A stretch of DNA of 64,000 nucleotides from Acinetobacter rongchengensis (GTDB lineage: Bacteria; Pseudomonadota; Gammaproteobacteria; Pseudomonadales; Moraxellaceae), in assembly GCF_003611475.1 (NCBI RefSeq), contig NZ_RAXT01000004.1, forward strand, positions 62,001 to 126,000, given 5' to 3'. The notes under the pieces are model-generated. The model made no database searches and was not told where the DNA came from. It saw only the letters and a list, made by a program, of their open reading frames with translations. The first letter of the stretch is position 1, and every line of letters begins with the position of its first letter. The position numbers and the translations under genes are program-made. Shown piece by piece: positions 1-64,000 of the stretch.

Positions 1-4
1 TTTA

Positions 5-1015
5 TCAACGTTGTTTACGCTTTCTATACTCCACTGGTGTTTCATTGGTCCAGCGCTTAAACGCTCGATAAAACGTACTTGGCTCAGAAAAACCCGTTAA
101 ATAAACTATACGCTCTACACTTTCATTGGTATTGGCCAACAATTTTTTAGCTAAACGGCAACGATAGTCAGAAAGAATTTGCTGAAAGCTGGTATTTGCC
201 TCAGAAAGCTGAGTACGTAAACGACGTGGGGTAATGTTCAGTTGTGCTGCAACCGTTTCCAGTGTGGTTTCACCACTTTCTAAAGTTGAACCTATCGCAC
301 GGCGAACTTCTCCAACAAGATCATAACGTGCCAGCTCTTGGAGTTTTTCTAGCGCCAATTGCTCATGTAACTGTAAAAGCTCAGGTTCGGCTTGCCATAA
401 TGGATAATCTAAAATAGCAGGATCAAAATACAAACGTGTTTCTTTCTGCCCCAAACTTACTGGGCATTCATAAACACGAAAATATTCTGCATCAGAAGCG
501 CCTTGGCTGAAATTGAAATCGATATAAATCGGTTCAAAACGCCCTTCGGTAATAAATTTAAAAAATCGTAAAATCCCTGAAAGTGCACATTCAGAGAAAT
601 GACGATTGACGATATTATCTCCCCAAGGCTGCTCACCATTGGTTAAATAACAACGCCCATTATCATCAACCACTAAGCTAGCATGAAATGCATCGCTGAT
701 TAAACGTTGATAAGCCAAAGCACGCTTGAGCCCTTCTCCAAAGTTTTCACTCGAAATAAACAGGTGTTCAATCACTTGCCCTCGATATAAAGGTAAGTGT
801 TCTCCAAGATGTAATCCAATATCAAGATCACGGCTAACTTCTTCAGCCGCAGTCCAAAAAGCATATTGTGCGTTTAGCGGAGTACGTGCATTTTGATCCA
901 CTTGATTTAATGTCACACCCGCTTTGGATAATATTTCTTCTGTCGGCAATCCTGCACGACGGATCGCTTGATAGCCTAATCGTAAAACAACCGAAGCATC
1001 AGTTAGCTGACTCAC
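5..1015 (-). CDS. AraC-family transcriptional regulator (arabinose-binding-type N-terminus)
   Basis: A 336-residue regulator, the usual length for AraC proteins with the PF12625-type sensory N-terminal domain (roughly residues 20-205) and a C-terminal AraC DNA-binding domain (about 235-333). The second helix-turn-helix is recognisable around 'VERIVYLTGFSEPSTFYRAF', followed by the typical 'RWTNETPVEYR'. Family members of this type (OruR/ArgR-like) control nearby catabolic genes. It is transcribed toward the left edge, so its probable target lies outside the window; on the right it diverges from infA. The effector cannot be read from sequence. A second regulator of the same architecture sits at 21582-22571. 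Family assignment is firm, specific role unknown. Confidence 0.9.
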   Translation of the reverse strand: MSQLTDASVVLRLGYQAIRRAGLPTEEILSKAGVTLNQVDQNARTPLNAQYAFWTAAEEVSRDLDIGLHLGEHLPLYRGQVIEHLFISSENFGEGLKRALAYQRLISDAFHASLVVDDNGRCYLTNGEQPWGDNIVNRHFSECALSGILRFFKFITEGRFEPIYIDFNFSQGASDAEYFRVYECPVSLGQKETRLYFDPAILDYPLWQAEPELLQLHEQLALEKLQELARYDLVGEVRRAIGSTLESGETTLETVAAQLNITPRRLRTQLSEANTSFQQILSDYRCRLAKKLLANTNESVERIVYLTGFSEPSTFYRAFKRWTNETPVEYRKRKQR

Positions 1016-1181
1016 GCAGTGCCCTTCCTTGTATGTTATTCATTTATACTTAAATCATTAGATTTAGATTACCGTCGATTGGCTAAACTGACAATATTTA
1101 TCCGCTTTTTTTTGTAGAAATTGTTTAACAATATGTTCGCCTATTTTCAAGTCATCTGCCACCTTGTACAGTCGAATAATC

Positions 1182-1210
1182 TTGTCTTTCTATAAAAAAT
1201 TGCCTATAAT
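1182..1210 (+). promoter_or_regulatory. Sigma-70 promoter of infA
   Basis: TTGTCT at 1182-1187 and a perfect TATAAT at 1205-1210 are 17 bp apart, placing the start of transcription near 1217 and leaving a short leader before the infA ATG at 1244. Read directly from the sequence; not tested. Confidence 0.7.
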
Positions 1211-1243
1211 TTGCGCCTTTCCAATTTGATCATCAGGTAGGCT

Positions 1244-1465
1244 ATGGCCAATAAAGAGGAACTTATCGAGTTCGAAGGCGTTGTCACCGAAACGCTTCCT
1301 AATACTATGTTCCGTGTACGTCTAGAAAACGGTCACGAAGTGATTGCGCACATTTCGGGTAAAATGCGTAAACACTATATTCGTATTTTAACTGGCGACA
1401 GTGTTAAAGTCGAAATGACACCATATGACTTAACTAAAGGTCGTATTACTTATCGTGCACGCTAA
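1244..1465 (+). CDS. infA: Translation initiation factor IF-1
   Basis: A 73-residue protein matching IF-1 almost end to end: a single S1-type OB fold with '[17 protein letters not shown]', '[19 protein letters not shown]' and the family-typical end '[10 protein letters not shown]'. IF-1 binds the 30S A site in the cytoplasm and works with IF-2 and IF-3 during initiation. Length is standard (about 72 residues). It is a single-gene unit with its own strong promoter (TTGTCT-17-TATAAT) and an intrinsic terminator immediately downstream, as expected for a highly expressed housekeeping gene. Confidence 0.98.
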
Positions 1466-1479
1466 GTTTTAGCGGAAGC

Positions 1480-1504
1480 AAAAGCCACTTTGAGGTGGCT
1501 TTTT
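1480..1504 (+). terminator. Intrinsic terminator of infA
   Basis: AAAGCCAC (1481-1488) pairs with GTGGCTTT (1495-1502) around a 6-base loop, followed by a T run to 1504. Confidence 0.85.
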
Positions 1505-1506
1505 CA

Positions 1507-1903
1507 TTCTTATTCCACTTATCGATTGATTGCTATCGTTTAGCAACTCTTTGTTTTACCCATAAAAACTTGATTAACTCATCACCAATGATATTTTTCA
1601 AGATATTTATGTGATCCAATAAAATTAAAACTGCTGTTCAATATCGATCTTTATTCCTAACATATCCACTCTTTCTATCATATTGAATAAATACTTGATC
1701 ATATTAACGGTGAAATAACACAGTCATGTTAAATCTATTTTCAGTATCAATCATTCAGCACGCTTACATACTATACTAATCTTTCAATCTATAGATGCTT
1801 CCTTTTGTCTATTTTTCATTATGTATCCCCACTGGAATTTGTTTATTTAATGCACTACGACTACACTCATTACATATAACGTAATATGGCTTGAGGTGCA
1901 ATA
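1507..1903. other. AT-rich intergenic region, no gene seen
   Basis: About 400 bases between the infA terminator and the first lipoprotein. I see no coding pattern, tRNA or clear repeat. The promoter of the lipoprotein at 1904 must lie here, but no convincing -35/-10 pair stood out. Confidence 0.4.
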
Positions 1904-2314
1904 ATGAAGTTAACTCAACCGCTTTTATGGGCAATCTGTTTAATAGCAATCCCTTTCACAGGATGCCAAACCAATACAACTCGGCAAGTAAATTTAGATG
2001 AATATTTACAGCAATTTATAGGCTCGAGCAGCGCTGAAATTCAGCAGAATTTAGATTTAAAGGCATTAGGCTATCAAACTGCTAAAAATGTTCAAAGTAG
2101 CCCAACAGAACTCAGCTATACGATTCTAAGACCACTCAATATCCCCATGGCTGGAGGCAATGCGACTATAGGTTCAAATGCCATGGGGGCTCCTGTCATT
2201 CGTTACGATACGACAGCAGCTCCAACCTATGATATTAATTTTAGTTGTAAAGTGACCTTTAAACTGAAAGAAGGTATTGCACAATCTATTCAATATTTAG
2301 GTAAGGCTTGTTAA
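1904..2314 (+). CDS. Small lipoprotein, tandem paralogue 1
   Basis: A 136-residue predicted lipoprotein: signal peptide with a lipobox ending F-T-G-C, lipidated Cys about residue 21. The mature part starts with a linker and then 'YLQQFIGSSSAEIQQNLDL', and ends in '...GKAC'. The gene 80 bp downstream (2394-2798) has the same layout, including 'FIG...IQQ.(F/L)DLK..G.Q', a second Cys in 'SC(K/N)' and a C-terminal Cys. The two conserved non-lipid cysteines suggest a disulfide outside the cytoplasm. The 'IG...eIqq.l.l..lG' pattern loosely recalls BamE/OmlA-like folds, but that is speculation. Function unknown. Confidence 0.75.
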   Translation: MKLTQPLLWAICLIAIPFTGCQTNTTRQVNLDEYLQQFIGSSSAEIQQNLDLKALGYQTAKNVQSSPTELSYTILRPLNIPMAGGNATIGSNAMGAPVIRYDTTAAPTYDINFSCKVTFKLKEGIAQSIQYLGKAC

Positions 2315-2393
2315 TTCTGTATTGAATCGCTTTACTTGAAATATTTAAACTAAAAGTAAATACTAAGATCAACTTCATTTTCAGAAAAAGGCA

Positions 2394-2798
2394 ATGAATA
2401 AAATATTTACTCATCTAAGCGTTCTATTCTGTTGCATATATTTAGCATCATGTACTTCGCTATCCCAACAAAGAAATGCACCTATTCACCAATATGTACA
2501 ACCATTCATTGGTAAAACAGTCACAGATATTCAGCAACAATTTGATTTAAAAGAGATCGGTATTCAGCCCAAAAAAGCCGCTGTACAAAAAGAAAACCAA
2601 TTGATCTATGTCTTTGAAAGAGATGTTCCAACGTCAATGCCTTCTGGAGTATCAGTTTCCGACCAACACGGTAAATTGCTTCCGACTCAAATGGGGAGTA
2701 CTGCAAATTCTTATCAAAACCGAATGTCATGTAATATTATTTTTAATATCGAAAATGGCATTGCCAAATCCTATCAACTCAAAGGTAGAGCCTGTTAA
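2394..2798 (+). CDS. Small lipoprotein, tandem paralogue 2
   Basis: A 134-residue predicted lipoprotein with signal peptide and lipobox L-A-S-C (Cys about residue 20). It is a diverged duplicate of the gene at 1904-2314: shared 'Y.Q.FIG.....IQQ..DLK.IG.Q' after the lipobox, and shared C-terminal pattern 'SCN.IF...NGIAKSYQLKGRAC' versus 'SCKVTFKLKEGIAQSIQYLGKAC-type' spacing. The mature domain, including two extra cysteines, is conserved, while the middle differs. It is followed by a bidirectional terminator shared with leuB. Function unknown; outer-membrane attachment is inferred from the signal. Confidence 0.75.
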   Translation: MNKIFTHLSVLFCCIYLASCTSLSQQRNAPIHQYVQPFIGKTVTDIQQQFDLKEIGIQPKKAAVQKENQLIYVFERDVPTSMPSGVSVSDQHGKLLPTQMGSTANSYQNRMSCNIIFNIENGIAKSYQLKGRAC

Positions 2799-2807
2799 TC
2801 ACGCAAT

Positions 2808-2835
2808 AAAAAACACAGCCGAAGCTGTGTTTTTT
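2808..2835. terminator. Bidirectional terminator between lipoprotein and leuB
   Basis: A 12-bp stem (2808-2819 with 2824-2835) around loop CGAA, with A runs on the left and T runs on the right, serving both converging genes. Confidence 0.88.
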
Positions 2836-2851
2836 AATTCAAACTCTAAGC

Positions 2852-3931
2852 TTAAGCAATTGCTGCAACAACAGCATCACCCATTTCAGATGTTCCAACT
2901 TTATTCATCCCTTCTGACATAATATCGCCAGTACGTAAACCTTGATCAAGGACCTGACCAACAGCATCTTCAATGGCTTTAGCCGCAACTTCCTCACGGA
3001 AGGTATAACGTAACATCATTGCAACAGAAAGAATGGTTGCCAATGGATTTGCGATATTCTGTCCTGCGATATCAGGTGCAGAACCGTGACACGGCTCATA
3101 CATCCCTTTACCATTCTCATCTAATGATGCAGATGGCAACATTCCGATCGAACCTGTCAGCATTGCTGCTTCATCAGACAAAATATCACCAAATAAGTTA
3201 CCTGTTACAATCACATCAAACTGTTTTGGCGCACGTACCAATTGCATTGCAGCATTGTCCACATACATATGTGATAGGTTAATTTCAGGATACTGCTCTT
3301 CTTTCATGGCAGTGACTGTTTGTTTCCAAAGCTCAGTCACTTCAAGCACATTGGCTTTGTCGACTGAACAGACTTTACCACCGCGTAAATTTGCCATTTC
3401 AAAAGCAACTTTGGCGATACGCTTAATTTCAGATTCTGAATAAACGTCAGTATTAAAACCTTGTTTTTCACCATTTTCGAGTTCACGAATACCACGTGGC
3501 TGACCGAAATAGATACCACCTGTTAATTCACGAACAATCAAAATGTCCAAGCCAGCAACAATTTCAGGCTTCAAACTAGATGCATCTGCCAATTGTGGAT
3601 AAAGAATTGCAGGGCGCAAATTAGCGAATAAATTTAATTCACTGCGGATTTTCAATAAACCACGTTCAGGACGAATTGAACGTTCAATGTTATCCCACTT
3701 AGGGCCACCTACCGCACCAAGTAAGATCGCATCGGCTTTTTGAGCTTGAGCTGATGTGATTGCTGGGTAAGGTTCACCATGTGCATCAATCGCAGAACCA
3801 CCCAATAAACCATGTTCCCACGTTAACCCTAAATTAAATTTATCATTGACACGTGTGAGCACTTTTTCAGCAGCAGCAACGATCTCTGGACCAATACCAT
3901 CACCTGCCAAGATCAAAATTTGTTTAGACAT
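2852..3931 (-). CDS. leuB: 3-isopropylmalate dehydrogenase
   Basis: A 359-residue protein covering the full isocitrate/isopropylmalate dehydrogenase fold. Visible signatures: N-terminal '[11 protein letters not shown]', '[12 protein letters not shown]' and the Mg/substrate-binding region '[17 protein letters not shown]', then '[12 protein letters not shown]' with the NAD-binding segment. It oxidises and decarboxylates 3-isopropylmalate to 2-ketoisocaproate in leucine synthesis, using NAD in the cytoplasm. It is the last gene of the minus-strand series leuC-leuD-lipoprotein-leuB, and ends at the shared bidirectional terminator. Length and motifs are normal. Confidence 0.97.
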
Positions 3932-3975
3932 TTGTCGTTCCGATTATATTTAACAGCTTAACTGTTGTTTTGAGA

Positions 3976-4545
3976 TTAAATTTTTTGTTCCACAAATTCA
4001 CTGACACCCGTTACCGCATTATGTGGTCGGCAAAAACGGCGAATTGTACGCTTTTCTTGAATCATATCTACACAAAGCGGCGTAGGTGCTGAAACATTCA
4101 GCAGACTGCCTGAACTTGATGATCTTTGACGATACATTTTAAATGTATAGGTTTGATTTCCCTCAAATTGATGAATCACATGAAATACCTCAGCATGCTG
4201 TTTGGTGATTGGATAAAATCGGATCACCATTTCATATTGCTGAGGTGGAATCGTTAAATACAAACCATTTTGCTCTAAAGGTTCACCTGTTAATTTCAAA
4301 TAACCTTTTTCAATGGCTTGACGATTCGCACGTGCAACTTTTTCATCAATAATCACTAAATCATTTAATCGTGCAAATTCACAATGTTCTGCACCAGAAC
4401 AATAAACAGCAACTGTGTTTTGGCTATATTGATTTTTTGAAGCCTGTTTGATTCTATTTAAATCAATCATCTGATTCGATTGGCAAGCACTCAAGACTAA
4501 GCTCGATAAACCAATTACAACACTACAGCCTAAAAACTTAGTCAT
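3976..4545 (-). CDS. Predicted lipoprotein embedded in the leu operon
   Basis: A 189-residue protein with a signal peptide and lipobox L-S-A-C (Cys about residue 21), so probably a lipoprotein. It contains further cysteines ('YCSGAEHC', 'LCVDM', 'RFCRPHN'). I do not recognise a domain. It lies between leuD and leuB, same strand, 44 bases upstream of leuB and about 106 bases downstream of leuD, so it is probably co-transcribed with leucine genes although nothing in it suggests an enzyme. A role in cell-envelope structure is only an inference from the signal. Confidence 0.75.
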   Translation of the reverse strand: MTKFLGCSVVIGLSSLVLSACQSNQMIDLNRIKQASKNQYSQNTVAVYCSGAEHCEFARLNDLVIIDEKVARANRQAIEKGYLKLTGEPLEQNGLYLTIPPQQYEMVIRFYPITKQHAEVFHVIHQFEGNQTYTFKMYRQRSSSSGSLLNVSAPTPLCVDMIQEKRTIRRFCRPHNAVTGVSEFVEQKI

Positions 4546-4651
4546 TGTTCAAACCCAACCTTACTTCACTGAGTAAACATTCATTTTGTTATATTCAGTA
4601 TGTTAACAAGAGTTGGGCATTCACGCTATGTGTAAAGTGTGAGCGGTATCA

Positions 4652-5302
4652 CTAAGCCTTAATTTCCGCAAACACCCAAGGACGTGATTGTTTGGTTTGT
4701 TCTTCATAAGCACGAATATCATCGGCTGCTTGTAAAGTTAAACCAATATCATCTAAGCCATTCAATAAACAATGTTTACGGAACGGATCAACTTCAAATT
4801 TAAAAGCTTCACCAGCAGGGTTACGCACTTCTTGAGCTTCTAAATCGATAGTAAGTTGATAACCTTCATTTGCAGCGCATTCTTTGAATAATTGATCGAC
4901 AATTTCTTCAGACAAAATGACAGGTAACATACCATTCTTAAAGCTGTTGTTGAAGAAAATGTCTGCATAACTCGGTGCAATCACGGTACGGAAACCATAT
5001 TCTTCCAATGCCCATGGTGCATGTTCACGACTTGATCCACAACCAAAATTGGCACGTGAAAGAAGGACTGTTGCGCCTTGGTAACGTGGTTGATTCAAAG
5101 CAAAATCTGGATTTTTAGGGCGTTTAGAAATATCTTGTCCTAAATAACCTTCATCCAAATAACGCAATTCATCAAATAAGTTATCACCAAAACCTGTTCG
5201 CTTAATTGATTTCAAAAACTGTTTTGGAATAATTAAGTCTGTATCTACATTGGCACGGTCTAATGGCGCAACAATACCTTGTTCTATAGTATAAGCTTTC
5301 AT
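4652..5302 (-). CDS. leuD: 3-isopropylmalate dehydratase small subunit
   Basis: A 216-residue LeuD, the swivelling domain of the aconitase family. Key segments are '[14 protein letters not shown]', '[16 protein letters not shown]' (substrate-binding loop) and the C-terminal '[10 protein letters not shown]'. With LeuC it isomerises 2-isopropylmalate to 3-isopropylmalate. It follows leuC by about 96 bases, a gap holding a short G/C-rich repeat-like stem, and precedes the embedded lipoprotein. The length is typical. Confidence 0.96.
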
Positions 5303-5332
5303 GTTTTTTCCTAAAGAATATCATCACTTTAA

Positions 5333-5398
5333 ATCTCCCCTAACCTCTCTTTAACAAACAGAGGAACTTCCCCCTTTTAAAGGGGGCTGAGGGGGATT
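5333..5398. repeat. Short CCTCTC/GGGGGA-rich intergenic repeat between leuC and leuD
   Basis: A run of C-rich then G-rich sequence including CCCCCTTT (5370-5377) against AAAGGGGG (5379-5386). The 'CCCCTAACCTCTCTT' theme resembles the complement of the repeat units at 33700-33885, suggesting a dispersed intergenic repeat family. It could also form a partial terminator or mRNA-stabilising stem inside the leu operon. Confidence 0.5.
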
Positions 5399-6847
5399 TT
5401 AGAAACTGCGTACGTCAACAAAATGACCTGCTATTGCAGCCGCAGCCGCCATCGCTGGACTGACCAAATGTGTACGACCACCATTACCTTGACGACCTTC
5501 AAAATTACGGTTTGAGGTCGAAGCGCAATGTTCACCTGGTTGTAATTTATCAGCATTCATTGCCAAACACATTGAACACCCTGGTTCACGCCATTCAAAG
5601 CCTGCTTCAACCAAAATTTTATCTAAACCTTCCGCTTCAGCCTGCGCTTTAACGAGGCCAGAACCAGGAACAACCATCGCTTGTTTAATTGATGAAGCAA
5701 CTTTACGCCCCTTAACCACTTCCGCAGCAGCACGAATATCTTCAATACGTGAATTGGTACAAGAACCAATAAATACACGATCTAATTGAATATCTGCCAA
5801 TGCCTGACCTGCATTTAAACCCATGTATTGGTAAGCACGTGTCCAGTCATTACGTTGCACATCATCTTTAGCTTGCTCTAATGTCGGCACCGCCTGTGAA
5901 ACAGGAATGACCATTTCAGGAGATGTACCCCATGATACTTGTGGTTCAATCTCTTCACCTTGCAAAACCACAACAGTGTCAAAATGCGCATCATCATCTG
6001 AATGTAAAGTATTCCAATACGCAACAGCAGCATCCCACTGTTCACCTTTTGGTGCATATGGGCGATCTTTAACGTACTCAATGGTCTTGTCATCCACCGC
6101 AACCATACCAACCCTTGCCCCGCCTTCGATTGCCATATTACAAACCGTCATACGACCTTCGATTGACATATCACGGAACACTTGACCACCGAATTCGATC
6201 GCATGACCTGTACCACCAGCTGTACCAATTTTACCAATGATCGCCAATACTACATCTTTAGGGGTTACGCCTTGACCCAATACGCCATCCACACGGACTA
6301 ACATATTTTTCATTTTCTTTTGAACTAAGCATTGGGTTGCCAATACATGTTCAACTTCAGATGTCCCAATACCATGTGCCAAACAACCAAACGCACCATG
6401 TGTTGCGGTATGCGAGTCGCCACATACAACAGTCATACCTGGTAAAGTCAAACCTTGCTCAGGGCCAACCACATGCGCGATCCCTTGACGGACATCATTG
6501 ATATCGAATTGAACCACATCAAAAGTTTTACAGTTGTCATCTAAAGTCTGTACTTGGATACGAGACGTATCATCTTCAATACCCGCAATCCCTTCTGAAC
6601 GCTCTTTGCTTGATGTCGGAACGTTATGATCAGGTGTCGCCACATTGGCACTTAAACGCCAAGGTTTACGACCTGCAAGTTGTAAACCTTCAAATGCTTG
6701 CGGAGAAGTTACTTCATGCAATAAATGACGGTCGATATAAAGTAATGCAGAGCCATCATCTCGTTGTTTTACTAAATGGTCATCCCACAACTTGTCATAC
6801 AATGTTTTTGGAATTGCGGTTTTTGCTTTTTGGTTTTCGCCTGCCAT
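5399..6847 (-). CDS. leuC: 3-isopropylmalate dehydratase large subunit
   Basis: An aconitase-family protein of 482 residues from the chosen start. The [4Fe-4S] ligands are visible in 'FIGSCTNSR' and '[11 protein letters not shown]'; '[12 protein letters not shown]' is the substrate/cluster region. With LeuD it converts 2-isopropylmalate to 3-isopropylmalate. The frame is open back to an ATG at 6883, but a TATAAT at 6896-6891 would put the transcript start at about that ATG; the internal ATG at 6847 begins the family-typical '[20 protein letters not shown]' and has GGAG upstream, so I prefer 6847. It opens the leu operon. Confidence 0.95.
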
Positions 6848-6890
6848 GTCGAGGTGCTCCACTGGACTGGGTAATTCTTTCATTAAATCG

Positions 6891-6919
6891 ATTATAACGA
6901 CGTTTTCACATAAATCTAA
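6891..6919 (-). promoter_or_regulatory. Probable leuC promoter
   Basis: On the minus strand a TATAAT (6896-6891) lies 17 bp after TTAGAT (6919-6914), a weak -35. The predicted start near 6884 coincides with the upstream in-frame ATG of leuC and therefore argues for translation from 6847. Confidence 0.5.
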
Positions 6920-7136
6920 TTTATCATTTTTATTAATTTAAAAACTTTTTGGAATTATTTCAAGAAAATTATCTTTTATCTTTTGTGATTTTTTGCCATG
7001 AACGATTATCCAGTTTACTGCTTGGAATTATTTGAACGTTATATATACCGCCCCCTCATTTTTACTTCTCTCAAACATCATAATCATTTAGAAAACCAAT
7101 CATGATCAATCAAAAATTCTTTTTTACTTTTTAAAT

Positions 7137-7155
7137 GATAATGATTATTATTTAT
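7137..7155 (+). promoter_or_regulatory. Candidate Fur box upstream of the DUF2061 gene
   Basis: GATAATGATTATTATTTAT at 7137-7155 matches 13 of 19 positions of the classical Fur consensus, including the whole first nine bases. It sits about 30 bases before the start codon of the small membrane protein, a good place for an iron repressor. Confidence 0.55.
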
Positions 7156-7183
7156 TTAACTTAAAGCATTTGTGGTGATTCTC

Positions 7184-7426
7184 ATGGCACGTATTCAAAA
7201 CTTCGTACAAAGCAATCAGCGAATTTTCAAGAAAACCTTAAGCTATTACATCATGCACATTACTGTGGCTATGCTTGTAGGTTATGTAGTTACAGGAAAT
7301 TTATGGATGGCCGTCACTTTAAGTTTGGTTGAACCGACTGTTCAAGCTATTGCATTCTTCTTCCATGAAAAAGTATGGAACAAAAAAGATCAAAAAGTAG
7401 CGCAGGCTCAAATTGTTAAAGCCTAA
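7184..7426 (+). CDS. DUF2061 small membrane protein
   Basis: An 80-residue protein of the DUF2061 type: a short basic N-terminus ('QNFVQSNQRIFKKTLSYYIMH'-like region, shown here only in part), one or two hydrophobic segments (about residues 26-45 and 45-62) and the characteristic 'EPTVQAIAFFFHEKVW'. It is predicted to sit in the inner membrane; the family's function is unknown. The frame extends upstream to GTG codons at 7172, but ATG 7184 ('MARIQNF') is the more natural start. A Fur-box-like sequence just upstream suggests iron-dependent expression. Confidence 0.8.
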   Translation: MARIQNFVQSNQRIFKKTLSYYIMHITVAMLVGYVVTGNLWMAVTLSLVEPTVQAIAFFFHEKVWNKKDQKVAQAQIVKA

Positions 7427-7475
7427 TCTAGGCTTGATTAACATCTAAGTTTTAAACACCAGCTGTGAAAGTGTA

Positions 7476-8408
7476 TTAATCACCACCACCGCCACAGCTG
7501 CTACAACTACTACATGATGAGTCTGAACTCGAATCTGAGCCATGATGAGAATGACTGGAATCAGAGGATGAACCTGAACATGCCGTCGATGATGAACAAG
7601 ATGATCCAGACGAAGTTGTACTCGGTATATCAGAAGTTGTTTGCATCGTTTGAGCATACATCGCCGCCATAAAAGGCAAACTAAACATTAAACCTTGTTC
7701 CCATCGAATATGTTCATCAATTTGGAATAGCCGAGGTAGACGCTGAGAGTCTTGTGGATTTAAACCATGTAAATGACATGCCCCATGCCAAGTATTTACT
7801 AATTGCCGTTTTTGCAATGTTTTTTGAGCTGTTGTCGGTTGCTTTTCATGTGGCTTATGGATCAGCTTATAGCCTAAAAAGTTTTGACACATGAACTGAT
7901 AGAAATCATCAAACTCTTCAATCAACAGATGCCACAAAGCATCTACTGAATTGGAAGGCATTGCATAAGCATTTCTACGCCACATATGAATTGCCAAGTA
8001 GTCTTTAAAACCTTCTTCAATCCATGGATATGATGTCGGACTTAGATTTGGATGCCTTTGCTTAAAAGCAATCCAAATATGATTGGGTATTTTAAAATCA
8101 GCTAAATCTTGTATTTTCTTCACATGATTCAGTCGTGCTCTAAACCAGAAAAATACCATAATCATCATGATTATGATTGGAAAATAAACATTGAAGAAAT
8201 AGGCGAACACTAAACCAATACAGCCAAGAATAAGAATAGTGATTGAGAAACTTAACCATGTTTTTGTTAATATATTTCGATTAAGCTGCTGAAAATAATA
8301 GATAGATGTCGTTTTAGTTTGATTCAAATAATTTTTCCTTTTTGTTGTTTTTATGAGCACACTATAAAACATGATCATCCAATATGTATAGCAAAAACTT
8401 GTATGCAA
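7476..8408 (-). CDS. GRDP-like membrane protein with Ser/Cys/Gly tail
   Basis: A protein of up to 310 residues. Two adjacent hydrophobic segments occupy about residues 50-90. The central part has 'NSVDALWHLLIEEFDDFYQF' followed by a 'C...LGYKL.H' pattern, matching the 'vDalWH...Y..fC...fG.flHH' signature I associate with glycine-rich-domain-protein-like (PF07173-type) proteins. The last 50 residues are almost only Ser, Cys, Asp, His and Gly, ending 'SSCSSCGGGGD', which could bind metal or anchor the protein. The exact start is doubtful: ATG codons at 8378 and 8372 are alternatives and no strong ribosome binding site decides. Function unknown; it stands alone between converging and diverging neighbours. 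Confidence 0.65.
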   Translation of the reverse strand: MHTSFCYTYWMIMFYSVLIKTTKRKNYLNQTKTTSIYYFQQLNRNILTKTWLSFSITILILGCIGLVFAYFFNVYFPIIIMMIMVFFWFRARLNHVKKIQDLADFKIPNHIWIAFKQRHPNLSPTSYPWIEEGFKDYLAIHMWRRNAYAMPSNSVDALWHLLIEEFDDFYQFMCQNFLGYKLIHKPHEKQPTTAQKTLQKRQLVNTWHGACHLHGLNPQDSQRLPRLFQIDEHIRWEQGLMFSLPFMAAMYAQTMQTTSDIPSTTSSGSSCSSSTACSGSSSDSSHSHHGSDSSSDSSCSSCSSCGGGGD

Positions 8409-8539
8409 ATTTTTCTAAAATTGTTAGAAGCATCGTCTTTTCATGATTAAATCAAAAAAAATTGAAAATTACTTTGATTAATTCTTTAAATTTCTAAATA
8501 ATGAATTACGCATAAAAATTCTTTATGGATGTAAATATT

Positions 8540-9397
8540 ATGAATCTTGCTGCTTTTGAAGCTTTTGTGAAAGTGATGGAAACTGGTTCTATTTCGATGG
8601 CAGCAGAACATCTGTTTATTACCCAACCTGCTGTGACCAAACGAATACATAGTTTAGAAGAATATTTTGGAGTTAAACTCTTTGAATCTGCTGGCCGTGG
8701 TGTACAAGCAACGCATGCGGCACATTCATTATTACCTAAAGTAAAAAACTGGTTAAATGAACTGGGCGATATTCACCACACACTCAGCCATGAACAAGGC
8801 GAAGTTCGTGGAAAATTGAAGATCGGGACCAGTCACCATATTGGACTGCATCATCTCCCTCAACATTTAAAAATATATGTGCAACACTTTCCAGAAGTAA
8901 AACTCGACGTACACTTTGTGGACTCAGAACAAGCACATGAGCAAGTACTTGCTGGAGATTTAGAACTTGCTTTTTTAACTTTGCCACCGCAGGGTGATGA
9001 TCGTTTAAGTTATATCACCATTTGGGATGATCCACTGGTTTTCGTTGTTGCTCCATTTCATCCTTTGGCGCAAAAAACCAATTTAAAACTTGAAGACCTG
9101 ATTGAATATCCGAGTCTATTGCCCGCAGCCCAAACCTATACCAGTCAAATCACTTTAGCTGAATTTGAAAAGCAAGGCCTCAAACCAAAAATTACCATGA
9201 GCAATAATCCTTTAGAATCAATCCGTATGTTGGTTTCAATTGGTTTAGGATGGTCTGTATTACCTAAAACTTTGTTGAATCAAGATTTGCAACAATTAGA
9301 TATCGATTTTGAAATGAATCGTCAATTGGGTATGGTTTGGCATCCTGCACGTACACAATCTCGTGCCGTACAGGAATTGATTAACATGATGAAATAA
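8540..9397 (+). CDS. LysR-family transcriptional regulator
   Basis: A LysR-type regulator of about 285 residues: winged helix-turn-helix near the N-terminus ('GSISMAAEHLFITQPAVTKR') and a substrate-binding domain starting around residue 85 ('VRGKLKIGTSHHIGLHHLP'). The ATG at 8540 ('MNLAAFEAF') places the HTH at the usual distance; an in-frame ATG at 8525 is also possible. It is transcribed divergently from the GRDP-like gene, with AT-rich DNA between. The effector and targets are not visible. Family certain, specificity unknown. Confidence 0.9.
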   Translation: MNLAAFEAFVKVMETGSISMAAEHLFITQPAVTKRIHSLEEYFGVKLFESAGRGVQATHAAHSLLPKVKNWLNELGDIHHTLSHEQGEVRGKLKIGTSHHIGLHHLPQHLKIYVQHFPEVKLDVHFVDSEQAHEQVLAGDLELAFLTLPPQGDDRLSYITIWDDPLVFVVAPFHPLAQKTNLKLEDLIEYPSLLPAAQTYTSQITLAEFEKQGLKPKITMSNNPLESIRMLVSIGLGWSVLPKTLLNQDLQQLDIDFEMNRQLGMVWHPARTQSRAVQELINMMK

Positions 9398-9567
9398 TTT
9401 AAGAAAATCATCTTAAATATTTTATTTCTGAGAACTTTATGTTTTGACGTTCTTTTGTCCTTAGATGATTAAAAATCACTGCAGAACAAAAGAACTTTCT
9501 CTTTTTTGATGATGAGTCGCTCATGATGACTTCGCTTTGGCTTAACAACAGCCTAACAACGCAATCA

Positions 9568-9813
9568 TTATGAGTTGACTGAATCCTCATGCAATGACTC
9601 ATTTAACTGATCCACCACCAAAGCCCATTCACCATCTGAGTCAATTTTTTCTTCTAAAAACTGGCGTTGAGCCTCTGTCCAAAAACTTGCTTGCGTCAAA
9701 AAGGTATCTGCATCTAATTGATGTGTTCCAATAAACGTTTGAATTGCCTCCTCACTTGAATCTAAACCGAGTTGTTCAAATAAATTGGTCATTCTTGGGC
9801 GAGTTTGGCTCAT
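9568..9813 (-). CDS. DUF2789 family protein
   Basis: An 81-residue acidic protein with the DUF2789 pattern: 'MTNLFEQLGLDSSEEAIQTF' near the N-terminus, then 'A.FWTEAQRQFLEEKI' and 'EWALVVDQLNESLH' at the C-terminus. An alternative start at the internal 'MTNLFEQ' would shorten it by seven residues. Function is not established for the family; it is expected in the cytoplasm. It is a single gene upstream of an unassigned stretch and downstream of the HAD phosphatase unit. Confidence 0.8.
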   Translation of the reverse strand: MSQTRPRMTNLFEQLGLDSSEEAIQTFIGTHQLDADTFLTQASFWTEAQRQFLEEKIDSDGEWALVVDQLNESLHEDSVNS

Positions 9814-10000
9814 TTTATATTCTCCATCAGCTTATAAATTTTTAGACATTCAATTCAACATAACATTTTTCTTGCTAAAGTGAAGCGCAAAATCTTCATT
9901 TATAAAAATATTTACAACACATAGCAATGCTTGAAGCGCTACTGCGATTTCATAAATGACTTAGATCGTTTGGAAATATTGGATGTCTAAGCCGCCTCAA

Positions 10001-10027
10001 TAAAAAAGGCAGTGATGATCACTGCCT
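10001..10027 (-). terminator. Terminator of the HAD phosphatase gene
   Basis: A perfect 9-bp stem AGGCAGTGA/TCACTGCCT (10007-10015 with 10019-10027), followed on the minus strand by six T residues. Confidence 0.85.
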
Positions 10028-10061
10028 AACTACAACACTACAACGAGATGCTGTTCGCCAA

Positions 10062-10718
10062 TCACGATTCAATCGACCAATCTTGTATATCCCAAGCTTG
10101 TTGTTTGGCCAATACTTCCAAGCGATCATCCGGATTGACCGCTATCGCATGATCTGCATATTCCAATAAAAAACGATCATTGATGGAATCTGAATAAGCC
10201 CAAGACTCTGTCACATCACGACCTTGCAACCATTGATCTAAACGCGCCAATTTACCCTTTTGATAACATGGAATATTGATCACTTTTCCTGTGTACTTTC
10301 CATCTTTGACTTCGGCATTGGTTGCAATAATTTCGCTAATACCAAACTCACGGAAAATCGGTGCTGTAATAAAATCTGAAGTCGCCGTGATCCCAACAAG
10401 GGCATGCCCTGCTACTCTATGCTTTTCAATCGCATCAAAACCCTTTGGACGCATTTGTGGGCGAATCACTTTTTTCATAAACAACTGATGCAACTCAGTT
10501 AAGTATGCCGCATCATGCTGAGTTAGAAATTCAAAAACAAATTCGTTATAAGCAATCGGATCAAGCTGCCCTGCTTTATAATCTTCATAAAACTTATCAT
10601 TCATTGCACGATGACGGACTGGATCGACCAAGCCTTCATTGACTAAAAACTCGCCCCAAGAGTGGTCAGAGTCGGTATTTAATAAGGTGTGATCTAGGTC
10701 AAACAGCGCCAATTTCAT
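10062..10718 (-). CDS. HAD-IB family phosphatase (SerB-like)
   Basis: A 218-residue haloacid-dehalogenase-type hydrolase. Motif I is 'LFDLDHTLL' (nucleophile Asp7, acid Asp9), motif II is the Thr/Ser in 'ITATSDF', motif III a Lys in 'QKGKLARL', and motif IV 'AYSDSINDRFLLEYA'. These match the subfamily IB group containing phosphoserine phosphatase-like and histidinol-phosphatase-like enzymes. The substrate cannot be fixed. It is a monocistronic unit ended by a strong terminator, divergent from rppH-ptsP. Confidence 0.88.
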   Translation of the reverse strand: MKLALFDLDHTLLNTDSDHSWGEFLVNEGLVDPVRHRAMNDKFYEDYKAGQLDPIAYNEFVFEFLTQHDAAYLTELHQLFMKKVIRPQMRPKGFDAIEKHRVAGHALVGITATSDFITAPIFREFGISEIIATNAEVKDGKYTGKVINIPCYQKGKLARLDQWLQGRDVTESWAYSDSINDRFLLEYADHAIAVNPDDRLEVLAKQQAWDIQDWSIES

Positions 10719-10901
10719 GAAAATACTCGTTCAAACTGAAATTTAAGAAAAAAAATGTAAATCTATCACCGCTAGTCGATAGAAATTCGTTAAGATCATA
10801 GCAATTTTATAACATTATTACTTTGACTGCGTCGAGTTGGACTAAAGAGTGTTCGTCCCCATATACAAAGTCAATGAAATTCACAAAATTTAGGTAGCCA
10901 A

Positions 10902-11405
10902 ATGATCGACTCAGAAGGTTTCCGACCCAACGTCGGGATCATTTTGGCAAATGATATTGGACAAGTCTTATGGGCAAAGCGCATTGGTCACAATGCATGG
11001 CAATTTCCTCAAGGGGGGATCCAGTTTGGAGAAACTCCTGAGCAAGCGCTTTACAGAGAACTACGAGAAGAAGTTGGGCTCCTACCCGAGCATGTCCAAA
11101 TAATCGCCCAGACAGATGACTGGTTGCATTATCGTTTGCCGCTTCGATACATTCGCTCGGATTCCGATCCGATTTGTATTGGGCAAAAACAGAAATGGTT
11201 TTTATTAAAATTGGTCGCTTCAACAAAGCATATCCAGTTGAATCTATCTGATCCGCCAGAATTTGATCAATGGCAATGGGTCAGTTATTGGTATCCACTT
11301 GGGCAAGTGGTGAATTTTAAACGTGATGTTTATCGTAAAGCGATGCTGGAGTTATGTATGCAAATGCCACAACATACACCTGAAATTTCTTCAAAATATG
11401 AATGA
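10902..11405 (+). CDS. rppH: RNA pyrophosphohydrolase (Nudix)
   Basis: A 167-residue Nudix hydrolase with a perfect Nudix box at residues 38-60 (GX5EX7REUXEEXGU; '[20 protein letters not shown]' is its first part). The N-terminal '[17 protein letters not shown]' and 'WQFPQGGI' are typical of RppH. The enzyme removes pyrophosphate from the 5' end of triphosphorylated RNA, priming it for decay by RNase E, which is also encoded in this window. It is followed 77 bases later by ptsP, the same rppH-ptsP order seen in many gammaproteobacteria. Confidence 0.95.
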
Positions 11406-11482
11406 TTTTTTAGGCTTGTACTGTTATAAATAATACTGATTAAATCGCTTTAAAATATACATTAAATAGGGAGCATACATTC

Positions 11483-13777
11483 ATGTCGAACATGCAACTA
11501 GACACATTAAGACGCATTGTACAAGAGATCAATGCGTCCGTCAGTTTGCATGATTCTTTAGAAATTATGGTCAACCAAGTTTCCGAAGCCATGCACGTGG
11601 ATGTTTGCTCTATTTATTTACTCGATGAACGTAATCAACGCTATGTGTTGATGGCAAGTAAAGGCTTAAATCCTGAATCTGTCGGTAATGTTTCGCTACA
11701 ACTGGGTGAAGGTCTAGTCGGCTTAGTAGGACAACGTGAGGAAATTGTCAATTTAGACAATGCCTTTAAACATGAACGTTTTGCCTACTTCCCTGAAACA
11801 GGTGAGGAAATCTATAACTCATTCCTTGGCGTACCCGTGATGTACCGTCGTAAAGTGATGGGCGTTATGGTGGTTCAAAATAAAGAACCACAAGATTTCA
11901 GCGAAGCTGCTGAATCATTCCTTGTCACCCTTTGCGCCCAACTTTCAGGTGTAATTGCACACGCACATGCAGTGGGCAACATTGATGTATTCCGTAAACC
12001 CAGTAATTCTCCAAACTATAAAACCTTCCAAGGTGCATCAGGTGCGGGAGGAATTGCGTTAGGTCGTGCCATTATTCTCTATCCACCTGCAGACTTGGCA
12101 GCCGTTCCAGACCGTGATGCAGATGATATTAGTGAAGAACTTGAACTATTAGATCAAGCGATTGAGTCCGTTCGTGCTGAAATTGAATCACTTGATGAAA
12201 AAATGCAAGACTCGTTGATGTCCGAAGAACGTGCTCTTTTTAGTGTGTTCTTACGCATGTTAGATGAAAATGCATTACCTTCTGAAATTAAAGAAATTAT
12301 TCGAGATGGAAGTTGGGCGCAAGGTGCTGTAAAGCATGTCATTGAACGCCATGTCGCTTTATTTGCACAAATGGAAGATGATTATCTACGCGAACGTGTT
12401 TCTGATTTAAAAGATCTCGGTCGACGTATATTAGCTGCATTACAAGAAGGTGATACCAGCCATAAAGAGCTGACTTCGGAAAGTATTCTCATTGGTGAGG
12501 AAATCAGTACCGCTGCTCTAGTTGAACTACCTGTTGATAAAATTGCGGCTATCGTCACCTCTGAAGGAGCAGCCAATTCACATATGGTGATTGTTGCGCG
12601 TGCATTGGGTATTCCAACGGTAGTCGGGGTAACTGAATTACCTGTAAATACCCTTGATGACGTTGAAATGATTGTAGATGCGTACCAAGGGCGTGTTTTC
12701 GTCAATCCACCACGCCGTTTGCGTACACGCTATAAAGAAATCCAAAAAGAAGAAGAACAAATCGCGAAAGATTTGAAGCAATATGAAACCAAAGATGCGA
12801 TCACGCCTGATGGTGTTGCTGTCAAACTGTATGTTAATACAGGCTTAATGATTGATGTGGTTCGTGGTGTACAGCGTGGTGCGAAAGGTGTAGGTTTATA
12901 TCGTTCAGAAATTCCATTCATGTTACGTGAACGCTTCCCAGGTGAAGAAGAACAACGTGCGATTTACCGTCAACAATTAAGCCACTTTGCCAATAAACCA
13001 GTCGTTATGCGTACGCTGGATATTGGTGCAGATAAAGACTTGCCTTATTTTGAAATTGAAGAAGAAAACTCTGCATTAGGGTGGCGTGGTATCCGTTTCA
13101 CACTTGATCATCCTGAAATTTTTTCTTCACAAATTCGCGCGATGCTGAAAGCCAGTATTGGTCTCAATAACTTACACATTTTATTGCCAATGGTAACGAG
13201 TGTCAGTGAAGTCGAAGAAGCCCTTTATTTATTGGAACGTGACTGGTTAGCCGTACAAGAAGAAGAACAAGTCAAAATCACTAAGCCTAAAATCGGCATC
13301 ATGGTCGAGGTTCCAAGTGTCTTGTTACAAATTGAAGAGTTTGCGCCTTTGGTGGACTTCTTCTCTGTCGGTTCAAATGATTTAACGCAATACTTATTGG
13401 CTGTCGACCGTAACAATCCACGTGTTGCAAACGTTTATTCACATTTTCATCCATCTGTGATTAGAGCACTCACACGTTTGGTCAAAGAATGTCATAAATA
13501 CGATAAACCTGTGAGTATTTGCGGCGAAATGGCGGGTGATCCATTATCTGCAATTCTACTCATGGCCATGGGTTTCAATACTTTATCGATGAGTTCAAGT
13601 AACATTCTGCGTGTACGTAAAGCCATTTGCCACGTATCGATGAGCGATGCTCAAAAGCTGTTAAGTGAAGTGAATGCGATGAATAATCCGCTGATGGTCA
13701 AAAGCTGGATGGAATATTATTTTAGACACCATGGTTTAGGTGACATGGTCAAATCAAATCGTATGGTGAATGTCTAA
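11483..13777 (+). CDS. ptsP: Phosphoenolpyruvate-protein phosphotransferase (PTS-Ntr enzyme I)
   Basis: A 764-residue enzyme with an N-terminal GAF domain (about 1-160), then the enzyme I modules: N-terminal domain, the phosphohistidine swivelling domain ('EGAANSHMVIVARALGIPT', active His) and the PEP-binding barrel with 'MRTLDIGADKDLPYF', 'FSVGSNDLTQYLLAVDR' and 'SICGEMAGDP'. It transfers phosphate from PEP into the nitrogen-related PTS, a cytoplasmic regulatory chain. It is probably co-transcribed with rppH. No clear terminator was seen directly after the stop; a decayed gene copy begins 22 bases downstream on the other strand. Confidence 0.96.
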   Translation: MSNMQLDTLRRIVQEINASVSLHDSLEIMVNQVSEAMHVDVCSIYLLDERNQRYVLMASKGLNPESVGNVSLQLGEGLVGLVGQREEIVNLDNAFKHERFAYFPETGEEIYNSFLGVPVMYRRKVMGVMVVQNKEPQDFSEAAESFLVTLCAQLSGVIAHAHAVGNIDVFRKPSNSPNYKTFQGASGAGGIALGRAIILYPPADLAAVPDRDADDISEELELLDQAIESVRAEIESLDEKMQDSLMSEERALFSVFLRMLDENALPSEIKEIIRDGSWAQGAVKHVIERHVALFAQMEDDYLRERVSDLKDLGRRILAALQEGDTSHKELTSESILIGEEISTAALVELPVDKIAAIVTSEGAANSHMVIVARALGIPTVVGVTELPVNTLDDVEMIVDAYQGRVFVNPPRRLRTRYKEIQKEEEQIAKDLKQYETKDAITPDGVAVKLYVNTGLMIDVVRGVQRGAKGVGLYRSEIPFMLRERFPGEEEQRAIYRQQLSHFANKPVVMRTLDIGADKDLPYFEIEEENSALGWRGIRFTLDHPEIFSSQIRAMLKASIGLNNLHILLPMVTSVSEVEEALYLLERDWLAVQEEEQVKITKPKIGIMVEVPSVLLQIEEFAPLVDFFSVGSNDLTQYLLAVDRNNPRVANVYSHFHPSVIRALTRLVKECHKYDKPVSICGEMAGDPLSAILLMAMGFNTLSMSSSNILRVRKAICHVSMSDAQKLLSEVNAMNNPLMVKSWMEYYFRHHGLGDMVKSNRMVNV

Positions 13778-13799
13778 ATTCTCTATATCTTATTAATTT

Positions 13800-13945
13800 T
13801 TAATCAAAAATAGCTACACACAAAAAAGGTCGATAATCATGAGAATATCGACCTTGTCTATGTTTGTTATCACCACGTTTTGCACTTTTCTTTCGATCTC
13901 AAAGACTTGGCTTTTGTTCACTTCATGCATGTGTCTTGCTACAAA
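13800..13945 (-). pseudogene. Decayed 3' end of the non-stop small gene
   Basis: These 146 bases align with 15178-15324, the 3' two-thirds of the small gene at 15178-15366. By hand I count 12 mismatches and one single-base deletion, which shifts the frame. There is no start codon or 5' part. The copy begins exactly at the stop codon position and keeps the internal terminator stem unchanged. Together with the intact gene it brackets the macro-domain gene, as left by an element that inserts into a gene 3' end and brings its own replacement end. Confidence 0.75.
13822..13855 (-). terminator. Terminator retained in the decayed copy
   Basis: The 10-bp stem AAGGTCGATA/TATCGACCTT (13826-13835 with 13846-13855) and six T on the minus strand are identical to those of the intact gene; only one loop base differs. 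Confidence 0.7.
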
Positions 13946-13974
13946 TATGATTCTAACATGTAGTAACTCAATAT

Positions 13975-14004
13975 AAAAAAGCCCAATGAGTCTACATTAG
14001 GCTT
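13975..14004 (-). terminator. Terminator of the macro-domain gene
   Basis: A 10-bp stem with one G-T pair (13979-13988 with 13995-14004) and six T residues following on the minus strand. Confidence 0.8.
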
Positions 14005-14028
14005 ACTATTACGTTTAAGAGTTAAAAC

Positions 14029-14523
14029 TTATTTATCAACCTTCTCTTCAGCTTTGATACCCTTCTGATACAAGGTATAAATATAAATTGGGATATTTAA
14101 ATCTTCTAAATGTTTATAAATCCATGGGCGAACATCATCCCAACTCAAACCACCAACACCTGTTGCAAGACGTGGTAATGCTAAACTTTCAATTTTTTCA
14201 TCTTCAATGAATTGTTTCAACGCTTTCAACGTTCTATTAACATATTCAATAGAAGCTTTACCTGGTTTTGTACCGTAGTCATATGCCGCTTCTTGTGTCA
14301 TTAAATTTACAATGCGTAACCCCTCCGCATTCACCCAAACCCACAATTCCCCAGGTTTTGGATGATAAATATGGCAATAGTTTCTAAAATCTTTGTACAA
14401 CGACGGCCAATGCTCTCTAAGGCTTAGGGCTAAACCACTTGCAAAGTTATCATTGGGAGCAACCCCATGAGCAATCACTTTTGCATCACTTAGTAAAATA
14501 TCTCCAGACACTTCGTAAATCAT
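14029..14523 (-). CDS. Macro-domain protein (ADP-ribose-binding)
   Basis: A 164-residue stand-alone macro domain. The N-terminal 'EVSGDILLSDAKVIAHGVAP' corresponds to the ADP-ribose-binding start of the fold, and 'LALPRLATGVGGLSWDDVRP' to the second phosphate-binding loop, as in the ALC1/TARG1-like class. Such proteins bind ADP-ribose or remove ADP-ribosyl groups from proteins or nucleic acids; some act as antitoxins to ADP-ribosylating toxins. No partner toxin gene is adjacent. It has its own terminator and lies in an AT-rich segment bracketed by a duplicated gene end, suggesting it arrived by insertion. The exact substrate is unknown. Confidence 0.85.
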   Translation of the reverse strand: MIYEVSGDILLSDAKVIAHGVAPNDNFASGLALSLREHWPSLYKDFRNYCHIYHPKPGELWVWVNAEGLRIVNLMTQEAAYDYGTKPGKASIEYVNRTLKALKQFIEDEKIESLALPRLATGVGGLSWDDVRPWIYKHLEDLNIPIYIYTLYQKGIKAEEKVDK

Positions 14524-15177
14524 AAATTAACTCCTATCAAATTATCATCTATGTTGAACTTCTCTTTAGATAGTAGCCTATTCACCCATAACACAGTTTA
14601 TTTTTTCTAAACAATAAGGTCATAAATTATGTTTAAAATTTAAACACAACTATGTTATTCTATTTATAGGACAGAAAAAATTAAACTCAGCTTAAGTTAT
14701 TAATTCATTTAAAGATGGAAACTTGAGGAGAATAATTTTCACGTTGCAAAAACCGAATCATATTACTGTTCGAAATTTAATAAGTATCTATACTATAAAC
14801 TTTGTATATGTTTAGTTTGTCTAATTATTTATGCTTTATACAGCTTACTTCTTATTTTCCATGAGCAATCAATAGCCTTTTTGCATTAGTTGGAATTTAA
14901 ATCGCTTAAATCTATAATTTATAAGGTTTTCGCTAATTTAAAAATCAAATAAAACTATACTTATGCAAGAGATTTAATGTGTAAGTCTTATCGTATAAAC
15001 GACCTATAGTAGAATCAAAAAATAATTTATAAAGCTTTGATTTAATTTTTAATTAAGCCCAATTGATGTATGTGGTTAGTATTGTTTTAACTATAGTTTT
15101 ACAACTCAATTTCCATAAATACGAGATATTGAATCATTACTCTGTTTGCATATTATTGTTGAAAAATACTGCGTTGA
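14524..15177. other. AT-rich intergenic region, possible insert remnant
   Basis: About 650 bases, very AT-rich, without a convincing gene. GTTTAAAATTTAAAC at 14631-14645 is a perfect palindrome about a central A and may be part of the macro-gene promoter or an operator. The region belongs to the segment bracketed by the duplicated gene end. No integrase, IS end or RNA gene was recognised. Confidence 0.45.
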
Positions 15178-15366
15178 TTAAGCAAAAATAGCTGCGCATA
15201 AAAAAGGTCGATAATCATCAGAATATCGACCTTGTCTGTGTTTGCTATAACCACGTTTTGCATTTTTCTTCCGATCTACAAACACTTGGCTTTTGTTCAC
15301 TTCATGCATGTGTTTTGCTACAAAGTTGTTGATTACAACCTCAAGCTGTTGTTTTTTCTTTGCCAT
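15178..15366 (-). CDS. Small basic protein from a non-stop (terminator-in-frame) gene
   Basis: A 62-codon frame starting at ATG 15366 with AAGGTG six bases upstream. The product is strongly basic: 'MAKKKQQLEVVINNFVAKHM', then 'FVDRKKNAKRGYSKHR'. A perfect 10-bp hairpin with six T residues (15233 down to 15200) lies inside the frame, so a terminated transcript ends before the stop codon at 15178 and encodes about 54 residues without a stop. This is the arrangement known for ArfA, the ribosome-rescue factor made from non-stop mRNA. The protein shares only a loose 'KK.A.RGY.KH' resemblance with ArfA; the 'VAKH...DRKK..KRG..KH' pattern may belong to a DUF of unknown function. Gene call good, function uncertain. 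Confidence 0.7.
   Translation of the reverse strand: MAKKKQQLEVVINNFVAKHMHEVNKSQVFVDRKKNAKRGYSKHRQGRYSDDYRPFLCAAIFA
15200..15233 (-). terminator. Intrinsic terminator inside the coding frame
   Basis: AAGGTCGATA (15204-15213) pairs perfectly with TATCGACCTT (15224-15233) around a 10-base loop; on the minus strand six T follow (15205-15200). It ends the message about 20 bases before the stop codon of the gene it lies in. Confidence 0.85.
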
Positions 15367-15530
15367 GTTCTTCACCTTTATGATGGACTTCCCACACCCT
15401 ATGTGGGAATGTGATATTACGCCTTTTTGTACAGAATACAAGCACTTTACAGCATCGTTTTAAAGCGAAATTGTATTTTAGCCTCCATTTTTGATCCATA
15501 TCAATCACTCAAAAAATTTACTCAATCATC

Positions 15531-15560
15531 AAAAAAGCCATCAATAGAAATGATGGCTTT
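15531..15560 (-). terminator. Terminator of the YcaC-type hydrolase gene
   Basis: A 10-bp stem AAAGCCATCA/TGATGGCTTT (15534-15543 with 15551-15560) with a T run on the minus strand. Confidence 0.85.
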
Positions 15561-15582
15561 TCAATGTTAATTCAAGTGCTCA

Positions 15583-16260
15583 TTAACGATTTGAATCTAA
15601 AACTTCATTATGACTTAGCACATCTTGAGCTTTGGCATAACTTTCCATAAGCAACTGATATGCAGGGAAAATCTGTGTATACACTTGAGCCCACTCTTGC
15701 GCATCAGCACGATTCCACGTTTTCTGAATTTCAGATGCTACAGCAGCGGTATCCATAGGTACCACACCCGCTTGAACGACACGTGCTAAAGTAATTTCTT
15801 GCGCCATTTTAGTATAAGTTCCTGACGCATCAACCACGGCAAATACTTTATAACCATCAGCAACAGCGCTGATTGCAGGAAATGCCATACATACACTGGT
15901 AATTGTTCCAGCAATAATTAATGTCTTTTTACCCGTCGCTTTTACAGCTTCGACAAATTCAGGATTATCCCAAGCATTAATTTCACCTTTACGTGCAACA
16001 TATTGTGCATGTGGCGCATTGTTATGAATCTCTGGAATCAATGGACCATTTGGACCTTGCGGTACTGATGCTGTGGTAATCACTGGAATATTTGCCAATG
16101 TAGCCATTTTTGCCAATGCAGCTGCACGCTGACGTAACTCAGGCATTGGCATATCACCAACGGTTTGAAATAAACCACTTTGATGATCGATTAATAGCAT
16201 TGCAGTATCTGCAGGATCGATTACTGGACGTTGACCGTTGAAGTTTGCAGGTGTAGACAT
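15583..16260 (-). CDS. Isochorismatase-family cysteine hydrolase (YcaC-like)
   Basis: A 225-residue cysteine hydrolase. The catalytic triad of the family is visible: Asp25 in '[10 protein letters not shown]', Lys91 in '[11 protein letters not shown]' and Cys124 in 'TSVCMAFPA'. The whole protein resembles YcaC, whose natural substrate is not known. It is cytoplasmic. It diverges from a LysR regulator starting 119 bases away at 16380, which probably controls it. The gene ends in a clear terminator. Confidence 0.88.
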
Positions 16261-16379
16261 TTTTTATGACCTTAATGTTGCTTAATTTGTATGAATAATA
16301 TTATTTATAAAACAATCTTTATTAAATATATGAAATATGACACATTGTCTTATATAGAGAACAATATTAAGAGACCAAA

Positions 16380-17282
16380 ATGAAAGACTTAAATGATCTA
16401 TATTATTTTGCAAAGGTGATTGAATACGGCGGCTTTTCTGCTGCAAGTCATGAATTGATGCTGACCAAATCATTACTCAGCCGTAGAATCGCAGAGCTTG
16501 AAGCCCGTTTAGGTGTCAAATTATTAAATCGTACAACACGACAAATTTCGATTACAGAAGTCGGAAAGATTTATTATCAACATTGTAAAGCCATGCTGAT
16601 TGAGGCTGAATCTGCCGATGAAGCGATTGAAATGCTCAGTGCTGAACCCATGGGTACAGTTAAAATCTCGTGTCCAACCAATCTGTTACACATCAATGTC
16701 AGCACAATGCTCAATCAGTTTCTCAAACAATATCCTAAAGTTAAACTGCATGTTGAAGCGACAAATCGCAAGGTAGATTTAATCAATGAACGCTATGACA
16801 TTGCGATTCGAATTAGACCATTACCATTAAGCGATAGTGATCTGATTGTTCGAGACTTATCTGTATCTCGCCAATATATCGTTGCTAGTCCTGACTTAGC
16901 ACACCAATATTACTCAGTGAAATCTCCTGAAGAATTAAAAACATGGCCCGTTTTAATGATGGAATCATTTTCACCTGAGTATCATTGGCATTTATTTAAT
17001 CAAAACAATGAAAGTTATTATTTTAAATGTGAACCTAGACTGACAACAACTGATCTGAGTGCTTTGCACTCTGCAACATTACAAGGCTTAGGTGTTGCAA
17101 AATTACCAGAGCTGATTATTAGTGAAGACTTAAAAGCAGGACGATTGGTTAAAGTTATTCCTGAGTGGGAGCCTAAACCTGAACTGATTCATCTCGCTTA
17201 TACATCAAGACGAGGCATGCTACCTTCTGTTAAAGCATTGATCGACTTTTTAGTGAACGCCTTTAGAGCAAGCGAAACCTAA
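16380..17282 (+). CDS. LysR-family transcriptional regulator divergent from the YcaC-like gene
   Basis: A 300-residue LysR protein with the HTH at the N-terminus ('DLNDLYYFAKVIEYGGFSAA', then 'LTKSLLSRRIAELEARLGV') and a co-inducer domain from about residue 90. The sequence style ('RLL.RTTRQISITEVG...YY.HC') matches the large LysR subgroup that acts on adjacent oxidoreductase or hydrolase genes. Its divergent placement makes the YcaC-like gene the most likely target. Confidence 0.9.
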   Translation: MKDLNDLYYFAKVIEYGGFSAASHELMLTKSLLSRRIAELEARLGVKLLNRTTRQISITEVGKIYYQHCKAMLIEAESADEAIEMLSAEPMGTVKISCPTNLLHINVSTMLNQFLKQYPKVKLHVEATNRKVDLINERYDIAIRIRPLPLSDSDLIVRDLSVSRQYIVASPDLAHQYYSVKSPEELKTWPVLMMESFSPEYHWHLFNQNNESYYFKCEPRLTTTDLSALHSATLQGLGVAKLPELIISEDLKAGRLVKVIPEWEPKPELIHLAYTSRRGMLPSVKALIDFLVNAFRASET

Positions 17283-17658
17283 GCATTGTTTTATTGTTTA
17301 AGATTGATCATTCATACTCAAACATCTTTTTTGCTCTCGTTAATTGAAAATAATTTTATCTAAATTGAATAAAAGCAAAAAATTAACAAAATAAAATCAT
17401 GAGCCCCTCACTTTGTACACGGGGCTCAACTTTCAGCAAAGCAAAAAATAGCCCAATCGATAACATCACTCGTGATGTAGATCTATGTATCACTCACACT
17501 TTTTTCAAATCGCCTCTTCTCGCTTAGATCACAACGGCAAGATATGCAGGTTATTTATATTCATTTTTGGATGCTGTGCAATTAAGTTGCTTTCATTATG
17601 AAAGTAAGTTATAAAATGATCCATCTACCACCAGTCAAAAAACAAATAGGAAAGTGAA
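17283..17658. other. Intergenic region with a GC-rich stem
   Basis: AT-rich apart from GAGCCCC (17401-17407) facing GGGGCTC (17421-17427). The stem may end the LysR transcript, but no T run follows. No gene seen in the rest. Confidence 0.4.
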
Positions 17659-18477
17659 ATGAAGCGCATCGCACACAAAATATTAAGAAAGCCTTTTTTT
17701 GGTCGCTTTGAAACCCCTTGGCATTGGCCTAAAGATATTTCACAAGATGGATGGGATCGTGTTGAATTTAAAAATGCCAAAGGAGTAAAACTGGTTGGTT
17801 ATTGGAAAAATGCCGTAGCGCCCATAGGTACTTTGGTATTAGCACATCCAATGGGAAAAGCTGCTAAAGGTTTTTGGTTGCGTTATGGGCATGCAGAATT
17901 ATTCTTAAAAAATAATTTTAATGTTTTTTTATTCGATGCCAATGGCTTTGGTGAAAGTGAAGCAGCATCTTTCGACTATCCAGCCGACTTTTTAGCTGCG
18001 GGTATATATGCCAAGAATAAAGTACCCAATCTAGATGTCGGCTTGGTTGGTGCATCATTTGGTGGCGCTTGGGGACTATGTTCTATGGCGAGAGAAGGAA
18101 GCCCATATACCACTGCTATCTTGGAAGCAGTATTTCCAACACTTCCAGATTTTTGGAAACATTACCCTATCGCGCATACCGCAATCCAAGCGTCTAAAAT
18201 TATTTGGCCTTCGATTGAGCGAGATCTAAGACCTATTGAAGAGGCGTCTCGGCTTTTAGGTCAACCCAATATCATGCTGATCTATGGTGATAGCGATATC
18301 TATACACCCCCTAGTCATGGAGAAAAACTCAGCCATGCAATGAGAAACGCTGCGAATGTAGAAATGCATGTTATTTCAGGAGGAAAGCATACTTATATTT
18401 ATCGAGACCAACCTGATGAATATATAAAATATGTTTTACCTTTTTTAAAAAAATCTTTTACAAAACCAAGCGAATAA
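17659..18477 (+). CDS. Alpha/beta hydrolase
   Basis: A 272-residue alpha/beta-hydrolase fold protein. The nucleophile elbow is 'GASFGG' (Ser133), the acid is probably in 'YGDSDIYTP' and the histidine in 'GGKHTYIY'; 'VLAHPMGK' supplies the oxyanion-hole region. No signal peptide. Substrate unknown. ATG 17659 follows 'AGGAAAGTGAA', an acceptable ribosome binding site. It may form a unit with the HxlR regulator downstream, although a hairpin separates them. Confidence 0.85.
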   Translation: MKRIAHKILRKPFFGRFETPWHWPKDISQDGWDRVEFKNAKGVKLVGYWKNAVAPIGTLVLAHPMGKAAKGFWLRYGHAELFLKNNFNVFLFDANGFGESEAASFDYPADFLAAGIYAKNKVPNLDVGLVGASFGGAWGLCSMAREGSPYTTAILEAVFPTLPDFWKHYPIAHTAIQASKIIWPSIERDLRPIEEASRLLGQPNIMLIYGDSDIYTPPSHGEKLSHAMRNAANVEMHVISGGKHTYIYRDQPDEYIKYVLPFLKKSFTKPSE

Positions 18478-18531
18478 AATCTATCACGTATGATGATTGA
18501 TGATGTTTAATAAAAGCCATGATGAATCAAG

Positions 18532-18556
18532 CAAAAGAGGTGATTTGCCTCTTTTG
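18532..18556 (+). terminator. Hairpin after the alpha/beta hydrolase
   Basis: A perfect 9-bp stem CAAAAGAGG/CCTCTTTTG (18532-18540 with 18548-18556); the T run after it is poor, so termination may be partial. Confidence 0.55.
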
Positions 18557-18588
18557 TGCTTTGCTAAAAATCATTCGAGTCAATTAAA

Positions 18589-19038
18589 ATGCAGAAAAAA
18601 AGTTTTAGTGAGATGCAATGCCCTGTTGCTCAAAGTCTTAATAATGTTGGGGAATGGTGGAATATCCTCATTTTAAGAGATGCATTTTATGGTATGAAAC
18701 GTTTTGATGAATTTCAAAGCAGCCTTGGAATCGCTTCAAGCACATTGACTCGTCGATTGAATGGATTAGTGGATTCAGGTTTATTAGAAAGATACCAATA
18801 TTCATCTAAACCACCACGTTATGAGTATCACTTGACCCAACGAGGTCGAGATTTTAAATCTGTTCTTATCTCACTGATGGATTGGGGAAATCAACATTTC
18901 CCACCTGAGCAAGTCACTGTTGTTATTGCGGATAAACAAACGGGGCAAGCCACCCAACCGATTTTGATTGATCAAATAACTGGTAAAATCATTACAGAAG
19001 AAACTCATGCGATTCGAAGAACTCCTAAAAATAAGTAA
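18589..19038 (+). CDS. HxlR-family transcriptional regulator
   Basis: A 149-residue winged-helix regulator of the HxlR/MarR-like type: 'CPVAQSLNNVGEWWNILILR' near the N-terminus with the family Cys, then 'MKRFDEFQSSLGIASSTLTR' and the wing 'PPRYEYHLTQRGRDF'. HxlR proteins often sense reactive aldehydes or redox stress through that Cys. Probably controls neighbouring genes, perhaps the alpha/beta hydrolase upstream on the same strand. A long 16-bp hairpin ends the gene. Confidence 0.9.
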   Translation: MQKKSFSEMQCPVAQSLNNVGEWWNILILRDAFYGMKRFDEFQSSLGIASSTLTRRLNGLVDSGLLERYQYSSKPPRYEYHLTQRGRDFKSVLISLMDWGNQHFPPEQVTVVIADKQTGQATQPILIDQITGKIITEETHAIRRTPKNK

Positions 19039-19047
19039 TCAACCGAT

Positions 19048-19105
19048 GCCGTATTTAAAAGCCTTCACTATTTTAAATCGGTAGGGCTTTTAAATGCGGC
19101 ATTTT
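19048..19105 (+). terminator. Terminator of the HxlR gene
   Basis: A 16-bp stem with one G-T pair (19048-19063 with 19085-19100), followed by ATTTTA. Confidence 0.7.
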
Positions 19106-19187
19106 AATCCATAGAACAACCAGTAGCGATCAACCAAACGCGGTAAATGATTCAGCAAATATAAAACACTCAAGTTTAAATATAGAA

Positions 19188-20849
19188 TTAACTCGCCAAA
19201 GCCCGTTCCAATATTCTTTCCACATCCACGGCTTTTGGATCAAGAATACCAACAACTCTGCCATGAAATTCATGATAACGTGTTTCAATAAAAGCATGAG
19301 CAACATAATCAGGCGCATATTTTTTCAGTAAAATCGCTTGTGCAAGAATCACCAAACGACTGACTAAACTGCGTGCCATGAACTGCAATTCATCTGCTTG
19401 TAGACTACTGAATAATTTAAACAGGGACTGTAATTCATTCTGTAGAATTGCATCTTGGTTTGCCACTTCGGCAAAGGATTTAAACAATATTTCAATCGAT
19501 TCACGCTCACGTTGAATCGCACGCAATACGTCTAAACACATGACATTACCTGAACCTTCCCAAATCGTATTTACAGGTGCTTCTTTAAAAATACGTGCCA
19601 TGATTCCAGTATCGACATAACCATTGCCACCAAAAACCTCCATCATTTCACCAGTCAGCTCTACTGCTCGTTTACATACCCAAAATTTAGCTGCAGGTGT
19701 CATGATCCGTTTCCATGCCAATGACAATTCATCATCATGTTCATAACAATGCGCAAGATGAAAACTGAGTTGCATAGCAGCTTCTGTTTCCAATGCTAAA
19801 TCTGCGAGAACCGCTTGCATCAAAGGTTGTTCCGCTAAATGCTTTCCAAATGCTTTACGTTGTCGTGTATAAGCAATACATTGCACCAAAGCTTGTCGTA
19901 GCATAGCACTTGAACCCACTGAACAAGTTAAACGTGTGTAATTCGCCATTTCGATAATGGTCGGAATACCTCGCCCTGCCTCACCAATCATGATACCCCA
20001 AGCATTTTTAAACTCTACTTCTGAGCTTGAATTACTGCGATTACCGACTTTATCTTTTAAGCGCTGTACTTGAATGGTGTTCTTGGTACCATCTTCCAAC
20101 CAACGTGGAACAAAAAAACAAGCCAAACCATCTTGCTCAGTTTTAGCGACGACCAGATGTGCATCACACATAGGTGCAGAGAAAAACCATTTATGCCCTG
20201 TGAGTAAATATGCTTGTCCACGACCTGATTCAGTGACAGGAACGGCAAAGGTTTCATTGGCTCGTACATCGGAACCGCCTTGCTTTTCCGTCATGCCCAT
20301 CCCCATCCAAATGGATTTTTTTTGGCTAATCGGCACGTCACGTTCATCGTATTCTTTACACAGTAATTTCTCACCGATTTTCGCCCAAAGCTCGGGTTCA
20401 TTCTGAATCAGCGGAATACTTCCCAAAGTCATTGAGTTAGGGCATAAATTGCCAGCCTCAACCTGTCCACTCAGGAAAAATCGTGCCGCCCAATTAACCC
20501 ATTTACTCGATGATTGAGGATGATTAAATGGATAGGCATGCGTATCGAATTGTCGATTCAAACTCATCCATTTATGCCATGCAGGATGAAATTCTAGAAA
20601 ATCCTTACGGCGACCACGTGCATCAAAGCTATGTAATTCAGGGCTATGTCTATTGGCTAAATCTGCATATTGATAATATTCGGCAGAACCAACAATTTCT
20701 CCAAATTCAGTTAAGCTTCGCCAATCCTGACTACCGTAACGTTGTAAAATTTCTTGCAGCACTTGATCTGTAGTCAATAAATTGTAATTCTGCAATTCAT
20801 CAAATTGGTTATGAACCTCATGAGTTTGCCAATTCTGTGCCGTATTCAT
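19188..20849 (-). CDS. Acyl-CoA dehydrogenase, AidB-like
   Basis: A 553-residue flavoprotein of the acyl-CoA dehydrogenase superfamily. Signatures: 'GMGMTEKQGGSDVRANET' (FAD/substrate loop), 'LTGHKWFFSAPMCDAHLV', 'RLTCSVGSSAML', 'RQRKAFGKHLAEQPLMQ' and the C-terminal 'EVFGGNGYVDTGIMARIFKE'. The length and the 'KWFFSAP' loop point to the AidB/isovaleryl-CoA dehydrogenase-like branch rather than classic FadE. It diverges from a TetR regulator 80 bases away, which probably represses it. The substrate is unknown. Confidence 0.9.
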   Translation of the reverse strand: MNTAQNWQTHEVHNQFDELQNYNLLTTDQVLQEILQRYGSQDWRSLTEFGEIVGSAEYYQYADLANRHSPELHSFDARGRRKDFLEFHPAWHKWMSLNRQFDTHAYPFNHPQSSSKWVNWAARFFLSGQVEAGNLCPNSMTLGSIPLIQNEPELWAKIGEKLLCKEYDERDVPISQKKSIWMGMGMTEKQGGSDVRANETFAVPVTESGRGQAYLLTGHKWFFSAPMCDAHLVVAKTEQDGLACFFVPRWLEDGTKNTIQVQRLKDKVGNRSNSSSEVEFKNAWGIMIGEAGRGIPTIIEMANYTRLTCSVGSSAMLRQALVQCIAYTRQRKAFGKHLAEQPLMQAVLADLALETEAAMQLSFHLAHCYEHDDELSLAWKRIMTPAAKFWVCKRAVELTGEMMEVFGGNGYVDTGIMARIFKEAPVNTIWEGSGNVMCLDVLRAIQRERESIEILFKSFAEVANQDAILQNELQSLFKLFSSLQADELQFMARSLVSRLVILAQAILLKKYAPDYVAHAFIETRYHEFHGRVVGILDPKAVDVERILERALAS

Positions 20850-20928
20850 CCTGAATATTACCTTGTTGTTTTGTCTGATGGGATTCAGTATAAAATAAAA
20901 TTCTTTTGCGGGTGTTCAGCTTTAACTT

Positions 20929-21543
20929 ATGAAAATTCCTGACATTCAAGTACGTCGTAAGCCACGCCAATCAAGGGCGAGAATGACTCAAGAAGCGTTG
21001 ATGGAAAGTTTTGTTCGGCTTTTAGCAGAGCGTTCAGCCAATGAAATTACCATTCGGGAAATTACCGATCTTGCAGGTGTAGGCTTAGGAACGTTTTATG
21101 AATACTTTTCTAAGAAAGAAGACTTGATTGCATTAACCATTCATCAGCATGTCAAAAATAATGCAGAAGTGTTAAAAAGTTATGCACAAAGTCAATACGA
21201 GTTATCCACAACTCCAAGTTTTCAAGCTTATTTACAGCAGATTATTCATTTTCAACTTGAAGAAATTAAGGCACAACAATTTTTGTGGGCACAATCTTTT
21301 TTATTAGAACGACAGGTTTCGAGCATTGAAAGTTATCAAAAAAGTTATGCCATGATGGTGCACATGTGGCAAAGCATTCTTAAACCGTTTATTCAGGATC
21401 ATCACCAATTACAACAGACCAGTTTGAATGTTCAACGTATTTGCTATGGTTTCGTTTCGCAAACTTTATTGACGCAGCCTGAGTTTGCCGATTGGGAAGT
21501 TTTAGAAAGCGATCTGATCAATGGATTGAACTGTTTTGTATAA
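20929..21543 (+). CDS. TetR-family transcriptional regulator
   Basis: A 204-residue regulator with an N-terminal TetR HTH ('SRARMTQEALMESFVRLLAE', then 'ITIREITDLAGVGLGTFYEYF') and a variable ligand-binding domain. It shares an 80-base divergent intergenic region with the acyl-CoA dehydrogenase, the likely target. Such pairs usually respond to an acyl-CoA or fatty acid, but the ligand is not visible. Confidence 0.9.
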   Translation: MKIPDIQVRRKPRQSRARMTQEALMESFVRLLAERSANEITIREITDLAGVGLGTFYEYFSKKEDLIALTIHQHVKNNAEVLKSYAQSQYELSTTPSFQAYLQQIIHFQLEEIKAQQFLWAQSFLLERQVSSIESYQKSYAMMVHMWQSILKPFIQDHHQLQQTSLNVQRICYGFVSQTLLTQPEFADWEVLESDLINGLNCFV

Positions 21544-21581
21544 CTTTCAAACTATCGATAGTCAAACTACGGATAGCAATA

Positions 21582-22571
21582 CTACTGAAGTCGATAAGTA
21601 TTTGGCGTGTGTCCCGTCCAACTTTTAAAAGCTCGTGCAAATGAATTGACTTCCTGAAAACCCAATAAGAATGAAATTTCACTTGGACTGATGGATGATT
21701 GCTTTAAGTAATACTGCGCTAAAGCTCGGCGAGTATCATCCAATATTGCTTTAAAACTCGTCTCTTCTTCTTGCAATATTCTTTGTAAAGTACGTTTACT
21801 GATGGCTAATTTTTGAGCCACCATATCTACACTACTGTATCCCGCAGGTAAGCTTTCTAATAATATCGCTTTTACTTTCTCACTCATGACCACATCATTT
21901 TCAAGGCTAACCAGCTTTTGTTGTAAATTCGGTTCAAAGAAATCCCACATCATCGCATTAGAGGTCAAAAAAGGACGTTCACTATCATCTTTTGAAAAAT
22001 GGATTGAAATATTCTTGGACTTGTTCAAGTTAACACCAAAGAACTGATTGTATGCTTCAAGATGGTTGGGTAGCTCAGGTAAACTCACCATCAGAGGAGT
22101 GATATGAAAACGTGTGCAAATTCGGGCAAGCTGTATAAAAAACACCAATTCCGTCAAGATCAAACTGGTAGGAATACTGCTTTGCACCTCATAGAACTCA
22201 ATATCCAAACATAGTTTATCCTGCTCAACTGCCACGTTTAGTAACATTGGCCCAATCAGTTTTTTAAAATGCGATAAGCGTTGTAATGCAATGGTTAAAT
22301 TTGGACTACATACACAAGCAAAAATTGCGGGGTCAAATAACTCAACTGTGATCATTTGACCAATTTTTAGGGGCAAATCTTCGATACCTGATACAGTTTC
22401 TATCGCACTCCAAAACTGAAAATATTGATCAGGCCTTACATAGAAATCTTTGCGATTGAAGGTATCAAGTGGTAATGAAGATAAACGTAAAACATCTTCA
22501 GGCTGCACACCTAAATCCATGAGAAAAAGCTTCCAATTCGGCTGCAGCATAAATTTTGAAGAATATTTCAT
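21582..22571 (-). CDS. AraC-family transcriptional regulator (arabinose-binding-type N-terminus)
   Basis: A 329-residue regulator with a PF12625-like sensory domain (about 15-205) and a C-terminal AraC HTH ('SSVDMVAQKLAISKRTLQRI' and 'ISFLLGFQEVNSFARAFKSW'). Same architecture as the regulator at the left edge. It is 47 bases downstream of the SDR gene on the same strand, so the two probably share a transcript, and the regulator may control the SDR. Confidence 0.9.
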   Translation of the reverse strand: MKYSSKFMLQPNWKLFLMDLGVQPEDVLRLSSLPLDTFNRKDFYVRPDQYFQFWSAIETVSGIEDLPLKIGQMITVELFDPAIFACVCSPNLTIALQRLSHFKKLIGPMLLNVAVEQDKLCLDIEFYEVQSSIPTSLILTELVFFIQLARICTRFHITPLMVSLPELPNHLEAYNQFFGVNLNKSKNISIHFSKDDSERPFLTSNAMMWDFFEPNLQQKLVSLENDVVMSEKVKAILLESLPAGYSSVDMVAQKLAISKRTLQRILQEEETSFKAILDDTRRALAQYYLKQSSISPSEISFLLGFQEVNSFARAFKSWTGHTPNTYRLQ

Positions 22572-22618
22572 TACACGCCCTCCCGCTTAATACCAATCAA
22601 CATTTTTATTTACTTGCC

Positions 22619-23449
22619 TTATTTGACAACAGACATCACCATTTTGTCGAATATCCGATCGCCAAACCATTTTCGAACAAAAATCATCAATTTGGCATAT
22701 TTTCCACCCACATAACGTGTCTTTGGATGATCTGCTTGTACGGCTTTCATCAACATATCGACAACGACCTGTACATCCGACAAGTTGCCTTTTTGTACAG
22801 ACTCATGGGTTGCATTGGCAACAGCATTGGCCATTTTGCTATAGGCACCAAAGCCTGAACGTTTAATTAAAGGCTTGACCATCACATCTGCAAACTCTGT
22901 TGCGATTGCACCAGGTTCAATCAATACAACATCAATATTAAATGGTTTAAGTTCTAAACGTAAGCAATCCGACCAACCTTCTAAAGCATGTTTACTGGCA
23001 TGATACCAACTACCCATTGGGGTATAGATCTTTCCACCCATCGAAGAAATATTAATAATACGACCACTTCTTTTCTGGCGCATAGATGGAATGACTTTCT
23101 GAGTTAAATACGCCAAACCAAAGATATTCACTTCAAATTGGTAACGTGCATCTTCAATCGAAGTATCCTCCATCGCGCCATATAAACCAAAGCCTGCGCA
23201 GTTTATAAGGATATCTATACCGCCAGTTTCTTTTTCAATATGTTGAATCACCTCATCTACCTGTTGTTGGTTGGTGATATCCATTTTTAAGATACGTGCA
23301 CCAAGCTCAGCTAAATCATGCATGGCTTCAACACGGCGTGCGACTGAATATACAATTGCCCCTTGCTTGAGCAACGCTCGAGTAAAAGCTTTCCCCATTC
23401 CAGAAGAAGCGCCTGTAATCAGTACAACTTGATTTTGAACCTTATTCAT
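22619..23449 (-). CDS. SDR-family oxidoreductase
   Basis: A classical short-chain dehydrogenase of 276 residues from the chosen start: 'VVLITGASSGMGKAFTRALL' (NAD(P)-binding TGxxxGxG), 'INCAGFGLYGAM' (NAG-type motif), 'INISSMGG' (catalytic Ser) and 'YHASKHALEGWSD' (YxxxK). The frame opens at 23485, but ATG 23449 ('MNKVQNQVV') has GAGGT eight bases upstream and places the nucleotide-binding motif at the usual position. Substrate unknown. It precedes an AraC regulator in the same transcript. Confidence 0.9.
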   Translation of the reverse strand: MNKVQNQVVLITGASSGMGKAFTRALLKQGAIVYSVARRVEAMHDLAELGARILKMDITNQQQVDEVIQHIEKETGGIDILINCAGFGLYGAMEDTSIEDARYQFEVNIFGLAYLTQKVIPSMRQKRSGRIINISSMGGKIYTPMGSWYHASKHALEGWSDCLRLELKPFNIDVVLIEPGAIATEFADVMVKPLIKRSGFGAYSKMANAVANATHESVQKGNLSDVQVVVDMLMKAVQADHPKTRYVGGKYAKLMIFVRKWFGDRIFDKMVMSVVK

Positions 23450-23485
23450 TTCTATTACCTCAGTATTCATATTGTGTATTTGCAT

Positions 23486-24146
23486 TGCTTAGAGGTATTT
23501 TAGAAATTTTAATGAGCGAATAATAAATCGGATCACGACAAATGATATGCAAATGGCGCCAAAAAACTACTGGTACTCGTTCGAAATTATTACAAAGTTA
23601 TGATCTATTGATCTAACCTATCTACTTCATAGTGAGTTTTTAACGGATTGAACTGATGGTTTTGAATATTACGGGTGATAAACAACGATCATCTTCAATA
23701 CTGAACTTGCCCTAACTAGGAATAAATCTCTTAGCATCCGCACATAAAAAAATACGAGAATTGAAACAGATTATTTCTTATACACATCTACTTTTTAAGC
23801 GAAAATATCTCTAAAACTACGCTCTGTTTTAGCCGTTCAATTTAAAAGCCACTCAATCGAATTTACCTATAAAACTAACCTTTTTATTTTGTTTGCTAAA
23901 TGATTATTTGAGCGATACATTTATAGCGTAGGCATATATTTTTAAGGCAGTTATATTGTAAAAATCACAATTTGAATCTGTATATTCAAATTGTGAAACG
24001 GCGACGAAAAGCAACCTGTCATTGCCATATTATTACCTTATAAAATATTAACAAAACAATCAATGTCATGTGAAAAGAAGCGTGTTATCCATATCAATGG
24101 ATGAAATATTGCTCACAATACCTGATGAAAATAATGGAGAATTAAG
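23486..24146. other. Long leader region upstream of catalase
   Basis: About 660 bases between the divergent SDR and catalase genes. I found no gene. It holds a perfect 13-bp inverted repeat at 23965-23996 and a smaller one, ATCCAT-N4-ATGGAT, at 24087-24102, shortly before the catalase start. Confidence 0.5.
23965..23996. promoter_or_regulatory. Perfect 13-bp inverted repeat upstream of catalase
   Basis: TCACAATTTGAAT (23965-23977) and its exact complement (23984-23996) surround a 6-base spacer, about 150 bases before katA. Could be an operator for a dimeric regulator or a hairpin in the leader. It does not fit the ATAG-spaced OxyR pattern. Confidence 0.55.
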
Positions 24147-25670
24147 ATGAGCCAAGATGATACTAAAAAGTGTCCCGTCACCCACCTCACAACTGATTTT
24201 GGTGCGCCTGTAGTAGACAACCAAAACAGTATGACGGCAGGTGCACGCGGCCCTCTCCTCGCTCAAGATCTATGGTTGAATGAAAAGCTTGCCAACTTTG
24301 TTCGAGAAGTGATTCCTGAGCGCCGTATGCATGCCAAAGGTTCTGGTGCATTTGGTACTTTTACAGTTACACATGATATTACCCAATATAGCTGCGCTAA
24401 AATTTTTAGTGAAATTGGTAAAAAAACCCCGATGTTTGCACGCTTTACCACAGTTGCAGGCGAACGTGGTGCTGCCGATGCTGAACGAGATATCCGTGGT
24501 TTTGCCCTCAAGTTTTATACTGAAGAAGGCAACTGGGATATGGTTGGAAATAACACCCCTGTCTTTTTCTTACGTGACCCTCGCAAATTCCCAGACCTCA
24601 ATAAAGCGGTAAAACGTGACCCGCGAACAAACTTACGTAGCGCAACTTATAACTGGGATTTTTGGACACTACTTCCTGAAGCACTACATCAAGTGACGAT
24701 TGTCATGTCAGATCGTGGTATTCCAAAAAGCTATCGTCATATGCATGGTTTTAGTAGCCATACCTATAGTTTTATTAATGCGAATAATGAACGTTTTTGG
24801 GTGAAGTTTCATTTCCGTACTCAACAAGGCATTGAAAATTTAACCAATGATGAAGCGGCTCAAGTCATCGCCGATGATCGTGAAAGCAACCAACGTGATT
24901 TATACGAAGCGATTGAACGTCAAGATTTTCCAAAGTGGAAAATGTACGTACAAATCATGCCTGAAACGGATGCAGAAAAAGTACCGTACCATCCTTTTGA
25001 TTTAACCAAAGTTTGGCCACATGGTGACTATCCACTGATCGAAGTGGGTGAATTTGAACTGAATAAAAATCCTGAAAACTTCTTCTTAGATGTTGAACAA
25101 TCTGCGTTTGCTCCAAGCAATCTCGTCCCTGGAATCAGTGTTTCACCTGACCGTATGTTGCAAGCACGTTTGTTTAACTATGCAGATGCACAACGTTATC
25201 GCTTAGGTGCAAATTATCAACAGATCCCAGTCAATGCTGCTCGTTGCCCTGTACATTCAAATCACCGTGATGGTCAAGGTCGCAGCGATGACAATTATGG
25301 TAGCCTGCCACACTATGAGCCGAATAGTTTTGGTCAATGGCATGAACAACCACAGTACAAAGAGCCTCCTTTAAAAATTACGGGTGATGCTGATTTTTGG
25401 GATTATCGTGAGGATGATTCTGACTATTTCAGTCAACCACGTGCTTTGTTTAACTTAATGAATGATTCACAAAAGCAAGCGCTGTTCAACAATACCGCTG
25501 CTGCGATGGGTGATGCTTTGGATTTCATTAAGTACCGTCATATTCGTAATTGTTATGCATGTGATCCTGCTTATGGTGAAGGTGTCGCAAAAGCTTTAGC
25601 AATGACTGTTGCCGATGCGCAAGCTGCGCGTGCAACAGATCCAGCCAAAGATTTACCAAGCTTTCTTTAA
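24147..25670 (+). CDS. katA: Heme catalase, clade with short subunits
   Basis: A 507-residue monofunctional catalase. Catalytic His62 is in '[12 protein letters not shown]', Asn about 134-135 in '[14 protein letters not shown]', and the heme Tyr in '[14 protein letters not shown]'. It converts hydrogen peroxide to water and oxygen in the cytoplasm. The N-terminal '[20 protein letters not shown]' is typical of KatA-type small-subunit enzymes. ATG 24147 follows GGAG with seven bases between. A strong terminator follows. The gene symbol is by family; orthology to a particular catalase is not proven. Confidence 0.95.
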
Positions 25671-25685
25671 AATATAAACCTGCTA

Positions 25686-25712
25686 TAAAAACCACCTTCG
25701 GGTGGTTTTTAT
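25686..25712 (+). terminator. Terminator of catalase
   Basis: AAAACCACC (25688-25696) pairs with GGTGGTTTT (25701-25709) around TTCG, followed by more T. Confidence 0.9.
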
Positions 25713-25764
25713 TTGCCCACTAAACTGCTAAATTGTAAAAAACTCCCCGAGTGAGGGTGTGATC

Positions 25765-26214
25765 ATGCAATACAATATTGAAAAGATTATTCAACAACAT
25801 GACATTGTGCTCTTCGATGAAATTTGTGTACTTTGCAACGGTTGGGCAAAATTTCTAATTCAACATGATATGCAAGCACGATTCAAATTGGCTTCTGTGC
25901 AATCTGCACTTGGGCAAGAAATTTTAAAATATTATGCAATGCCGACCGATCATTTCGACACCATGTTAGTCATTAAAAATACTCAGCTGTATTCTGAATC
26001 AACTGCTTTTTTGAAAGTCATACAAGAGATCAAATTTCCGTATTCGATACTCAAAACCGCTTATGTGATACCCCAATTTATTCGTGATTTCTTATATCGG
26101 CGTGTTGCGCTAAATCGATACCGTTTATTTGGTACAACGAATCACTGCTGCCTACTCCCATCTGTGCAGAATAAAAAGCATTTTTTGGACAATGTCATCC
26201 ATGAAAATATTTAA
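25765..26214 (+). CDS. DCC-family thiol-disulfide oxidoreductase (DUF393)
   Basis: A 149-residue protein of the DUF393 family, named for its 'DxxCxxC' motif, here 'FDEICVLCNGWAKFL'. The family is predicted to be a thioredoxin-like redox protein; its substrates are unknown. ATG 25765 follows 'GAGGGTGTGATC', a good binding site; a GTG at 25759 also opens the frame. It overlaps the DoxX-like gene by 14 bases, a pairing of DUF393 with DoxX_3 seen often in bacteria. Confidence 0.85.
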   Translation: MQYNIEKIIQQHDIVLFDEICVLCNGWAKFLIQHDMQARFKLASVQSALGQEILKYYAMPTDHFDTMLVIKNTQLYSESTAFLKVIQEIKFPYSILKTAYVIPQFIRDFLYRRVALNRYRLFGTTNHCCLLPSVQNKKHFLDNVIHENI

Positions 26215-26611
26215 ATCGGTACAGCGCCCCTTACTGACAATTAACGTAGTTTTAACGATCTTGTGGATTTATCAAGGTTTAGTTCCCAAAATTATCTATC
26301 ACACCATTGAAGAACAGCGATTCTGGCAATATTTAGGCATAGATGAATTACCAATGCTCTTTTTAATTAAAGTTTCAGGCTACATCGAAATTATTTTTGG
26401 TCTGTTATTTCTAATTTTTAGACACTCCAAAATTCTACATGTCTTTAATATTCTAGGGCTGATTGCTTTAACGATCGTAGTGGCTGTAATTTATCCGCTT
26501 TATTTCACAGCCTCCTTTAACCCTTTTGTAATGAATCTTGCCATGATCGGGCTTTCAGTGGTTGCAATCCAACTCATGTCTCAAAACATCAAGCCCCCCA
26601 AATTTGAATAA
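26201..26611 (+). CDS. DoxX-like membrane protein
   Basis: A 136-residue protein with four predicted membrane segments ('LLTINVVLTILWIYQGLVPK', 'IEIIFGLLFLIF', 'VFNILGLIALTIVVAVIYPL', 'FVMNLAMIGLSVVAIQLM'). The 'W.YQGLVPKI' start fits DoxX_3 proteins. ATG 26201 lies within the end of the DUF393 gene, indicating translational coupling; ATG 26192 is an alternative. Function unknown, perhaps linked to a redox step in the membrane. Confidence 0.8.
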   Translation: MKIFKSVQRPLLTINVVLTILWIYQGLVPKIIYHTIEEQRFWQYLGIDELPMLFLIKVSGYIEIIFGLLFLIFRHSKILHVFNILGLIALTIVVAVIYPLYFTASFNPFVMNLAMIGLSVVAIQLMSQNIKPPKFE

Positions 26612-26677
26612 CTCAAATTTGAATAAAACACCATTCAAATTGGGTCTAAAATAGCCATTCTCATGACTGATTTAAAA

Positions 26678-27793
26678 TCACACCACCAATTTACGTCCTT
26701 CTTTGATGCAATAAAATGGATTAACCATTTTCGAAGAATGCTTCATGGCTTTATGTAAATCATGCTCGGGTTGCTCACGATCTTCATCAGTCAACTGATA
26801 CGTCCGATAATGAATTGCCAATGAGCGTTTGGCCTGTAGATCTAAATGTGCTTGAAACGCATCTTGTGGGTTCATATGCATATACTTCATCAATGCACGA
26901 GGTTCATAAGCACCGATGGGTAGCAGTGCAATACGAGGTGCGCCTAGACGTTTATGAATTTCTTTAAAATGCGGTGCATAGCCTGTATCTCCAGCAAAGA
27001 AGAAATGACCATGCTGTGAAACCACTGAGAAGCCGCCCCACAAGGCAACATTTTGATCACGTATGCCACGACCTGAACCGTGTTGAGCAGGTGTGTAAAT
27101 GATTTTGAGCTCTTTATAGAGTGCCGACTGCCACCAATCCATTTCGATGACATGAAATTCTTTCGGTAAATAATGTGAATTTCCAAGTCCTGTATAAATT
27201 GGCATCGCAAATTTATTGTATAACCAACGCAGTGAAGCTAAATCCATATGATCATAGTGATTATGGCTCAATAAAACAGCATGGATTTGTGGTAGTTGCT
27301 CTAAGGCAATCCCTGCGGGAATCACACGTTTAGGCCCTCGCCCGTTTTTCGGACTGACATAATCTGCCCAAACAGGATCGGTTAAAAAGTTATAAGGTCC
27401 AATCTGAAGCAAGACAGTAGCATGACTCACAAACCAAACCTGCCAATCATTTAGATCTGCGTCAGGACGATTTTGTGGAAGCATTCGTTTAGTTGCATAA
27501 AATTCTGCTGATTCTTTTTGACTATCTACATTCCATGTAGATGATTTTCGAGTCCCTAACCATTTCAGTAGATCCCAATGGTTACGTCCCTCTGGCTTAC
27601 GAACTTCATTAAAAAAACGTTCACCATTGTGATGATTTGAACCTATTACCTTAAAAAATGGCTTAGACCAAGTATGTGACATACAATTTTCGGTCACTAA
27701 ACGATAATGTAATTGTTTGATATTCTCTGGTAGAACTTCTTTATCTGATATTGTCTTATCTTCAATACCAGCAGTTTCCGTTTGCTTCGACAT
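26678..27793 (-). CDS. MBL-fold metallo-hydrolase (NAPE-PLD/UlaG-like)
   Basis: A 371-residue metallo-beta-lactamase-fold protein from the chosen start. Metal ligands: 'LLSHNHYDHMDLA' (HxHxDH), a His in 'TPAQHGSGRG', Asp in 'FFAGDTGYAP' and His in 'LAIHYRTYQL'. 'GWGG/LWGGFSV' and the general layout match N-acyl-phosphatidylethanolamine phospholipase D-like enzymes. ATG 27793 lies two bases after the stop of the CDF transporter gene and is preferred over the frame opening at 27829. The two genes form a unit. Substrate unproven. Confidence 0.87.
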   Translation of the reverse strand: MSKQTETAGIEDKTISDKEVLPENIKQLHYRLVTENCMSHTWSKPFFKVIGSNHHNGERFFNEVRKPEGRNHWDLLKWLGTRKSSTWNVDSQKESAEFYATKRMLPQNRPDADLNDWQVWFVSHATVLLQIGPYNFLTDPVWADYVSPKNGRGPKRVIPAGIALEQLPQIHAVLLSHNHYDHMDLASLRWLYNKFAMPIYTGLGNSHYLPKEFHVIEMDWWQSALYKELKIIYTPAQHGSGRGIRDQNVALWGGFSVVSQHGHFFFAGDTGYAPHFKEIHKRLGAPRIALLPIGAYEPRALMKYMHMNPQDAFQAHLDLQAKRSLAIHYRTYQLTDEDREQPEHDLHKAMKHSSKMVNPFYCIKEGRKLVV

Positions 27794-27795
27794 GG

Positions 27796-28734
27796 TTACT
27801 CTAAACGCCCTTTCATTCTTTCGAGCCAAACTAACTTGGTTTGTGGTTTGACAAATAATGCCACGATTTCAGGATGAATGCTCCTAATTTTGGTTTCAAT
27901 CCGATTTACGCAGGTCTCAATTTCATCTGAAGTAAGATTGTCTTTAAATTCCAAACTTAAAGAAGCAATCACCTGATGTGCCCCCATTTGCTCAGTCAGT
28001 ACACCATTTGCAGAATAAACTGCAGGGTCGTCTTGAGCGACTTTTAGAATGTTATGACGCAATTGAGGATCAGCAGTTTCGCCCAACAACAATCCTTTCG
28101 TTTCTCTCGCCAAAAGTAAAGCAGAAATTGCTAAAACCACACCGATTAAAATAGAAGCAACACCGTCCAATACAGGCATGTTGAATTGATGGGCACAGAA
28201 AATACCGATTAACGCAATCAATAGACCGATCAAAGCGGCCGTATCTTCAAATAATACCGTAAAGGTTGTTGGGTCTTTGCTACGACGAAATGCCTCAAAA
28301 TACCCCATATCACCTTTCATCTTTTTAAAAGACTTCAATGCAACAAACCATGAAGCTCCTTCACATAAAATGGCGAACCCGAGCACCACATAATTCACCA
28401 ATGGAGATTTCATCTCCTCAGGCTGCTGAATATGTTGAATTCCTTGGTAAATTGACACCACAGCACCTAATGCAAAAACCAGCAAAGCCACAATAAATGC
28501 CCAAAAATAGAGCTCACGACCATAACCAAAAGGATGTCTGTGGTTTGCAGGTTGCTGTGACTTTTTCAATCCATAGAGCAATAGAACTTCATTGAGTGTA
28601 TCAACAACTGAATGTACAGCTTCACTGAGCATTGCTGAACTATTTGTTATATAAGCTGCAATGAATTTCACACAAGCAATCGCCAAGTTACCCAAAAGTG
28701 CTGCATAAACGACAATTTTGTTGGAATCTGACAT
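27796..28734 (-). CDS. Cation diffusion facilitator transporter
   Basis: A 312-residue CDF-family protein with about six membrane segments. The metal-binding 'SEAVHSVVDTLNE' in TM2 carries the HxxxD pair, and 'HPFGYGRELYFWAF' follows, as in this group. The C-terminal cytoplasmic domain starts near residue 205. CDF proteins export Zn, Fe, Co or Mn in exchange for protons. The substrate cannot be chosen from sequence. It is co-transcribed with the MBL hydrolase downstream. Confidence 0.9.
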   Translation of the reverse strand: MSDSNKIVVYAALLGNLAIACVKFIAAYITNSSAMLSEAVHSVVDTLNEVLLLYGLKKSQQPANHRHPFGYGRELYFWAFIVALLVFALGAVVSIYQGIQHIQQPEEMKSPLVNYVVLGFAILCEGASWFVALKSFKKMKGDMGYFEAFRRSKDPTTFTVLFEDTAALIGLLIALIGIFCAHQFNMPVLDGVASILIGVVLAISALLLARETKGLLLGETADPQLRHNILKVAQDDPAVYSANGVLTEQMGAHQVIASLSLEFKDNLTSDEIETCVNRIETKIRSIHPEIVALFVKPQTKLVWLERMKGRLE

Positions 28735-28861
28735 TTATTGTCCTACTTTTTATAATCAAATACATAGATTTGATTTTTATACCGATCTTCATTCATATTA
28801 GCTAAATAAGCTGTGATTTTTCTTTATTTTTTGTTGCTTTTCACAATTGAATGAATTTGAT

Positions 28862-29374
28862 ATGGAACCTGTTTTAACCAATATTTTAAATACTCATTCG
28901 AAATCTCATTCTGAATTACTAAAAATTTGGGAAGCTTCTGTGCGTGCAACACATGCATTTCTCAATGAACAACACATTGTACAAATCAAAGAATTGATTA
29001 TCCAACATCATTATTTTGACCATGTACAGCTGTTTCATGTGGAACGAAATGCGCAGATTGTCGGTTTTATGGGGCTTGCCTATCACAAGATCGAAATGCT
29101 TTTTATTGATCCCGCTTTTTTCAATCAGGGTATCGGTTCGCAATTAATTCAGTATGCATTGACTTTAGGCGCTTATGAAGTTGATGTGAATGAACAAAAT
29201 CCAAATGCTTTGAACTTTTATAAAAAGCATGGTTTTGAACAAGTGGCTCGCTCTGAATTTGATGCTGAAGGAAACCCCTTCCCAATTTTACATTTAAAAC
29301 GTAAAAAATCAGGATCATCTTTTTCAGATGATGCACAAACACAGACAAATCAATTGACTCAAACGCTCAACTGA
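28862..29374 (+). CDS. GNAT-family N-acetyltransferase
   Basis: A protein of about 170 residues with the GNAT acetyl-CoA-binding region 'IDPAFFNQGIGSQLIQYAL' (motif A, Q/RxxGxG/A) and the C-terminal 'NPNALNFYKKHGFEQVARSE'. It is most like YafP/ElaA-type single-domain acetyltransferases; substrate unknown. The start is uncertain: a TTG at 28847 opens the frame, ATG 28862 is the first ATG, and neither has a strong ribosome binding site. Confidence 0.82.
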   Translation: MEPVLTNILNTHSKSHSELLKIWEASVRATHAFLNEQHIVQIKELIIQHHYFDHVQLFHVERNAQIVGFMGLAYHKIEMLFIDPAFFNQGIGSQLIQYALTLGAYEVDVNEQNPNALNFYKKHGFEQVARSEFDAEGNPFPILHLKRKKSGSSFSDDAQTQTNQLTQTLN

Positions 29375-29574
29375 GGTGAACTTCAAAGCATCTTATTTGA
29401 TTAATATTTTTTATAGATTATTTATCGCAATTTTTTAATATAAAAATAACCACCATTAAAATTTAGCAATTTATTTTTAAATATTACATCATCTTCACTG
29501 CACTGCTGTTTATAGATTATACTCAAGTGAATTTACAGTAAGACATTTTTTGGATTACTCTATGGAAAGGTTAT

Positions 29575-30489
29575 ATGGAATTACGACACCTTAGATACTT
29601 CATTGCTGTTGCAGAAGAACTTAATTTTAGTAAAGCTGCTTTGAAACTTTACACTGCACAACCCTCTCTCAGCCAACAAATCAAGGATCTTGAAGAAGAT
29701 GTCGGGGTTAGGCTTTTAAATCGTACAAAGCGCAAAGTCGAACTCACAGAAGAAGGTGCTGTATTTCTTGAACAAGCTCGTTTAACTTTAGCCCAAGCTG
29801 AGAAAGCTGTTGCTATGGCAAGGCAAGTTTCTCAAGCCAAACAACAATTATTGCGTATTGGTTTTGTCCCTGTTGCTGAAATAAAAGTTTTTCCCTATGT
29901 CTTGCCTAACTTACGTGTACAAAATCCTGAGCTTAAAATTGAATTACTAAGTCTAAATAACCTTGAACAAATGCGAGCAATCAAAAAAGGAGAACTGGAT
30001 ATCTCCTTCACTCGCCATAACTTCCAAGACAATGAAATTGAAAGTAAATTTGTTTTCCGTGAACCATTATTTTTTGTTTTACCAAAAGAACACCCCTTAG
30101 CAAAATATGAAAAAATCCCTGTAAAAGCATTGAACGGAATCGACTTTGTTATTCCAGCTGAAGAACAGTCAGGTACATTACACAACATTATTTTAGATTT
30201 TGCCAAAGCACAGGGCATTGAATTTAATATTGTACAAAAAGTTGACAATATCTTATTTAGTATTAATTCAATTGGTCTAGGTTTAGGCTGTACTATTTTA
30301 CCTGCCTATATTGCCCCATTGACCATGGGCAATACGGTGATTCGTCCTTTAGATGTGGAACTCCCCTATTTTGATCTCTATGTAAGTTATCGTAAAAATT
30401 TCACTTCGGTCGCAGTACAAAAATTTATTGAGCAATTGGATAAAGTTTTCTGTGTAGATATGAACCGCAATGATACTTATAATATTTAA
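29575..30489 (+). CDS. LysR-family regulator, CatM/BenM-like group
   Basis: A 304-residue LysR protein beginning 'MELRHLRYFIAVAEELNFSK', the opening shared by the CatM/BenM/CbbR-like branch, with HTH '...LYTAQPSLSQQIKDLEE' and an effector domain from about residue 90. Members of this branch often respond to aromatic-catabolism intermediates, but no such genes are adjacent. It precedes a DUF1345 membrane protein 223 bases away on the same strand. Effector unknown. Confidence 0.9.
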   Translation: MELRHLRYFIAVAEELNFSKAALKLYTAQPSLSQQIKDLEEDVGVRLLNRTKRKVELTEEGAVFLEQARLTLAQAEKAVAMARQVSQAKQQLLRIGFVPVAEIKVFPYVLPNLRVQNPELKIELLSLNNLEQMRAIKKGELDISFTRHNFQDNEIESKFVFREPLFFVLPKEHPLAKYEKIPVKALNGIDFVIPAEEQSGTLHNIILDFAKAQGIEFNIVQKVDNILFSINSIGLGLGCTILPAYIAPLTMGNTVIRPLDVELPYFDLYVSYRKNFTSVAVQKFIEQLDKVFCVDMNRNDTYNI

Positions 30490-30712
30490 GTGTTATATTG
30501 CTTTTTCTCTGCATCATTGATTTAAAACATTTAAAAAATAATGCACTCAGTTGAGAAATATATTCAAAACTTAAGCAATAAAAAATGGTTTATGAATATC
30601 CCTAAAATGCTAAAAATAAGGCGATAGGATTGTTCATTTTCACGATCACTTAGATTTGATTCATAAACCTATTTCTTGATATTCAATAAGGTCATTAACT
30701 GGTGAGGATTTT

Positions 30713-31393
30713 ATGTCTATACACAACACCTTTCATCAAATCCGCTCTAGTTTCGTATCTCGCCCCTATTTTTTTATTACTTTTCTACTGACTGCCATTT
30801 TATATGTTGTGTTTGGTTTATTCACAGATTGGACATGGTCAACCCGACTTTTACTGGGTTGGAATATTTCAATTTTGACTTATCTGGTACTGACAATGCG
30901 AGTTTTGTGGACGATCAACCATGCTCACATCTTAAAACATGCTCAACAACAAGATGCGAGCAAATGGTTTATTTTACTACTGGTCGTCATGACTCTAGTG
31001 ATGTGTTTTATTGCGATTATTGTCGAACTGAGTCACTTACCTAACATTACAGTTGTCAAATATGGGCATTTAGCACTTTCAATTTTGACGATTATTTTTG
31101 CATGGCTATTTATGCATACCGTGTTTGCAATTCATTATGCGCATGACTATTACTTGGCTATTGCAAAACATCAAGATGGTGGTTTGGATTTTCCCAAAAC
31201 CACTAAACCGACTTACCCTGAATTTATCTACTTTAGTTATGTTATTGGAACTTCTGCACAAACAGCTGATGTCTCGATTACTTCTCGCTCAATGCGAATT
31301 TTAAATATCTTACATATTCTTTTAGCTTATGGTTTTAACACCACGATTTTAGCAATCTGTATCAATGTTGCTGCTAGTTTTATTATGACTTAA
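30713..31393 (+). CDS. DUF1345 membrane protein
   Basis: A 226-residue inner-membrane protein with five or six predicted membrane segments and the DUF1345 features: 'FAWLFMHTVFAIHYAHDYY' and 'PEFIYFSYVIGTSAQTADV'. The family has no defined function. A bidirectional terminator follows at 31492. ATG 30713 is preceded by 'GGTGAGGATTTT', a good ribosome binding site. Confidence 0.85.
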   Translation: MSIHNTFHQIRSSFVSRPYFFITFLLTAILYVVFGLFTDWTWSTRLLLGWNISILTYLVLTMRVLWTINHAHILKHAQQQDASKWFILLLVVMTLVMCFIAIIVELSHLPNITVVKYGHLALSILTIIFAWLFMHTVFAIHYAHDYYLAIAKHQDGGLDFPKTTKPTYPEFIYFSYVIGTSAQTADVSITSRSMRILNILHILLAYGFNTTILAICINVAASFIMT

Positions 31394-31491
31394 AAGATTA
31401 CTTATTTAAGAATAAGCTCGAATACCAAAAACTTAAATCATTTTAAAGCCTGAATAGCGGAAAAATTAAACCAATAATGAAAGAAATAACG

Positions 31492-31530
31492 AAAGATAAG
31501 CCACTCGGTTGAGTAACTTATCTTTCCTTT
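31492..31530. terminator. Bidirectional terminator between DUF1345 and GST genes
   Basis: AAAGATAAG (31492-31500) pairs with CTTATCTTT (31517-31525); ACTC/GAGT extends the stem inside. A and T runs flank it. Confidence 0.8.
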
Positions 31531-31552
31531 TAAATACAAAGCTCAGAGTCAA

Positions 31553-32158
31553 TTATGAGACAAAGCTTGCCTGATGTTTTTGTAAACTTTCTCGTTGTTG
31601 TAATGCAGCAACATAACGATCAATGGCTGGATGTGGTTGGAGTTTATCCATTTTCAATTGCCACATAATCATCGCGCCAACACTAATGTCAGCTACTGTA
31701 AACTGTTCGCCACACAAACAGGGGCTGGCCTGCTCCAAACCTTGAATCAAGGCATTGTAAACATCCTCATAATCACCATAACCGACATGCATTTTTTGTT
31801 CTGGTGTCACTTCAACCTTTAAATATTGATTATCTGAGGCAGCAGCCAATGGCCCAGCACCAAAAAATAGCCAACGATAATACAAACCTCGTTTTGGATC
31901 GTTCAATGCTGGCGCTAAACCTTTTTCAAAAAACTTATCTGCCAAATATGCGCAAATGGCATCAAGTTCATAAATAACCACATCATCATCCACCAAAACA
32001 GGAACTTTACCAAAAGGATTCAATTTTAAAAATTCAGCGGATTTCATCTCTGCGCCATACGCGATTTCTTTACGCTCTAGCTCAATTCCAAGATCTAAAG
32101 CTAGCCAATCTACGACTAGACCACGAGATTGCATATTTGTATATAAAGTTAAAGCCAT
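31553..32158 (-). CDS. Glutathione S-transferase family protein
   Basis: A 201-residue GST with an N-terminal thioredoxin-like domain (1-80, 'LNPFGKVPVLVDDDVVIYEL', then the 'cis-Pro' and ES/EL glutathione site) and an alpha-helical C-terminal domain with 'FTVADISVGAMIMWQL'. Members conjugate glutathione or act as peroxidases; the substrate is unknown. It lies 51 bases downstream of the WYL-type regulator on the same strand, so the regulator probably governs it. Confidence 0.88.
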   Translation of the reverse strand: MALTLYTNMQSRGLVVDWLALDLGIELERKEIAYGAEMKSAEFLKLNPFGKVPVLVDDDVVIYELDAICAYLADKFFEKGLAPALNDPKRGLYYRWLFFGAGPLAAASDNQYLKVEVTPEQKMHVGYGDYEDVYNALIQGLEQASPCLCGEQFTVADISVGAMIMWQLKMDKLQPHPAIDRYVAALQQRESLQKHQASFVS

Positions 32159-32209
32159 TGTCCTACCCTCTGTTGTTTTGTTCTAAATCGAGTGTAGAGT
32201 GATGCTGTG

Positions 32210-32932
32210 TCAGTTTTTGTCAGTAGTGTTTTGTTTGACTTCAATTGTAGTATTGGCTAAATTTTCTTTTTGACACCATTGTTCATAAAGATGGCGTTTG
32301 AACTGTGGGTAATGTTGCTCAGTCAAATCTATTTTCTGAATCCGATCCAATCGAAAGTTACGAAAGTCTTCACGCAATTCACACCATGCGGCCACTAACA
32401 TTTTGTCGTTAAAATACCCCAGTGCAAACGGCCACAATTGCCGTTTAGAAACTTGTTGCTGTTCATCTACATAATCAATTTTTAGCTTAAATTGCATACG
32501 AATCGCGATACGAACTTGCTGCACAATAGTTTGATCCACTTCTACCCAAGAATGAATCGATCTTAAATAAGTATTGTTTAAAAATGCTTGTTTCTGCTGT
32601 GGCATCACCGCTTTCAGTTTGGACAATACCGAATGCGAAGCATGTTGTAGAGCTTGGTCTGGTATTGATTTCACCCACTGTAAAGCCAAATATACAGCTT
32701 CGACTTCAGTCTCATTCAAACTCATCGGTGGCAATAAGAAATTTTCTTTAAGCTGAAAACCCAGTCCTGCACTACCTTCAATATTTACACCCTGCTCACG
32801 CAAACTTTCAACATCCCGATAAACACTTCTCACACTGATTTCCAAGTGCTCTGCCAAATGTTGTGCTGTAATTGGATAACGCTGTTCACGTAAAAGTTGT
32901 AATAAATTTAGCAATCGAATCGAACGGCTCAT
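32210..32932 (-). CDS. YafY/DeoR-type regulator with WYL domain
   Basis: A 240-residue regulator: N-terminal HTH_11 ('RLLNLLQLLREQRYPITAQH' and 'ISVRSVYRDVESLREQG') and a C-terminal WYL domain (about residues 130-215). WYL domains bind nucleic acid or other ligands and are common in one-component regulators. It is the upstream gene of a pair with the glutathione S-transferase. Confidence 0.88.
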   Translation of the reverse strand: MSRSIRLLNLLQLLREQRYPITAQHLAEHLEISVRSVYRDVESLREQGVNIEGSAGLGFQLKENFLLPPMSLNETEVEAVYLALQWVKSIPDQALQHASHSVLSKLKAVMPQQKQAFLNNTYLRSIHSWVEVDQTIVQQVRIAIRMQFKLKIDYVDEQQQVSKRQLWPFALGYFNDKMLVAAWCELREDFRNFRLDRIQKIDLTEQHYPQFKRHLYEQWCQKENLANTTIEVKQNTTDKN

Positions 32933-33017
32933 AAGGTATATTCTTATTATTTAACTCATTATGCGATTGAGATAGGTGTTGTAAATGAGGCATATTTTTT
33001 ATATGCCTCTAATCTGT

Positions 33018-33686
33018 TTAAGCAACCTCAGAGGTACTGACCTGAGTATTTAAAAATTGATGTAGGGTATTTACATTATGGGCAACGGTTAAAGGATTAA
33101 AACGCTGTAAAACATCCACACTGTGTACACCATAACTTACACCGACACGTGGCATGGCAATATTTTGTGCCATTTCCAAATCATAAGATGTATCACCAAC
33201 CATCATTGCACGTTCGGCGTTTACACCCGTGAAGTTAAGTATCTCTTCAAGCATGAGCGGATTAGGCTTAGACTTGGTTTCACTTGCGGCTCGTGTAATT
33301 TCAAATAAATCATGACTGTTGGTTTGAGCTAAAACACGATCTAAACCTCTACGGCTTTTCCCTGTTGCAACAGCCAGCTTAATGTTCTGATTTTTCAAAC
33401 CATACAACATATCGGCAACACCAGAAAACCACTGATCATCTTTTGAATGCTCAACATAATGATCTCCATAACATTTTAAAATGTCGGTATGTAACTCTGG
33501 CACATTTGGGAATAAAACTTGTGCGACTTCAGGCAAGCCCAATCCAATGATACTTTTTGCTGCCTCAGGTGTTAATGGTTGTTCAAACTGCTCAGCCGCA
33601 TAGAGTAGGCTCGTTACAATTTGTCCAACTGAGTCAAATAATGTTCCATCCCAGTCAAAGATAATCAGTTCTACAGGTTTATGCAT
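33018..33686 (-). CDS. HAD-IA family hydrolase (phosphoglycolate phosphatase-like)
   Basis: A 222-residue HAD hydrolase: motif I 'IIFDWDGTLFDS', motif II in 'LAVATGKSRRGLD', Lys in 'ETKSKPNPLMLEE', motif IV 'MMVGDTSYDLEMAQN'. The cap domain is the small alpha type. The position directly after rluC and near rne is conserved in gammaproteobacteria, where the homologue is a YedP/Gph-like phosphatase of unknown substrate. About 200 bases of repeat DNA separate it from rluC. Confidence 0.9.
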   Translation of the reverse strand: MHKPVELIIFDWDGTLFDSVGQIVTSLLYAAEQFEQPLTPEAAKSIIGLGLPEVAQVLFPNVPELHTDILKCYGDHYVEHSKDDQWFSGVADMLYGLKNQNIKLAVATGKSRRGLDRVLAQTNSHDLFEITRAASETKSKPNPLMLEEILNFTGVNAERAMMVGDTSYDLEMAQNIAMPRVGVSYGVHSVDVLQRFNPLTVAHNVNTLHQFLNTQVSTSEVA

Positions 33687-33699
33687 GAATTTCCTCTAT

Positions 33700-33885
33700 A
33701 AAATCCCTCTCCTTTTTAAGAGAGATTTAAAAATTACTATCTTCTGTCATTCCCTCTCCTTCTAGGAGAGCGTTAGGGAGAGGTTTTGAGTGAGTCACAT
33801 TCTCACCCAAAACGTCACTTCCAAAAGATTTAAAAATTACTGTCTATCCATTATTTAGGAGAGGGTTAAGGAGAGGTTAAAACGA
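33700..33885. repeat. Two tandem copies of a short intergenic repeat
   Basis: Two units of about 100 bases: AGATTTAAAAATTACT(A/G)TCT occurs at 33723-33742 and 33826-33845 (19 of 20 identical), and a TAGGAGAG.GTTA.GGAGAG-type block at 33763-33785 and 33856-33878 (21 of 23). CTCTCCT/AGGAGAG (33754-33770) can form a hairpin. The same theme occurs at 5333-5398. It looks like a dispersed non-coding repeat. Confidence 0.6.
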
Positions 33886-33888
33886 AAC

Positions 33889-34827
33889 TCAATCCTTCTT
33901 CTGCGCTCTCAACTGCGCAACCAAACTCTGCATATCCTCAGGCAAAGGCGCTTCAATCGTCTGATAACCAGGAATATCTAAACGCATGGCATGTAAACAC
34001 AAACGACGTGGATTAGGCCCTCTATACTCAGTTTCATGACCATATTTATCATCACCAACAAGCGGATGACCAATACTTAAACCATGTACACGGATTTGAT
34101 GGGTACGACCTGATAACGGTGATGCATACACCAAGGTCGCATGCATGAAACGTTCAGCGACTTTCCATTGTGTCTTCGATTCTTTACCCTCTTTTGACAC
34201 ACGTACTCGTCGTTCTCCATTGGCCAACTCATAACGCAATAAAGGTTGGTCAATCAATTGATCATCCAAACTGACCTGTCCTTTGACAATCGCAGCATAG
34301 GTTTTACGAATTTTATGTTCACGTAGTAAATCTTGGAGTGTTTTTAAAACGCTACGCTTTTTACTGATCATCACCAAACCTGAAGTATCACGGTCAATAC
34401 GGTGAACCAATTCTAGATATTTTTTACCTGTTGCAGCACGTAAACCTTCAATCAGCCCATACGCGACACCACTGCCCCCATGTACAGCGATTCCTGAAGG
34501 TTTATTCACAACCATTAAGCCTTCATCTTCATAGACCACACGACTCAATAGGCTTTGTGCAACTTTATCCGATACTGGTGCACTGCTTTCATCTTTTTGC
34601 TCAAAACGAATTGGAGCAACACGAATTTGATCACCAATTGCCAATTTAGTTTCAGCCTTAATGCGCTTTTTATTGACACGAACTTGACCTTCTCGAATCA
34701 AACGATAAATGCGACTTTTTGGCACACCTTTTAGACGTGTAAATAAGAAGTTATCGATACGTTGTCCTTCTTGATGCTCATCGACTTCAAACCAAGTTAC
34801 ACTTTGCCATTGTTGCGTAGAATTCAT
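33889..34827 (-). CDS. rluC: 23S rRNA pseudouridine synthase C
   Basis: A 312-residue protein with an N-terminal S4 RNA-binding domain ('RIDNFLFTRLKGVPKSRIYR') and the RluA-type catalytic domain. The active Asp is in 'VHRIDRDTSGLVMISK', and 'YASPLSGRTHQIRVH' and 'HAMRLDIPG' are family motifs. It makes pseudouridine in 23S rRNA (E. coli 955/2504/2580). It diverges from rne across a 765-base region, the classic rluC-rne arrangement. Confidence 0.94.
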   Translation of the reverse strand: MNSTQQWQSVTWFEVDEHQEGQRIDNFLFTRLKGVPKSRIYRLIREGQVRVNKKRIKAETKLAIGDQIRVAPIRFEQKDESSAPVSDKVAQSLLSRVVYEDEGLMVVNKPSGIAVHGGSGVAYGLIEGLRAATGKKYLELVHRIDRDTSGLVMISKKRSVLKTLQDLLREHKIRKTYAAIVKGQVSLDDQLIDQPLLRYELANGERRVRVSKEGKESKTQWKVAERFMHATLVYASPLSGRTHQIRVHGLSIGHPLVGDDKYGHETEYRGPNPRRLCLHAMRLDIPGYQTIEAPLPEDMQSLVAQLRAQKKD

Positions 34828-34915
34828 ACAGTTAGGTGATCCAATAAAAAACGAAATTTGATTAAAAACTGATCATTTAGACTATGCTTTTCATACAAAA
34901 TAAGCGTATAGCCCA

Positions 34916-34944
34916 TAGGCAGATGATGCAAGGTTTGCTATAGT
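34916..34944 (+). promoter_or_regulatory. Probable rne promoter
   Basis: TAGGCA (34916-34921) and TATAGT (34939-34944) are 17 bp apart, four and five matches to the sigma-70 consensus. Confidence 0.5.
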
Positions 34945-35135
34945 CAGCGCACGGATACCGCCGTAAGTGAAATTTACGCTGCACTTTTCAAAAACTTGGA
35001 AAGCAAAACACATTGTAAAAATTCACCACTAGCTCGGAAAGGTCCCAAAAGAATATGCCGACGCCGAAGGCTTTATTATATCGGCAAAAAGACAAACTGT
35101 TGCGTTTAATTGTACTTAAAGTACAGAAATCGGTT

Positions 35136-35180
35136 TGTTTAAAAATATATGTCGCCAACCGAGACGTTGGTTTTTAAACA
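35136..35180 (+). ncRNA. Extended hairpin in the rne 5' leader
   Basis: TGTTTAAAAA (35136-35145) pairs fully with TTTTTAAACA (35171-35180), enclosing a second stem CCAAC/GTTGG (35155-35159 with 35166-35170); a 9-base bulge lies on the left side. The GTTGGTTTTT segment could alternatively act as a weak terminator. A candidate cis element for RNase E autoregulation, not a separate RNA. Confidence 0.5.
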
Positions 35181-35592
35181 TAAACTGATACACGCCAGAC
35201 AAGTCGCTTTAGAGTGTTATTCAGGACATAAGTGTTTGAGGCATTGGAACTGCATAGTTTGTAAAGATACGATGATCATTCCGTATCAAGACACTCTTAC
35301 CCATGAGTAGAGTTGATCTTCGAGCAATATGACAGTGAAAGACGAACAAAATAAGTCATCCAATGCACCACTTTAAGTGCCAGTGAAAAGCTCAAAACTT
35401 TAATTGTGCAAAGATTAAAGAAGTACTGCAACATCAACAGGTATCAAATCCAAACCTTTTGAAAGACAGGTTGGTGGATATTCAAAACATGTAGATGTAT
35501 CCATATTTTGAGTATTAATCCAAGCTTTTAGATGTTCGCATCACTTAAAGATAGCGAGTTGTTGGTGTGAATCACTACTAGGTGTTACACCC

Positions 35593-38500
35593 ATGAAACG
35601 TATGTTGATCAATGCAACACATGCCGAAGAAGTTCGCGTTGCACTCATCACTGGCCACCGCCTTTACGACTTTGACTTAGAAAATCGTACGCGTGAGCAA
35701 AAGAAAGCCAACATCTATAAAGGTCACGTTACGCGTGTTGAACCTTCATTAGAAGCAGTATTTGTAGAATATGGAGCAGGTCGTCAAGGTTTCTTGTCGA
35801 TGCGTGAAATTGCCAATACCTATTACAAAGCTGACCCTCGCCAAACTTCAAATATCCGTGAATTGATCACTGAAGGCACTGAACTTTTAGTTCAAGTTGA
35901 AAAAGAAGAACGTGGCAATAAAGGTGCAGCCCTTTCTACTTATATTTCTTTAGCAGGTCGCTATTTAGTTTTAATGCCAAACAACCCAAAAGGTGGTGGT
36001 ATCAGTCGTCAGATTTCAGGTTCAGTTCGTGAAGAATTGAAAGAAATGTTGGCGTCTTTGAACACCCCACGTGGTATGAGCGTTATTGTTCGTACTGCTG
36101 GTATTGGTCGTTCTCAAGAAGAATTACAACTCGATTTACAACATTTGTTAGATCTTTGGGCTCAAATTCAAAATACAGCGAGTTCTGGTCCATCACCAAT
36201 GCTTGTACATCAAGAAGCAGGTGTAGTCACTCGCGCTATCCGTGATTATTTACGTGATGATGTGACTGAGATTTTAATTGATTCTGAACAAGCGTATAAC
36301 GAAGCATATAACTTCGTAAAAGCAGTGATGCCGAATCAAGTTGATAAGCTTAAAACCTATACATTAAATGAACCACTTTTTGCTCATTTTGGTATCGAAA
36401 GCCAAATTCAAACGGCTTATGAACGTGAAGTAAAACTTCCTTCTGGTGGTTCTATTGTCATTGACCAAACTGAAGCGTTAGTTTCAATTGATATTAACTC
36501 TGCAAAATCAACGCGTGGTCACGATGTAGAAGAAACAGCTTTAAGCACTAACTTGGAAGCTGCAGAAGAAATATCACGTCAACTTCGTTTACGTGATATC
36601 GGTGGTTTAGTCGTAATCGACTTCATCGACATGACCAAAGAACGCAATCAGCGTATGGTTGAAGCCAAACTTCGTGAATCAACTCAAAGTGACCGTGCAC
36701 GTATCCAGTTTGGGCAATTGTCACGCTTTGGCTTGATGGAAATGAGTCGTCAACGCTTACGTCCGTCACTCGAAGAAGCAACTGGTTATGTCTGCCCGCG
36801 CTGTCATGGCACAGGTATGGTACGTGACTTACGTTCTTTATCACTTTCAATCATGCGTAAAGTGGAAGAAATTGCACTTCGTGAACGCCATGGTGAAGTT
36901 CAAGTTGAAGTGCCTGTAGAAATCGCTGCATTCTTATTGAATGAAAAGCGTCACAGCCTTGTTTACTTAGAACAAACTTCAAATGTACGTGTGACTGTAT
37001 TGCCACATCCGCATTTAGAAACACCACATTACGAAATTTCGTATAATCCTGAAGGTTTTGCGCCGACTAGCTATGAACGTACAGAAGCGACACGTTCAAG
37101 TGAAAAAGAATTGGGTTACCAATCTTCTGAATGGCATTTAGAGGAAGAGCCAACGCAACCAGCTGGCGCTCCTGCTCAAAATAACAAGCCTCAAAGAAAA
37201 CAACAAAACCAACAACAGCACACTAAACCAGCAGCCGTTCAAGCTCAAGTTACGCAAACATCATCAAGCCCATGTGCTTGGTTAGAAAACTTGTTTGTAC
37301 AAAAGCAAGCAACAACAGTTGATCAATCACGCTCTGCGAACAATGCAGCAGCAGCAATTGAACAAATGGTGAATGGTGGTGCAGTCAGCCGTGGTCAATT
37401 TGGTCAAGTGAATACAACAAGCACTGCAATTGAAGCGCGTATTGTTCCTGAAACCAATGCTTATCTTTCACAAAGCTCTATTCAAAAACAAGAACCTCGT
37501 GAATATGAGAAGTCAGCGGAGAAAGAAGAAAAAGCTCAACGTAATAATAACAATAATAAAAAGCGTAATAAGCACAAAGAACCACGTGAACAATCACCTG
37601 AACAAAATCAGATGATTGAAGAAGTTGTTCAAACATCACATCAAGAACAACGCCAAGAACAGCGTCAGGAACAACGTGATCAAAGACGTCAGCAAAAACA
37701 ACGTCAACAGCACGATCAACAACCTGAAGTAAATGCAGAACAGTCTGTTCCTCGTCGTGATCGTCACAACAATCAACGTCCAAACCGACCAAATCGCCAT
37801 CGTGATCACAATGTGTTTAACGATGAGCAGCAACCAGTCGCTAACAATACTGTCGCTGAACCGAATAAGGCAGTTGTATCGGACAAACAACTTAAAGTTG
37901 AAGTCGTTGATACGCCGCAACATGCGCCATTAACAACCGCTTTAGTCGTGAATGTTGATCAAGCACAGAGTGAAATTTTAGCGTTGAATCAACAACAAGC
38001 TAAAGCACCTGTGAAGACGAAAAGACATGCACCAGCAGAAGCTATAACGGATAAACCCGTTGAAGTCGCTGCACCTGTTGTTGAAGCTAAAAGTGAACCT
38101 GTTGCCATTGAAACTGCACCTGTTCAAATACCTGTGAAACGTGCGAGCAATGATCCACGTCAGAAGCGTCGTGAACAGCGTGCTGCTGCTCAAGCAAAAG
38201 CTGAAACACCTAAAATCACCCCGTCACAAGTACCGACGTTAAATCAGTACACTGTGGGTTCTTTGATCCGTGCAGTTTACGGTGATGATTGTGCAGTTCT
38301 TATCGAACAATTTGGTTTAATTCCAACATTTAACCGTGCACTGCTTAAGTTCACTGAAGAATATGCTGCAACTTTAACAGTTGCCGTAGCACCAGTAGAG
38401 CAAGAAAAGAAACCTGTCACACGTGATGTTGCCATTAACAAAGCTGCGCCTGAAGCACAGCCTGCTGAAATGCTTGATTTAACACCGCCGAAAGCTGTGA

Positions 38501-38964
38501 ATGATCAACGTGTTGCAAATGACCCACGTGAGCGTCGTCGTTTAGCAAAACAAGCAGCGGTACAAGCGAAGCAAGAGCATCAAGCTGAACTTGAAAATAA
38601 CCAAACTCAAGTGAAAGCTGCGGAAACGACTGTAGAAGTCACTGCACCTCAAGCAGAAAATACCCCTGTTGAAGTACAGGCTGAAACTGTTGTTGATACA
38701 ACAACTCAAGCAGCTGCTGAAATAGTGCCTGTTGAGGTTCAGGAAACTGAAGCAGCAATTGAAGTTCAAGCTGAACCAGCCGTTGCAACTGAAACACCAA
38801 ACGCAAAGGAAGAAACTCAGCAATCTTTGGCTTTGGACACCACAGCGAAGGAAAAAACGAGTAAACATGACGAAGTAGAAGTTTCAACTGATGAAAAACC
38901 TGCCCGCCCTCGTCGCCCTCGTGGACGTCCACCAAAGAAAACGACGCCGCCAACGGCAGAATAA
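35593..38964 (+). CDS. rne: Ribonuclease E
   Basis: An 1123-residue RNase E. The catalytic half (1-~500) has an S1 domain, DNase I-like motifs with '[12 protein letters not shown]' (about residue 298) and '[16 protein letters not shown]' (about 340), and the Zn-link 'CPRCHGTG' (about 400). The C-terminal half is disordered and rich in Q, E, K, R and A, with imperfect '[14 protein letters not shown]' repeats and a basic '[12 protein letters not shown]' tail resembling an AT-hook. It cleaves single-stranded AU-rich RNA and scaffolds the degradosome at the membrane. Autoregulation through the long leader is probable. Confidence 0.96.
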
Positions 38965-39000
38965 CTGGCTATTATTTGCATAAAATATAGCGAGAAAAGA

Positions 39001-39032
39001 AAACCTAGTCATTTCGATGGCTAGGTTTTTTT
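39001..39032 (+). terminator. Terminator of rne
   Basis: An 11-bp stem with one G-T pair (39001-39011 with 39018-39028), followed by seven T. Confidence 0.88.
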
Positions 39033-39226
39033 GTTATTTTGAAAGAATTATAAATACATTTGTCAGATTAGGTTGATTGCACTAGACCAAAACCATTAAA
39101 AAGACACGTGTAAATTGGATTATTTTATTTCCATGTTTTGCTTTACCTCAAAATGTGAAAATAACAATACTGCATTTATGATGCTCTAAAAATTGTATCG
39201 GATTACGAAAAATAAATAGGATTGAT

Positions 39227-41068
39227 ATGAGTCAAACAACCCAGACCGATCTCATCGGATTTGCTGATGTAGCAGAACGCTTACCGCAGTTAATAAGTAA
39301 ACTTCCCAATATATTGACTGGTCTAAAACAAGCATATATTAGAACGCCAAAAACACCCACTGGTCTAGGTTTAGCTTTTGAACGTGCTGTCAAGCGTAAT
39401 CCCTATGGAGATGCTCTATTATTTGAAAATCAACGTTACAGTTATCAAGAGTTAAACAATTGGGCAAACCAGATTGCTCACTTTTATCTATCTAAAGGGA
39501 TTAAAAAAGGCGATGTGATCACGGTAATGATCGAAAATCGCCCTGAACTGATTGTTTCGGTTATTGCACTTGCCAAGATCGGTGTCACCACAGCATTAGT
39601 TAATACGTCACAAACAGGTAAAGTGTTGGCGCATAGCATCAACTTAGTCAACCCTGTTGCCATCATTGTTGGCGAAGAATGTCGTGCTGCTGTAGATGCA
39701 ATTCGTCAAGACTTAAATATTACACAAGATCGTTTTCATTGGTTTGCTGACCAAGAAACCTTCAAACAACCTGGCACTGCACCACAAGGTTTTATCAACC
39801 TTGCAGAACAAATTGACTCATTCCCTAAATTCAATCCATCTACAACCCACAGCGTAACTGGTAAAGATGGTTTATTTTATATTTATACCTCAGGAACAAC
39901 GGGATTACCTAAAGCTGTCATCTTCACCAATAGCCGCTGGACACTGGCTTATGGAACTTATGGTCATATCTTAAATCTTGGTGAAGACGATGTCATGTAT
40001 TGTACCCTACCACTTTATCATGCGACAGGCATGGTGGTGTGTTGGTGTGGCGTGATTGCTGGTGGTTCAGCACTTGCAATCCGTCGTAAATTTTCAACTT
40101 CGTCATTTTGGTCTGATGTTAAAAAATTCGATGCATCTGCAATTGGTTATGTCGGCGAACTGTGCCGTTATCTTATAGATGCGCCACCATCAGAACTTGA
40201 CCGCGCTCATCGTGTTACTAAAATGATTGGTAATGGTATGCGCCCTAATATTTGGGGTAAATTCAAACAACGTTTTGGTATTAAAGAAATTTTAGAGCTA
40301 TATGCTTCAAGTGAAGGCAATGTAGGTTTTAGCAATATTTTTAACTTTGACAATACGGTTGGTTTCTCTCCAACGCCTTACGCGATTGTTCAATTTGATA
40401 AAGACAAGAATGAACCTGTTCGTGATTCAAATGGTCATTGTTGTAAAGTTAAAAAAGGCGAAGTTGGTCTATTGATTGGAAAAATTACCAGTCGTTCGCC
40501 TTTTGATGGATATACAGATCCTGAAAAAAATAAATCTGTGATTATGAAAGATGTCTTCCAAAAGGGAGATTCATATTTTATCACTGGTGATTTAGTCCGA
40601 GATATTGGCTTCCGTCATGCACAATTTATCGACCGTTTAGGAGATACTTTCCGTTGGAAAGGTGAAAACGTATCAACTACAGAAGTTGAAAATATTGTCA
40701 GTGAATATCCTAAAATTACTGAAGCCGTGGTTTATGGTGTTGAAATCCCAAATACCAATGGCCGTGCGGGTATGGCTGCAATCACCCTTCATGAGGGAGA
40801 GTGCCTAACCGATGAAGATTTGCAGCAAATGGTGGCTGAGTTTAAAAAACAGTTGCCTGCTTATGCTGTTCCAGTCTTTTTACGTATACAACAGGCTGTT
40901 GAAACGACAGGTACCTTTAAATATCAGAAGAATAAATTGAAAGAACAAGCATTCTACCCAAGTAAAACCTCTGATCGTTTATTGGTCTTACTACCAAGTA
41001 AAACAGCTTATTGCGATGTAAATGCTGAAATTATTGCCAATATTGAAGCATACCAATACCGTTTCTAA
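39227..41068 (+). CDS. Long-chain acyl-CoA synthetase (FATP/FadD-like)
   Basis: A 613-residue adenylate-forming enzyme. The AMP-binding P-loop is 'FYIYTSGTTGLPKAV'; 'LYASSEGNVGF' and 'ITGDLVRDIGFRHAQFIDRL' then 'FRWKGENVSTTEVE' mark the ATP and linker motifs. It activates long or very long fatty acids to CoA thioesters. The layout resembles the fatty-acid-transport-protein type rather than E. coli FadD. It could feed the lipid-modifying cluster beyond the tRNA genes, but that is only proximity. A weak stem follows the gene. Confidence 0.88.
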   Translation: MSQTTQTDLIGFADVAERLPQLISKLPNILTGLKQAYIRTPKTPTGLGLAFERAVKRNPYGDALLFENQRYSYQELNNWANQIAHFYLSKGIKKGDVITVMIENRPELIVSVIALAKIGVTTALVNTSQTGKVLAHSINLVNPVAIIVGEECRAAVDAIRQDLNITQDRFHWFADQETFKQPGTAPQGFINLAEQIDSFPKFNPSTTHSVTGKDGLFYIYTSGTTGLPKAVIFTNSRWTLAYGTYGHILNLGEDDVMYCTLPLYHATGMVVCWCGVIAGGSALAIRRKFSTSSFWSDVKKFDASAIGYVGELCRYLIDAPPSELDRAHRVTKMIGNGMRPNIWGKFKQRFGIKEILELYASSEGNVGFSNIFNFDNTVGFSPTPYAIVQFDKDKNEPVRDSNGHCCKVKKGEVGLLIGKITSRSPFDGYTDPEKNKSVIMKDVFQKGDSYFITGDLVRDIGFRHAQFIDRLGDTFRWKGENVSTTEVENIVSEYPKITEAVVYGVEIPNTNGRAGMAAITLHEGECLTDEDLQQMVAEFKKQLPAYAVPVFLRIQQAVETTGTFKYQKNKLKEQAFYPSKTSDRLLVLLPSKTAYCDVNAEIIANIEAYQYRF

Positions 41069-41078
41069 GTCAAATTCA

Positions 41079-41102
41079 AGCCATTTCTCCTGAGGAATGG
41101 CT
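41079..41102 (+). terminator. Weak stem after the acyl-CoA synthetase
   Basis: AGCCATTTC (41079-41087) with GGAATGGCT-type partner (41094-41102), nine pairs including one G-T; only three T follow. Confidence 0.5.
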
Positions 41103-41151
41103 AAATTTGTGTTATTTATAACCGAACGTTGCAAACTTTATTAATTTTCAC

Positions 41152-41179
41152 TTGCGCTCTATCAATAACTTGCTAAAAT
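41152..41179 (+). promoter_or_regulatory. Promoter of the tRNA-Lys array
   Basis: TTGCGC (41152-41157) and TAAAAT (41174-41179), 16 bp apart, followed by the GC-rich stretch ACGCTCC typical of growth-rate-controlled stable RNA promoters. Confidence 0.65.
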
Positions 41180-41251
41180 ACGCTCCATCAAAACAAAGTA
41201 GTGTTAAATATTTTTTACACTGCGTATTTAAGTGAAAACTTAAATATATGT

Positions 41252-41327
41252 GGGTCGTTAGCTCAGCTGGTAGAGCAGCGGACTTTTAATCCGTTGGTCC
41301 CGCGTTCGAATCGCGGACGACCCACCA
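41252..41327 (+). tRNA. tRNA-Lys (anticodon TTT), copy 1
   Basis: 76 bases with encoded CCA. Acceptor GGGTCGT pairs with ACGACCC; D arm GCTC/GAGC; anticodon arm GCGGA-CTTTTAA-TCCGT with anticodon TTT; T arm CCGCG-TTCGAAT-CGCGG. Confidence 0.98.
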
Positions 41328-41346
41328 CTTATTTTGATTCCTTGAT

Positions 41347-41422
41347 GGGTCGTTAGCTCAGCTGGTAGAGCAGCGGACTTTTAATCCGTTGGTCCCGCGT
41401 TCGAATCGCGGACGACCCACCA
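41347..41422 (+). tRNA. tRNA-Lys (anticodon TTT), copy 2
   Basis: Identical in sequence to copy 1 and 19 bases downstream of it, so processed from the same precursor. Confidence 0.98.
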
Positions 41423-41523
41423 TCTCTTTGTAAAATCTAATTTTACATACCTGCTCAGGTCGAATGTTTTAAGAAAACCCTTTTCTAAAAGCTTCAACGA
41501 ATCTCTTTCGTACACCTCGCTCA

Positions 41524-41599
41524 GGGTCGTTAGCTCAGCTGGTAGAGCAGCGGACTTTTAATCCGTTGGTCCCGCGTTCGAATCGCGGACGACCCACCA
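41524..41599 (+). tRNA. tRNA-Lys (anticodon TTT), copy 3
   Basis: Identical to copies 1 and 2. A 101-base spacer separates it from copy 2 and contains a perfect 8-bp hairpin (TGTAAAAT/ATTTTACA, 41429-41447). Confidence 0.98.
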
Positions 41600-42018
41600 T
41601 TAATTTTAAAACCCTTTCTACATATCATATTGTGACTATAATTAATTCACATCTTTAAATGCTTTGAATTAGATCAAACATCAATTCTAGATCATTCGCT
41701 CGTTGTCGTTCTTTTTTCCACGCTCAAGATGTACATCCAATTTTAGATGCAATTACAGTAATTACACCCAAATAAAAAGATAGCCCTTTTTAAACTCAAT
41801 GACGAAGTGTGCATCTCTTGGTTTGATTTCAGGTATGTATCTTCATTTTTTATCGCTGCATCCTTTCAAGAAAGTACTTTCTAATCATCTCGGAAGTTCA
41901 GTGAAAAATTTAATCTTTGATTCCCATAATTTTATTCAATGAGTTGTCTTTAGTATCTATTTTCACATTCTGTTCACAGCATGCTGCCTAAAGTATAAAT
42001 ATAAACTTAATACGGACA
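41600..42018. other. Intergenic region between tRNA-Lys array and lipid cluster
   Basis: About 420 bases with no gene. Near its right end lies the TTCACA direct repeat and a TATAAA, giving the promoter of the SnoaL-like lipoprotein. No clear tRNA terminator was found. Confidence 0.45.
41962..41978 (+). promoter_or_regulatory. Candidate response-regulator box, plus-strand operon
   Basis: TTCACA (41962-41967), five bases, TTCACA (41973-41978): a direct repeat with 11-bp period, the typical layout for OmpR/PhoP-type regulators. A TATAAA (41994-41999) follows. Matching boxes precede the desaturase and lipocalin genes of the same cluster. Confidence 0.6.
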
Positions 42019-42024
42019 GTGATC

Positions 42025-42597
42025 ATGAGACACGTAAAAACAATAATAGTAGCAGCCTTGTCTTTACCGCTGCTATTGTTAGCAGGATGTAAAAGTATTC
42101 CCAGTTATTCATCCGATTATGCAAAAGCGAGAACCAATATCCAAGGTATTGAGCTGGATGAGGCAAAAGCATTGGATATTGGTCACCGCTTTACTTCAGC
42201 CTTTAATACATTAGGAACACCCGCATTTGTTGAAAGCGCTGGAGCGCTGTATGCCGATCAACTTTTTATTAATGATACCTTGACTCAATTTTCATCGCGC
42301 AAAAATTTAATTGAGCATTTTCAAGGCATGAACAAACGGGTCAGTAACGTCAGTGTCAAACTAATAAATGCATCTTACCATTTGGACTCTGCCTATGTGC
42401 ATTGGCATATGACTTATGACTTTAAGATGTTCGGCATAACTCGAAGCATGAATTCTTATGGCATTAGTGAAATAAAGCTCGATGCAAACAATAAGATTAT
42501 TTTTCAACAAGACTTTTGGGACCCTGCGAATGGTCTATACCGTTCTTTACCTTATGTAGGAGGTGCTTATTCATGGGTATTACCTTTCAAAAATTAG
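42025..42597 (+). CDS. SnoaL/NTF2-like lipoprotein
   Basis: A 190-residue predicted lipoprotein (lipobox L-L-A-G-C, Cys about residue 22 from ATG 42025; a GTG at 42019 also opens the frame). The mature part has the nuclear-transport-factor-2 layout: 'LDIGHRFTSAFNTLG', a middle 'LIEHFQGMNKRVSNVSVKL' and 'VHWHMTYDF'. The end is 'QDFWDPANGLYRSLPYVGGA', strongly like the NTF2 proteins in ChrR-type light-stress clusters. It starts the plus-strand operon and overlaps the next gene by 25 bases. Ligand unknown; attachment to the outer membrane is inferred. Confidence 0.75.
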   Translation: MRHVKTIIVAALSLPLLLLAGCKSIPSYSSDYAKARTNIQGIELDEAKALDIGHRFTSAFNTLGTPAFVESAGALYADQLFINDTLTQFSSRKNLIEHFQGMNKRVSNVSVKLINASYHLDSAYVHWHMTYDFKMFGITRSMNSYGISEIKLDANNKIIFQQDFWDPANGLYRSLPYVGGAYSWVLPFKN

Positions 42598-43073
42598 CAA
42601 TAAGCACTGCTCTGCTCATACTCGGGAGCATCACTTCATGGGCGCAGGCACAAACATTAAATAAATGTGGTCATGGACCGCTGATGGTAGGTCAAAAACA
42701 GGTGGGCGTTGCCAGTTATTATGCTCAGAATTGTGCCCAGCGATGGCAAGACCAGAATATTCAGATGGATTTTTCTTATACACAAAATATTCCAGAGTGG
42801 GCATTTAAACGTGCTGCCACGCATCTGCTCAAACGCAATGTCAAAGACTCTCAAATAGTGACTATCTTTAATCCAATCACAGATTTATATCGTCCAGTCA
42901 AAACAGGTGATCTATACCGATTAAAATATATACATGCGACACAAGCACTAAGCCTATCTCTAAACCAGCAAATCTTAGGGCAGCTTCAACACCCGCTTGC
43001 TCAACAATATTTTAATATATGGCTTGGTCCTCAGCCATTTAATGCTAAATTGAAACAGCAATTATTAAATTAG
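42573..43073 (+). CDS. Chalcone-isomerase-like periplasmic protein
   Basis: A 166-residue secreted protein: signal peptide with 'LLILGSITSWAQAQ' and probable cleavage after AQA. The C-terminal 'YFNIWLGPQPFNAKLKQQLL' and the 'MDFSYTQNIPEWAFKRA' segment fit the bacterial chalcone-isomerase-like domain, a fatty-acid-binding fold without proven enzyme activity. ATG 42573 has a perfect GGAGGT site eight bases upstream, which decides the start against the longer open frame. It lies inside the end of the lipoprotein gene and just before the response regulator. Confidence 0.7.
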   Translation: MGITFQKLAISTALLILGSITSWAQAQTLNKCGHGPLMVGQKQVGVASYYAQNCAQRWQDQNIQMDFSYTQNIPEWAFKRAATHLLKRNVKDSQIVTIFNPITDLYRPVKTGDLYRLKYIHATQALSLSLNQQILGQLQHPLAQQYFNIWLGPQPFNAKLKQQLLN

Positions 43074-43085
43074 TATCCTTAAGCT

Positions 43086-43772
43086 ATGTCCAAACATTTT
43101 ATTCTAATGGTTGAAGACCATTATGAACTGGCTTCTACCTTATGCGAGTTTCTAGAAGAGCATGACTTTGTGGTGGATCATGCTCGGAATCTGAATGCTG
43201 CCCGCCAGCTACTCAAACAGCAACGGTATCATATTTTACTTTTAGATATTAACTTGCCAGATGGTTCAGGCTATGAACTGTGTGAATGGCTACGCAATGA
43301 AGCAGGCTTGGATCTGCCAGTACTGATGCTGACGGCTCGGGATACACTTGACGATAAACTCAAAGGTTTTCATTCGGGCACAGACGATTACTTAGTCAAG
43401 CCCTTTGACTTTAACGAGCTGGTGATGCGGATCAAAGCCTTGATCAAACGTTCATTAGGTGAAGTATCTAACAATCGCCTGCAAATTCATGATCTTATTT
43501 TAGATCCAACCAGACAGCAACTGACCCGAGCTGGACAAATCATTGAATTACCTCCAATTCAATTCAAGCTACTGAAACTGCTGATGCGTCATTCACCTAA
43601 AGTCCTGACCAAACAGGAAATCATGATGGAACTTTGGGGAGATGAGGAGCCAGAAAGCGATGCTTTACGCAGCCATATCTATAATCTACGTAAGTTGGTT
43701 GATAAACCCTTTCAACAAAAACTAATTCATACCATATCTGGCATCGGTTTAAAGATTGCTTTAGAAGCCTAG
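43086..43772 (+). CDS. OmpR-family response regulator
   Basis: A 228-residue regulator. Receiver domain: acidic pair Glu10/Asp11, phospho-acceptor Asp54 in 'LLLDINLPDGSG', Thr83 and Lys105 in 'YLVKPFDF'. C-terminal winged helix (about 130-225) with 'LPPIQFKLLKLLMRHSPKV' and 'DALRSHIYNLRKLVD'. The cognate kinase is the converging gene 43790-45112. Its likely targets are the cluster promoters carrying TTCACA direct repeats, including its own operon. Confidence 0.93.
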   Translation: MSKHFILMVEDHYELASTLCEFLEEHDFVVDHARNLNAARQLLKQQRYHILLLDINLPDGSGYELCEWLRNEAGLDLPVLMLTARDTLDDKLKGFHSGTDDYLVKPFDFNELVMRIKALIKRSLGEVSNNRLQIHDLILDPTRQQLTRAGQIIELPPIQFKLLKLLMRHSPKVLTKQEIMMELWGDEEPESDALRSHIYNLRKLVDKPFQQKLIHTISGIGLKIALEA

Positions 43773-43789
43773 TCTTTTAAAGCTGAGTC

Positions 43790-45112
43790 TTAATTTAAAT
43801 ACACCACTACAATCAGCCCAGTGGTCATTTTAAGATCAACATCCTGATGGGTAGTGAGATAATACTGCCGGTCAAATAGTTCCACCCGCCAACTAAGTTG
43901 TTTGCATAGCTTCTGTACCAATTGTAGACCAATACCATGTCCTTTAATCTCCAGTTGCAACCGCTGGCAGGACAGTTCCTGAACTTTGGTGTTATTCGGC
44001 AACGGAATACCGACCCCATTGTCGGCAATCAGCACTTTATTTTTTTGTAGAATGATATCAATTTCTGTGCCTTGAGAATAATTCAGTGCATTACGCAGAA
44101 TATTGTCAAACACCATTTTGGTCATAGATGGATAAAGTTGACGTGGCTGTTCATCTAGAATTTTTTGCAGATCAATCTGCATGCCTTTGTTATGACTAAC
44201 ACGATCTAAGTCGTGAACGAGTTCATCCAATAACTGTGACAACATGGTCGGTTCAGCAGTTAAAGTATTGGTTGTATTACGTGCAATAGCCAACAAGGTA
44301 TCGACCAGCAGTTGCATGTCATCAATGGTGTTATGTAGGCGGCTAAATGACTTGTTGTCACCATAACGGGCCTGACACAATTGTACATTACCTTTTAAAA
44401 TCGTCAGAGGCGTACGCAGCTCATGGCTAACATCTCCAGTAAATTCACGTTCACGCTGAATAAACTCACTTAACACTTGATGATATTTTTCTAAGGCCTG
44501 CTTAAGATATTCTGCTTCTAGATTGGAATCGGTTCGAATATCCTGAAACGGCGATGTTTGATTTTTCTGATGTTCCCAGTCAATATGCTCCAGTGCATTG
44601 GCTAGGCGGGTAATCGGAGAAAAGTAGCGCCGAGCACGACGGTTCCACCACCATAGCACACTATACAGTACAAATAGACTGACCATCAGCGGTGCTAGAC
44701 CAAACAACCAAACCAATTTATTGACATTACTTTCGCCAAATACTAACAGGACATGCTGTCCATCTTTATCACCATAAACAGTCATGCGTTCCTTGCCATC
44801 GACAAAATGTCGATTTACCCCTTGCTCAAGCCGCATGTGTCGAAATTGGGCTGGTGGTACATCATTCCAGCGGTATCCATACAGGTTTTTAGTATCAGGT
44901 AGTTCTGCGGCTGGATTACGTTCTAGCCGCTGCCAGTAATGTGACATTTCCTGTTCCAACGCCGTTCTGAGCAAGGAACCCTTGATTACCCAAGCACTAC
45001 AGGCGATCCCGATCACCACAGACAGGGCAATAAAACCGATTTGCAGCCAGTAGTAGCGGTTAAACACTTCGCCTAGAGGATGATCGCGTTTGTCCCTAAA
45101 TAGCCTTAACAT
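43790..45112 (-). CDS. Sensor histidine kinase
   Basis: About 440 residues from ATG 45112, which has GGGGA upstream; a TTG at 45151 opens the frame. Two membrane segments (about residues 23-45 and 133-155 from the ATG) flank a periplasmic domain of about 90 residues. A HAMP-like linker is followed by the H box 'REFTGDVSHELRTPLT' (His about 230), N box 'VFDNILRNALNYS', and G boxes 'IADNGVGIP' and 'GHGIGLQLV'. It is the last gene of the minus-strand lipid operon and converges with its response regulator. The sensed signal is unknown. Confidence 0.93.
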   Translation of the reverse strand: MLRLFRDKRDHPLGEVFNRYYWLQIGFIALSVVIGIACSAWVIKGSLLRTALEQEMSHYWQRLERNPAAELPDTKNLYGYRWNDVPPAQFRHMRLEQGVNRHFVDGKERMTVYGDKDGQHVLLVFGESNVNKLVWLFGLAPLMVSLFVLYSVLWWWNRRARRYFSPITRLANALEHIDWEHQKNQTSPFQDIRTDSNLEAEYLKQALEKYHQVLSEFIQREREFTGDVSHELRTPLTILKGNVQLCQARYGDNKSFSRLHNTIDDMQLLVDTLLAIARNTTNTLTAEPTMLSQLLDELVHDLDRVSHNKGMQIDLQKILDEQPRQLYPSMTKMVFDNILRNALNYSQGTEIDIILQKNKVLIADNGVGIPLPNNTKVQELSCQRLQLEIKGHGIGLQLVQKLCKQLSWRVELFDRQYYLTTHQDVDLKMTTGLIVVVYLN

Positions 45113-45151
45113 TGCTATATTCCCCGCTGACCCATCAGATGCATCGTTCAA

Positions 45152-46201
45152 TTATATGGCTTTTTTCTTAAACAGAAAGTGCCCGATCACCCACTCACGT
45201 CCATGGTCATAACCAAACAGCTCCGCACAAGCCATGAAGAAAATCCGCCAGCGCTGCCACCAAATTGCAGCATCTGCGCCATAGGTTTGTTCAAACAAGG
45301 GCTGTAACTCAGCCTTTCTTTGGTCCATATTCACCAACCAAGCATTTGCGGTGCGTTCATACTGGGTGCCGTCCCATTGCCAGTGCTGTTCTAACTGCAA
45401 ATGTTGCTGAAAATGTAGGAAAGTTGAGGCTGCAGGCATTAAACCACCACTAAAAAAATATCTCGACATCCAGTCAAATTCATTTTTTACTTCAAAGGGG
45501 TAATGCAGGAAACGATGACAGAAAATATGACACCACAGCAAGCCATCCGCTTTGAGCCAAATACTGATATTTTCAAATAGTTTTTGATAGTTACGTACGT
45601 GTTCAAACATTTCGACTGAAACCACACGGTCAAACGAAGCAGGTTCCAGTTGCAGTACATTGACGTCGCAGGTGATCACCGTCAGGTTATTCAATTTCTT
45701 CAGATGAGCCTGTTCCTGAATATACTGGCGTTGGGTTGAAGAATTTGATACCACCGTAATACGAGCCATTGGATAATGCTCGGCCATATACAGACTGAGA
45801 GATCCCCAACCACAGCCAATTTCCAAAATATCTTGCCCATCTTTCAGTTGCGCTCGCTGGCAATAGCAGGCCAAAGCAGCTTCTTCCGCTTGATCTAGCG
45901 TATTATCGGCATGTTCAAAAAGACTAGCGCTATATTTTAGGCGCTTGCCTAGCACTGCCTGAAAGAATACAGTTGGCAGTTCATAGTGCTGCTCATTGGC
46001 TTTATCTGTCTCGATGGCAATCTCGCTGTTTTTCAGCATCTGCAGCACATCCATATAGCGTTGGGTAGCCAATGCTGGATCAAAACGTCCTTCTTGTAAC
46101 AGACGTTTTTTGCTTAAGTTGCGAATGCCAGCTCGAATCACTGGGTCGGGCAATTTGCCACTTTCAATCAATTTTAAAGATTGTTGAATCATAAAGTCCA
46201 T
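45152..46201 (-). CDS. CFA/coclaurine-methyltransferase-like SAM methyltransferase
   Basis: A 349-residue SAM-dependent methyltransferase from ATG 46201 (site AGGT upstream; the frame opens at a GTG at 46228 inside the previous gene). 'HYELPTVFFQAVLGKRLKYS' and 'DILEIGCGWGSLSLYMAEHY' are the substrate and SAM motifs of the cyclopropane-fatty-acid synthase superfamily, here closest to the branch that includes coclaurine N-methyltransferase. It differs from the true CFA synthase in the same operon and may methylate a modified lipid or another molecule. Its product is unknown. Confidence 0.85.
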   Translation of the reverse strand: MDFMIQQSLKLIESGKLPDPVIRAGIRNLSKKRLLQEGRFDPALATQRYMDVLQMLKNSEIAIETDKANEQHYELPTVFFQAVLGKRLKYSASLFEHADNTLDQAEEAALACYCQRAQLKDGQDILEIGCGWGSLSLYMAEHYPMARITVVSNSSTQRQYIQEQAHLKKLNNLTVITCDVNVLQLEPASFDRVVSVEMFEHVRNYQKLFENISIWLKADGLLWCHIFCHRFLHYPFEVKNEFDWMSRYFFSGGLMPAASTFLHFQQHLQLEQHWQWDGTQYERTANAWLVNMDQRKAELQPLFEQTYGADAAIWWQRWRIFFMACAELFGYDHGREWVIGHFLFKKKAI

Positions 46202-46209
46202 GTATTTAC

Positions 46210-46989
46210 CTACTCTTTGGGTGGCCACGGAATAAACATCGGAGTTCGTCGTTGATAGTCTTTATAGTTGTCACCACGATGTGCCAACGCCTGTTGTTCA
46301 CTAAAGGGAATTCCAGTGATGTAGTATAGAAACAGCCACATCAGTAGCGGATAGATCCATAAACTGTATAATCCTGCCGCTAAACCGAGGATCGGATAGG
46401 CAAACCAATGTAGCCATTCAAAAAAATAATTCGGATGACGTGAATATTTCCACAATCCTCGATTCAGAGTTTTGCCCTTGTTCTGTGGATTCAGTTTGAA
46501 ACGATAAAGTTGCTGATCGGCAGTACTCTCTCCAATCAGTGACAATGCCATAATGATAGCTGCAACCAATACGGTATAAGGGGTCCAATCATTCCATTGT
46601 TGCGTCGGAATACTCAGCAGTTTTAACATCGGGTAGGAAAAAAGTGCAACCAACCCAGCCTGAAACATGAAAAAAGCCAGAAAACCGAGATGCTGATAAC
46701 CTCCCATGGCCCGACGCATATTGGCATAGCGAGTGTCTTCATGCGTTTCATTGACATAACGACGAAGTAAATGCCAAGTTAAGCGTAAAAACCAGATCCC
46801 ACTCGCGATTCCTAAAAACATGCGCACCATGAGTGGAGCAGTTCCCATAACCCATGCTGCAATCATCACATTTAGCGCAATACTGAAACTCCAAGCGACA
46901 TCCACCAGACCCGCTCTGCGGTTATAAGTGACCAATAACCAGCTACAAAACATGATAAAGATATTCAGCACAAGTAAATTCAGTAGCAT
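46210..46989 (-). CDS. DUF1295 membrane protein (steroid-reductase-like)
   Basis: A 259-residue inner-membrane protein with six or seven membrane segments. The C-terminal 'LNRGLWKYSRHPNYFFEWLH' is the signature of DUF1295/steroid 5-alpha-reductase-like and isoprenylcysteine-methyltransferase-like enzymes. It may reduce or methylate a lipid-linked substrate. Part of the minus-strand operon, 26 bases after the CFA synthase gene and eight before the second methyltransferase. Confidence 0.88.
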   Translation of the reverse strand: MLLNLLVLNIFIMFCSWLLVTYNRRAGLVDVAWSFSIALNVMIAAWVMGTAPLMVRMFLGIASGIWFLRLTWHLLRRYVNETHEDTRYANMRRAMGGYQHLGFLAFFMFQAGLVALFSYPMLKLLSIPTQQWNDWTPYTVLVAAIIMALSLIGESTADQQLYRFKLNPQNKGKTLNRGLWKYSRHPNYFFEWLHWFAYPILGLAAGLYSLWIYPLLMWLFLYYITGIPFSEQQALAHRGDNYKDYQRRTPMFIPWPPKE

Positions 46990-47014
46990 GTCAGTTCCCC
47001 TGTTTTATCTCAGC

Positions 47015-48220
47015 TCAATAAGCACTCGCTTCGAACAGTAGATGTACATCACTGATCACACCTTCGCTGAAACCACCTTCGCAATAACACAGATAAAAAT
47101 CCCACATGCGGATAAACTGCTCATCAAAGCCGAGTTGTATGACTTGATCACGCTGTTCTAGAAATCGTTGACGCCAGTAATGTAAGGTTTGTGCATAACT
47201 CTGGCCAATATCTTCTAAATGCTTAAGACGCAATTTTTGCTCAGAAGCCACTTGTGTCATGACACTGATACAAGGAATAAAACTGCCTGGGAAGATATAG
47301 CGCTTGATGTAATCCACTGTATTCAGAGCTTTAACATAGCGTGCATCTTCAATGGTGATCGCCTGAATCAGCGCTAGACCATTCGGTTTCAGCAGCTCAC
47401 GGCATTTACGAAAATAGGTGGGTAAATACTGCTCTCCTACCGCTTCAATCATTTCAATTGACACCAATTTGTCGTATTTACCTTCCAACAAACGATAATC
47501 CTTCAGTTGGACAATAATACGGTGTGACAGTCCAGCTGCGGCGACCCGAGCCACGGCTTCATCATACTGTGCCTTGGAAATAGTGATGGTAGTAACCTTA
47601 CAGCCATACTGCTGCGCAGCATAAATAGCAAAACCACCCCAACCACTGCCAATTTCGACTAAATGATCCATCGGTTTTAGCTTAAGTTTCTGACAAATCA
47701 GTTCTTTTTTATAATCGGAAGCCTGTTCTAAACTCATATTTGGTTCTTTAAATACTGCGCTGGAATACATCATGCTAGAATCCAGAAACAGCTTAAAAAA
47801 ATCATTGCTCAAGTCATAATGCTCAGCAATATTCTGACGACTACCATCAATCGAGTTCTTACGGGATTTATACCAAGCTTTTAATACAAATTGGCTGGCT
47901 TTGGCCACTACATTTTGATTCATTCGATCTAACACATCGCGATTACGTGCCAGAATACAAACGACATTAACTAGATCTTCACTGCTCCAGTAACCACGAA
48001 TAAACCCTTCTGCTGCTCCCAATACACCATTACGAAACATAAGATTGATAAGGCGCTCGTCATGAACCTGTATCACTGCCTGTAAATCACTATAGTTTTC
48101 CCCGACTACACCGTTCCAGACGCCTTTAAATATCAGCCGACCATGACGCAATTTCAGAAAATGACGTAGTGCTATTGGCAGTGTATTATGTTCTTCCATC
48201 AATAGTGTTTTCATAGTCAT
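47015..48220 (-). CDS. Cyclopropane-fatty-acyl-phospholipid synthase
   Basis: A 401-residue CFA synthase-type methyltransferase: 'NIAEHYDLSNDFFKLFLDSS', 'MMYSSAVF' and the SAM loop 'VEIGSGWGGFAIYAAQQYG', then 'EMIEAVGEQY' and 'YIFPGSFIP'. It adds a methylene or methyl group from SAM to double bonds of membrane phospholipids, and in furan-fatty-acid-type pathways related enzymes add a methyl group. Its start overlaps the DUF1365 stop by four bases (ATGA), showing translational coupling. Confidence 0.9.
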   Translation of the reverse strand: MTMKTLLMEEHNTLPIALRHFLKLRHGRLIFKGVWNGVVGENYSDLQAVIQVHDERLINLMFRNGVLGAAEGFIRGYWSSEDLVNVVCILARNRDVLDRMNQNVVAKASQFVLKAWYKSRKNSIDGSRQNIAEHYDLSNDFFKLFLDSSMMYSSAVFKEPNMSLEQASDYKKELICQKLKLKPMDHLVEIGSGWGGFAIYAAQQYGCKVTTITISKAQYDEAVARVAAAGLSHRIIVQLKDYRLLEGKYDKLVSIEMIEAVGEQYLPTYFRKCRELLKPNGLALIQAITIEDARYVKALNTVDYIKRYIFPGSFIPCISVMTQVASEQKLRLKHLEDIGQSYAQTLHYWRQRFLEQRDQVIQLGFDEQFIRMWDFYLCYCEGGFSEGVISDVHLLFEASAY

Positions 48221-49011
48221 GTCTTTCCTTTTACTTTTTTAGGATGCGGATAAAACGGAATTTTCTTTTTCCATAAACGCCAAGCATTTAGATAAATTCC
48301 AGTGACCATCCTGAAGGGTTCAAGAACTTTCTGCACAGCATAACGATACTGCTGTGAAGGAACTGTGATTGCCTGCAGGGAAAATGTTAGGGTAGCATCA
48401 AATTGCAACACACCTTTTTCAAACAGTTGCATATGAATCACGTTCAACCGATCGGAGAAACTGAACCGCCAGCGGTAATCTAGTGCCATCGGCATGAATG
48501 GTGAAACATGAAATTCTTTTTTAAAATCAAATTGGTATGTCTGATAAGACTTATATTGGGGTATATTCTCACTCTCACGGCAGTCATGAATGTAGACTTG
48601 ACGTTCATTCCACGGTGTATTTGTAATTTCACTCAACACAAATATCAATTGATCTGTGCAATCAAAGATCAGATAGAAAACCACAGAGTTGAAGCGAAAA
48701 CCTAATGTACGTGGCAAAGCTAGTACGCGTATAGAACTAGTAGGCGATAGCAAATAACTTTCCCGTTTGATTAACAAACGTGATAGCTTCTGCCGAATTG
48801 AACCACATTCCATAATCAGGAAATCACGCTCATCCAGCGTCAAAAGATTCCAACTACTCACAGACCAAAAGCATGATTTTTGGGTAAAAGTTGTCAGCTG
48901 GTCTGGATCAAACCATAAATAACTCAGATGGGTTTCAAATGTATGTGATTTAGGGAGGTAGCGACGATGGCGAATCTTGGCAGAAGCGATAGCGAGTGGA
49001 TATACTTGCAT
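48217..49011 (-). CDS. DUF1365 family protein
   Basis: A 264-residue DUF1365 protein. Recognisable parts: 'RHRRYLPKSHTFETHLSYLW' near the N-terminus, 'LPRTLGFRFNSVVFYLIF', 'EITNTPWNERQVY' and 'KEFHVSPFMPMALDYRWRF'. The family is nearly always next to an FAD-dependent oxidoreductase and a CFA-type methyltransferase, as here, and is thought to take part in the same lipid modification, with no defined activity. It overlaps the CFA synthase gene by four bases. Confidence 0.92.
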   Translation of the reverse strand: MQVYPLAIASAKIRHRRYLPKSHTFETHLSYLWFDPDQLTTFTQKSCFWSVSSWNLLTLDERDFLIMECGSIRQKLSRLLIKRESYLLSPTSSIRVLALPRTLGFRFNSVVFYLIFDCTDQLIFVLSEITNTPWNERQVYIHDCRESENIPQYKSYQTYQFDFKKEFHVSPFMPMALDYRWRFSFSDRLNVIHMQLFEKGVLQFDATLTFSLQAITVPSQQYRYAVQKVLEPFRMVTGIYLNAWRLWKKKIPFYPHPKKVKGKT

Positions 49012-49020
49012 AATACTCTC

Positions 49021-50304
49021 CTACGCTGCTTTGTCAGTCTGTTTTAATAACTGCTCAACGACCCATGAAGCACTCCGTGCTCCATCCTCATGAAAACCCC
49101 AGCCCCAGTAAGCGCCACAGTATGAGGTCCTATTTTGTCCATTAACTTCGGTCCAGCGTTGTTGTGCTTCAATCGCAGGGGCATCAAATACTGGATGACG
49201 GTAATGACGTTCTATCCAAACCTTTTTCGGGTCTAGGGCAAAATTAGGATTCAGTGTGGCAAAGATTTGGGTTTTACAGTTCAGGTTTTGTAACTGATTC
49301 ATCCAGTAACTAAAACCGTAATGCATGCCATTCTGCTGGAATGGCGTTAATTCGGTTACTTGGCCAGGTGTTACATGCACATGCCAGCTGGCCCACTGTC
49401 GTCTGGATTTAGGCATGATGTTGGTATCAGAATGGACCACCATGTGGTTATCCTGATAACGGAATTTTCCAAGCACATCCAACTCATGTGCTGAAGGGTC
49501 TTTCAGCAACTTCAGACTATCATCTGCATGGCTAGCAAAAATAACCCAATCAAAATGTTCTGTGCCCTGCTCAGTTTCAATCATGACTTCATTTGCACTC
49601 CGCGAGACATGCACAACACTCATGTGACGAAACGTAATCGTCGTTTGGGACTGAATAGCACTGACATATTGAGCTGATCCACCCTTAACCGTGAGCCACA
49701 ACGGCCGGTCTTTCAGTTGTAACATACGATGATGTTGGAAAAAGCTCACCACAAATTTATAGGGAATTTGTCCAGCTTGTTCCACAGGACAGGACCAGAG
49801 TGCCCCGCACATCGGATAAAGATGTTCATGACGGAAGGCTTGGGAATAGCCATGTTGATTCAGATATGCATCAATACTGAGTTGTGCATCAATCTGTTCT
49901 ACATCCAAATCTTTATTGGCAGCATAGAAACGGAATAGATCTGAAAGCATCACGCGAAAATCAGCCTTAAAAAAGTTTTGCGGCCGAAACAAGAGCGAGA
50001 ATTTTTTTGAAGGATTGTACTGTAAACCAGTGACCTGATTGTTCACCGAGAAACCCATATCACTGCTTTGCGATGGAATCCCGAGTTCTTGCAGCATCGC
50101 ACAGAACAGTGGATAGTTATGCTGATTAAACACAATAAAACCACTGTCCACTGCAACCTGTTCACCATCTATATTGAGTTGATGAGTGTCTGTATGGCCA
50201 CCGAAGTGATTATTCTTTTCGAAGACGGTGATTTCATGCACTTTACTGAGTTTCCAAGCCGCATACAGACCAGAAATACCTGAACCAATAATCGCAATTT
50301 TCAT
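49021..50304 (-). CDS. FAD-dependent oxidoreductase of the DUF1365/CFA cluster
   Basis: A 427-residue flavoprotein with an N-terminal dinucleotide fold 'IAIIGSGISGLYAAWKLS' followed by 'VFEKNNHFGGHTDT', as in amine-oxidase-like NAD(P)/FAD proteins. In the middle is 'YPMCGALWSCP', and at the C-terminus 'YCGAYWGWGFHEDGARSASW', the typical end for the DUF1365-associated subgroup. It probably oxidises or desaturates a methylated acyl chain. It overlaps the desaturase gene by four bases. Confidence 0.9.
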   Translation of the reverse strand: MKIAIIGSGISGLYAAWKLSKVHEITVFEKNNHFGGHTDTHQLNIDGEQVAVDSGFIVFNQHNYPLFCAMLQELGIPSQSSDMGFSVNNQVTGLQYNPSKKFSLLFRPQNFFKADFRVMLSDLFRFYAANKDLDVEQIDAQLSIDAYLNQHGYSQAFRHEHLYPMCGALWSCPVEQAGQIPYKFVVSFFQHHRMLQLKDRPLWLTVKGGSAQYVSAIQSQTTITFRHMSVVHVSRSANEVMIETEQGTEHFDWVIFASHADDSLKLLKDPSAHELDVLGKFRYQDNHMVVHSDTNIMPKSRRQWASWHVHVTPGQVTELTPFQQNGMHYGFSYWMNQLQNLNCKTQIFATLNPNFALDPKKVWIERHYRHPVFDAPAIEAQQRWTEVNGQNRTSYCGAYWGWGFHEDGARSASWVVEQLLKQTDKAA

Positions 50305-51287
50305 GGTGATTCCTTCGAATGAATAGTTGGGGTGCCTGTCTTGACTACTTTTCTCTGTTTTCGAGTTTGTGCAATTTTACTGACATCATAGACCCGTGCA
50401 GGAATAGGTTTTAACCCCCAGACTAGGCCTATCCATGACATCAATTTCAAAATGTAAAAAGTGACATCAACCTGCCACCAGTAAAAACCCTGCTGTGCAC
50501 TTCCCGCATAATAATGATGATTATTATGCCAACCTTCACCTAGTGTAATAATGGATAGAAAGAAATTGTTGCGGCTTTGATCTTCAGTGTCAAAATCACG
50601 ACTGCCATAATGATGCGCCAGTGAGTTAATACACAAAGTGGCATGGATCAATAATACGGTGGATACGACAAATCCCCAGACCAGTAATTGCAGGCCAGAA
50701 GTTCCTAGTTGCGGCCAAGTTATTGCCAGCCATTCGCCTAGCACATAAATCCCACCCGCAGTCAGCAGCACCACAATTAGACTAAATCGGTCTAGCCAGA
50801 TTAATTCTGGATATTTCAGCCAGTCTTTGATGACTTCTTTTCGCGTAGCAAAATTATATTCATTTAAAAACCAACCGATATGGCTGTACCAAAAACCATG
50901 CGTCGAGGAATGTGGATCTTGTAGTGTGTCGGTATAGCGGTGGTGATAACGGTGATGTGCCGCCCACCATAACGGGCCACGCTGTGCACTCATCGTACCC
51001 AGTAATACGAACAGGAACTGTACTGGGCGTGAGGTTTCAAAGGTTTTATGCGACAAGTAGCGATGAAAAAAAGCCGTGATGGAAAACATGCGGAGTAAGT
51101 AGAAGGCCAGCATAAAGCCAAGTGCAAACCACGACACGCCAACCCAAAATACTGCCAAACAAGCCAGATGCAATAGAATAAAGGGAAAAATCCTCAACCA
51201 CTGAATCTTGCAATTTTCAGCATTCAAGCTGGTTGGCTGTGTAGTAGTAGACCAGCTGTCTATCCATCTCATTAGACTTTTCAACAT
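50301..51287 (-). CDS. Acyl-CoA/acyl-lipid fatty acid desaturase
   Basis: A 328-residue integral membrane desaturase with the three histidine boxes: 'HRYLSHK', 'HHRYHH' and 'HNNHH', and several membrane segments. It belongs to the stearoyl-CoA desaturase-like type, di-iron, inner membrane, introducing a double bond (often delta-9) in fatty acids. Making unsaturated chains would supply the substrate for the CFA-type enzymes in the same operon. It is the first gene of the minus-strand operon, with a TTCACA-type direct repeat upstream. Confidence 0.92.
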   Translation of the reverse strand: MLKSLMRWIDSWSTTTQPTSLNAENCKIQWLRIFPFILLHLACLAVFWVGVSWFALGFMLAFYLLRMFSITAFFHRYLSHKTFETSRPVQFLFVLLGTMSAQRGPLWWAAHHRYHHRYTDTLQDPHSSTHGFWYSHIGWFLNEYNFATRKEVIKDWLKYPELIWLDRFSLIVVLLTAGGIYVLGEWLAITWPQLGTSGLQLLVWGFVVSTVLLIHATLCINSLAHHYGSRDFDTEDQSRNNFFLSIITLGEGWHNNHHYYAGSAQQGFYWWQVDVTFYILKLMSWIGLVWGLKPIPARVYDVSKIAQTRKQRKVVKTGTPTIHSKESP

Positions 51288-51347
51288 GGACTTATCCTAA
51301 TTTAATGCTACGGTCTTTATTCTATTTGATGAGTCTAATCAGTTAGA

Positions 51348-51364
51348 TATGAATTTTATGTGAA
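51348..51364 (-). promoter_or_regulatory. Candidate response-regulator box, desaturase operon
   Basis: On the minus strand TTCACA (51364-51359), five bases, TTCATA (51353-51348): the same 11-bp direct repeat as upstream of the lipocalin and the SnoaL-like gene, about 60 bases before the desaturase start. Confidence 0.55.
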
Positions 51365-51370
51365 GTAAAG

Positions 51371-51408
51371 AAAAAAAGCCGAACTATTGAGAGCTTCATC
51401 AGTTCGGC
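51371..51408 (-). terminator. Terminator of the lipocalin gene
   Basis: GCCGAACT (51378-51385) pairs with AGTTCGGC (51401-51408); seven T follow on the minus strand. It separates lipocalin from the desaturase operon. Confidence 0.82.
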
Positions 51409-51422
51409 AAAACGGTAGCAAA

Positions 51423-51971
51423 TTAATGCGGTAATTTGATCAATTTTGTCACGTCATAACCATAATGTTTCGCAGTATCGAGATATGACTGGTAGGTGGC
51501 TTCATCCAACTTCGGTTCACGTGACAAAATCCACAGGTATTTATTACTTGGTCCACCCACCAGTGCCACTTTATATTCAGGGTCTACTCGTAATACCCAG
51601 TAATGACCTTTAGTAAAAGGTATCCATCTTAAGCCTTTAGGCAAAAAGCTCACCTTTAATTTACTATTTCCCTTATTTTGCGCATAAGCAACGCCTTCAG
51701 AGCTAATCATCTCACCACTCGCAGTTCGACAACGATTCAACACATTCACGGTCTGATCGTCATTAAGACGATATTCTGCACTGATATTGGCGATACATTT
51801 ACGCTGAAAATACATCGGTAAATGAGCGATTTCATACCATTTTCCAGCATATTTTTGAATATCAATTTGATCTACAGCCTGAGGGGCAACTGTTTCTGCC
51901 CGAGCAGTAATCGTTAAACTGATCGTAGCTAGCGCCGCAACTACAAAAAATGACTTGAATAGCATCTTCAT
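51423..51971 (-). CDS. Lipocalin (Blc-like)
   Basis: A 182-residue secreted lipocalin: signal peptide ending 'TITARA', then the family GxW motif in 'KYAGKWYEIAHLP', and 'YWVLRVDPEYKVALVGGPSN' and 'WILSREPKLDE' as in bacterial lipocalin Blc. Unlike E. coli Blc there is no lipobox, so it is probably soluble in the periplasm. Lipocalins bind fatty acids or lysophospholipids and help membrane upkeep. Monocistronic, with its own box and terminator. Part of the lipid cluster by position and shared box. Confidence 0.9.
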   Translation of the reverse strand: MKMLFKSFFVVAALATISLTITARAETVAPQAVDQIDIQKYAGKWYEIAHLPMYFQRKCIANISAEYRLNDDQTVNVLNRCRTASGEMISSEGVAYAQNKGNSKLKVSFLPKGLRWIPFTKGHYWVLRVDPEYKVALVGGPSNKYLWILSREPKLDEATYQSYLDTAKHYGYDVTKLIKLPH

Positions 51972-52017
51972 TTTTAAGCCTTATTTTTGATTCCACCATC
52001 AATATAAACTATGTAGA

Positions 52018-52034
52018 TGTGAATAAAGCGTGAA
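52018..52034 (-). promoter_or_regulatory. Candidate response-regulator box, lipocalin
   Basis: On the minus strand TTCACG (52034-52029), five bases, TTCACA (52023-52018), followed 11 bases later by a TATATT. The spacing from box to -10 fits PhoP-like activation. Confidence 0.6.
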
Positions 52035-52322
52035 TATTGAAGAATAAAATTCAATTGATAATTACCAACAACTTTCCCTGTTAAGTGATGTTGCTCCACA
52101 GTAGATCAGTGAATAATAGCTGGCAGTTTATACCGCTTCGGGCAATTACATTCGTAAGGTCGAATTACTACAAATACTATAGTGACGATATCAAAATACA
52201 CACTGCATCAGATAAATATACTTTAACAGTCTAAACTGATATTTAATCATCTAGCATGCGGCGGTATTTGGTATTCATCCACATAATAGGTATGCATTGA
52301 TTGATTGACTACTCGATAAACT

Positions 52323-52349
52323 TAAAAATTGAGAGAAGATCATCTCTCA
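52323..52349 (-). terminator. Probable terminator of the DUF2805 gene
   Basis: TGAGAGA/TCTCTCA (52330-52336 with 52343-52349) with ATTTTT after it on the minus strand; it lies just left of the convergent DUF2256 gene. Confidence 0.55.
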
Positions 52350-52389
52350 TACGTAACAACATCTCATTCGGATTGATGAGTGATCAACC

Positions 52390-52533
52390 ATGAAAAAGCA
52401 ACATCTTCCTAAAAAAATCTGTATACACTGCTTACGCCCATTTAACTGGCGTAAGAAATGGCAACGCTGTTGGGAGGAAGTCAAATACTGCTCTGAACGA
52501 TGCCGATGTGAATCTAAACGGCACCCAAAGTAA
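52390..52533 (+). CDS. DUF2256 small zinc-finger-like protein
   Basis: A 47-residue protein with Cys at positions 11, 14, 34 and 38: '[20 protein letters not shown]', then 'RKKW' and 'YCSERCR'. This is the DUF2256 pattern, a CxxC...CxxxC mini-domain likely to bind Zn. DUF2256 genes are typically found with DUF2805/TIGR03643 and cryptochrome/photolyase genes. It converges with the DUF2805 gene, whose stop is five bases away. Too short for common gene-calling limits, but the full family pattern is present. Confidence 0.85.
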
Positions 52534-52538
52534 AGCAC

Positions 52539-52841
52539 TTAAAAATGCTTGTACTGCCTAGAACAATATGCCCGAATCACATCAGGTGAACGCAACTGTA
52601 AGTGTTTGGTTTTTCGACCAGTAACTCGTTCACGCCACATTTTAAAACTGGATGCTTTCAAATTTTTTCGCATCAAACGGATAACTGACGTTTCATTTAA
52701 ACCATACTCAGATTGAATGGCTTCAAAAGGGGTTCGATCTTCCCAAGCCATTTCGATAATTCTGGATAAGTCTTCTTCAGCAAATTGATACACGCTATTC
52801 TCTTTTTTAAAAATGATAAAAGCTGATTTGTGGTTCATCAA
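52539..52841 (-). CDS. DUF2805 / TIGR03643 family protein
   Basis: A 100-residue protein matching the TIGR03643/DUF2805 family nearly throughout: 'EDLSRIIEMAWEDRTPFEAI', 'YGLNETSVIRLMRKNLKASS' and 'FKMWRERVTGRKTKH'. It looks like a small HTH protein. Found in many bacteria next to DUF2256 and cryptochrome/photolyase or light-stress genes; function unknown. The ATG at 52838 is an alternative start one codon later. Confidence 0.9.
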   Translation of the reverse strand: MMNHKSAFIIFKKENSVYQFAEEDLSRIIEMAWEDRTPFEAIQSEYGLNETSVIRLMRKNLKASSFKMWRERVTGRKTKHLQLRSPDVIRAYCSRQYKHF

Positions 52842-53371
52842 GCTTCAATACAGTTGATCAAATTATATTTATAGCTTGACCCGATTTTGATTCGATGAAA
52901 AGTATAAAAATACAACCATGAATTTTTTGTGATTTTTCCCGATTTTAACTGATTATATTTCAAATCATCGTACTAACGAGCTAAGCATATCTGACGTTTT
53001 TTAGGTATACATACCCAATATATTTGTACTGAAGCACTTAAAAATAGTCGTAAATTCAATATTTAAAAATAATCAAACCTTTGATTGAAATATACTTTTT
53101 AAATTTAATTAATTAAAAGATATATACACTTTTCTAGAATTAGCTTTGGACGGACACTGTGCCTATTATTCTGACTAAGATTATTTATTCGCCAAACATA
53201 TCTTTTGCTACATAAAAATGATTTGAGTCATTCGTTTCACCTATGCATACCCCACCAAAAGAACTAGATCCCCTCCTTCTATTTTCTTAGTTAACTCGCC
53301 AATCTGATGAATATTTTCTTCACATACAAAGCATTACCCTACATTTAAGAAACTAACACAAAGTTAGGGAA
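52842..53371. other. AT-rich intergenic region upstream of the nitrate block
   Basis: About 530 bases without a gene. It ends in the transporter promoter region, including a 35-base spaced motif (53256-53290) also found before narG. Nothing else recognised. Confidence 0.45.
53256..53290 (+). promoter_or_regulatory. Shared nitrate-block upstream element, transporter copy
   Basis: CAAAAGAACTAG-N5-CTCC-N9-CTTAG, about 90-120 bases before the transporter start. The same pattern with the same spacings lies upstream of narG (56105-56139). It probably binds a common activator. Confidence 0.6.
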
Positions 53372-53377
53372 ATGCTT

Positions 53378-54619
53378 ATGAAAACAGAGAGTTCCAAAGC
53401 CAACAGTATTTTGATCTCAAGTACCTTGTCTTTTACCGTATGTTTTATGGTGTGGATGGTCTTTGCCGTTCTCGGTATCCCCATCAAAGAAAAGCTAGGT
53501 CTAAGTCAGACTGAGTTTGGTATTTTAGCTGCAATGCCGGTGTTATCAGGCTCATTGTCTCGAGTACCCTTGGGGATTTGGACGGATCGTTATGGCGGTC
53601 GCATCGTATTTTTTTGTTTAATGTTGTTTTGTATCCCAGCGATTTTCCTATTGCAGTATGCTCATAGTTATTGGCAATTTCTTGCATTAGGGTTATGGAT
53701 GGGGCTGATTGGTGGCTCATTTTCAGTCGGGACACCTTATATTGCTCGTTGGTTTGATCGCCAACATCAGGGCTTTGCCATGGGGATCTTCGGCGCAGGA
53801 AATGCAGGCAGTGCATTAAATAAGTTTATCGCACCTGCATTGATTCTGACCTTCGGCTGGACGATGGTTCCCACCGTTTACACCTTGATTTTATTAGGTG
53901 CAGCGATTGTTTTCTGGTTTACCACGTATACAGACCCTGCGCATCTTGTTCCCTCCAATGTCAAACTATCCGATCAGCTTCGTTTGATGAAAAATCCTGC
54001 CGTACTGCGTTATAGCCAATATTACTCAGTGGTCTTTGGTGGTTATGTCGGACTGGCGCTCTGGATGGTGAACTATTACGTTCAAGAGTATGGTTTTGAT
54101 CTTACGCATGCTGCGTTTCTTGCAGCCTGTTTCTCCCTACCTGGTGGTGTCTTGCGTGCTTTAGGTGGCTGGTTATCTGATAAATATGGTGCGTACAAAG
54201 TGACTTGGGCAGTCATGTGGGTCTGCTGGGTTACGTTCTTTATCTTGTCCTATCCTCAGACGGCGATGGTCATTGAAACGGTCAGTGGTCCTATGCAGTT
54301 CAGCATTCATATCAATGCGACATTATTTACGTTCTTATTGTTCATCGTTGGTATTGCTATGGCGATTGGGAAAGCATCGGTCTTTAAATTTATTGCTGAT
54401 GATTTTCCAAATGATATTGGTGCGGTATCAGGTGTTGTTGGATTGGCTGGTGGTTTGGGTGGATTCTTGCTCCCGATTCTATTTGGGATGCTGGTTGACT
54501 TTACGGGAATCCGCTCAAGTGCGTTTATGCTGCTCTACGGCTGTGTTTGTGTCAGTTTGATCTGGATGCATTATTCATTCAAACCATTACAAAAAAAACA
54601 AATTCTTAATCAAGGTTAA
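53378..54619 (+). CDS. narK: Nitrate/nitrite MFS transporter, NarK type 1
   Basis: A 413-residue MFS transporter with 12 predicted membrane segments. The nitrate signatures of the NNP family are visible: 'GIFGAGNAGSALNKF' in TM5 and 'GAVSGVVGLAGGLGGFLLP' in TM11; 'RVPLGIWTDRYGGR' is the MFS loop 2-3 motif. ATG 53378 has AGGGA seven bases upstream and is preferred over ATG 53372. Type 1 NarK proteins are proton-nitrate symporters. It is the first gene of the two-transporter unit and is followed 10 bases later by the second transporter. Confidence 0.92.
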   Translation: MKTESSKANSILISSTLSFTVCFMVWMVFAVLGIPIKEKLGLSQTEFGILAAMPVLSGSLSRVPLGIWTDRYGGRIVFFCLMLFCIPAIFLLQYAHSYWQFLALGLWMGLIGGSFSVGTPYIARWFDRQHQGFAMGIFGAGNAGSALNKFIAPALILTFGWTMVPTVYTLILLGAAIVFWFTTYTDPAHLVPSNVKLSDQLRLMKNPAVLRYSQYYSVVFGGYVGLALWMVNYYVQEYGFDLTHAAFLAACFSLPGGVLRALGGWLSDKYGAYKVTWAVMWVCWVTFFILSYPQTAMVIETVSGPMQFSIHINATLFTFLLFIVGIAMAIGKASVFKFIADDFPNDIGAVSGVVGLAGGLGGFLLPILFGMLVDFTGIRSSAFMLLYGCVCVSLIWMHYSFKPLQKKQILNQG

Positions 54620-54629
54620 AGGTGTCATC

Positions 54630-56012
54630 ATGGCTAAAAATTTATCAGTTTGGCAACCTGAAAATGAACAATTCTGGAAGCAAACGGGTCGTGCAATTGC
54701 TCGGCGTAATCTCTGGATTTCTGTCCCTGCACTCCTTCTCGCCTTTGCTATTTGGCAAGTCTGGAGTGTATCCGTTGTAAAGTTACCCACCATTGGTTTT
54801 GAGTACAGTAAGAATCAACTCTTTTGGTTAGCTGCATTACCTGCACTGTCTGGTGCAACGTTAAGGATTTTCTATTCCTTCGTGGTGCCTATCTTTGGCG
54901 GGCGGCGCTGGACGGCGATTTCTACAGCGAGTCTTCTCATTCCTGCGATTGGGTTAGGATTTGCAGTACAAAATCCTGAGACAAGTTATACCACGATGGT
55001 CATTTTGGCACTCTTGTGTGGATTTGGTGGGGCAAACTTTAGTTCTTCCATGTCCAATATTAGCTTTTTCTTTCCAAAATCTGAAAAAGGGAATGCGTTG
55101 GGAATTAATGCTGGATTGGGAAATTTAGGGGTTTCGACTGTTCAGTTCGTGGTACCGATTGTCATTACGTTTGCACTGTTTGGTGCGATGGGTGGTGCAT
55201 CACAAACTGCGACATTACCTGATGGCTCAACACAACAAATTTGGCTGCAAAATGCAGGGTTTGTCTGGGTTCCTTTTATTATTTTAGCGACCTTATGTGC
55301 TTGGTTTGGAATGAATGATATTGATTCAGCCAAAGCATCCTTTAAAGATCAAGCGGTGATTTTTAAACGTAAACATAACTGGTTAATGTGCTGGTTGTAT
55401 ATTGGTACGTTTGGTTCTTTCATCGGTTTTTCTGCGGGTTTTGCTTTATTAACCAAGCAAGTGTTTCCTGAAATTGACCCGACAAAATATGCTTTTTTTG
55501 GTCCACTGATTGGTGCATTAATGCGTGTTGTTGGTGGATGGTTATCTGACCGCTTCTCTGCGTCCAAGGTCACACAGGCAAGTTTTCTGCTGATGATTAT
55601 TGCGGTGATTGGTGTGATTCATTTTATGCCTCAAGACGGTGTCGGTGGTTCATTCTCAGGATTCTTTGCCTGCTTTATGGTGTTGTTTGCAGCAACGGGT
55701 GTGGGTAATGCTTCAACATTTGCACAAGCACCACGTATTTTTGCTGCATTACACCGTAAACATGCTCAGGCGTATGGTTTATCCGAGGCTGAAGCGGATG
55801 GAAATGCAACAAAAGAGTCTGCCGCAGTTGTTGGTTTTATGGGGGCGATTGGTGCATATGGTGGTTTCTTTATTCCAAAAAGTTTTGGTACCTCGATTGA
55901 TATGACGGGCAGTGCCTACGCTGCACTGATTTGTTTTATCATCTTTTATGTGTGCTGTATTCTCATCAATTGGTGGTTTTATGCGCGCAAAAATGCCGAA
56001 GTACGGTGTTAA
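54630..56012 (+). CDS. Nitrate/nitrite MFS transporter, NarK type 2
   Basis: A 460-residue NNP-family transporter with 12 membrane segments and the nitrate signature 'NALGINAGLGNLGVSTVQF' in TM5 and 'ESAAVVGFMGAIGAYGGFFI' in TM11. Longer than its partner, with a soluble loop around residues 190-215. Type 2 NarK proteins exchange nitrate for nitrite across the inner membrane. The pairing of one type 1 and one type 2 carrier is typical of respiratory nitrate reduction. A strong terminator follows. Confidence 0.92.
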   Translation: MAKNLSVWQPENEQFWKQTGRAIARRNLWISVPALLLAFAIWQVWSVSVVKLPTIGFEYSKNQLFWLAALPALSGATLRIFYSFVVPIFGGRRWTAISTASLLIPAIGLGFAVQNPETSYTTMVILALLCGFGGANFSSSMSNISFFFPKSEKGNALGINAGLGNLGVSTVQFVVPIVITFALFGAMGGASQTATLPDGSTQQIWLQNAGFVWVPFIILATLCAWFGMNDIDSAKASFKDQAVIFKRKHNWLMCWLYIGTFGSFIGFSAGFALLTKQVFPEIDPTKYAFFGPLIGALMRVVGGWLSDRFSASKVTQASFLLMIIAVIGVIHFMPQDGVGGSFSGFFACFMVLFAATGVGNASTFAQAPRIFAALHRKHAQAYGLSEAEADGNATKESAAVVGFMGAIGAYGGFFIPKSFGTSIDMTGSAYAALICFIIFYVCCILINWWFYARKNAEVRC

Positions 56013-56070
56013 ATAATCGGAGACTATATTTTCATAACCCATTGAGAAATTAAAGTTTCATATTTCCAAC

Positions 56071-56104
56071 AAGCACTTTATGATATTGTAAAGTGCTTTT
56101 TTTT
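56071..56104 (+). terminator. Terminator of the nitrate transporter operon
   Basis: AGCACTTTA (56072-56080) pairs perfectly with TAAAGTGCT (56089-56097), followed by eight T. narG must therefore have its own promoter. Confidence 0.9.
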
Positions 56105-56139
56105 CAAAAGAACTAGCCCACCTCCCCAAAAGTACTTAG
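56105..56139 (+). promoter_or_regulatory. Shared nitrate-block upstream element, narG copy
   Basis: CAAAAGAACTAG-N5-CTCC-N9-CTTAG, identical in pattern and spacing to 53256-53290. A TACCTCT at about 56166-56172 fits the NarL heptamer, but no second, paired heptamer was seen. Confidence 0.6.
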
Positions 56140-56241
56140 TGATTCCCCTCTCCCATCGCTACCTCTGACCAATAGTTGATTATTTTGCCAATTTGTACAA
56201 TGACTTCATAACCATTAGACCCGTGACCGACGGAGAGTTTC

Positions 56242-59200
56242 ATGAGTCATTTTTTAGATCGTTTAAACTTTTTGAGTCATACCACCGAGACCTTTTCTGA
56301 AGGTCATGGCAGTGTTACCAATGAAAGCCGAGCTTGGGAAAAAGCATACCGTAATCGCTGGAGTCACGACAAAGTCGTGCGCTCTACACATGGTGTAAAT
56401 TGTACAGGTTCTTGTAGTTGGAAAGTTTTTGTTAAAAATGGACTAATTACTTGGGAGTTGCAACAAACCAATTATCCTCGTACTCGTCCTGATTTACCCA
56501 ACCATGAACCACGCGGTTGTCCTCGTGGCGCATCGTATAGCTGGTATGTTTATTCTGCACAGCGTGTTAAATATCCAATGATGCGGGGACATCTTGCCAA
56601 ATTATGGCGCAGTGTTCGTCAAACCCGTGATCCAATTTCAGCATGGGAGCACATTACCAGCAATCCTGAATTGGCCAATTCCTATAAATCAAAACGTGGT
56701 TTAGGTGGTTTTGTCCGTAGTACTTGGGATGAAGCTTATGAGCTGATTGCTGCTGCGAATGCCTATACGATTAAAACCTATGGTCCTGACCGTGTATTTG
56801 GTTTCTCCCCTATTCCAGCAATGTCGATGGTCAGTTATGCCGCAGGGAGTCGTTATTTAAGTCTGATTGGTGGTGTACCGCTGTCTTTCTATGACTGGTA
56901 CTGTGATTTGCCTCCATCAAGCCCACAAATTTGGGGCGAGCAAACTGACGTTGCCGAATCCGCAGACTGGTACAACTCAACATTCCTGATGGTTTGGGGA
57001 TCTAACATTCCAATGACACGTACTCCTGATGCGCACTTCTATACTGAAGTCCGTTATAAAGGGACAAAAACCGTCGCTGTCTCTGCTGACTATGGTGAAA
57101 TGGTCAAATTCAGTGATATCTGGCTTGCACCAAAACAAGGAACCGATGCGGCTCTTGCGATGGCAATGGGTCATGTGATTCTCAAAGAATTCCATTTAAC
57201 CAACCCGTCTGATTATTTTACCGACTACTGTCGTCGTCTGACTGACATGCCTGTTTTAGTGACATTAAATGCAAAGAATGATAGCTACACGCCAGGATAT
57301 TACCTACGTGCCAGCCAGTTAAATAATGAATTTAATGAAACAAATAATCCGGAATGGAAAACCCTTGTTATTGATGAAAATACAGGTGAACTCGCTGCAC
57401 CAAAAGGTTCAGTTGGTTTCCGTTGGGGTGAAAAAGGCAAATGGAATCTGAAAGATGAGCGAAGCGATGGCACAAACATCAAAGCTCAACTCAGTCTGAT
57501 AAACCATCATGATGAAGTCATTGATGTGGCTTTTGATTACTTTGGTGGTAAAGATGCCAATGATGTGATGATTCGCAAAGTCCCTGTGAAAAAAATCCAA
57601 CTGGAAAATGGCGAAACCTGCTACGTCGCAACAGTATTCGACTTGTCTGTTGCCAACTATGGTATTGACCGTGGTCTAGGTGGTGGGAATGTTGCAGCCA
57701 GTTATGCGGATGATATTCCATATACACCGGCTTGGCAGGAAAAACACACTGGTGTGCCTGCTGACAAGGTCATCCGTGTTGCCCGTGAGTTTGCCCAAAA
57801 TGCGCATGACAGTCATGGTAAATCCATGGTCATCGTCGGTGCAGGTCTAAACCACTGGTATCACATGGACATGTCATATCGTGGCATTATCAATATGCTG
57901 ATGATGTGTGGTTGTGTCGGTCAATCTGGTGGTGGATGGTGTCACTATGTTGGACAAGAAAAATTGCGTCCACAAACCGGCTGGGCACCACTTGCCTTTG
58001 CATCAGACTGGGTACGTCCATCACGTCAAATGAACGGAACATCGTTCTTCTATGCGCACACCAGTCAATGGCGTCATGAAAAATTGGGCATGGATGAAAT
58101 CCTAGCACCGACACAAGGTCATGAACTGACCAATATGTCGATGATTGACTACAATGCCAAATCTGAGCGTCTAGGCTGGTTGCCTTCTGCACCACAGCTT
58201 TCAGTCAACCCAATCAACATTACCAAAGATGCCAAAGCTCAAGGTAAAGACGCTGTAGCGTATACGGTTGATGGTCTGAAAAATGGCACGATTGATATGT
58301 CCTGTAATGACCCTGACAATCCAGCCAACTTCCCTCGTAATCTCTTCGTCTGGCGTTCAAATATTCTAGGTTCATCAGGCAAAGGACATGAGTATTTCCT
58401 CAAGTACTTACTCGGCACACAAAATGCCTTAATGTGTAATGAAGATGGCTGTATTAAGCCACAGGAAATCACCGTACGCCCTGCTGCTGAAGGTAAGCTG
58501 GATTTATTGACGGTTCTTGACTTCCGTATGTCAACGACTTGTCTATATGCCGATGTGGTACTTCCAACGGCAACATGGTATGAAAAAGATGATCTGAATA
58601 CCTCAGATATGCATCCATTTATTCACCCCCTCAGTGAAGCGGTACAACCGCTTTGGGAAAGTAAATCTGACTGGGAAATCTATAAAGGTCTAGCGAAAAA
58701 ATTCTCTGAAATTTCAAAAGACTATCTTGGTGTGCAACAAGACATCGTGCTCACACCATTGATGCATGATACGCCTCAAGAATTGGGACAACCTTTTGAT
58801 GCCAAAGACTGGAAAAAAGGTGAATGTGAACCGATTCCAGGCAAAACCATGCCAGCCATGACCGTTGTTGAGCGTGACTATGGCGCAATCTACGATAAAT
58901 ATACGTCGATTGGACCATTATTAGAAAAAGTCGGTAACGGCGGTAAAGGGATCAGTTGGGAAACCAAACACGAAGTCGATATCTTACGTGGACTGAATCA
59001 GGTCGAACATCATGGTATTGCCAAAGGTCAACCAAAACTCAATACCGCCATTGATGCTGCTGAGATGATTCTGACTCTCGCCCCTGAAACCAATGGTCAT
59101 GTTGCCGTTAAAGCATGGGCAGCATTATCACAAGCCACAGGTATTGACCATACCCACCTTGCCTTACCGCGTGAGCACGATGCGATTCGATTCCGTGATG

Positions 59201-59943
59201 TACAGGCTCAACCGCGTAAAATTATTTCCTCACCAACATGGTCTGGTTTAGAGAGTGAAGAAGTCAGTTATAACGCAGGTTATACCAATGTACATGAGTT
59301 GATTCCATGGAGAACCATCACAGGTCGTCAACAATTCTATCAAGATCACCAGTGGATGCGTGCGTTTGGTGAAGGCTTCTGTGTTTACAAACCTGCGGTC
59401 GATCTGAAAACCACAGCGAAAGTCTTAGGACATTATCCAAATGGTGAAAAAGAGATTGTCCTGAACTTCATCACACCGCACCAAAAATGGGGAATTCACA
59501 GTACCTATTCAGACAACCTGCGGATGTTGACCTTATCTCGTGGTGGTCCACATGTCTGGATTTCTGAAATTGACGCCAAAAAAGCTGGCATTGTCGACAA
59601 TGACTGGGTTGAAGTCTTTAACATCAACGGCACCATTGCAGCACGTGTTGTGGTCAGTCAACGTGTACCAGAAACCATGATCTTGATGTACCACGCTCAG
59701 GAAAAAATCATTAACGTCCCAGGCGCACAAGTCTCAGGTAAACGTGGTGGTATCCATAACTCAGTCACCAGAACGGTACTTAAACCAACACACATGATTG
59801 GTGGTTATGCTCAGCAGGCTTGGGGATTCAACTACTACGGTACGGTGGGAACCAATCGTGATGAGTTTGTCATCATTCGTAAAATGACCAAGATCGACTG
59901 GATGGATACACCTGTCTCAGGTCATCCCCAACAAGAAGCCTAA
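56242..59943 (+). CDS. narG: Respiratory nitrate reductase alpha subunit
   Basis: A 1233-residue molybdopterin enzyme. The N-terminal FS0 [4Fe-4S] ligands His50, Cys54, Cys58 and Cys93 agree with E. coli NarG. 'MVWGSNIPMTRTPDAHFYTE' and 'FRMSTTCLYADVVLPTATWY' are Mo-bisMGD-binding regions. It reduces nitrate to nitrite on the cytoplasmic face of the inner membrane with NarH and NarI. No twin-arginine export signal is needed beyond the remnant common to NarG. Length is near the usual 1245. First gene of narGHJI. Confidence 0.97.
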   Translation: MSHFLDRLNFLSHTTETFSEGHGSVTNESRAWEKAYRNRWSHDKVVRSTHGVNCTGSCSWKVFVKNGLITWELQQTNYPRTRPDLPNHEPRGCPRGASYSWYVYSAQRVKYPMMRGHLAKLWRSVRQTRDPISAWEHITSNPELANSYKSKRGLGGFVRSTWDEAYELIAAANAYTIKTYGPDRVFGFSPIPAMSMVSYAAGSRYLSLIGGVPLSFYDWYCDLPPSSPQIWGEQTDVAESADWYNSTFLMVWGSNIPMTRTPDAHFYTEVRYKGTKTVAVSADYGEMVKFSDIWLAPKQGTDAALAMAMGHVILKEFHLTNPSDYFTDYCRRLTDMPVLVTLNAKNDSYTPGYYLRASQLNNEFNETNNPEWKTLVIDENTGELAAPKGSVGFRWGEKGKWNLKDERSDGTNIKAQLSLINHHDEVIDVAFDYFGGKDANDVMIRKVPVKKIQLENGETCYVATVFDLSVANYGIDRGLGGGNVAASYADDIPYTPAWQEKHTGVPADKVIRVAREFAQNAHDSHGKSMVIVGAGLNHWYHMDMSYRGIINMLMMCGCVGQSGGGWCHYVGQEKLRPQTGWAPLAFASDWVRPSRQMNGTSFFYAHTSQWRHEKLGMDEILAPTQGHELTNMSMIDYNAKSERLGWLPSAPQLSVNPINITKDAKAQGKDAVAYTVDGLKNGTIDMSCNDPDNPANFPRNLFVWRSNILGSSGKGHEYFLKYLLGTQNALMCNEDGCIKPQEITVRPAAEGKLDLLTVLDFRMSTTCLYADVVLPTATWYEKDDLNTSDMHPFIHPLSEAVQPLWESKSDWEIYKGLAKKFSEISKDYLGVQQDIVLTPLMHDTPQELGQPFDAKDWKKGECEPIPGKTMPAMTVVERDYGAIYDKYTSIGPLLEKVGNGGKGISWETKHEVDILRGLNQVEHHGIAKGQPKLNTAIDAAEMILTLAPETNGHVAVKAWAALSQATGIDHTHLALPREHDAIRFRDVQAQPRKIISSPTWSGLESEEVSYNAGYTNVHELIPWRTITGRQQFYQDHQWMRAFGEGFCVYKPAVDLKTTAKVLGHYPNGEKEIVLNFITPHQKWGIHSTYSDNLRMLTLSRGGPHVWISEIDAKKAGIVDNDWVEVFNINGTIAARVVVSQRVPETMILMYHAQEKIINVPGAQVSGKRGGIHNSVTRTVLKPTHMIGGYAQQAWGFNYYGTVGTNRDEFVIIRKMTKIDWMDTPVSGHPQQEA

Positions 59944-59963
59944 ATCAAGATAAGGAAAATGAT

Positions 59964-61505
59964 ATGAAAATCAGAGCACAAATTGGTATGGTGCTAAACC
60001 TTGATAAATGCATAGGCTGCCATACGTGTTCCATCACCTGTAAAAATGTGTGGACAAGCCGTGATGGGGTTGAATACGCATGGTTCAATAACGTTGAGAC
60101 CAAACCTGGGATTGGTTACCCAAAACAATGGGAAAATCAAAACATTCATAAAGGTGGCTGGATTCGCAAATCCAATGGCAAACTTGAGTTAAAGCAAGGA
60201 AGTAAGTTAAAAATCTTGGCAAATATCTTTGCCAATCCAAACTTGCCAAGTATTGACCAATATTACGAACCTTTTACCTATGATTATGAGCATTTACAAA
60301 ATGCTCCCGAAATGCCGACGCCACCGTCTGCCCGTCCTGTTTCGGTAATTACGGGTAAAAAAATGGACAAGATCCATTGGGGTCCAAACTGGGAAGATGA
60401 TCTAGGCGGTGAATTCGAACAACGTGCAAAAGATGAGTTGTTCGAAGGCATCCAAAAAGAAATGTATTCGACCTTTGAAAATACCTTCATGATGTACTTG
60501 CCACGCCTGTGCGAGCATTGTTTAAATCCAGCCTGTGTTGCCTCTTGCCCATCCGGTTCGATCTACAAACGTGAAGAAGACGGGATCGTCCTGATCGATC
60601 AAGATAAATGTCGTGGCTGGCGCATGTGTGTTTCAGGCTGCCCATACAAAAAAATCTACTACAACTGGACCAGTGGTAAAGCAGAAAAATGTGTGTTCTG
60701 TTATCCACGTATCGAATCAGGTGAACCAACGATTTGTTCCGAAAGTTGCGTCGGTCGTATTCGTTATCTTGGTGTTCTTCTCTATGATGCAGACAAAATT
60801 GAACAAGCTGCAACCACAGAAGATGAACAAGATCTTTATCAAGCACAATTGGATGTCTTCCTGAATCCACATGACCCTGCGATACAAGCAGAAGCCTTAA
60901 AACAAGGTATTCCACAATCGTGGGTTGATGCAGCACAAAACTCACCTGTGTATCGTATGGCAATGGAATGGAAAGTCGCCTTCCCACTGCACCCAGAATA
61001 TAGAACCCTGCCAATGGTTTGGTATATCCCACCATTGTCACCGATCCAATCTGCCGTAGAAAGTGGTGTGATTGGTAAACATGGTTTAATTCCAGATGTC
61101 AAAGATTTGCGTATCCCATTGCAATACTTGGCAAATTTATTGACTGCTGGAAAAGAAGAGCCTGTTCTGGATGCACTAGAAACCATGCTCACCATGCGTC
61201 GATATATGCGCCAAAAGAATGTACCCCAGCCGAATATCAGTGTTGATGAAATTCTGCAAGGCACACATCTTACAGGTGAACAAATCGAAGAAATGTATCA
61301 AATCATGGCGATTGCAAACTACGAAGATCGTTTCGTGATTCCAACATCACACAAAGAATATGCTGAAGATGCATTTGGTGACAAAGGTGCCTGTGGTTTT
61401 AGCTTCGGTAATGGTTGTGCAGATGGCGCATCATCGCAAAGTTTATTTGGTCAAAACAAAGCTTCTCCAACGATCTTTTTTAGTACACGGGGAGAGAAAA
61501 AATAA
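59964..61505 (+). CDS. narH: Respiratory nitrate reductase beta subunit
   Basis: A 513-residue iron-sulfur protein. First cluster motif 'DKCIGCHTCSITCKNVW' (Cys16, 19, 22, 26), second 'CEHCLNPACVASCPSGSI', third 'CRGWRMCVSGCPYKK', where a Trp replaces the first-series Cys to give the [3Fe-4S] cluster, and 'CVFCYPRIESGEPTICSESC'. It passes electrons from the NarI hemes to NarG. It follows narG by 20 bases and overlaps narJ by one base. Confidence 0.97.
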   Translation: MKIRAQIGMVLNLDKCIGCHTCSITCKNVWTSRDGVEYAWFNNVETKPGIGYPKQWENQNIHKGGWIRKSNGKLELKQGSKLKILANIFANPNLPSIDQYYEPFTYDYEHLQNAPEMPTPPSARPVSVITGKKMDKIHWGPNWEDDLGGEFEQRAKDELFEGIQKEMYSTFENTFMMYLPRLCEHCLNPACVASCPSGSIYKREEDGIVLIDQDKCRGWRMCVSGCPYKKIYYNWTSGKAEKCVFCYPRIESGEPTICSESCVGRIRYLGVLLYDADKIEQAATTEDEQDLYQAQLDVFLNPHDPAIQAEALKQGIPQSWVDAAQNSPVYRMAMEWKVAFPLHPEYRTLPMVWYIPPLSPIQSAVESGVIGKHGLIPDVKDLRIPLQYLANLLTAGKEEPVLDALETMLTMRRYMRQKNVPQPNISVDEILQGTHLTGEQIEEMYQIMAIANYEDRFVIPTSHKEYAEDAFGDKGACGFSFGNGCADGASSQSLFGQNKASPTIFFSTRGEKK

Positions 61506-62167
61506 TGAATGCCTATAAATTATGCTCTGCCTTACTGGCCTATCCGTCCAGTGAATTGCAAGCGGCGATCGATCAAGAGATTCTGCCTCAATTAGCACAG
61601 CATCCTGATTGGAGTGCCATGTTAATGCCGTTGTTGCGTTATATGGCAGATACGGATCTGATTGAAGTGCAAGAAAATTATGTTGCAACCTTTGATCGCA
61701 ATCCAAGCCATTCACTGCATCTTTTTGAGCATTTACATGGAGAAAATCGTGATCGTGGTGAAGCGATGGTGAATTTACTTCAGGAATATCAACAACAAGG
61801 ATTTGAACCTCAGGGATATGAATTACCGGATTATTTGCCGTTATTTTTGGAATTTTTATCCCTGCAAGAGACTGAACAAGCCACCTATTTACTGAATGAA
61901 GCAATTCATGTCATTCATTATGTTGCTGAAAAATTGCATGAACATGAATCTAAATATGCAAGTGTACTGGCTTTGGTCGTGAGTTTGGCGACGGTTGAGC
62001 CTCAACCACTTACGGTTTCTCCTGTCCGTGATATGGATGAAGCATTAGAGATGTTTGGTCCAACAGTCGATGGTGTAGAACCATTATTGACACCAAAACC
62101 TGATGATATTCAGATTGTTAAGATTTCTCCACGACGCTCAGTAGCTGATAATATGGGAGTAAAATAA
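61505..62167 (+). CDS. narJ: Nitrate reductase assembly chaperone
   Basis: A 220-residue TorD/NarJ-type chaperone. The helical N-terminal part 'LCSALLAYPSSELQAAI' and 'LFEHLHGENRDRGEAMVNLL' and 'ELPDYLPLFLEFLS' are diagnostic. It helps insert the molybdenum cofactor into NarG and attach NarGH to the membrane; not part of the final enzyme. Start ATG overlaps the narH stop by one base, and its stop overlaps narI in the same way (TAATG). Confidence 0.95.
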   Translation: MNAYKLCSALLAYPSSELQAAIDQEILPQLAQHPDWSAMLMPLLRYMADTDLIEVQENYVATFDRNPSHSLHLFEHLHGENRDRGEAMVNLLQEYQQQGFEPQGYELPDYLPLFLEFLSLQETEQATYLLNEAIHVIHYVAEKLHEHESKYASVLALVVSLATVEPQPLTVSPVRDMDEALEMFGPTVDGVEPLLTPKPDDIQIVKISPRRSVADNMGVK

Positions 62168-62856
62168 TGAATACTTTGCATCAATTTATTTTTGGGATTT
62201 ACCCATATATTGCGCTGAGTATCTTCTTGCTCGGGAGTTTAATGCGCTTTGAGCGTGAGCAATACAGTTGGAAAAGTGAATCAAGCCAGCTTCTGTATCA
62301 AGGTCAATTACGACTTGGCAGCATTCTCTTCCATGTCGGAATTATTGGACTGTTCTTCGGACATTTATTTGGTTTATTAACCCCTGTTGCCGTATGGGAT
62401 TCTTTGGGCATTGCGCATGGCTCCAAGCAAATTTTTGCTATGGCAGCAGGCGGTATCATGGGAACCATTTGTCTTATAGGACTGGTGATTCTTATGATTC
62501 GCCGTTTTAGCTCAGATCGTCTGAGTGCCAATACAACTTGGCGTGATAAGCTGGTTTTGATCTGGATCTTTGTCACCTTGTTACTGGGCTTATCCACTAT
62601 CTTTGTCTCAGCACAACATACCGATGGTCATGAAATGGTGTTACTCATGACTTGGGCACAGCATATCGTGACTTTTAATGGCGATGCAGCATCGTATATT
62701 GTCGATGCGAGTTGGTTGTTTAAACTGCATATGTTTATGGGAATGAGCTTGTTTATTATTTTCCCATTTACTCGTCTTGTGCATGTGTGGAGTGGTTTTG
62801 GTTCTGTGACCTATCTCTTTAGAAGCCCTCAATTGGTACGTCGTCGTCGCCGTTAA
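62167..62856 (+). CDS. narI: Respiratory nitrate reductase gamma subunit (cytochrome b)
   Basis: A 229-residue membrane protein with five predicted segments. The heme ligands correspond to His56 and His66 ('ILFHVGIIGLFFGHLFGL') and a C-terminal pair 18 residues apart in 'KLHMFMGMSLFII' and 'LVHVWSG', as in E. coli (56/66 and 187/205). It oxidises quinol in the inner membrane and delivers electrons to NarH. Last gene of narGHJI. Confidence 0.96.
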   Translation: MNTLHQFIFGIYPYIALSIFLLGSLMRFEREQYSWKSESSQLLYQGQLRLGSILFHVGIIGLFFGHLFGLLTPVAVWDSLGIAHGSKQIFAMAAGGIMGTICLIGLVILMIRRFSSDRLSANTTWRDKLVLIWIFVTLLLGLSTIFVSAQHTDGHEMVLLMTWAQHIVTFNGDAASYIVDASWLFKLHMFMGMSLFIIFPFTRLVHVWSGFGSVTYLFRSPQLVRRRRR

Positions 62857-62870
62857 GGATACAACTGATT

Positions 62871-62940
62871 TTACCGCACGATAAATGTCCATCCATTGCC
62901 CCAGAGCTGGTTCAATGTGATGGGCACTATAGTGCGGTAA
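62871..62940 (+). other. Long structured hairpin between narI and moeB
   Basis: TTACCGCAC (62871-62879) pairs with GTGCGGTAA (62932-62940). Inside, TGTCCATC-CATTG pairs with CAATG-TGATGGGCA in 13 pairs with one G-T and one bulged base, and a small CCA/TGG stem closes the tip. T residues follow only eight bases later, so it may be a terminator, an mRNA processing site or a cis-acting RNA. Confidence 0.6.
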
Positions 62941-62970
62941 ATTGATATTTTTTATTCAACGAGTGACAGT

Positions 62971-63732
62971 ATGAATGAAACTCAATTAATGCATTATAGT
63001 CGCCATATCTTGCTTAATGCGATTGATATCAATGGTCAGGAAAAGATCAATCAAGCCACCGTATTGGTGATTGGTTGTGGTGGATTAGGTAGCGCATGTG
63101 CCACGATACTTGCGGGTGCAGGTGTTGGGCAACTCATTCTTTGCGATCACGATACGATTGAACTGAGTAATTTACAACGTCAGTTTGCCTTTGAGTTAGC
63201 CGATATTGGACAAGCTAAAGTCAAAGTACTTACACACTACCTGACACAACGTAACCAGCAAATCTCCATCAAAGCGCTTCACAATAAAATATCGAGTGCT
63301 TTATTACAGGAATATTTACCCATCTGTGATGTTATCGTTGACTGTACGGATAATTCAGCAACTCGTCATTTAATTAATCAATATGCTGTACGATTTCACG
63401 TGCCGCTGGTGAGTGCGTCAGTCATCCAGTTTAGTGGTCAACTGAATGTCTTTGATAGTAGACAGACCATTTCCCCTTGTTATGCATGTTTGTTCCCGTT
63501 ACAAACGGATGATCGGCGATGTATTCACAATGGTGTTTTTTCACCTTTGGTACATCTTATTGCAGCAGCGCAAGCCGCTGAAGTATTGAAACTCTTGGTG
63601 GGTTTTGGGCATTCTTCCGTCGGAAAAATGATTCAATTTGAGGGGTTAAATTTTGAGACGTATCGGTTGAATGTGAGCCAAAATCCAAATTGTTCGGTGT
63701 GTAGGGCATTTCATGCTAAAGTTGATGTTTAG
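62971..63732 (+). CDS. moeB: Molybdopterin-synthase adenylyltransferase MoeB / ThiF-like
   Basis: A 253-residue E1-like enzyme: 'VLVIGCGGLGSACATILAGA' (ATP-binding GxGGLG), 'LCDHDTIELSNLQRQFAF' and the Zn sites 'SPCYACLFP' and 'NCSVC'. MoeB activates the C-terminus of MoaD for sulfur transfer in molybdopterin synthesis. The ThiF branch is very similar, but the position between narGHJI and moaA favours MoeB. It has no rhodanese domain. About 115 bases after narI, separated by a structured hairpin. Confidence 0.88.
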   Translation: MNETQLMHYSRHILLNAIDINGQEKINQATVLVIGCGGLGSACATILAGAGVGQLILCDHDTIELSNLQRQFAFELADIGQAKVKVLTHYLTQRNQQISIKALHNKISSALLQEYLPICDVIVDCTDNSATRHLINQYAVRFHVPLVSASVIQFSGQLNVFDSRQTISPCYACLFPLQTDDRRCIHNGVFSPLVHLIAAAQAAEVLKLLVGFGHSSVGKMIQFEGLNFETYRLNVSQNPNCSVCRAFHAKVDV

Positions 63733-63846
63733 TGCAAAATTTATCTCCCCCTTTATAACTAGACTTCTGCCCTACTTTTGATGGAAGACTATAATAAATT
63801 CATTAAGTTATAATAACTTTTGACTTTATTTCTTCATGAGTTGGCC

Positions 63847-64000
63847 ATGTTAGTAGATGCTTATGGACGTACAATAGACTATTTAAGAATTTCGATTACA
63901 GACCGCTGTGATTTACGCTGTACATATTGTATGCCGAAAGGTTTTACCGAATTTGAAAAACCAAGTCATTGGCTAAGTTTTGATGAGATTGAACGTATTG
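63847..64000 (+). CDS. moaA: GTP 3',8-cyclase, N-terminal part (runs off window)
   Basis: The first 51 codons of a radical-SAM protein: 'MLVDAYGRTIDYLRISITDR' and then 'CDLRCTYCMP', the CxxxCxxC cluster motif of MoaA. It makes the first molybdopterin intermediate from GTP. The gene continues beyond the right edge, so length and C-terminal cluster cannot be judged. It begins 114 bases after moeB, and further molybdenum cofactor genes probably follow. Confidence 0.93.
   Translation, partial: MLVDAYGRTIDYLRISITDRCDLRCTYCMPKGFTEFEKPSHWLSFDEIERI

Follow-up and report, generated by a model that had tools for sequence, protein, structure and literature searches.

The window, a 64,000-nucleotide stretch of Acinetobacter rongchengensis DNA, carries a cluster of lipid genes that is best explained, and we think likely so, as a fatty-acyl modification module under a dedicated two-component system (TCS) acting through direct repeats. 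The module would consist of a desaturase, a UfaD-like FAD enzyme, a UfaO-like DUF1365 protein, a UfaM-like methyltransferase, a DUF1295 protein, a coclaurine N-methyltransferase-like methyltransferase and a lipocalin. A preliminary description of this DNA had named these genes and proposed that a TCS had taken over their control. Its gene calls are confirmed at the locus by Pfam except for the SnoaL-like lipoprotein, which has zero Pfam or NCBIfam matches; the SnoaL-like identity agrees with the annotation of plasmid orthologues. The genes, with one gene remnant, are the following.

42025..42597, + strand: SnoaL/NTF2-like lipoprotein (snoaL); lipobox in the sequence, orthologues annotated as NTF2 family
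42573..43073, + strand: chalcone-isomerase-like periplasmic protein (chi; Chalcone_3, PF16036)
43086..43772, + strand: OmpR/PhoB-type response regulator (RR); PF00072 (Response_reg) and PF00486 (Trans_reg_C)
43790..45112, - strand: membrane sensor histidine kinase (HK); PF00512 (HisKA), PF02518 (HATPase_c) and family alignments
45152..46216, - strand: SAM methyltransferase (MT2; CMAS by Pfam); nearest PDB entries are plant coclaurine/pavine N-methyltransferases
46210..46989, - strand: DUF1295 membrane protein, steroid-reductase-like (PF06966)
47015..48214, - strand: CFA-type fatty-acyl methyltransferase (CMAS; PF02353, 277 bits), UfaM-like by context
48217..49011, - strand: DUF1365 protein (PF07103), UfaO-like by domain
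49021..50304, - strand: FAD-dependent amine-oxidase-type enzyme (PF13450/PF01593), UfaD-like by domain
50301..51287, - strand: membrane acyl desaturase (FA_desaturase, PF00487)
51423..51971, - strand: lipocalin, Blc-like (Lipocalin_2, PF08212)
52129..52380, + strand: decayed remnant of the 3' part of a cryptochrome/photolyase gene of the FeS type (PF04244; tblastn 41.6%, 89 columns, E 3e-7)
52390..52533, + strand: DUF2256 protein (PF10013)
52539..52838, - strand: DUF2805 protein (PF10985)

Both the response regulator and the kinase are present inside the cluster, as the preliminary description had it, but the TCS is split, each partner closing one of two convergent operons. The plus-strand operon, snoaL-chi-RR, ends with the RR gene 12 bp past chi; the minus-strand operon, desat-FAD-DUF1365-CFA-DUF1295-MT2-HK, begins with the desaturase gene and ends with the HK gene 39 bp past MT2. 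This attachment is constant: the HK-MT2 spacing is 34-152 bp in all 34 genomes that carry both genes. The comparison of neighbourhoods that had been suggested finds the arrangement again in 22 loci (L031-L052), within the reach of the stretches and with single genes sometimes absent; the lipocalin gene, for example, is present in 12 of the 22. The DUF2256 gene, which converges with the DUF2805 gene, does lie alongside the cluster together with it, but a constant partnership is rejected, since 2 of the same 22 stretches contain DUF2805 and a single one contains DUF2256.

More distant kinases mark the limits of the arrangement. It was not found in L053 and L054, which had been added for weak HK matches. 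Ten of the 22 non-own HK genomes were examined for relatives of the kinase; none of the lipid genes was found at L109, L110, L112 or L114, and L113 has just a weak methyltransferase match and a CFA-type match. The Xanthomonas and Stenotrophomonas homologues (L117-L119) have zero lipid genes within their stretches, and a search within 20 kb at L057/L306 gave no RR. A scan of named genomes with an H-box pattern shows L115, L116, L120 and L128 to be cluster-linked (4 among the 80 loci listed). The structure model of the HK is weak (mean pLDDT 74.6, pTM 0.44) and shows two long helices with a small alpha/beta segment between them. Among the open-licence PMC papers listed, judged by title and the start of the abstract, we recognised none on this TCS or on any TCS governing this gene set.

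In the window, the repeat TTCAC-N6-TTCAY followed by a -10-like TANNNT is found upstream of snoaL, the desaturase gene and the lipocalin gene, and a weaker candidate lies at DUF2805. The candidate operator/promoter sites are as follows.

41962..41994, + strand: site of snoaL-chi-RR; TTCAC-N6-TTCAC with an 11-bp period, then TAAAGT
51332..51364, - strand: site of the lipid operon; TTCAC-N6-TTCAT, then TAGACT
52002..52034, - strand: site of the lipocalin gene; TTCAC-N6-TTCAC
52901..52933, - strand: weaker candidate site of DUF2805; ATCAC-N6-TTCAT, then TATACT (1 mismatch versus the extended pattern)

Sites precede transcription units in 21 loci as well as in the window. The snoaL site is exact in 20 of 21 snoaL rows compared, and the desaturase site is kept with at most one mismatch in 21 of 22 desaturase rows.

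The sites follow the kinase from genome to genome. Among 119 genomes of the genus, all 61 that carry the HK (HK+) have at least two extended sites (mean 3.3; control 0.31), versus a mean of 0.38 (control 0.21) in the 58 HK- genomes, 41 of which have none; the control here is the reversed pattern, which gives 0.2-0.3 matches per genome. Most sites in the genus are in the cluster. Outside it, the mean is 1.15 in the 41 HK+ genomes with a complete site listing (at least one in 23 of 41), versus 0.38 in HK- genomes. A comparison of lipid-linked TCS loci with MT2 loci lacking this TCS, made on loci not involved in motif discovery and with a motif fixed beforehand but a search span chosen after a first look, finds the repeat (at most one mismatch) at a cluster gene in 15 of 15 (exact in 11) and 2 of 44, respectively. 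The 15 leave out L120 and five HK-relative loci without the MT2-linked set, the MT2 loci were taken from 48 of 50 non-own places (G225 and G540 omitted), and the tree count treats L052 (contig end) and L128 (broken frame) as TCS-bearing. At L095, the exact site near a gene of the set precedes the RR gene, and the lipid operon is adjoined by a MerR-B12 gene. Taken together, the constant attachment of the TCS and the operator-like repeat common to the transcription units strengthen the proposal of TCS control.

In relatives, the reach of the TCS seems to extend to ribA, fadE and a TonB receptor. L247 and L249 each have a site upstream of a FadE-type gene, L248 and L261 upstream of a TonB receptor gene and L258 upstream of MipA. 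Sites are also observed at ribA in HK+ genomes, a comparison that is confounded, the 30 best-scoring loci being largely extra ribA copies in HK+ genomes versus ordinary ribA in HK- genomes.

These features suggest how the system could work. The HK would sense an envelope signal through a putative periplasmic segment of ~90 residues and phosphorylate the OmpR/PhoB-type RR. The RR would then bind the 11-bp direct repeats at the -35 position, 11 bp 5' of the -10-like element, and activate snoaL-chi-RR, the lipid operon and the lipocalin gene. PhoB at its pho boxes offers a likeness for this mode of activation. Because RR and HK each close a site-bearing operon, positive feedback would be expected.

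The gene set is the same as in ECF/ChrR and LitR regulons, as the preliminary description had noted in part for ECF/ChrR, and elsewhere it adjoins a LitR-type MerR or an ECF/ChrR gene; the comparisons that follow draw on excerpts of the cited papers. The closest known system is smlt2375-2367 of Stenotrophomonas maltophilia (acyl-CoA desaturase, FAD oxidoreductase, hypothetical, CfaS2, two inner-membrane hypotheticals, CfaS1, lipocalin; PMC11832516), which is like the cluster here in its enzymes and near-identical order. It differs in being under rpoEc-chrR, that is, an ECF sigma-Ec factor with ChrR, with no HK-RR in the operon as excerpted; in having an extra first periplasmic hypothetical and one more inner-membrane gene (probably DUF2878, by analogy); and in closing with the lipocalin gene, which here is a separate unit. 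The UfaM-UfaD-UfaO furan fatty acid pathway of Rhodobacter sphaeroides and R. palustris (RPA2569-2571, consecutive; PMC7380195) shares the FAD enzyme, DUF1365 and CFA-type methylase and is raised by ChrR loss in R. sphaeroides, whereas the excerpt of that paper mentions neither a PF00487-type desaturase nor a CNMT-like enzyme. The light-induced cluster of Pseudomonas LitR (PplR/PmlR) comprises phrB, an SDR gene, FAD oxidoreductase and ufaM, with cryB as a separate unit (PMC9758184); the FAD oxidoreductase and a ufaM-like gene are in common with the cluster here, but the regulator is of the LitR/CarH family with a LOV photoreceptor, and light induction is strong. In Vibrio cholerae, blue light induces the CFA synthase VC1122 (PMC5241685), the regulators being the anti-sigma factor ChrR and a MerR protein, not a TCS. 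Finally, CFA1, CFA2, a DUF1365 gene and a DUF1295 gene of Chlamydomonas respond to singlet oxygen in a SAK1-dependent manner, by induction (PMC4067076, in another table of which CFA2 is named coclaurine N-methyltransferase); here, the CFA, DUF1365 and DUF1295 genes are shared, but the organism is a eukaryote and the regulator is SAK1. One lipid gene set is controlled by ECF/ChrR, by LitR, by SAK1 in an alga and apparently here by a TCS with a sequence-readable putative operator, which makes it a clear example of a conserved pathway whose regulator has been exchanged.

At the locus itself, the proposed absence of a sigma factor/ChrR holds: no ECF sigma/ChrR and no MerR-B12 regulator is present in the window cluster by Pfam, and home-made profiles built from few seeds detect no ECF sigma/ChrR at L031, L039 and L048-L052. 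The genome as a whole does have one Cupin_7 match, a 168-aa protein, and no ECF gene was recognised within the 6 kb read around it. A MerR-B12 regulator is present at 12 of 48 class loci.

The core of the ECF/ChrR regulon (FAD oxidoreductase, DUF1365 and CFA-type methylase) is all present here by Pfam. UfaO contains DUF1365, and UfaD is RSP1091 (PMC7380195, in part), an orthologue of which is annotated as a flavin-containing amine oxidase; kinship with the Ufa pathway is inferred from domains and gene order. The second methyltransferase had been described as CFA-type, and it does have a CMAS domain; by sequence, however, it is closer to plant coclaurine N-methyltransferase than to CFA synthase. 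Its best full-length PDB match is to the plant enzymes (6gkv, E 2.4e-72, residues 10-351), versus E 2e-28 to CFA synthase (6bqc), and the motif EMFEH occurs in 64 of 68 MT2 rows, versus EMIEA/EMVEA in all 49 CFA rows. By analogy with UfaM, UfaD and UfaO, the module probably makes methylated fatty acids or furan fatty acids, which would protect membranes from peroxidation or mend the damage.

Could the repeat be an unrelated promoter element, or chance in AT-rich upstream regions? It does have a short core and a promoter position, but chance would have to yield 7 matches in the window versus 0.22 expected and a mean of 3.3 per HK+ genome versus 0.2-0.3 for the reversed controls, with only 2 of 44 non-TCS loci carrying it; we consider this very improbable. 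A different regulator is a more serious candidate, since the repeat is identical to the cre/blr-tag TTCAC-N6-TTCAC bound by CreBC and BlrAB (PMC3660660, in part). CreBC might mainly control the cluster, with the neighbouring TCS a passenger or directed at other targets, and the genome does encode CreBC-CreD, with an exact tag upstream of creD. The local proteins fail the curated models (RR 130.5 of 273 bits for CreB, HK 74 of 356 bits for CreC), the true CreB (297.6 bits) and CreC (574.4 bits) are encoded elsewhere, and the targets differ. CreB scores above the cut-off in 10 of 24 TCS-bearing genomes checked; 2 fall below it but above the remaining ones (272.7 and 234.5 bits), and 12 have no clear CreB (at most 226.1 bits), yet sites are kept in clusters of such genomes (L031, L044, L055, L062 and L108, for example) and track the local HK across families. 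Control mainly by CreBC is therefore improbable. Since CreB recognises the identical repeat and CreBC is encoded in this genome, CreB binding is also possible, and the sharing of one operator would allow cross-talk in genomes with both systems.

A harder choice concerns the signal. The TCS might tune desaturation and methylation in ordinary membrane-lipid homeostasis (temperature, fatty-acid supply) and not in stress, which would fit the sites at FadE-type and TonB receptor genes as parts of fatty-acid traffic, the site at MipA, the 30 photolyase loci without an exact site and the loss of cryptochrome from the window. We regard this as rather unlikely: elsewhere, singlet oxygen, blue light or ChrR loss induces this gene set or the core of it, and singlet oxygen induces parts of it in Chlamydomonas (in the excerpts cited above), and full-length cryptochrome/photolyase matches adjoin the cluster in L048, L128 and L339. 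Returning to the dedicated TCS, light is likely one candidate trigger. A bolder version, possible but on balance doubtful, is that the HK monitors the envelope for photo-oxidised or modified membrane lipid and is the third independent driver, after sigmaE/ChrR and LitR, of a cross-kingdom singlet-oxygen lipid module captured repeatedly by different lineages; the RR would have settled on the CreB operator, and Acinetobacter plasmids would carry the module about as a light-damage island that includes an FeS-type cryptochrome and a second ribA.

The cryptochrome is linked to the cluster by synteny. The search for cryptochrome/photolyase genes near orthologous loci succeeded at the three loci just named, L339 being an Acinetobacter plasmid on which an intact FeS-type cryptochrome adjoins the cluster. 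At the window cluster there is no intact cryptochrome, only the remnant, which has stops in all three frames. The PF03441 photolyase is a separate matter: it is found in 112 of 119 genomes of the genus, with or without the cluster, and its membership of a genus-wide regulon is unsupported, with the exact repeat at 0 of 30 loci (17 HK+, 13 HK-). The genome's own photolyase locus (L282, L303) has zero sites, and L270 (G121, HK+) has a repeat with one mismatch and a -10-like element 91 bp upstream of the photolyase gene.

The genes that the preliminary description had named are borne out by Pfam. In the window they form two facing operons: on the plus strand, those for a SnoaL/NTF2-like lipoprotein (snoaL), a chalcone-isomerase-like protein (chi) and the OmpR/PhoB-type response regulator (RR), and on the minus strand, those for the desaturase, FAD oxidoreductase, DUF1365, CFA-type methyltransferase (CFA), DUF1295, a second SAM methyltransferase (MT2) and the sensor histidine kinase (HK). 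The lipocalin gene, upstream of the minus-strand operon, is a separate unit. Because RR starts 12 bp past chi and HK 39 bp past MT2, the two halves of the two-component system (TCS) each close one of the target operons.

41252-41599, three tandem tRNA-Lys(TTT) genes immediately ahead of the cluster, a possible integration spot
42025-52841, the cluster
45152-46216, minus strand, MT2
53372-59943, genes for two MFS proteins and for the alpha chain of a nitrate reductase (PF14710, PF00384), adjoining the cluster

Across 199 genomes sampled from the family, HK matches at E 1e-30 or better occur in 36. Of these, 31 belong to the genus (this genome among them), three belong to sister genera, at 45-51% identity, and two are remote matches (G012, G130) at loci without the cluster. 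MT2 also occurs in 36, namely 34 with HK and two with no HK match (G001, G029); near MT2, G001 has only DUF1295 of the profiled set. HK and MT2 are spaced 34-152 bp apart in 34 of 34 pairs. The neighborhood comparison suggested in the preliminary description shows an arrangement common to 22 loci (L031-L052), as far as the stretches reach. Lipocalin is present in 12 of these; snoaL is absent from the L043 cluster, where it has been relocated with its site retained (L260), and from L052, a cut-off stretch; chi was not found in L050-L052. HK is present in 61 of the 119 genomes of a larger genus sample, with two copies in G837, which sit on different contigs.

Upstream of snoaL, the desaturase and lipocalin is an operator-like direct repeat, TTCAC-N6-TTCAY, with an 11-bp period and, 11 bp downstream, a -10-like TANNNT (together, the extended pattern). 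PhoB occupies the -35 region of its promoters; if the regulator here occupied the repeat in the same way, a -35 box would be dispensable. In the aligned rows for each gene, 20 of 21 for snoaL have the exact site; with up to one mismatch allowed, it is present in 21 of 22 for the desaturase (all but L048) and in 12 of 13 for lipocalin (all but L044). The window contains seven matches to the extended pattern with at most one mismatch versus 0.22 expected, and four precede cluster genes, including a weaker one ahead of DUF2805.

Sites were also counted in the 119 genus genomes, with the reversed pattern as control. All 61 genomes with HK contain the exact extended pattern at least twice (mean 3.3 versus 0.31 for the control); the 58 without HK average 0.38 (control 0.21), with none in 41 and two in five. 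Much of the excess is the cluster itself, with a mean of 2.1 sites within 12 kb of HK (41 genomes). Outside the cluster the excess is smaller, with a mean of 1.15 sites and at least one in 23 of the 41 (p about 5e-4 versus genomes without HK, treating genomes as independent despite their relatedness).

Fifteen lipid-linked TCS loci that took no part in motif finding, 14 of them from outside the family (L052 is the other), all have the site with at most one mismatch, 11 exactly, versus 2 of 44 MT2 loci without this TCS. The motif was set ahead of this test; the search span, which ran from 150 bp upstream of a gene in the set to 60 bp inside it, was chosen after a first look, in which the 44 loci gave four exact repeats in 717 kb. 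Of the two loci with a site but without the TCS, L068 has a contig end just upstream and is of the same genus as the TCS-linked L078. The proposal that a TCS controls this light-stress-type gene set in place of ECF sigma/ChrR is thus strengthened, at the level of sequence, by a repeat that tracks the TCS, with light as a candidate trigger.

In sequence the repeat equals the cre/blr-tag, the site of CreB/BlrA, as given in an excerpt of PMC3660660, and this genome also has true CreB and CreC. They lie in a CreB-CreC-CreD operon (L266, G000:C180:17500-25000) with an exact tag ahead of creD, the operator that the lipid cluster also has. Neither protein of the cluster's own TCS is CreB or CreC by the models, RR and HK both scoring far under the cut-offs. 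Among 24 TCS-bearing genomes, CreB scores above the cut-off in 10, at 272.7 and 234.5 bits in two and at 226.1 or less in 12; clusters of the low-scoring genomes retain the site. Where both exist, cross-talk between CreB and the RR would be likely.

Elsewhere the gene set keeps other company. MT2, a bacterial homologue of plant coclaurine/pavine N-methyltransferases, occurs in 50 of 369 genomes of a class sample, mostly near lipid genes. Home-made profiles, applied to 48 class loci from other genomes (some stretches ended by contig ends), found this HK family in six (L055, L057, L058, L062, L078, L095), a MerR-B12 (LitR-type) gene in 12 and an ECF and/or ChrR gene in six, L070 and L095 being counted twice; none of these was seen within the stretch examined in 26. 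In an order sample, 23 of 244 genomes have HK. Ten loci were fetched: L105-L108 have MT2 operons with convergent HK and RR, L111 has DUF1295, DUF2878, snoaL and photolyase genes, and no comparable gene set was found in five. HK-RR relatives without the lipid operon are seen in L109, L110 and L112-L114; all of these except L114 contain exact repeats at other places in their stretches, and therefore the TCS family may regulate other gene sets too. Named carriers among the matches listed are Alloalcanivorax marinus (L115), Acinetobacter sp. ANC 3781 (L120) and the MAGs L116 and L128, the last with a broken HK frame. On the MT2 tree (68 rows) the TCS label requires eight changes (seven prior to correction of two labels), at least six forced by well-supported branches; the linkage of TCS to gene set was thus gained and lost repeatedly.

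What the module does can be approached through relatives, here as described in excerpts of the papers cited. Rhodobacter synthesizes methylated furan fatty acids with UfaM, UfaD and UfaO, the last a DUF1365 protein (PMC7380195); a UfaD orthologue is annotated as a flavin-containing amine oxidase (PMC5507510). Loss of ChrR in Stenotrophomonas raises the nine genes of the smlt2375-2367 operon 165- to 697-fold, and these contribute to the mutant's tolerance of MD, read here as menadione (PMC11832516). Light induces ufaM 25- to 33-fold in Pseudomonas mendocina (PMC9758184), and singlet oxygen induces the CFA1, CFA2, DUF1365 and DUF1295 genes of Chlamydomonas, whose CFA2 is elsewhere named coclaurine N-methyltransferase (PMC4067076). 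A match to coclaurine N-methyltransferase along its length sets MT2 apart from a plain CFA synthase. Given these parallels and the MT2 match, the whole module is best read, by analogy, as management of oxidized or modified lipid.

A search for cryptochrome/photolyase genes near orthologous loci had been suggested, and full-length matches are found in L048, L128 and a plasmid (L339), as well as in L071 and L076, which lack the TCS; the window keeps only a decayed gene end, of the FeS type and full of stops, in the gap between DUF2256 and lipocalin (52129-52380). Acinetobacter piscicola plasmid pYH12207-1 has, in order, DUF2805 (TIGR03643), DUF2256, cryptochrome/photolyase, nudC and then the lipid-HK cluster, and the window matches it at 82% over 41900-52034 and 77% over 52129-52810. 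The plasmid protein (PF04244) has as best solved relatives Rhodobacter cryptochrome B (3zxs) and PhrB (4dja), and also 7ykn, named FeS-BCP. A gene of this type, likened by type with no identity computed, is reported in Acinetobacter sp. Ver3 (PMC4406064, in excerpt). DUF1365 is on seven Acinetobacter plasmids, all 165-302 kb (78-81% identity); the two read beyond it (L338, L339) both carry the cluster, with RR missing in their gene tables, which are incomplete. The gene table of A. haemolyticus p4, which has the cluster, includes no cryptochrome. On a Pseudoalteromonas plasmid, largely the same set occurs in its ECF/ChrR form, accompanied by phrB and by genes for NTF2 and chalcone-isomerase proteins.

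Finally, 20 stretches with sites outside the core were fetched. Downstream genes, identified by Pfam on one example each, are ribA (L246, L252, L254, L256, L264), a FadE-type acyl-CoA dehydrogenase (L247, L249), a TonB receptor (L248, L261) and a MipA protein (L258); those in L251, L253 and L255, among them a small GTPase and a malic-enzyme-like protein, are less telling. By a mechanical count that includes some fragments, 26 of 119 genomes have at least three RibA-domain matches, 25 of them with HK. The exact site precedes ribA in 15 of 17 loci from genomes with HK versus 1 of 13 from those without, a contrast due in part to the former being mostly the extra ribA copy. The one exception (L330, G861) is an extra ribA with no HK match in the genome, where either the TCS was lost or there is a contig gap. 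Flavin supply by ribA would suit the FAD enzyme and cryptochrome. The exact site was found at none of 30 photolyase loci, which counts against a light regulon; one of these (L270, G121) has a one-mismatch repeat with a -10-like element 91 bp ahead of the gene, where photolyase may have joined the regulon locally.
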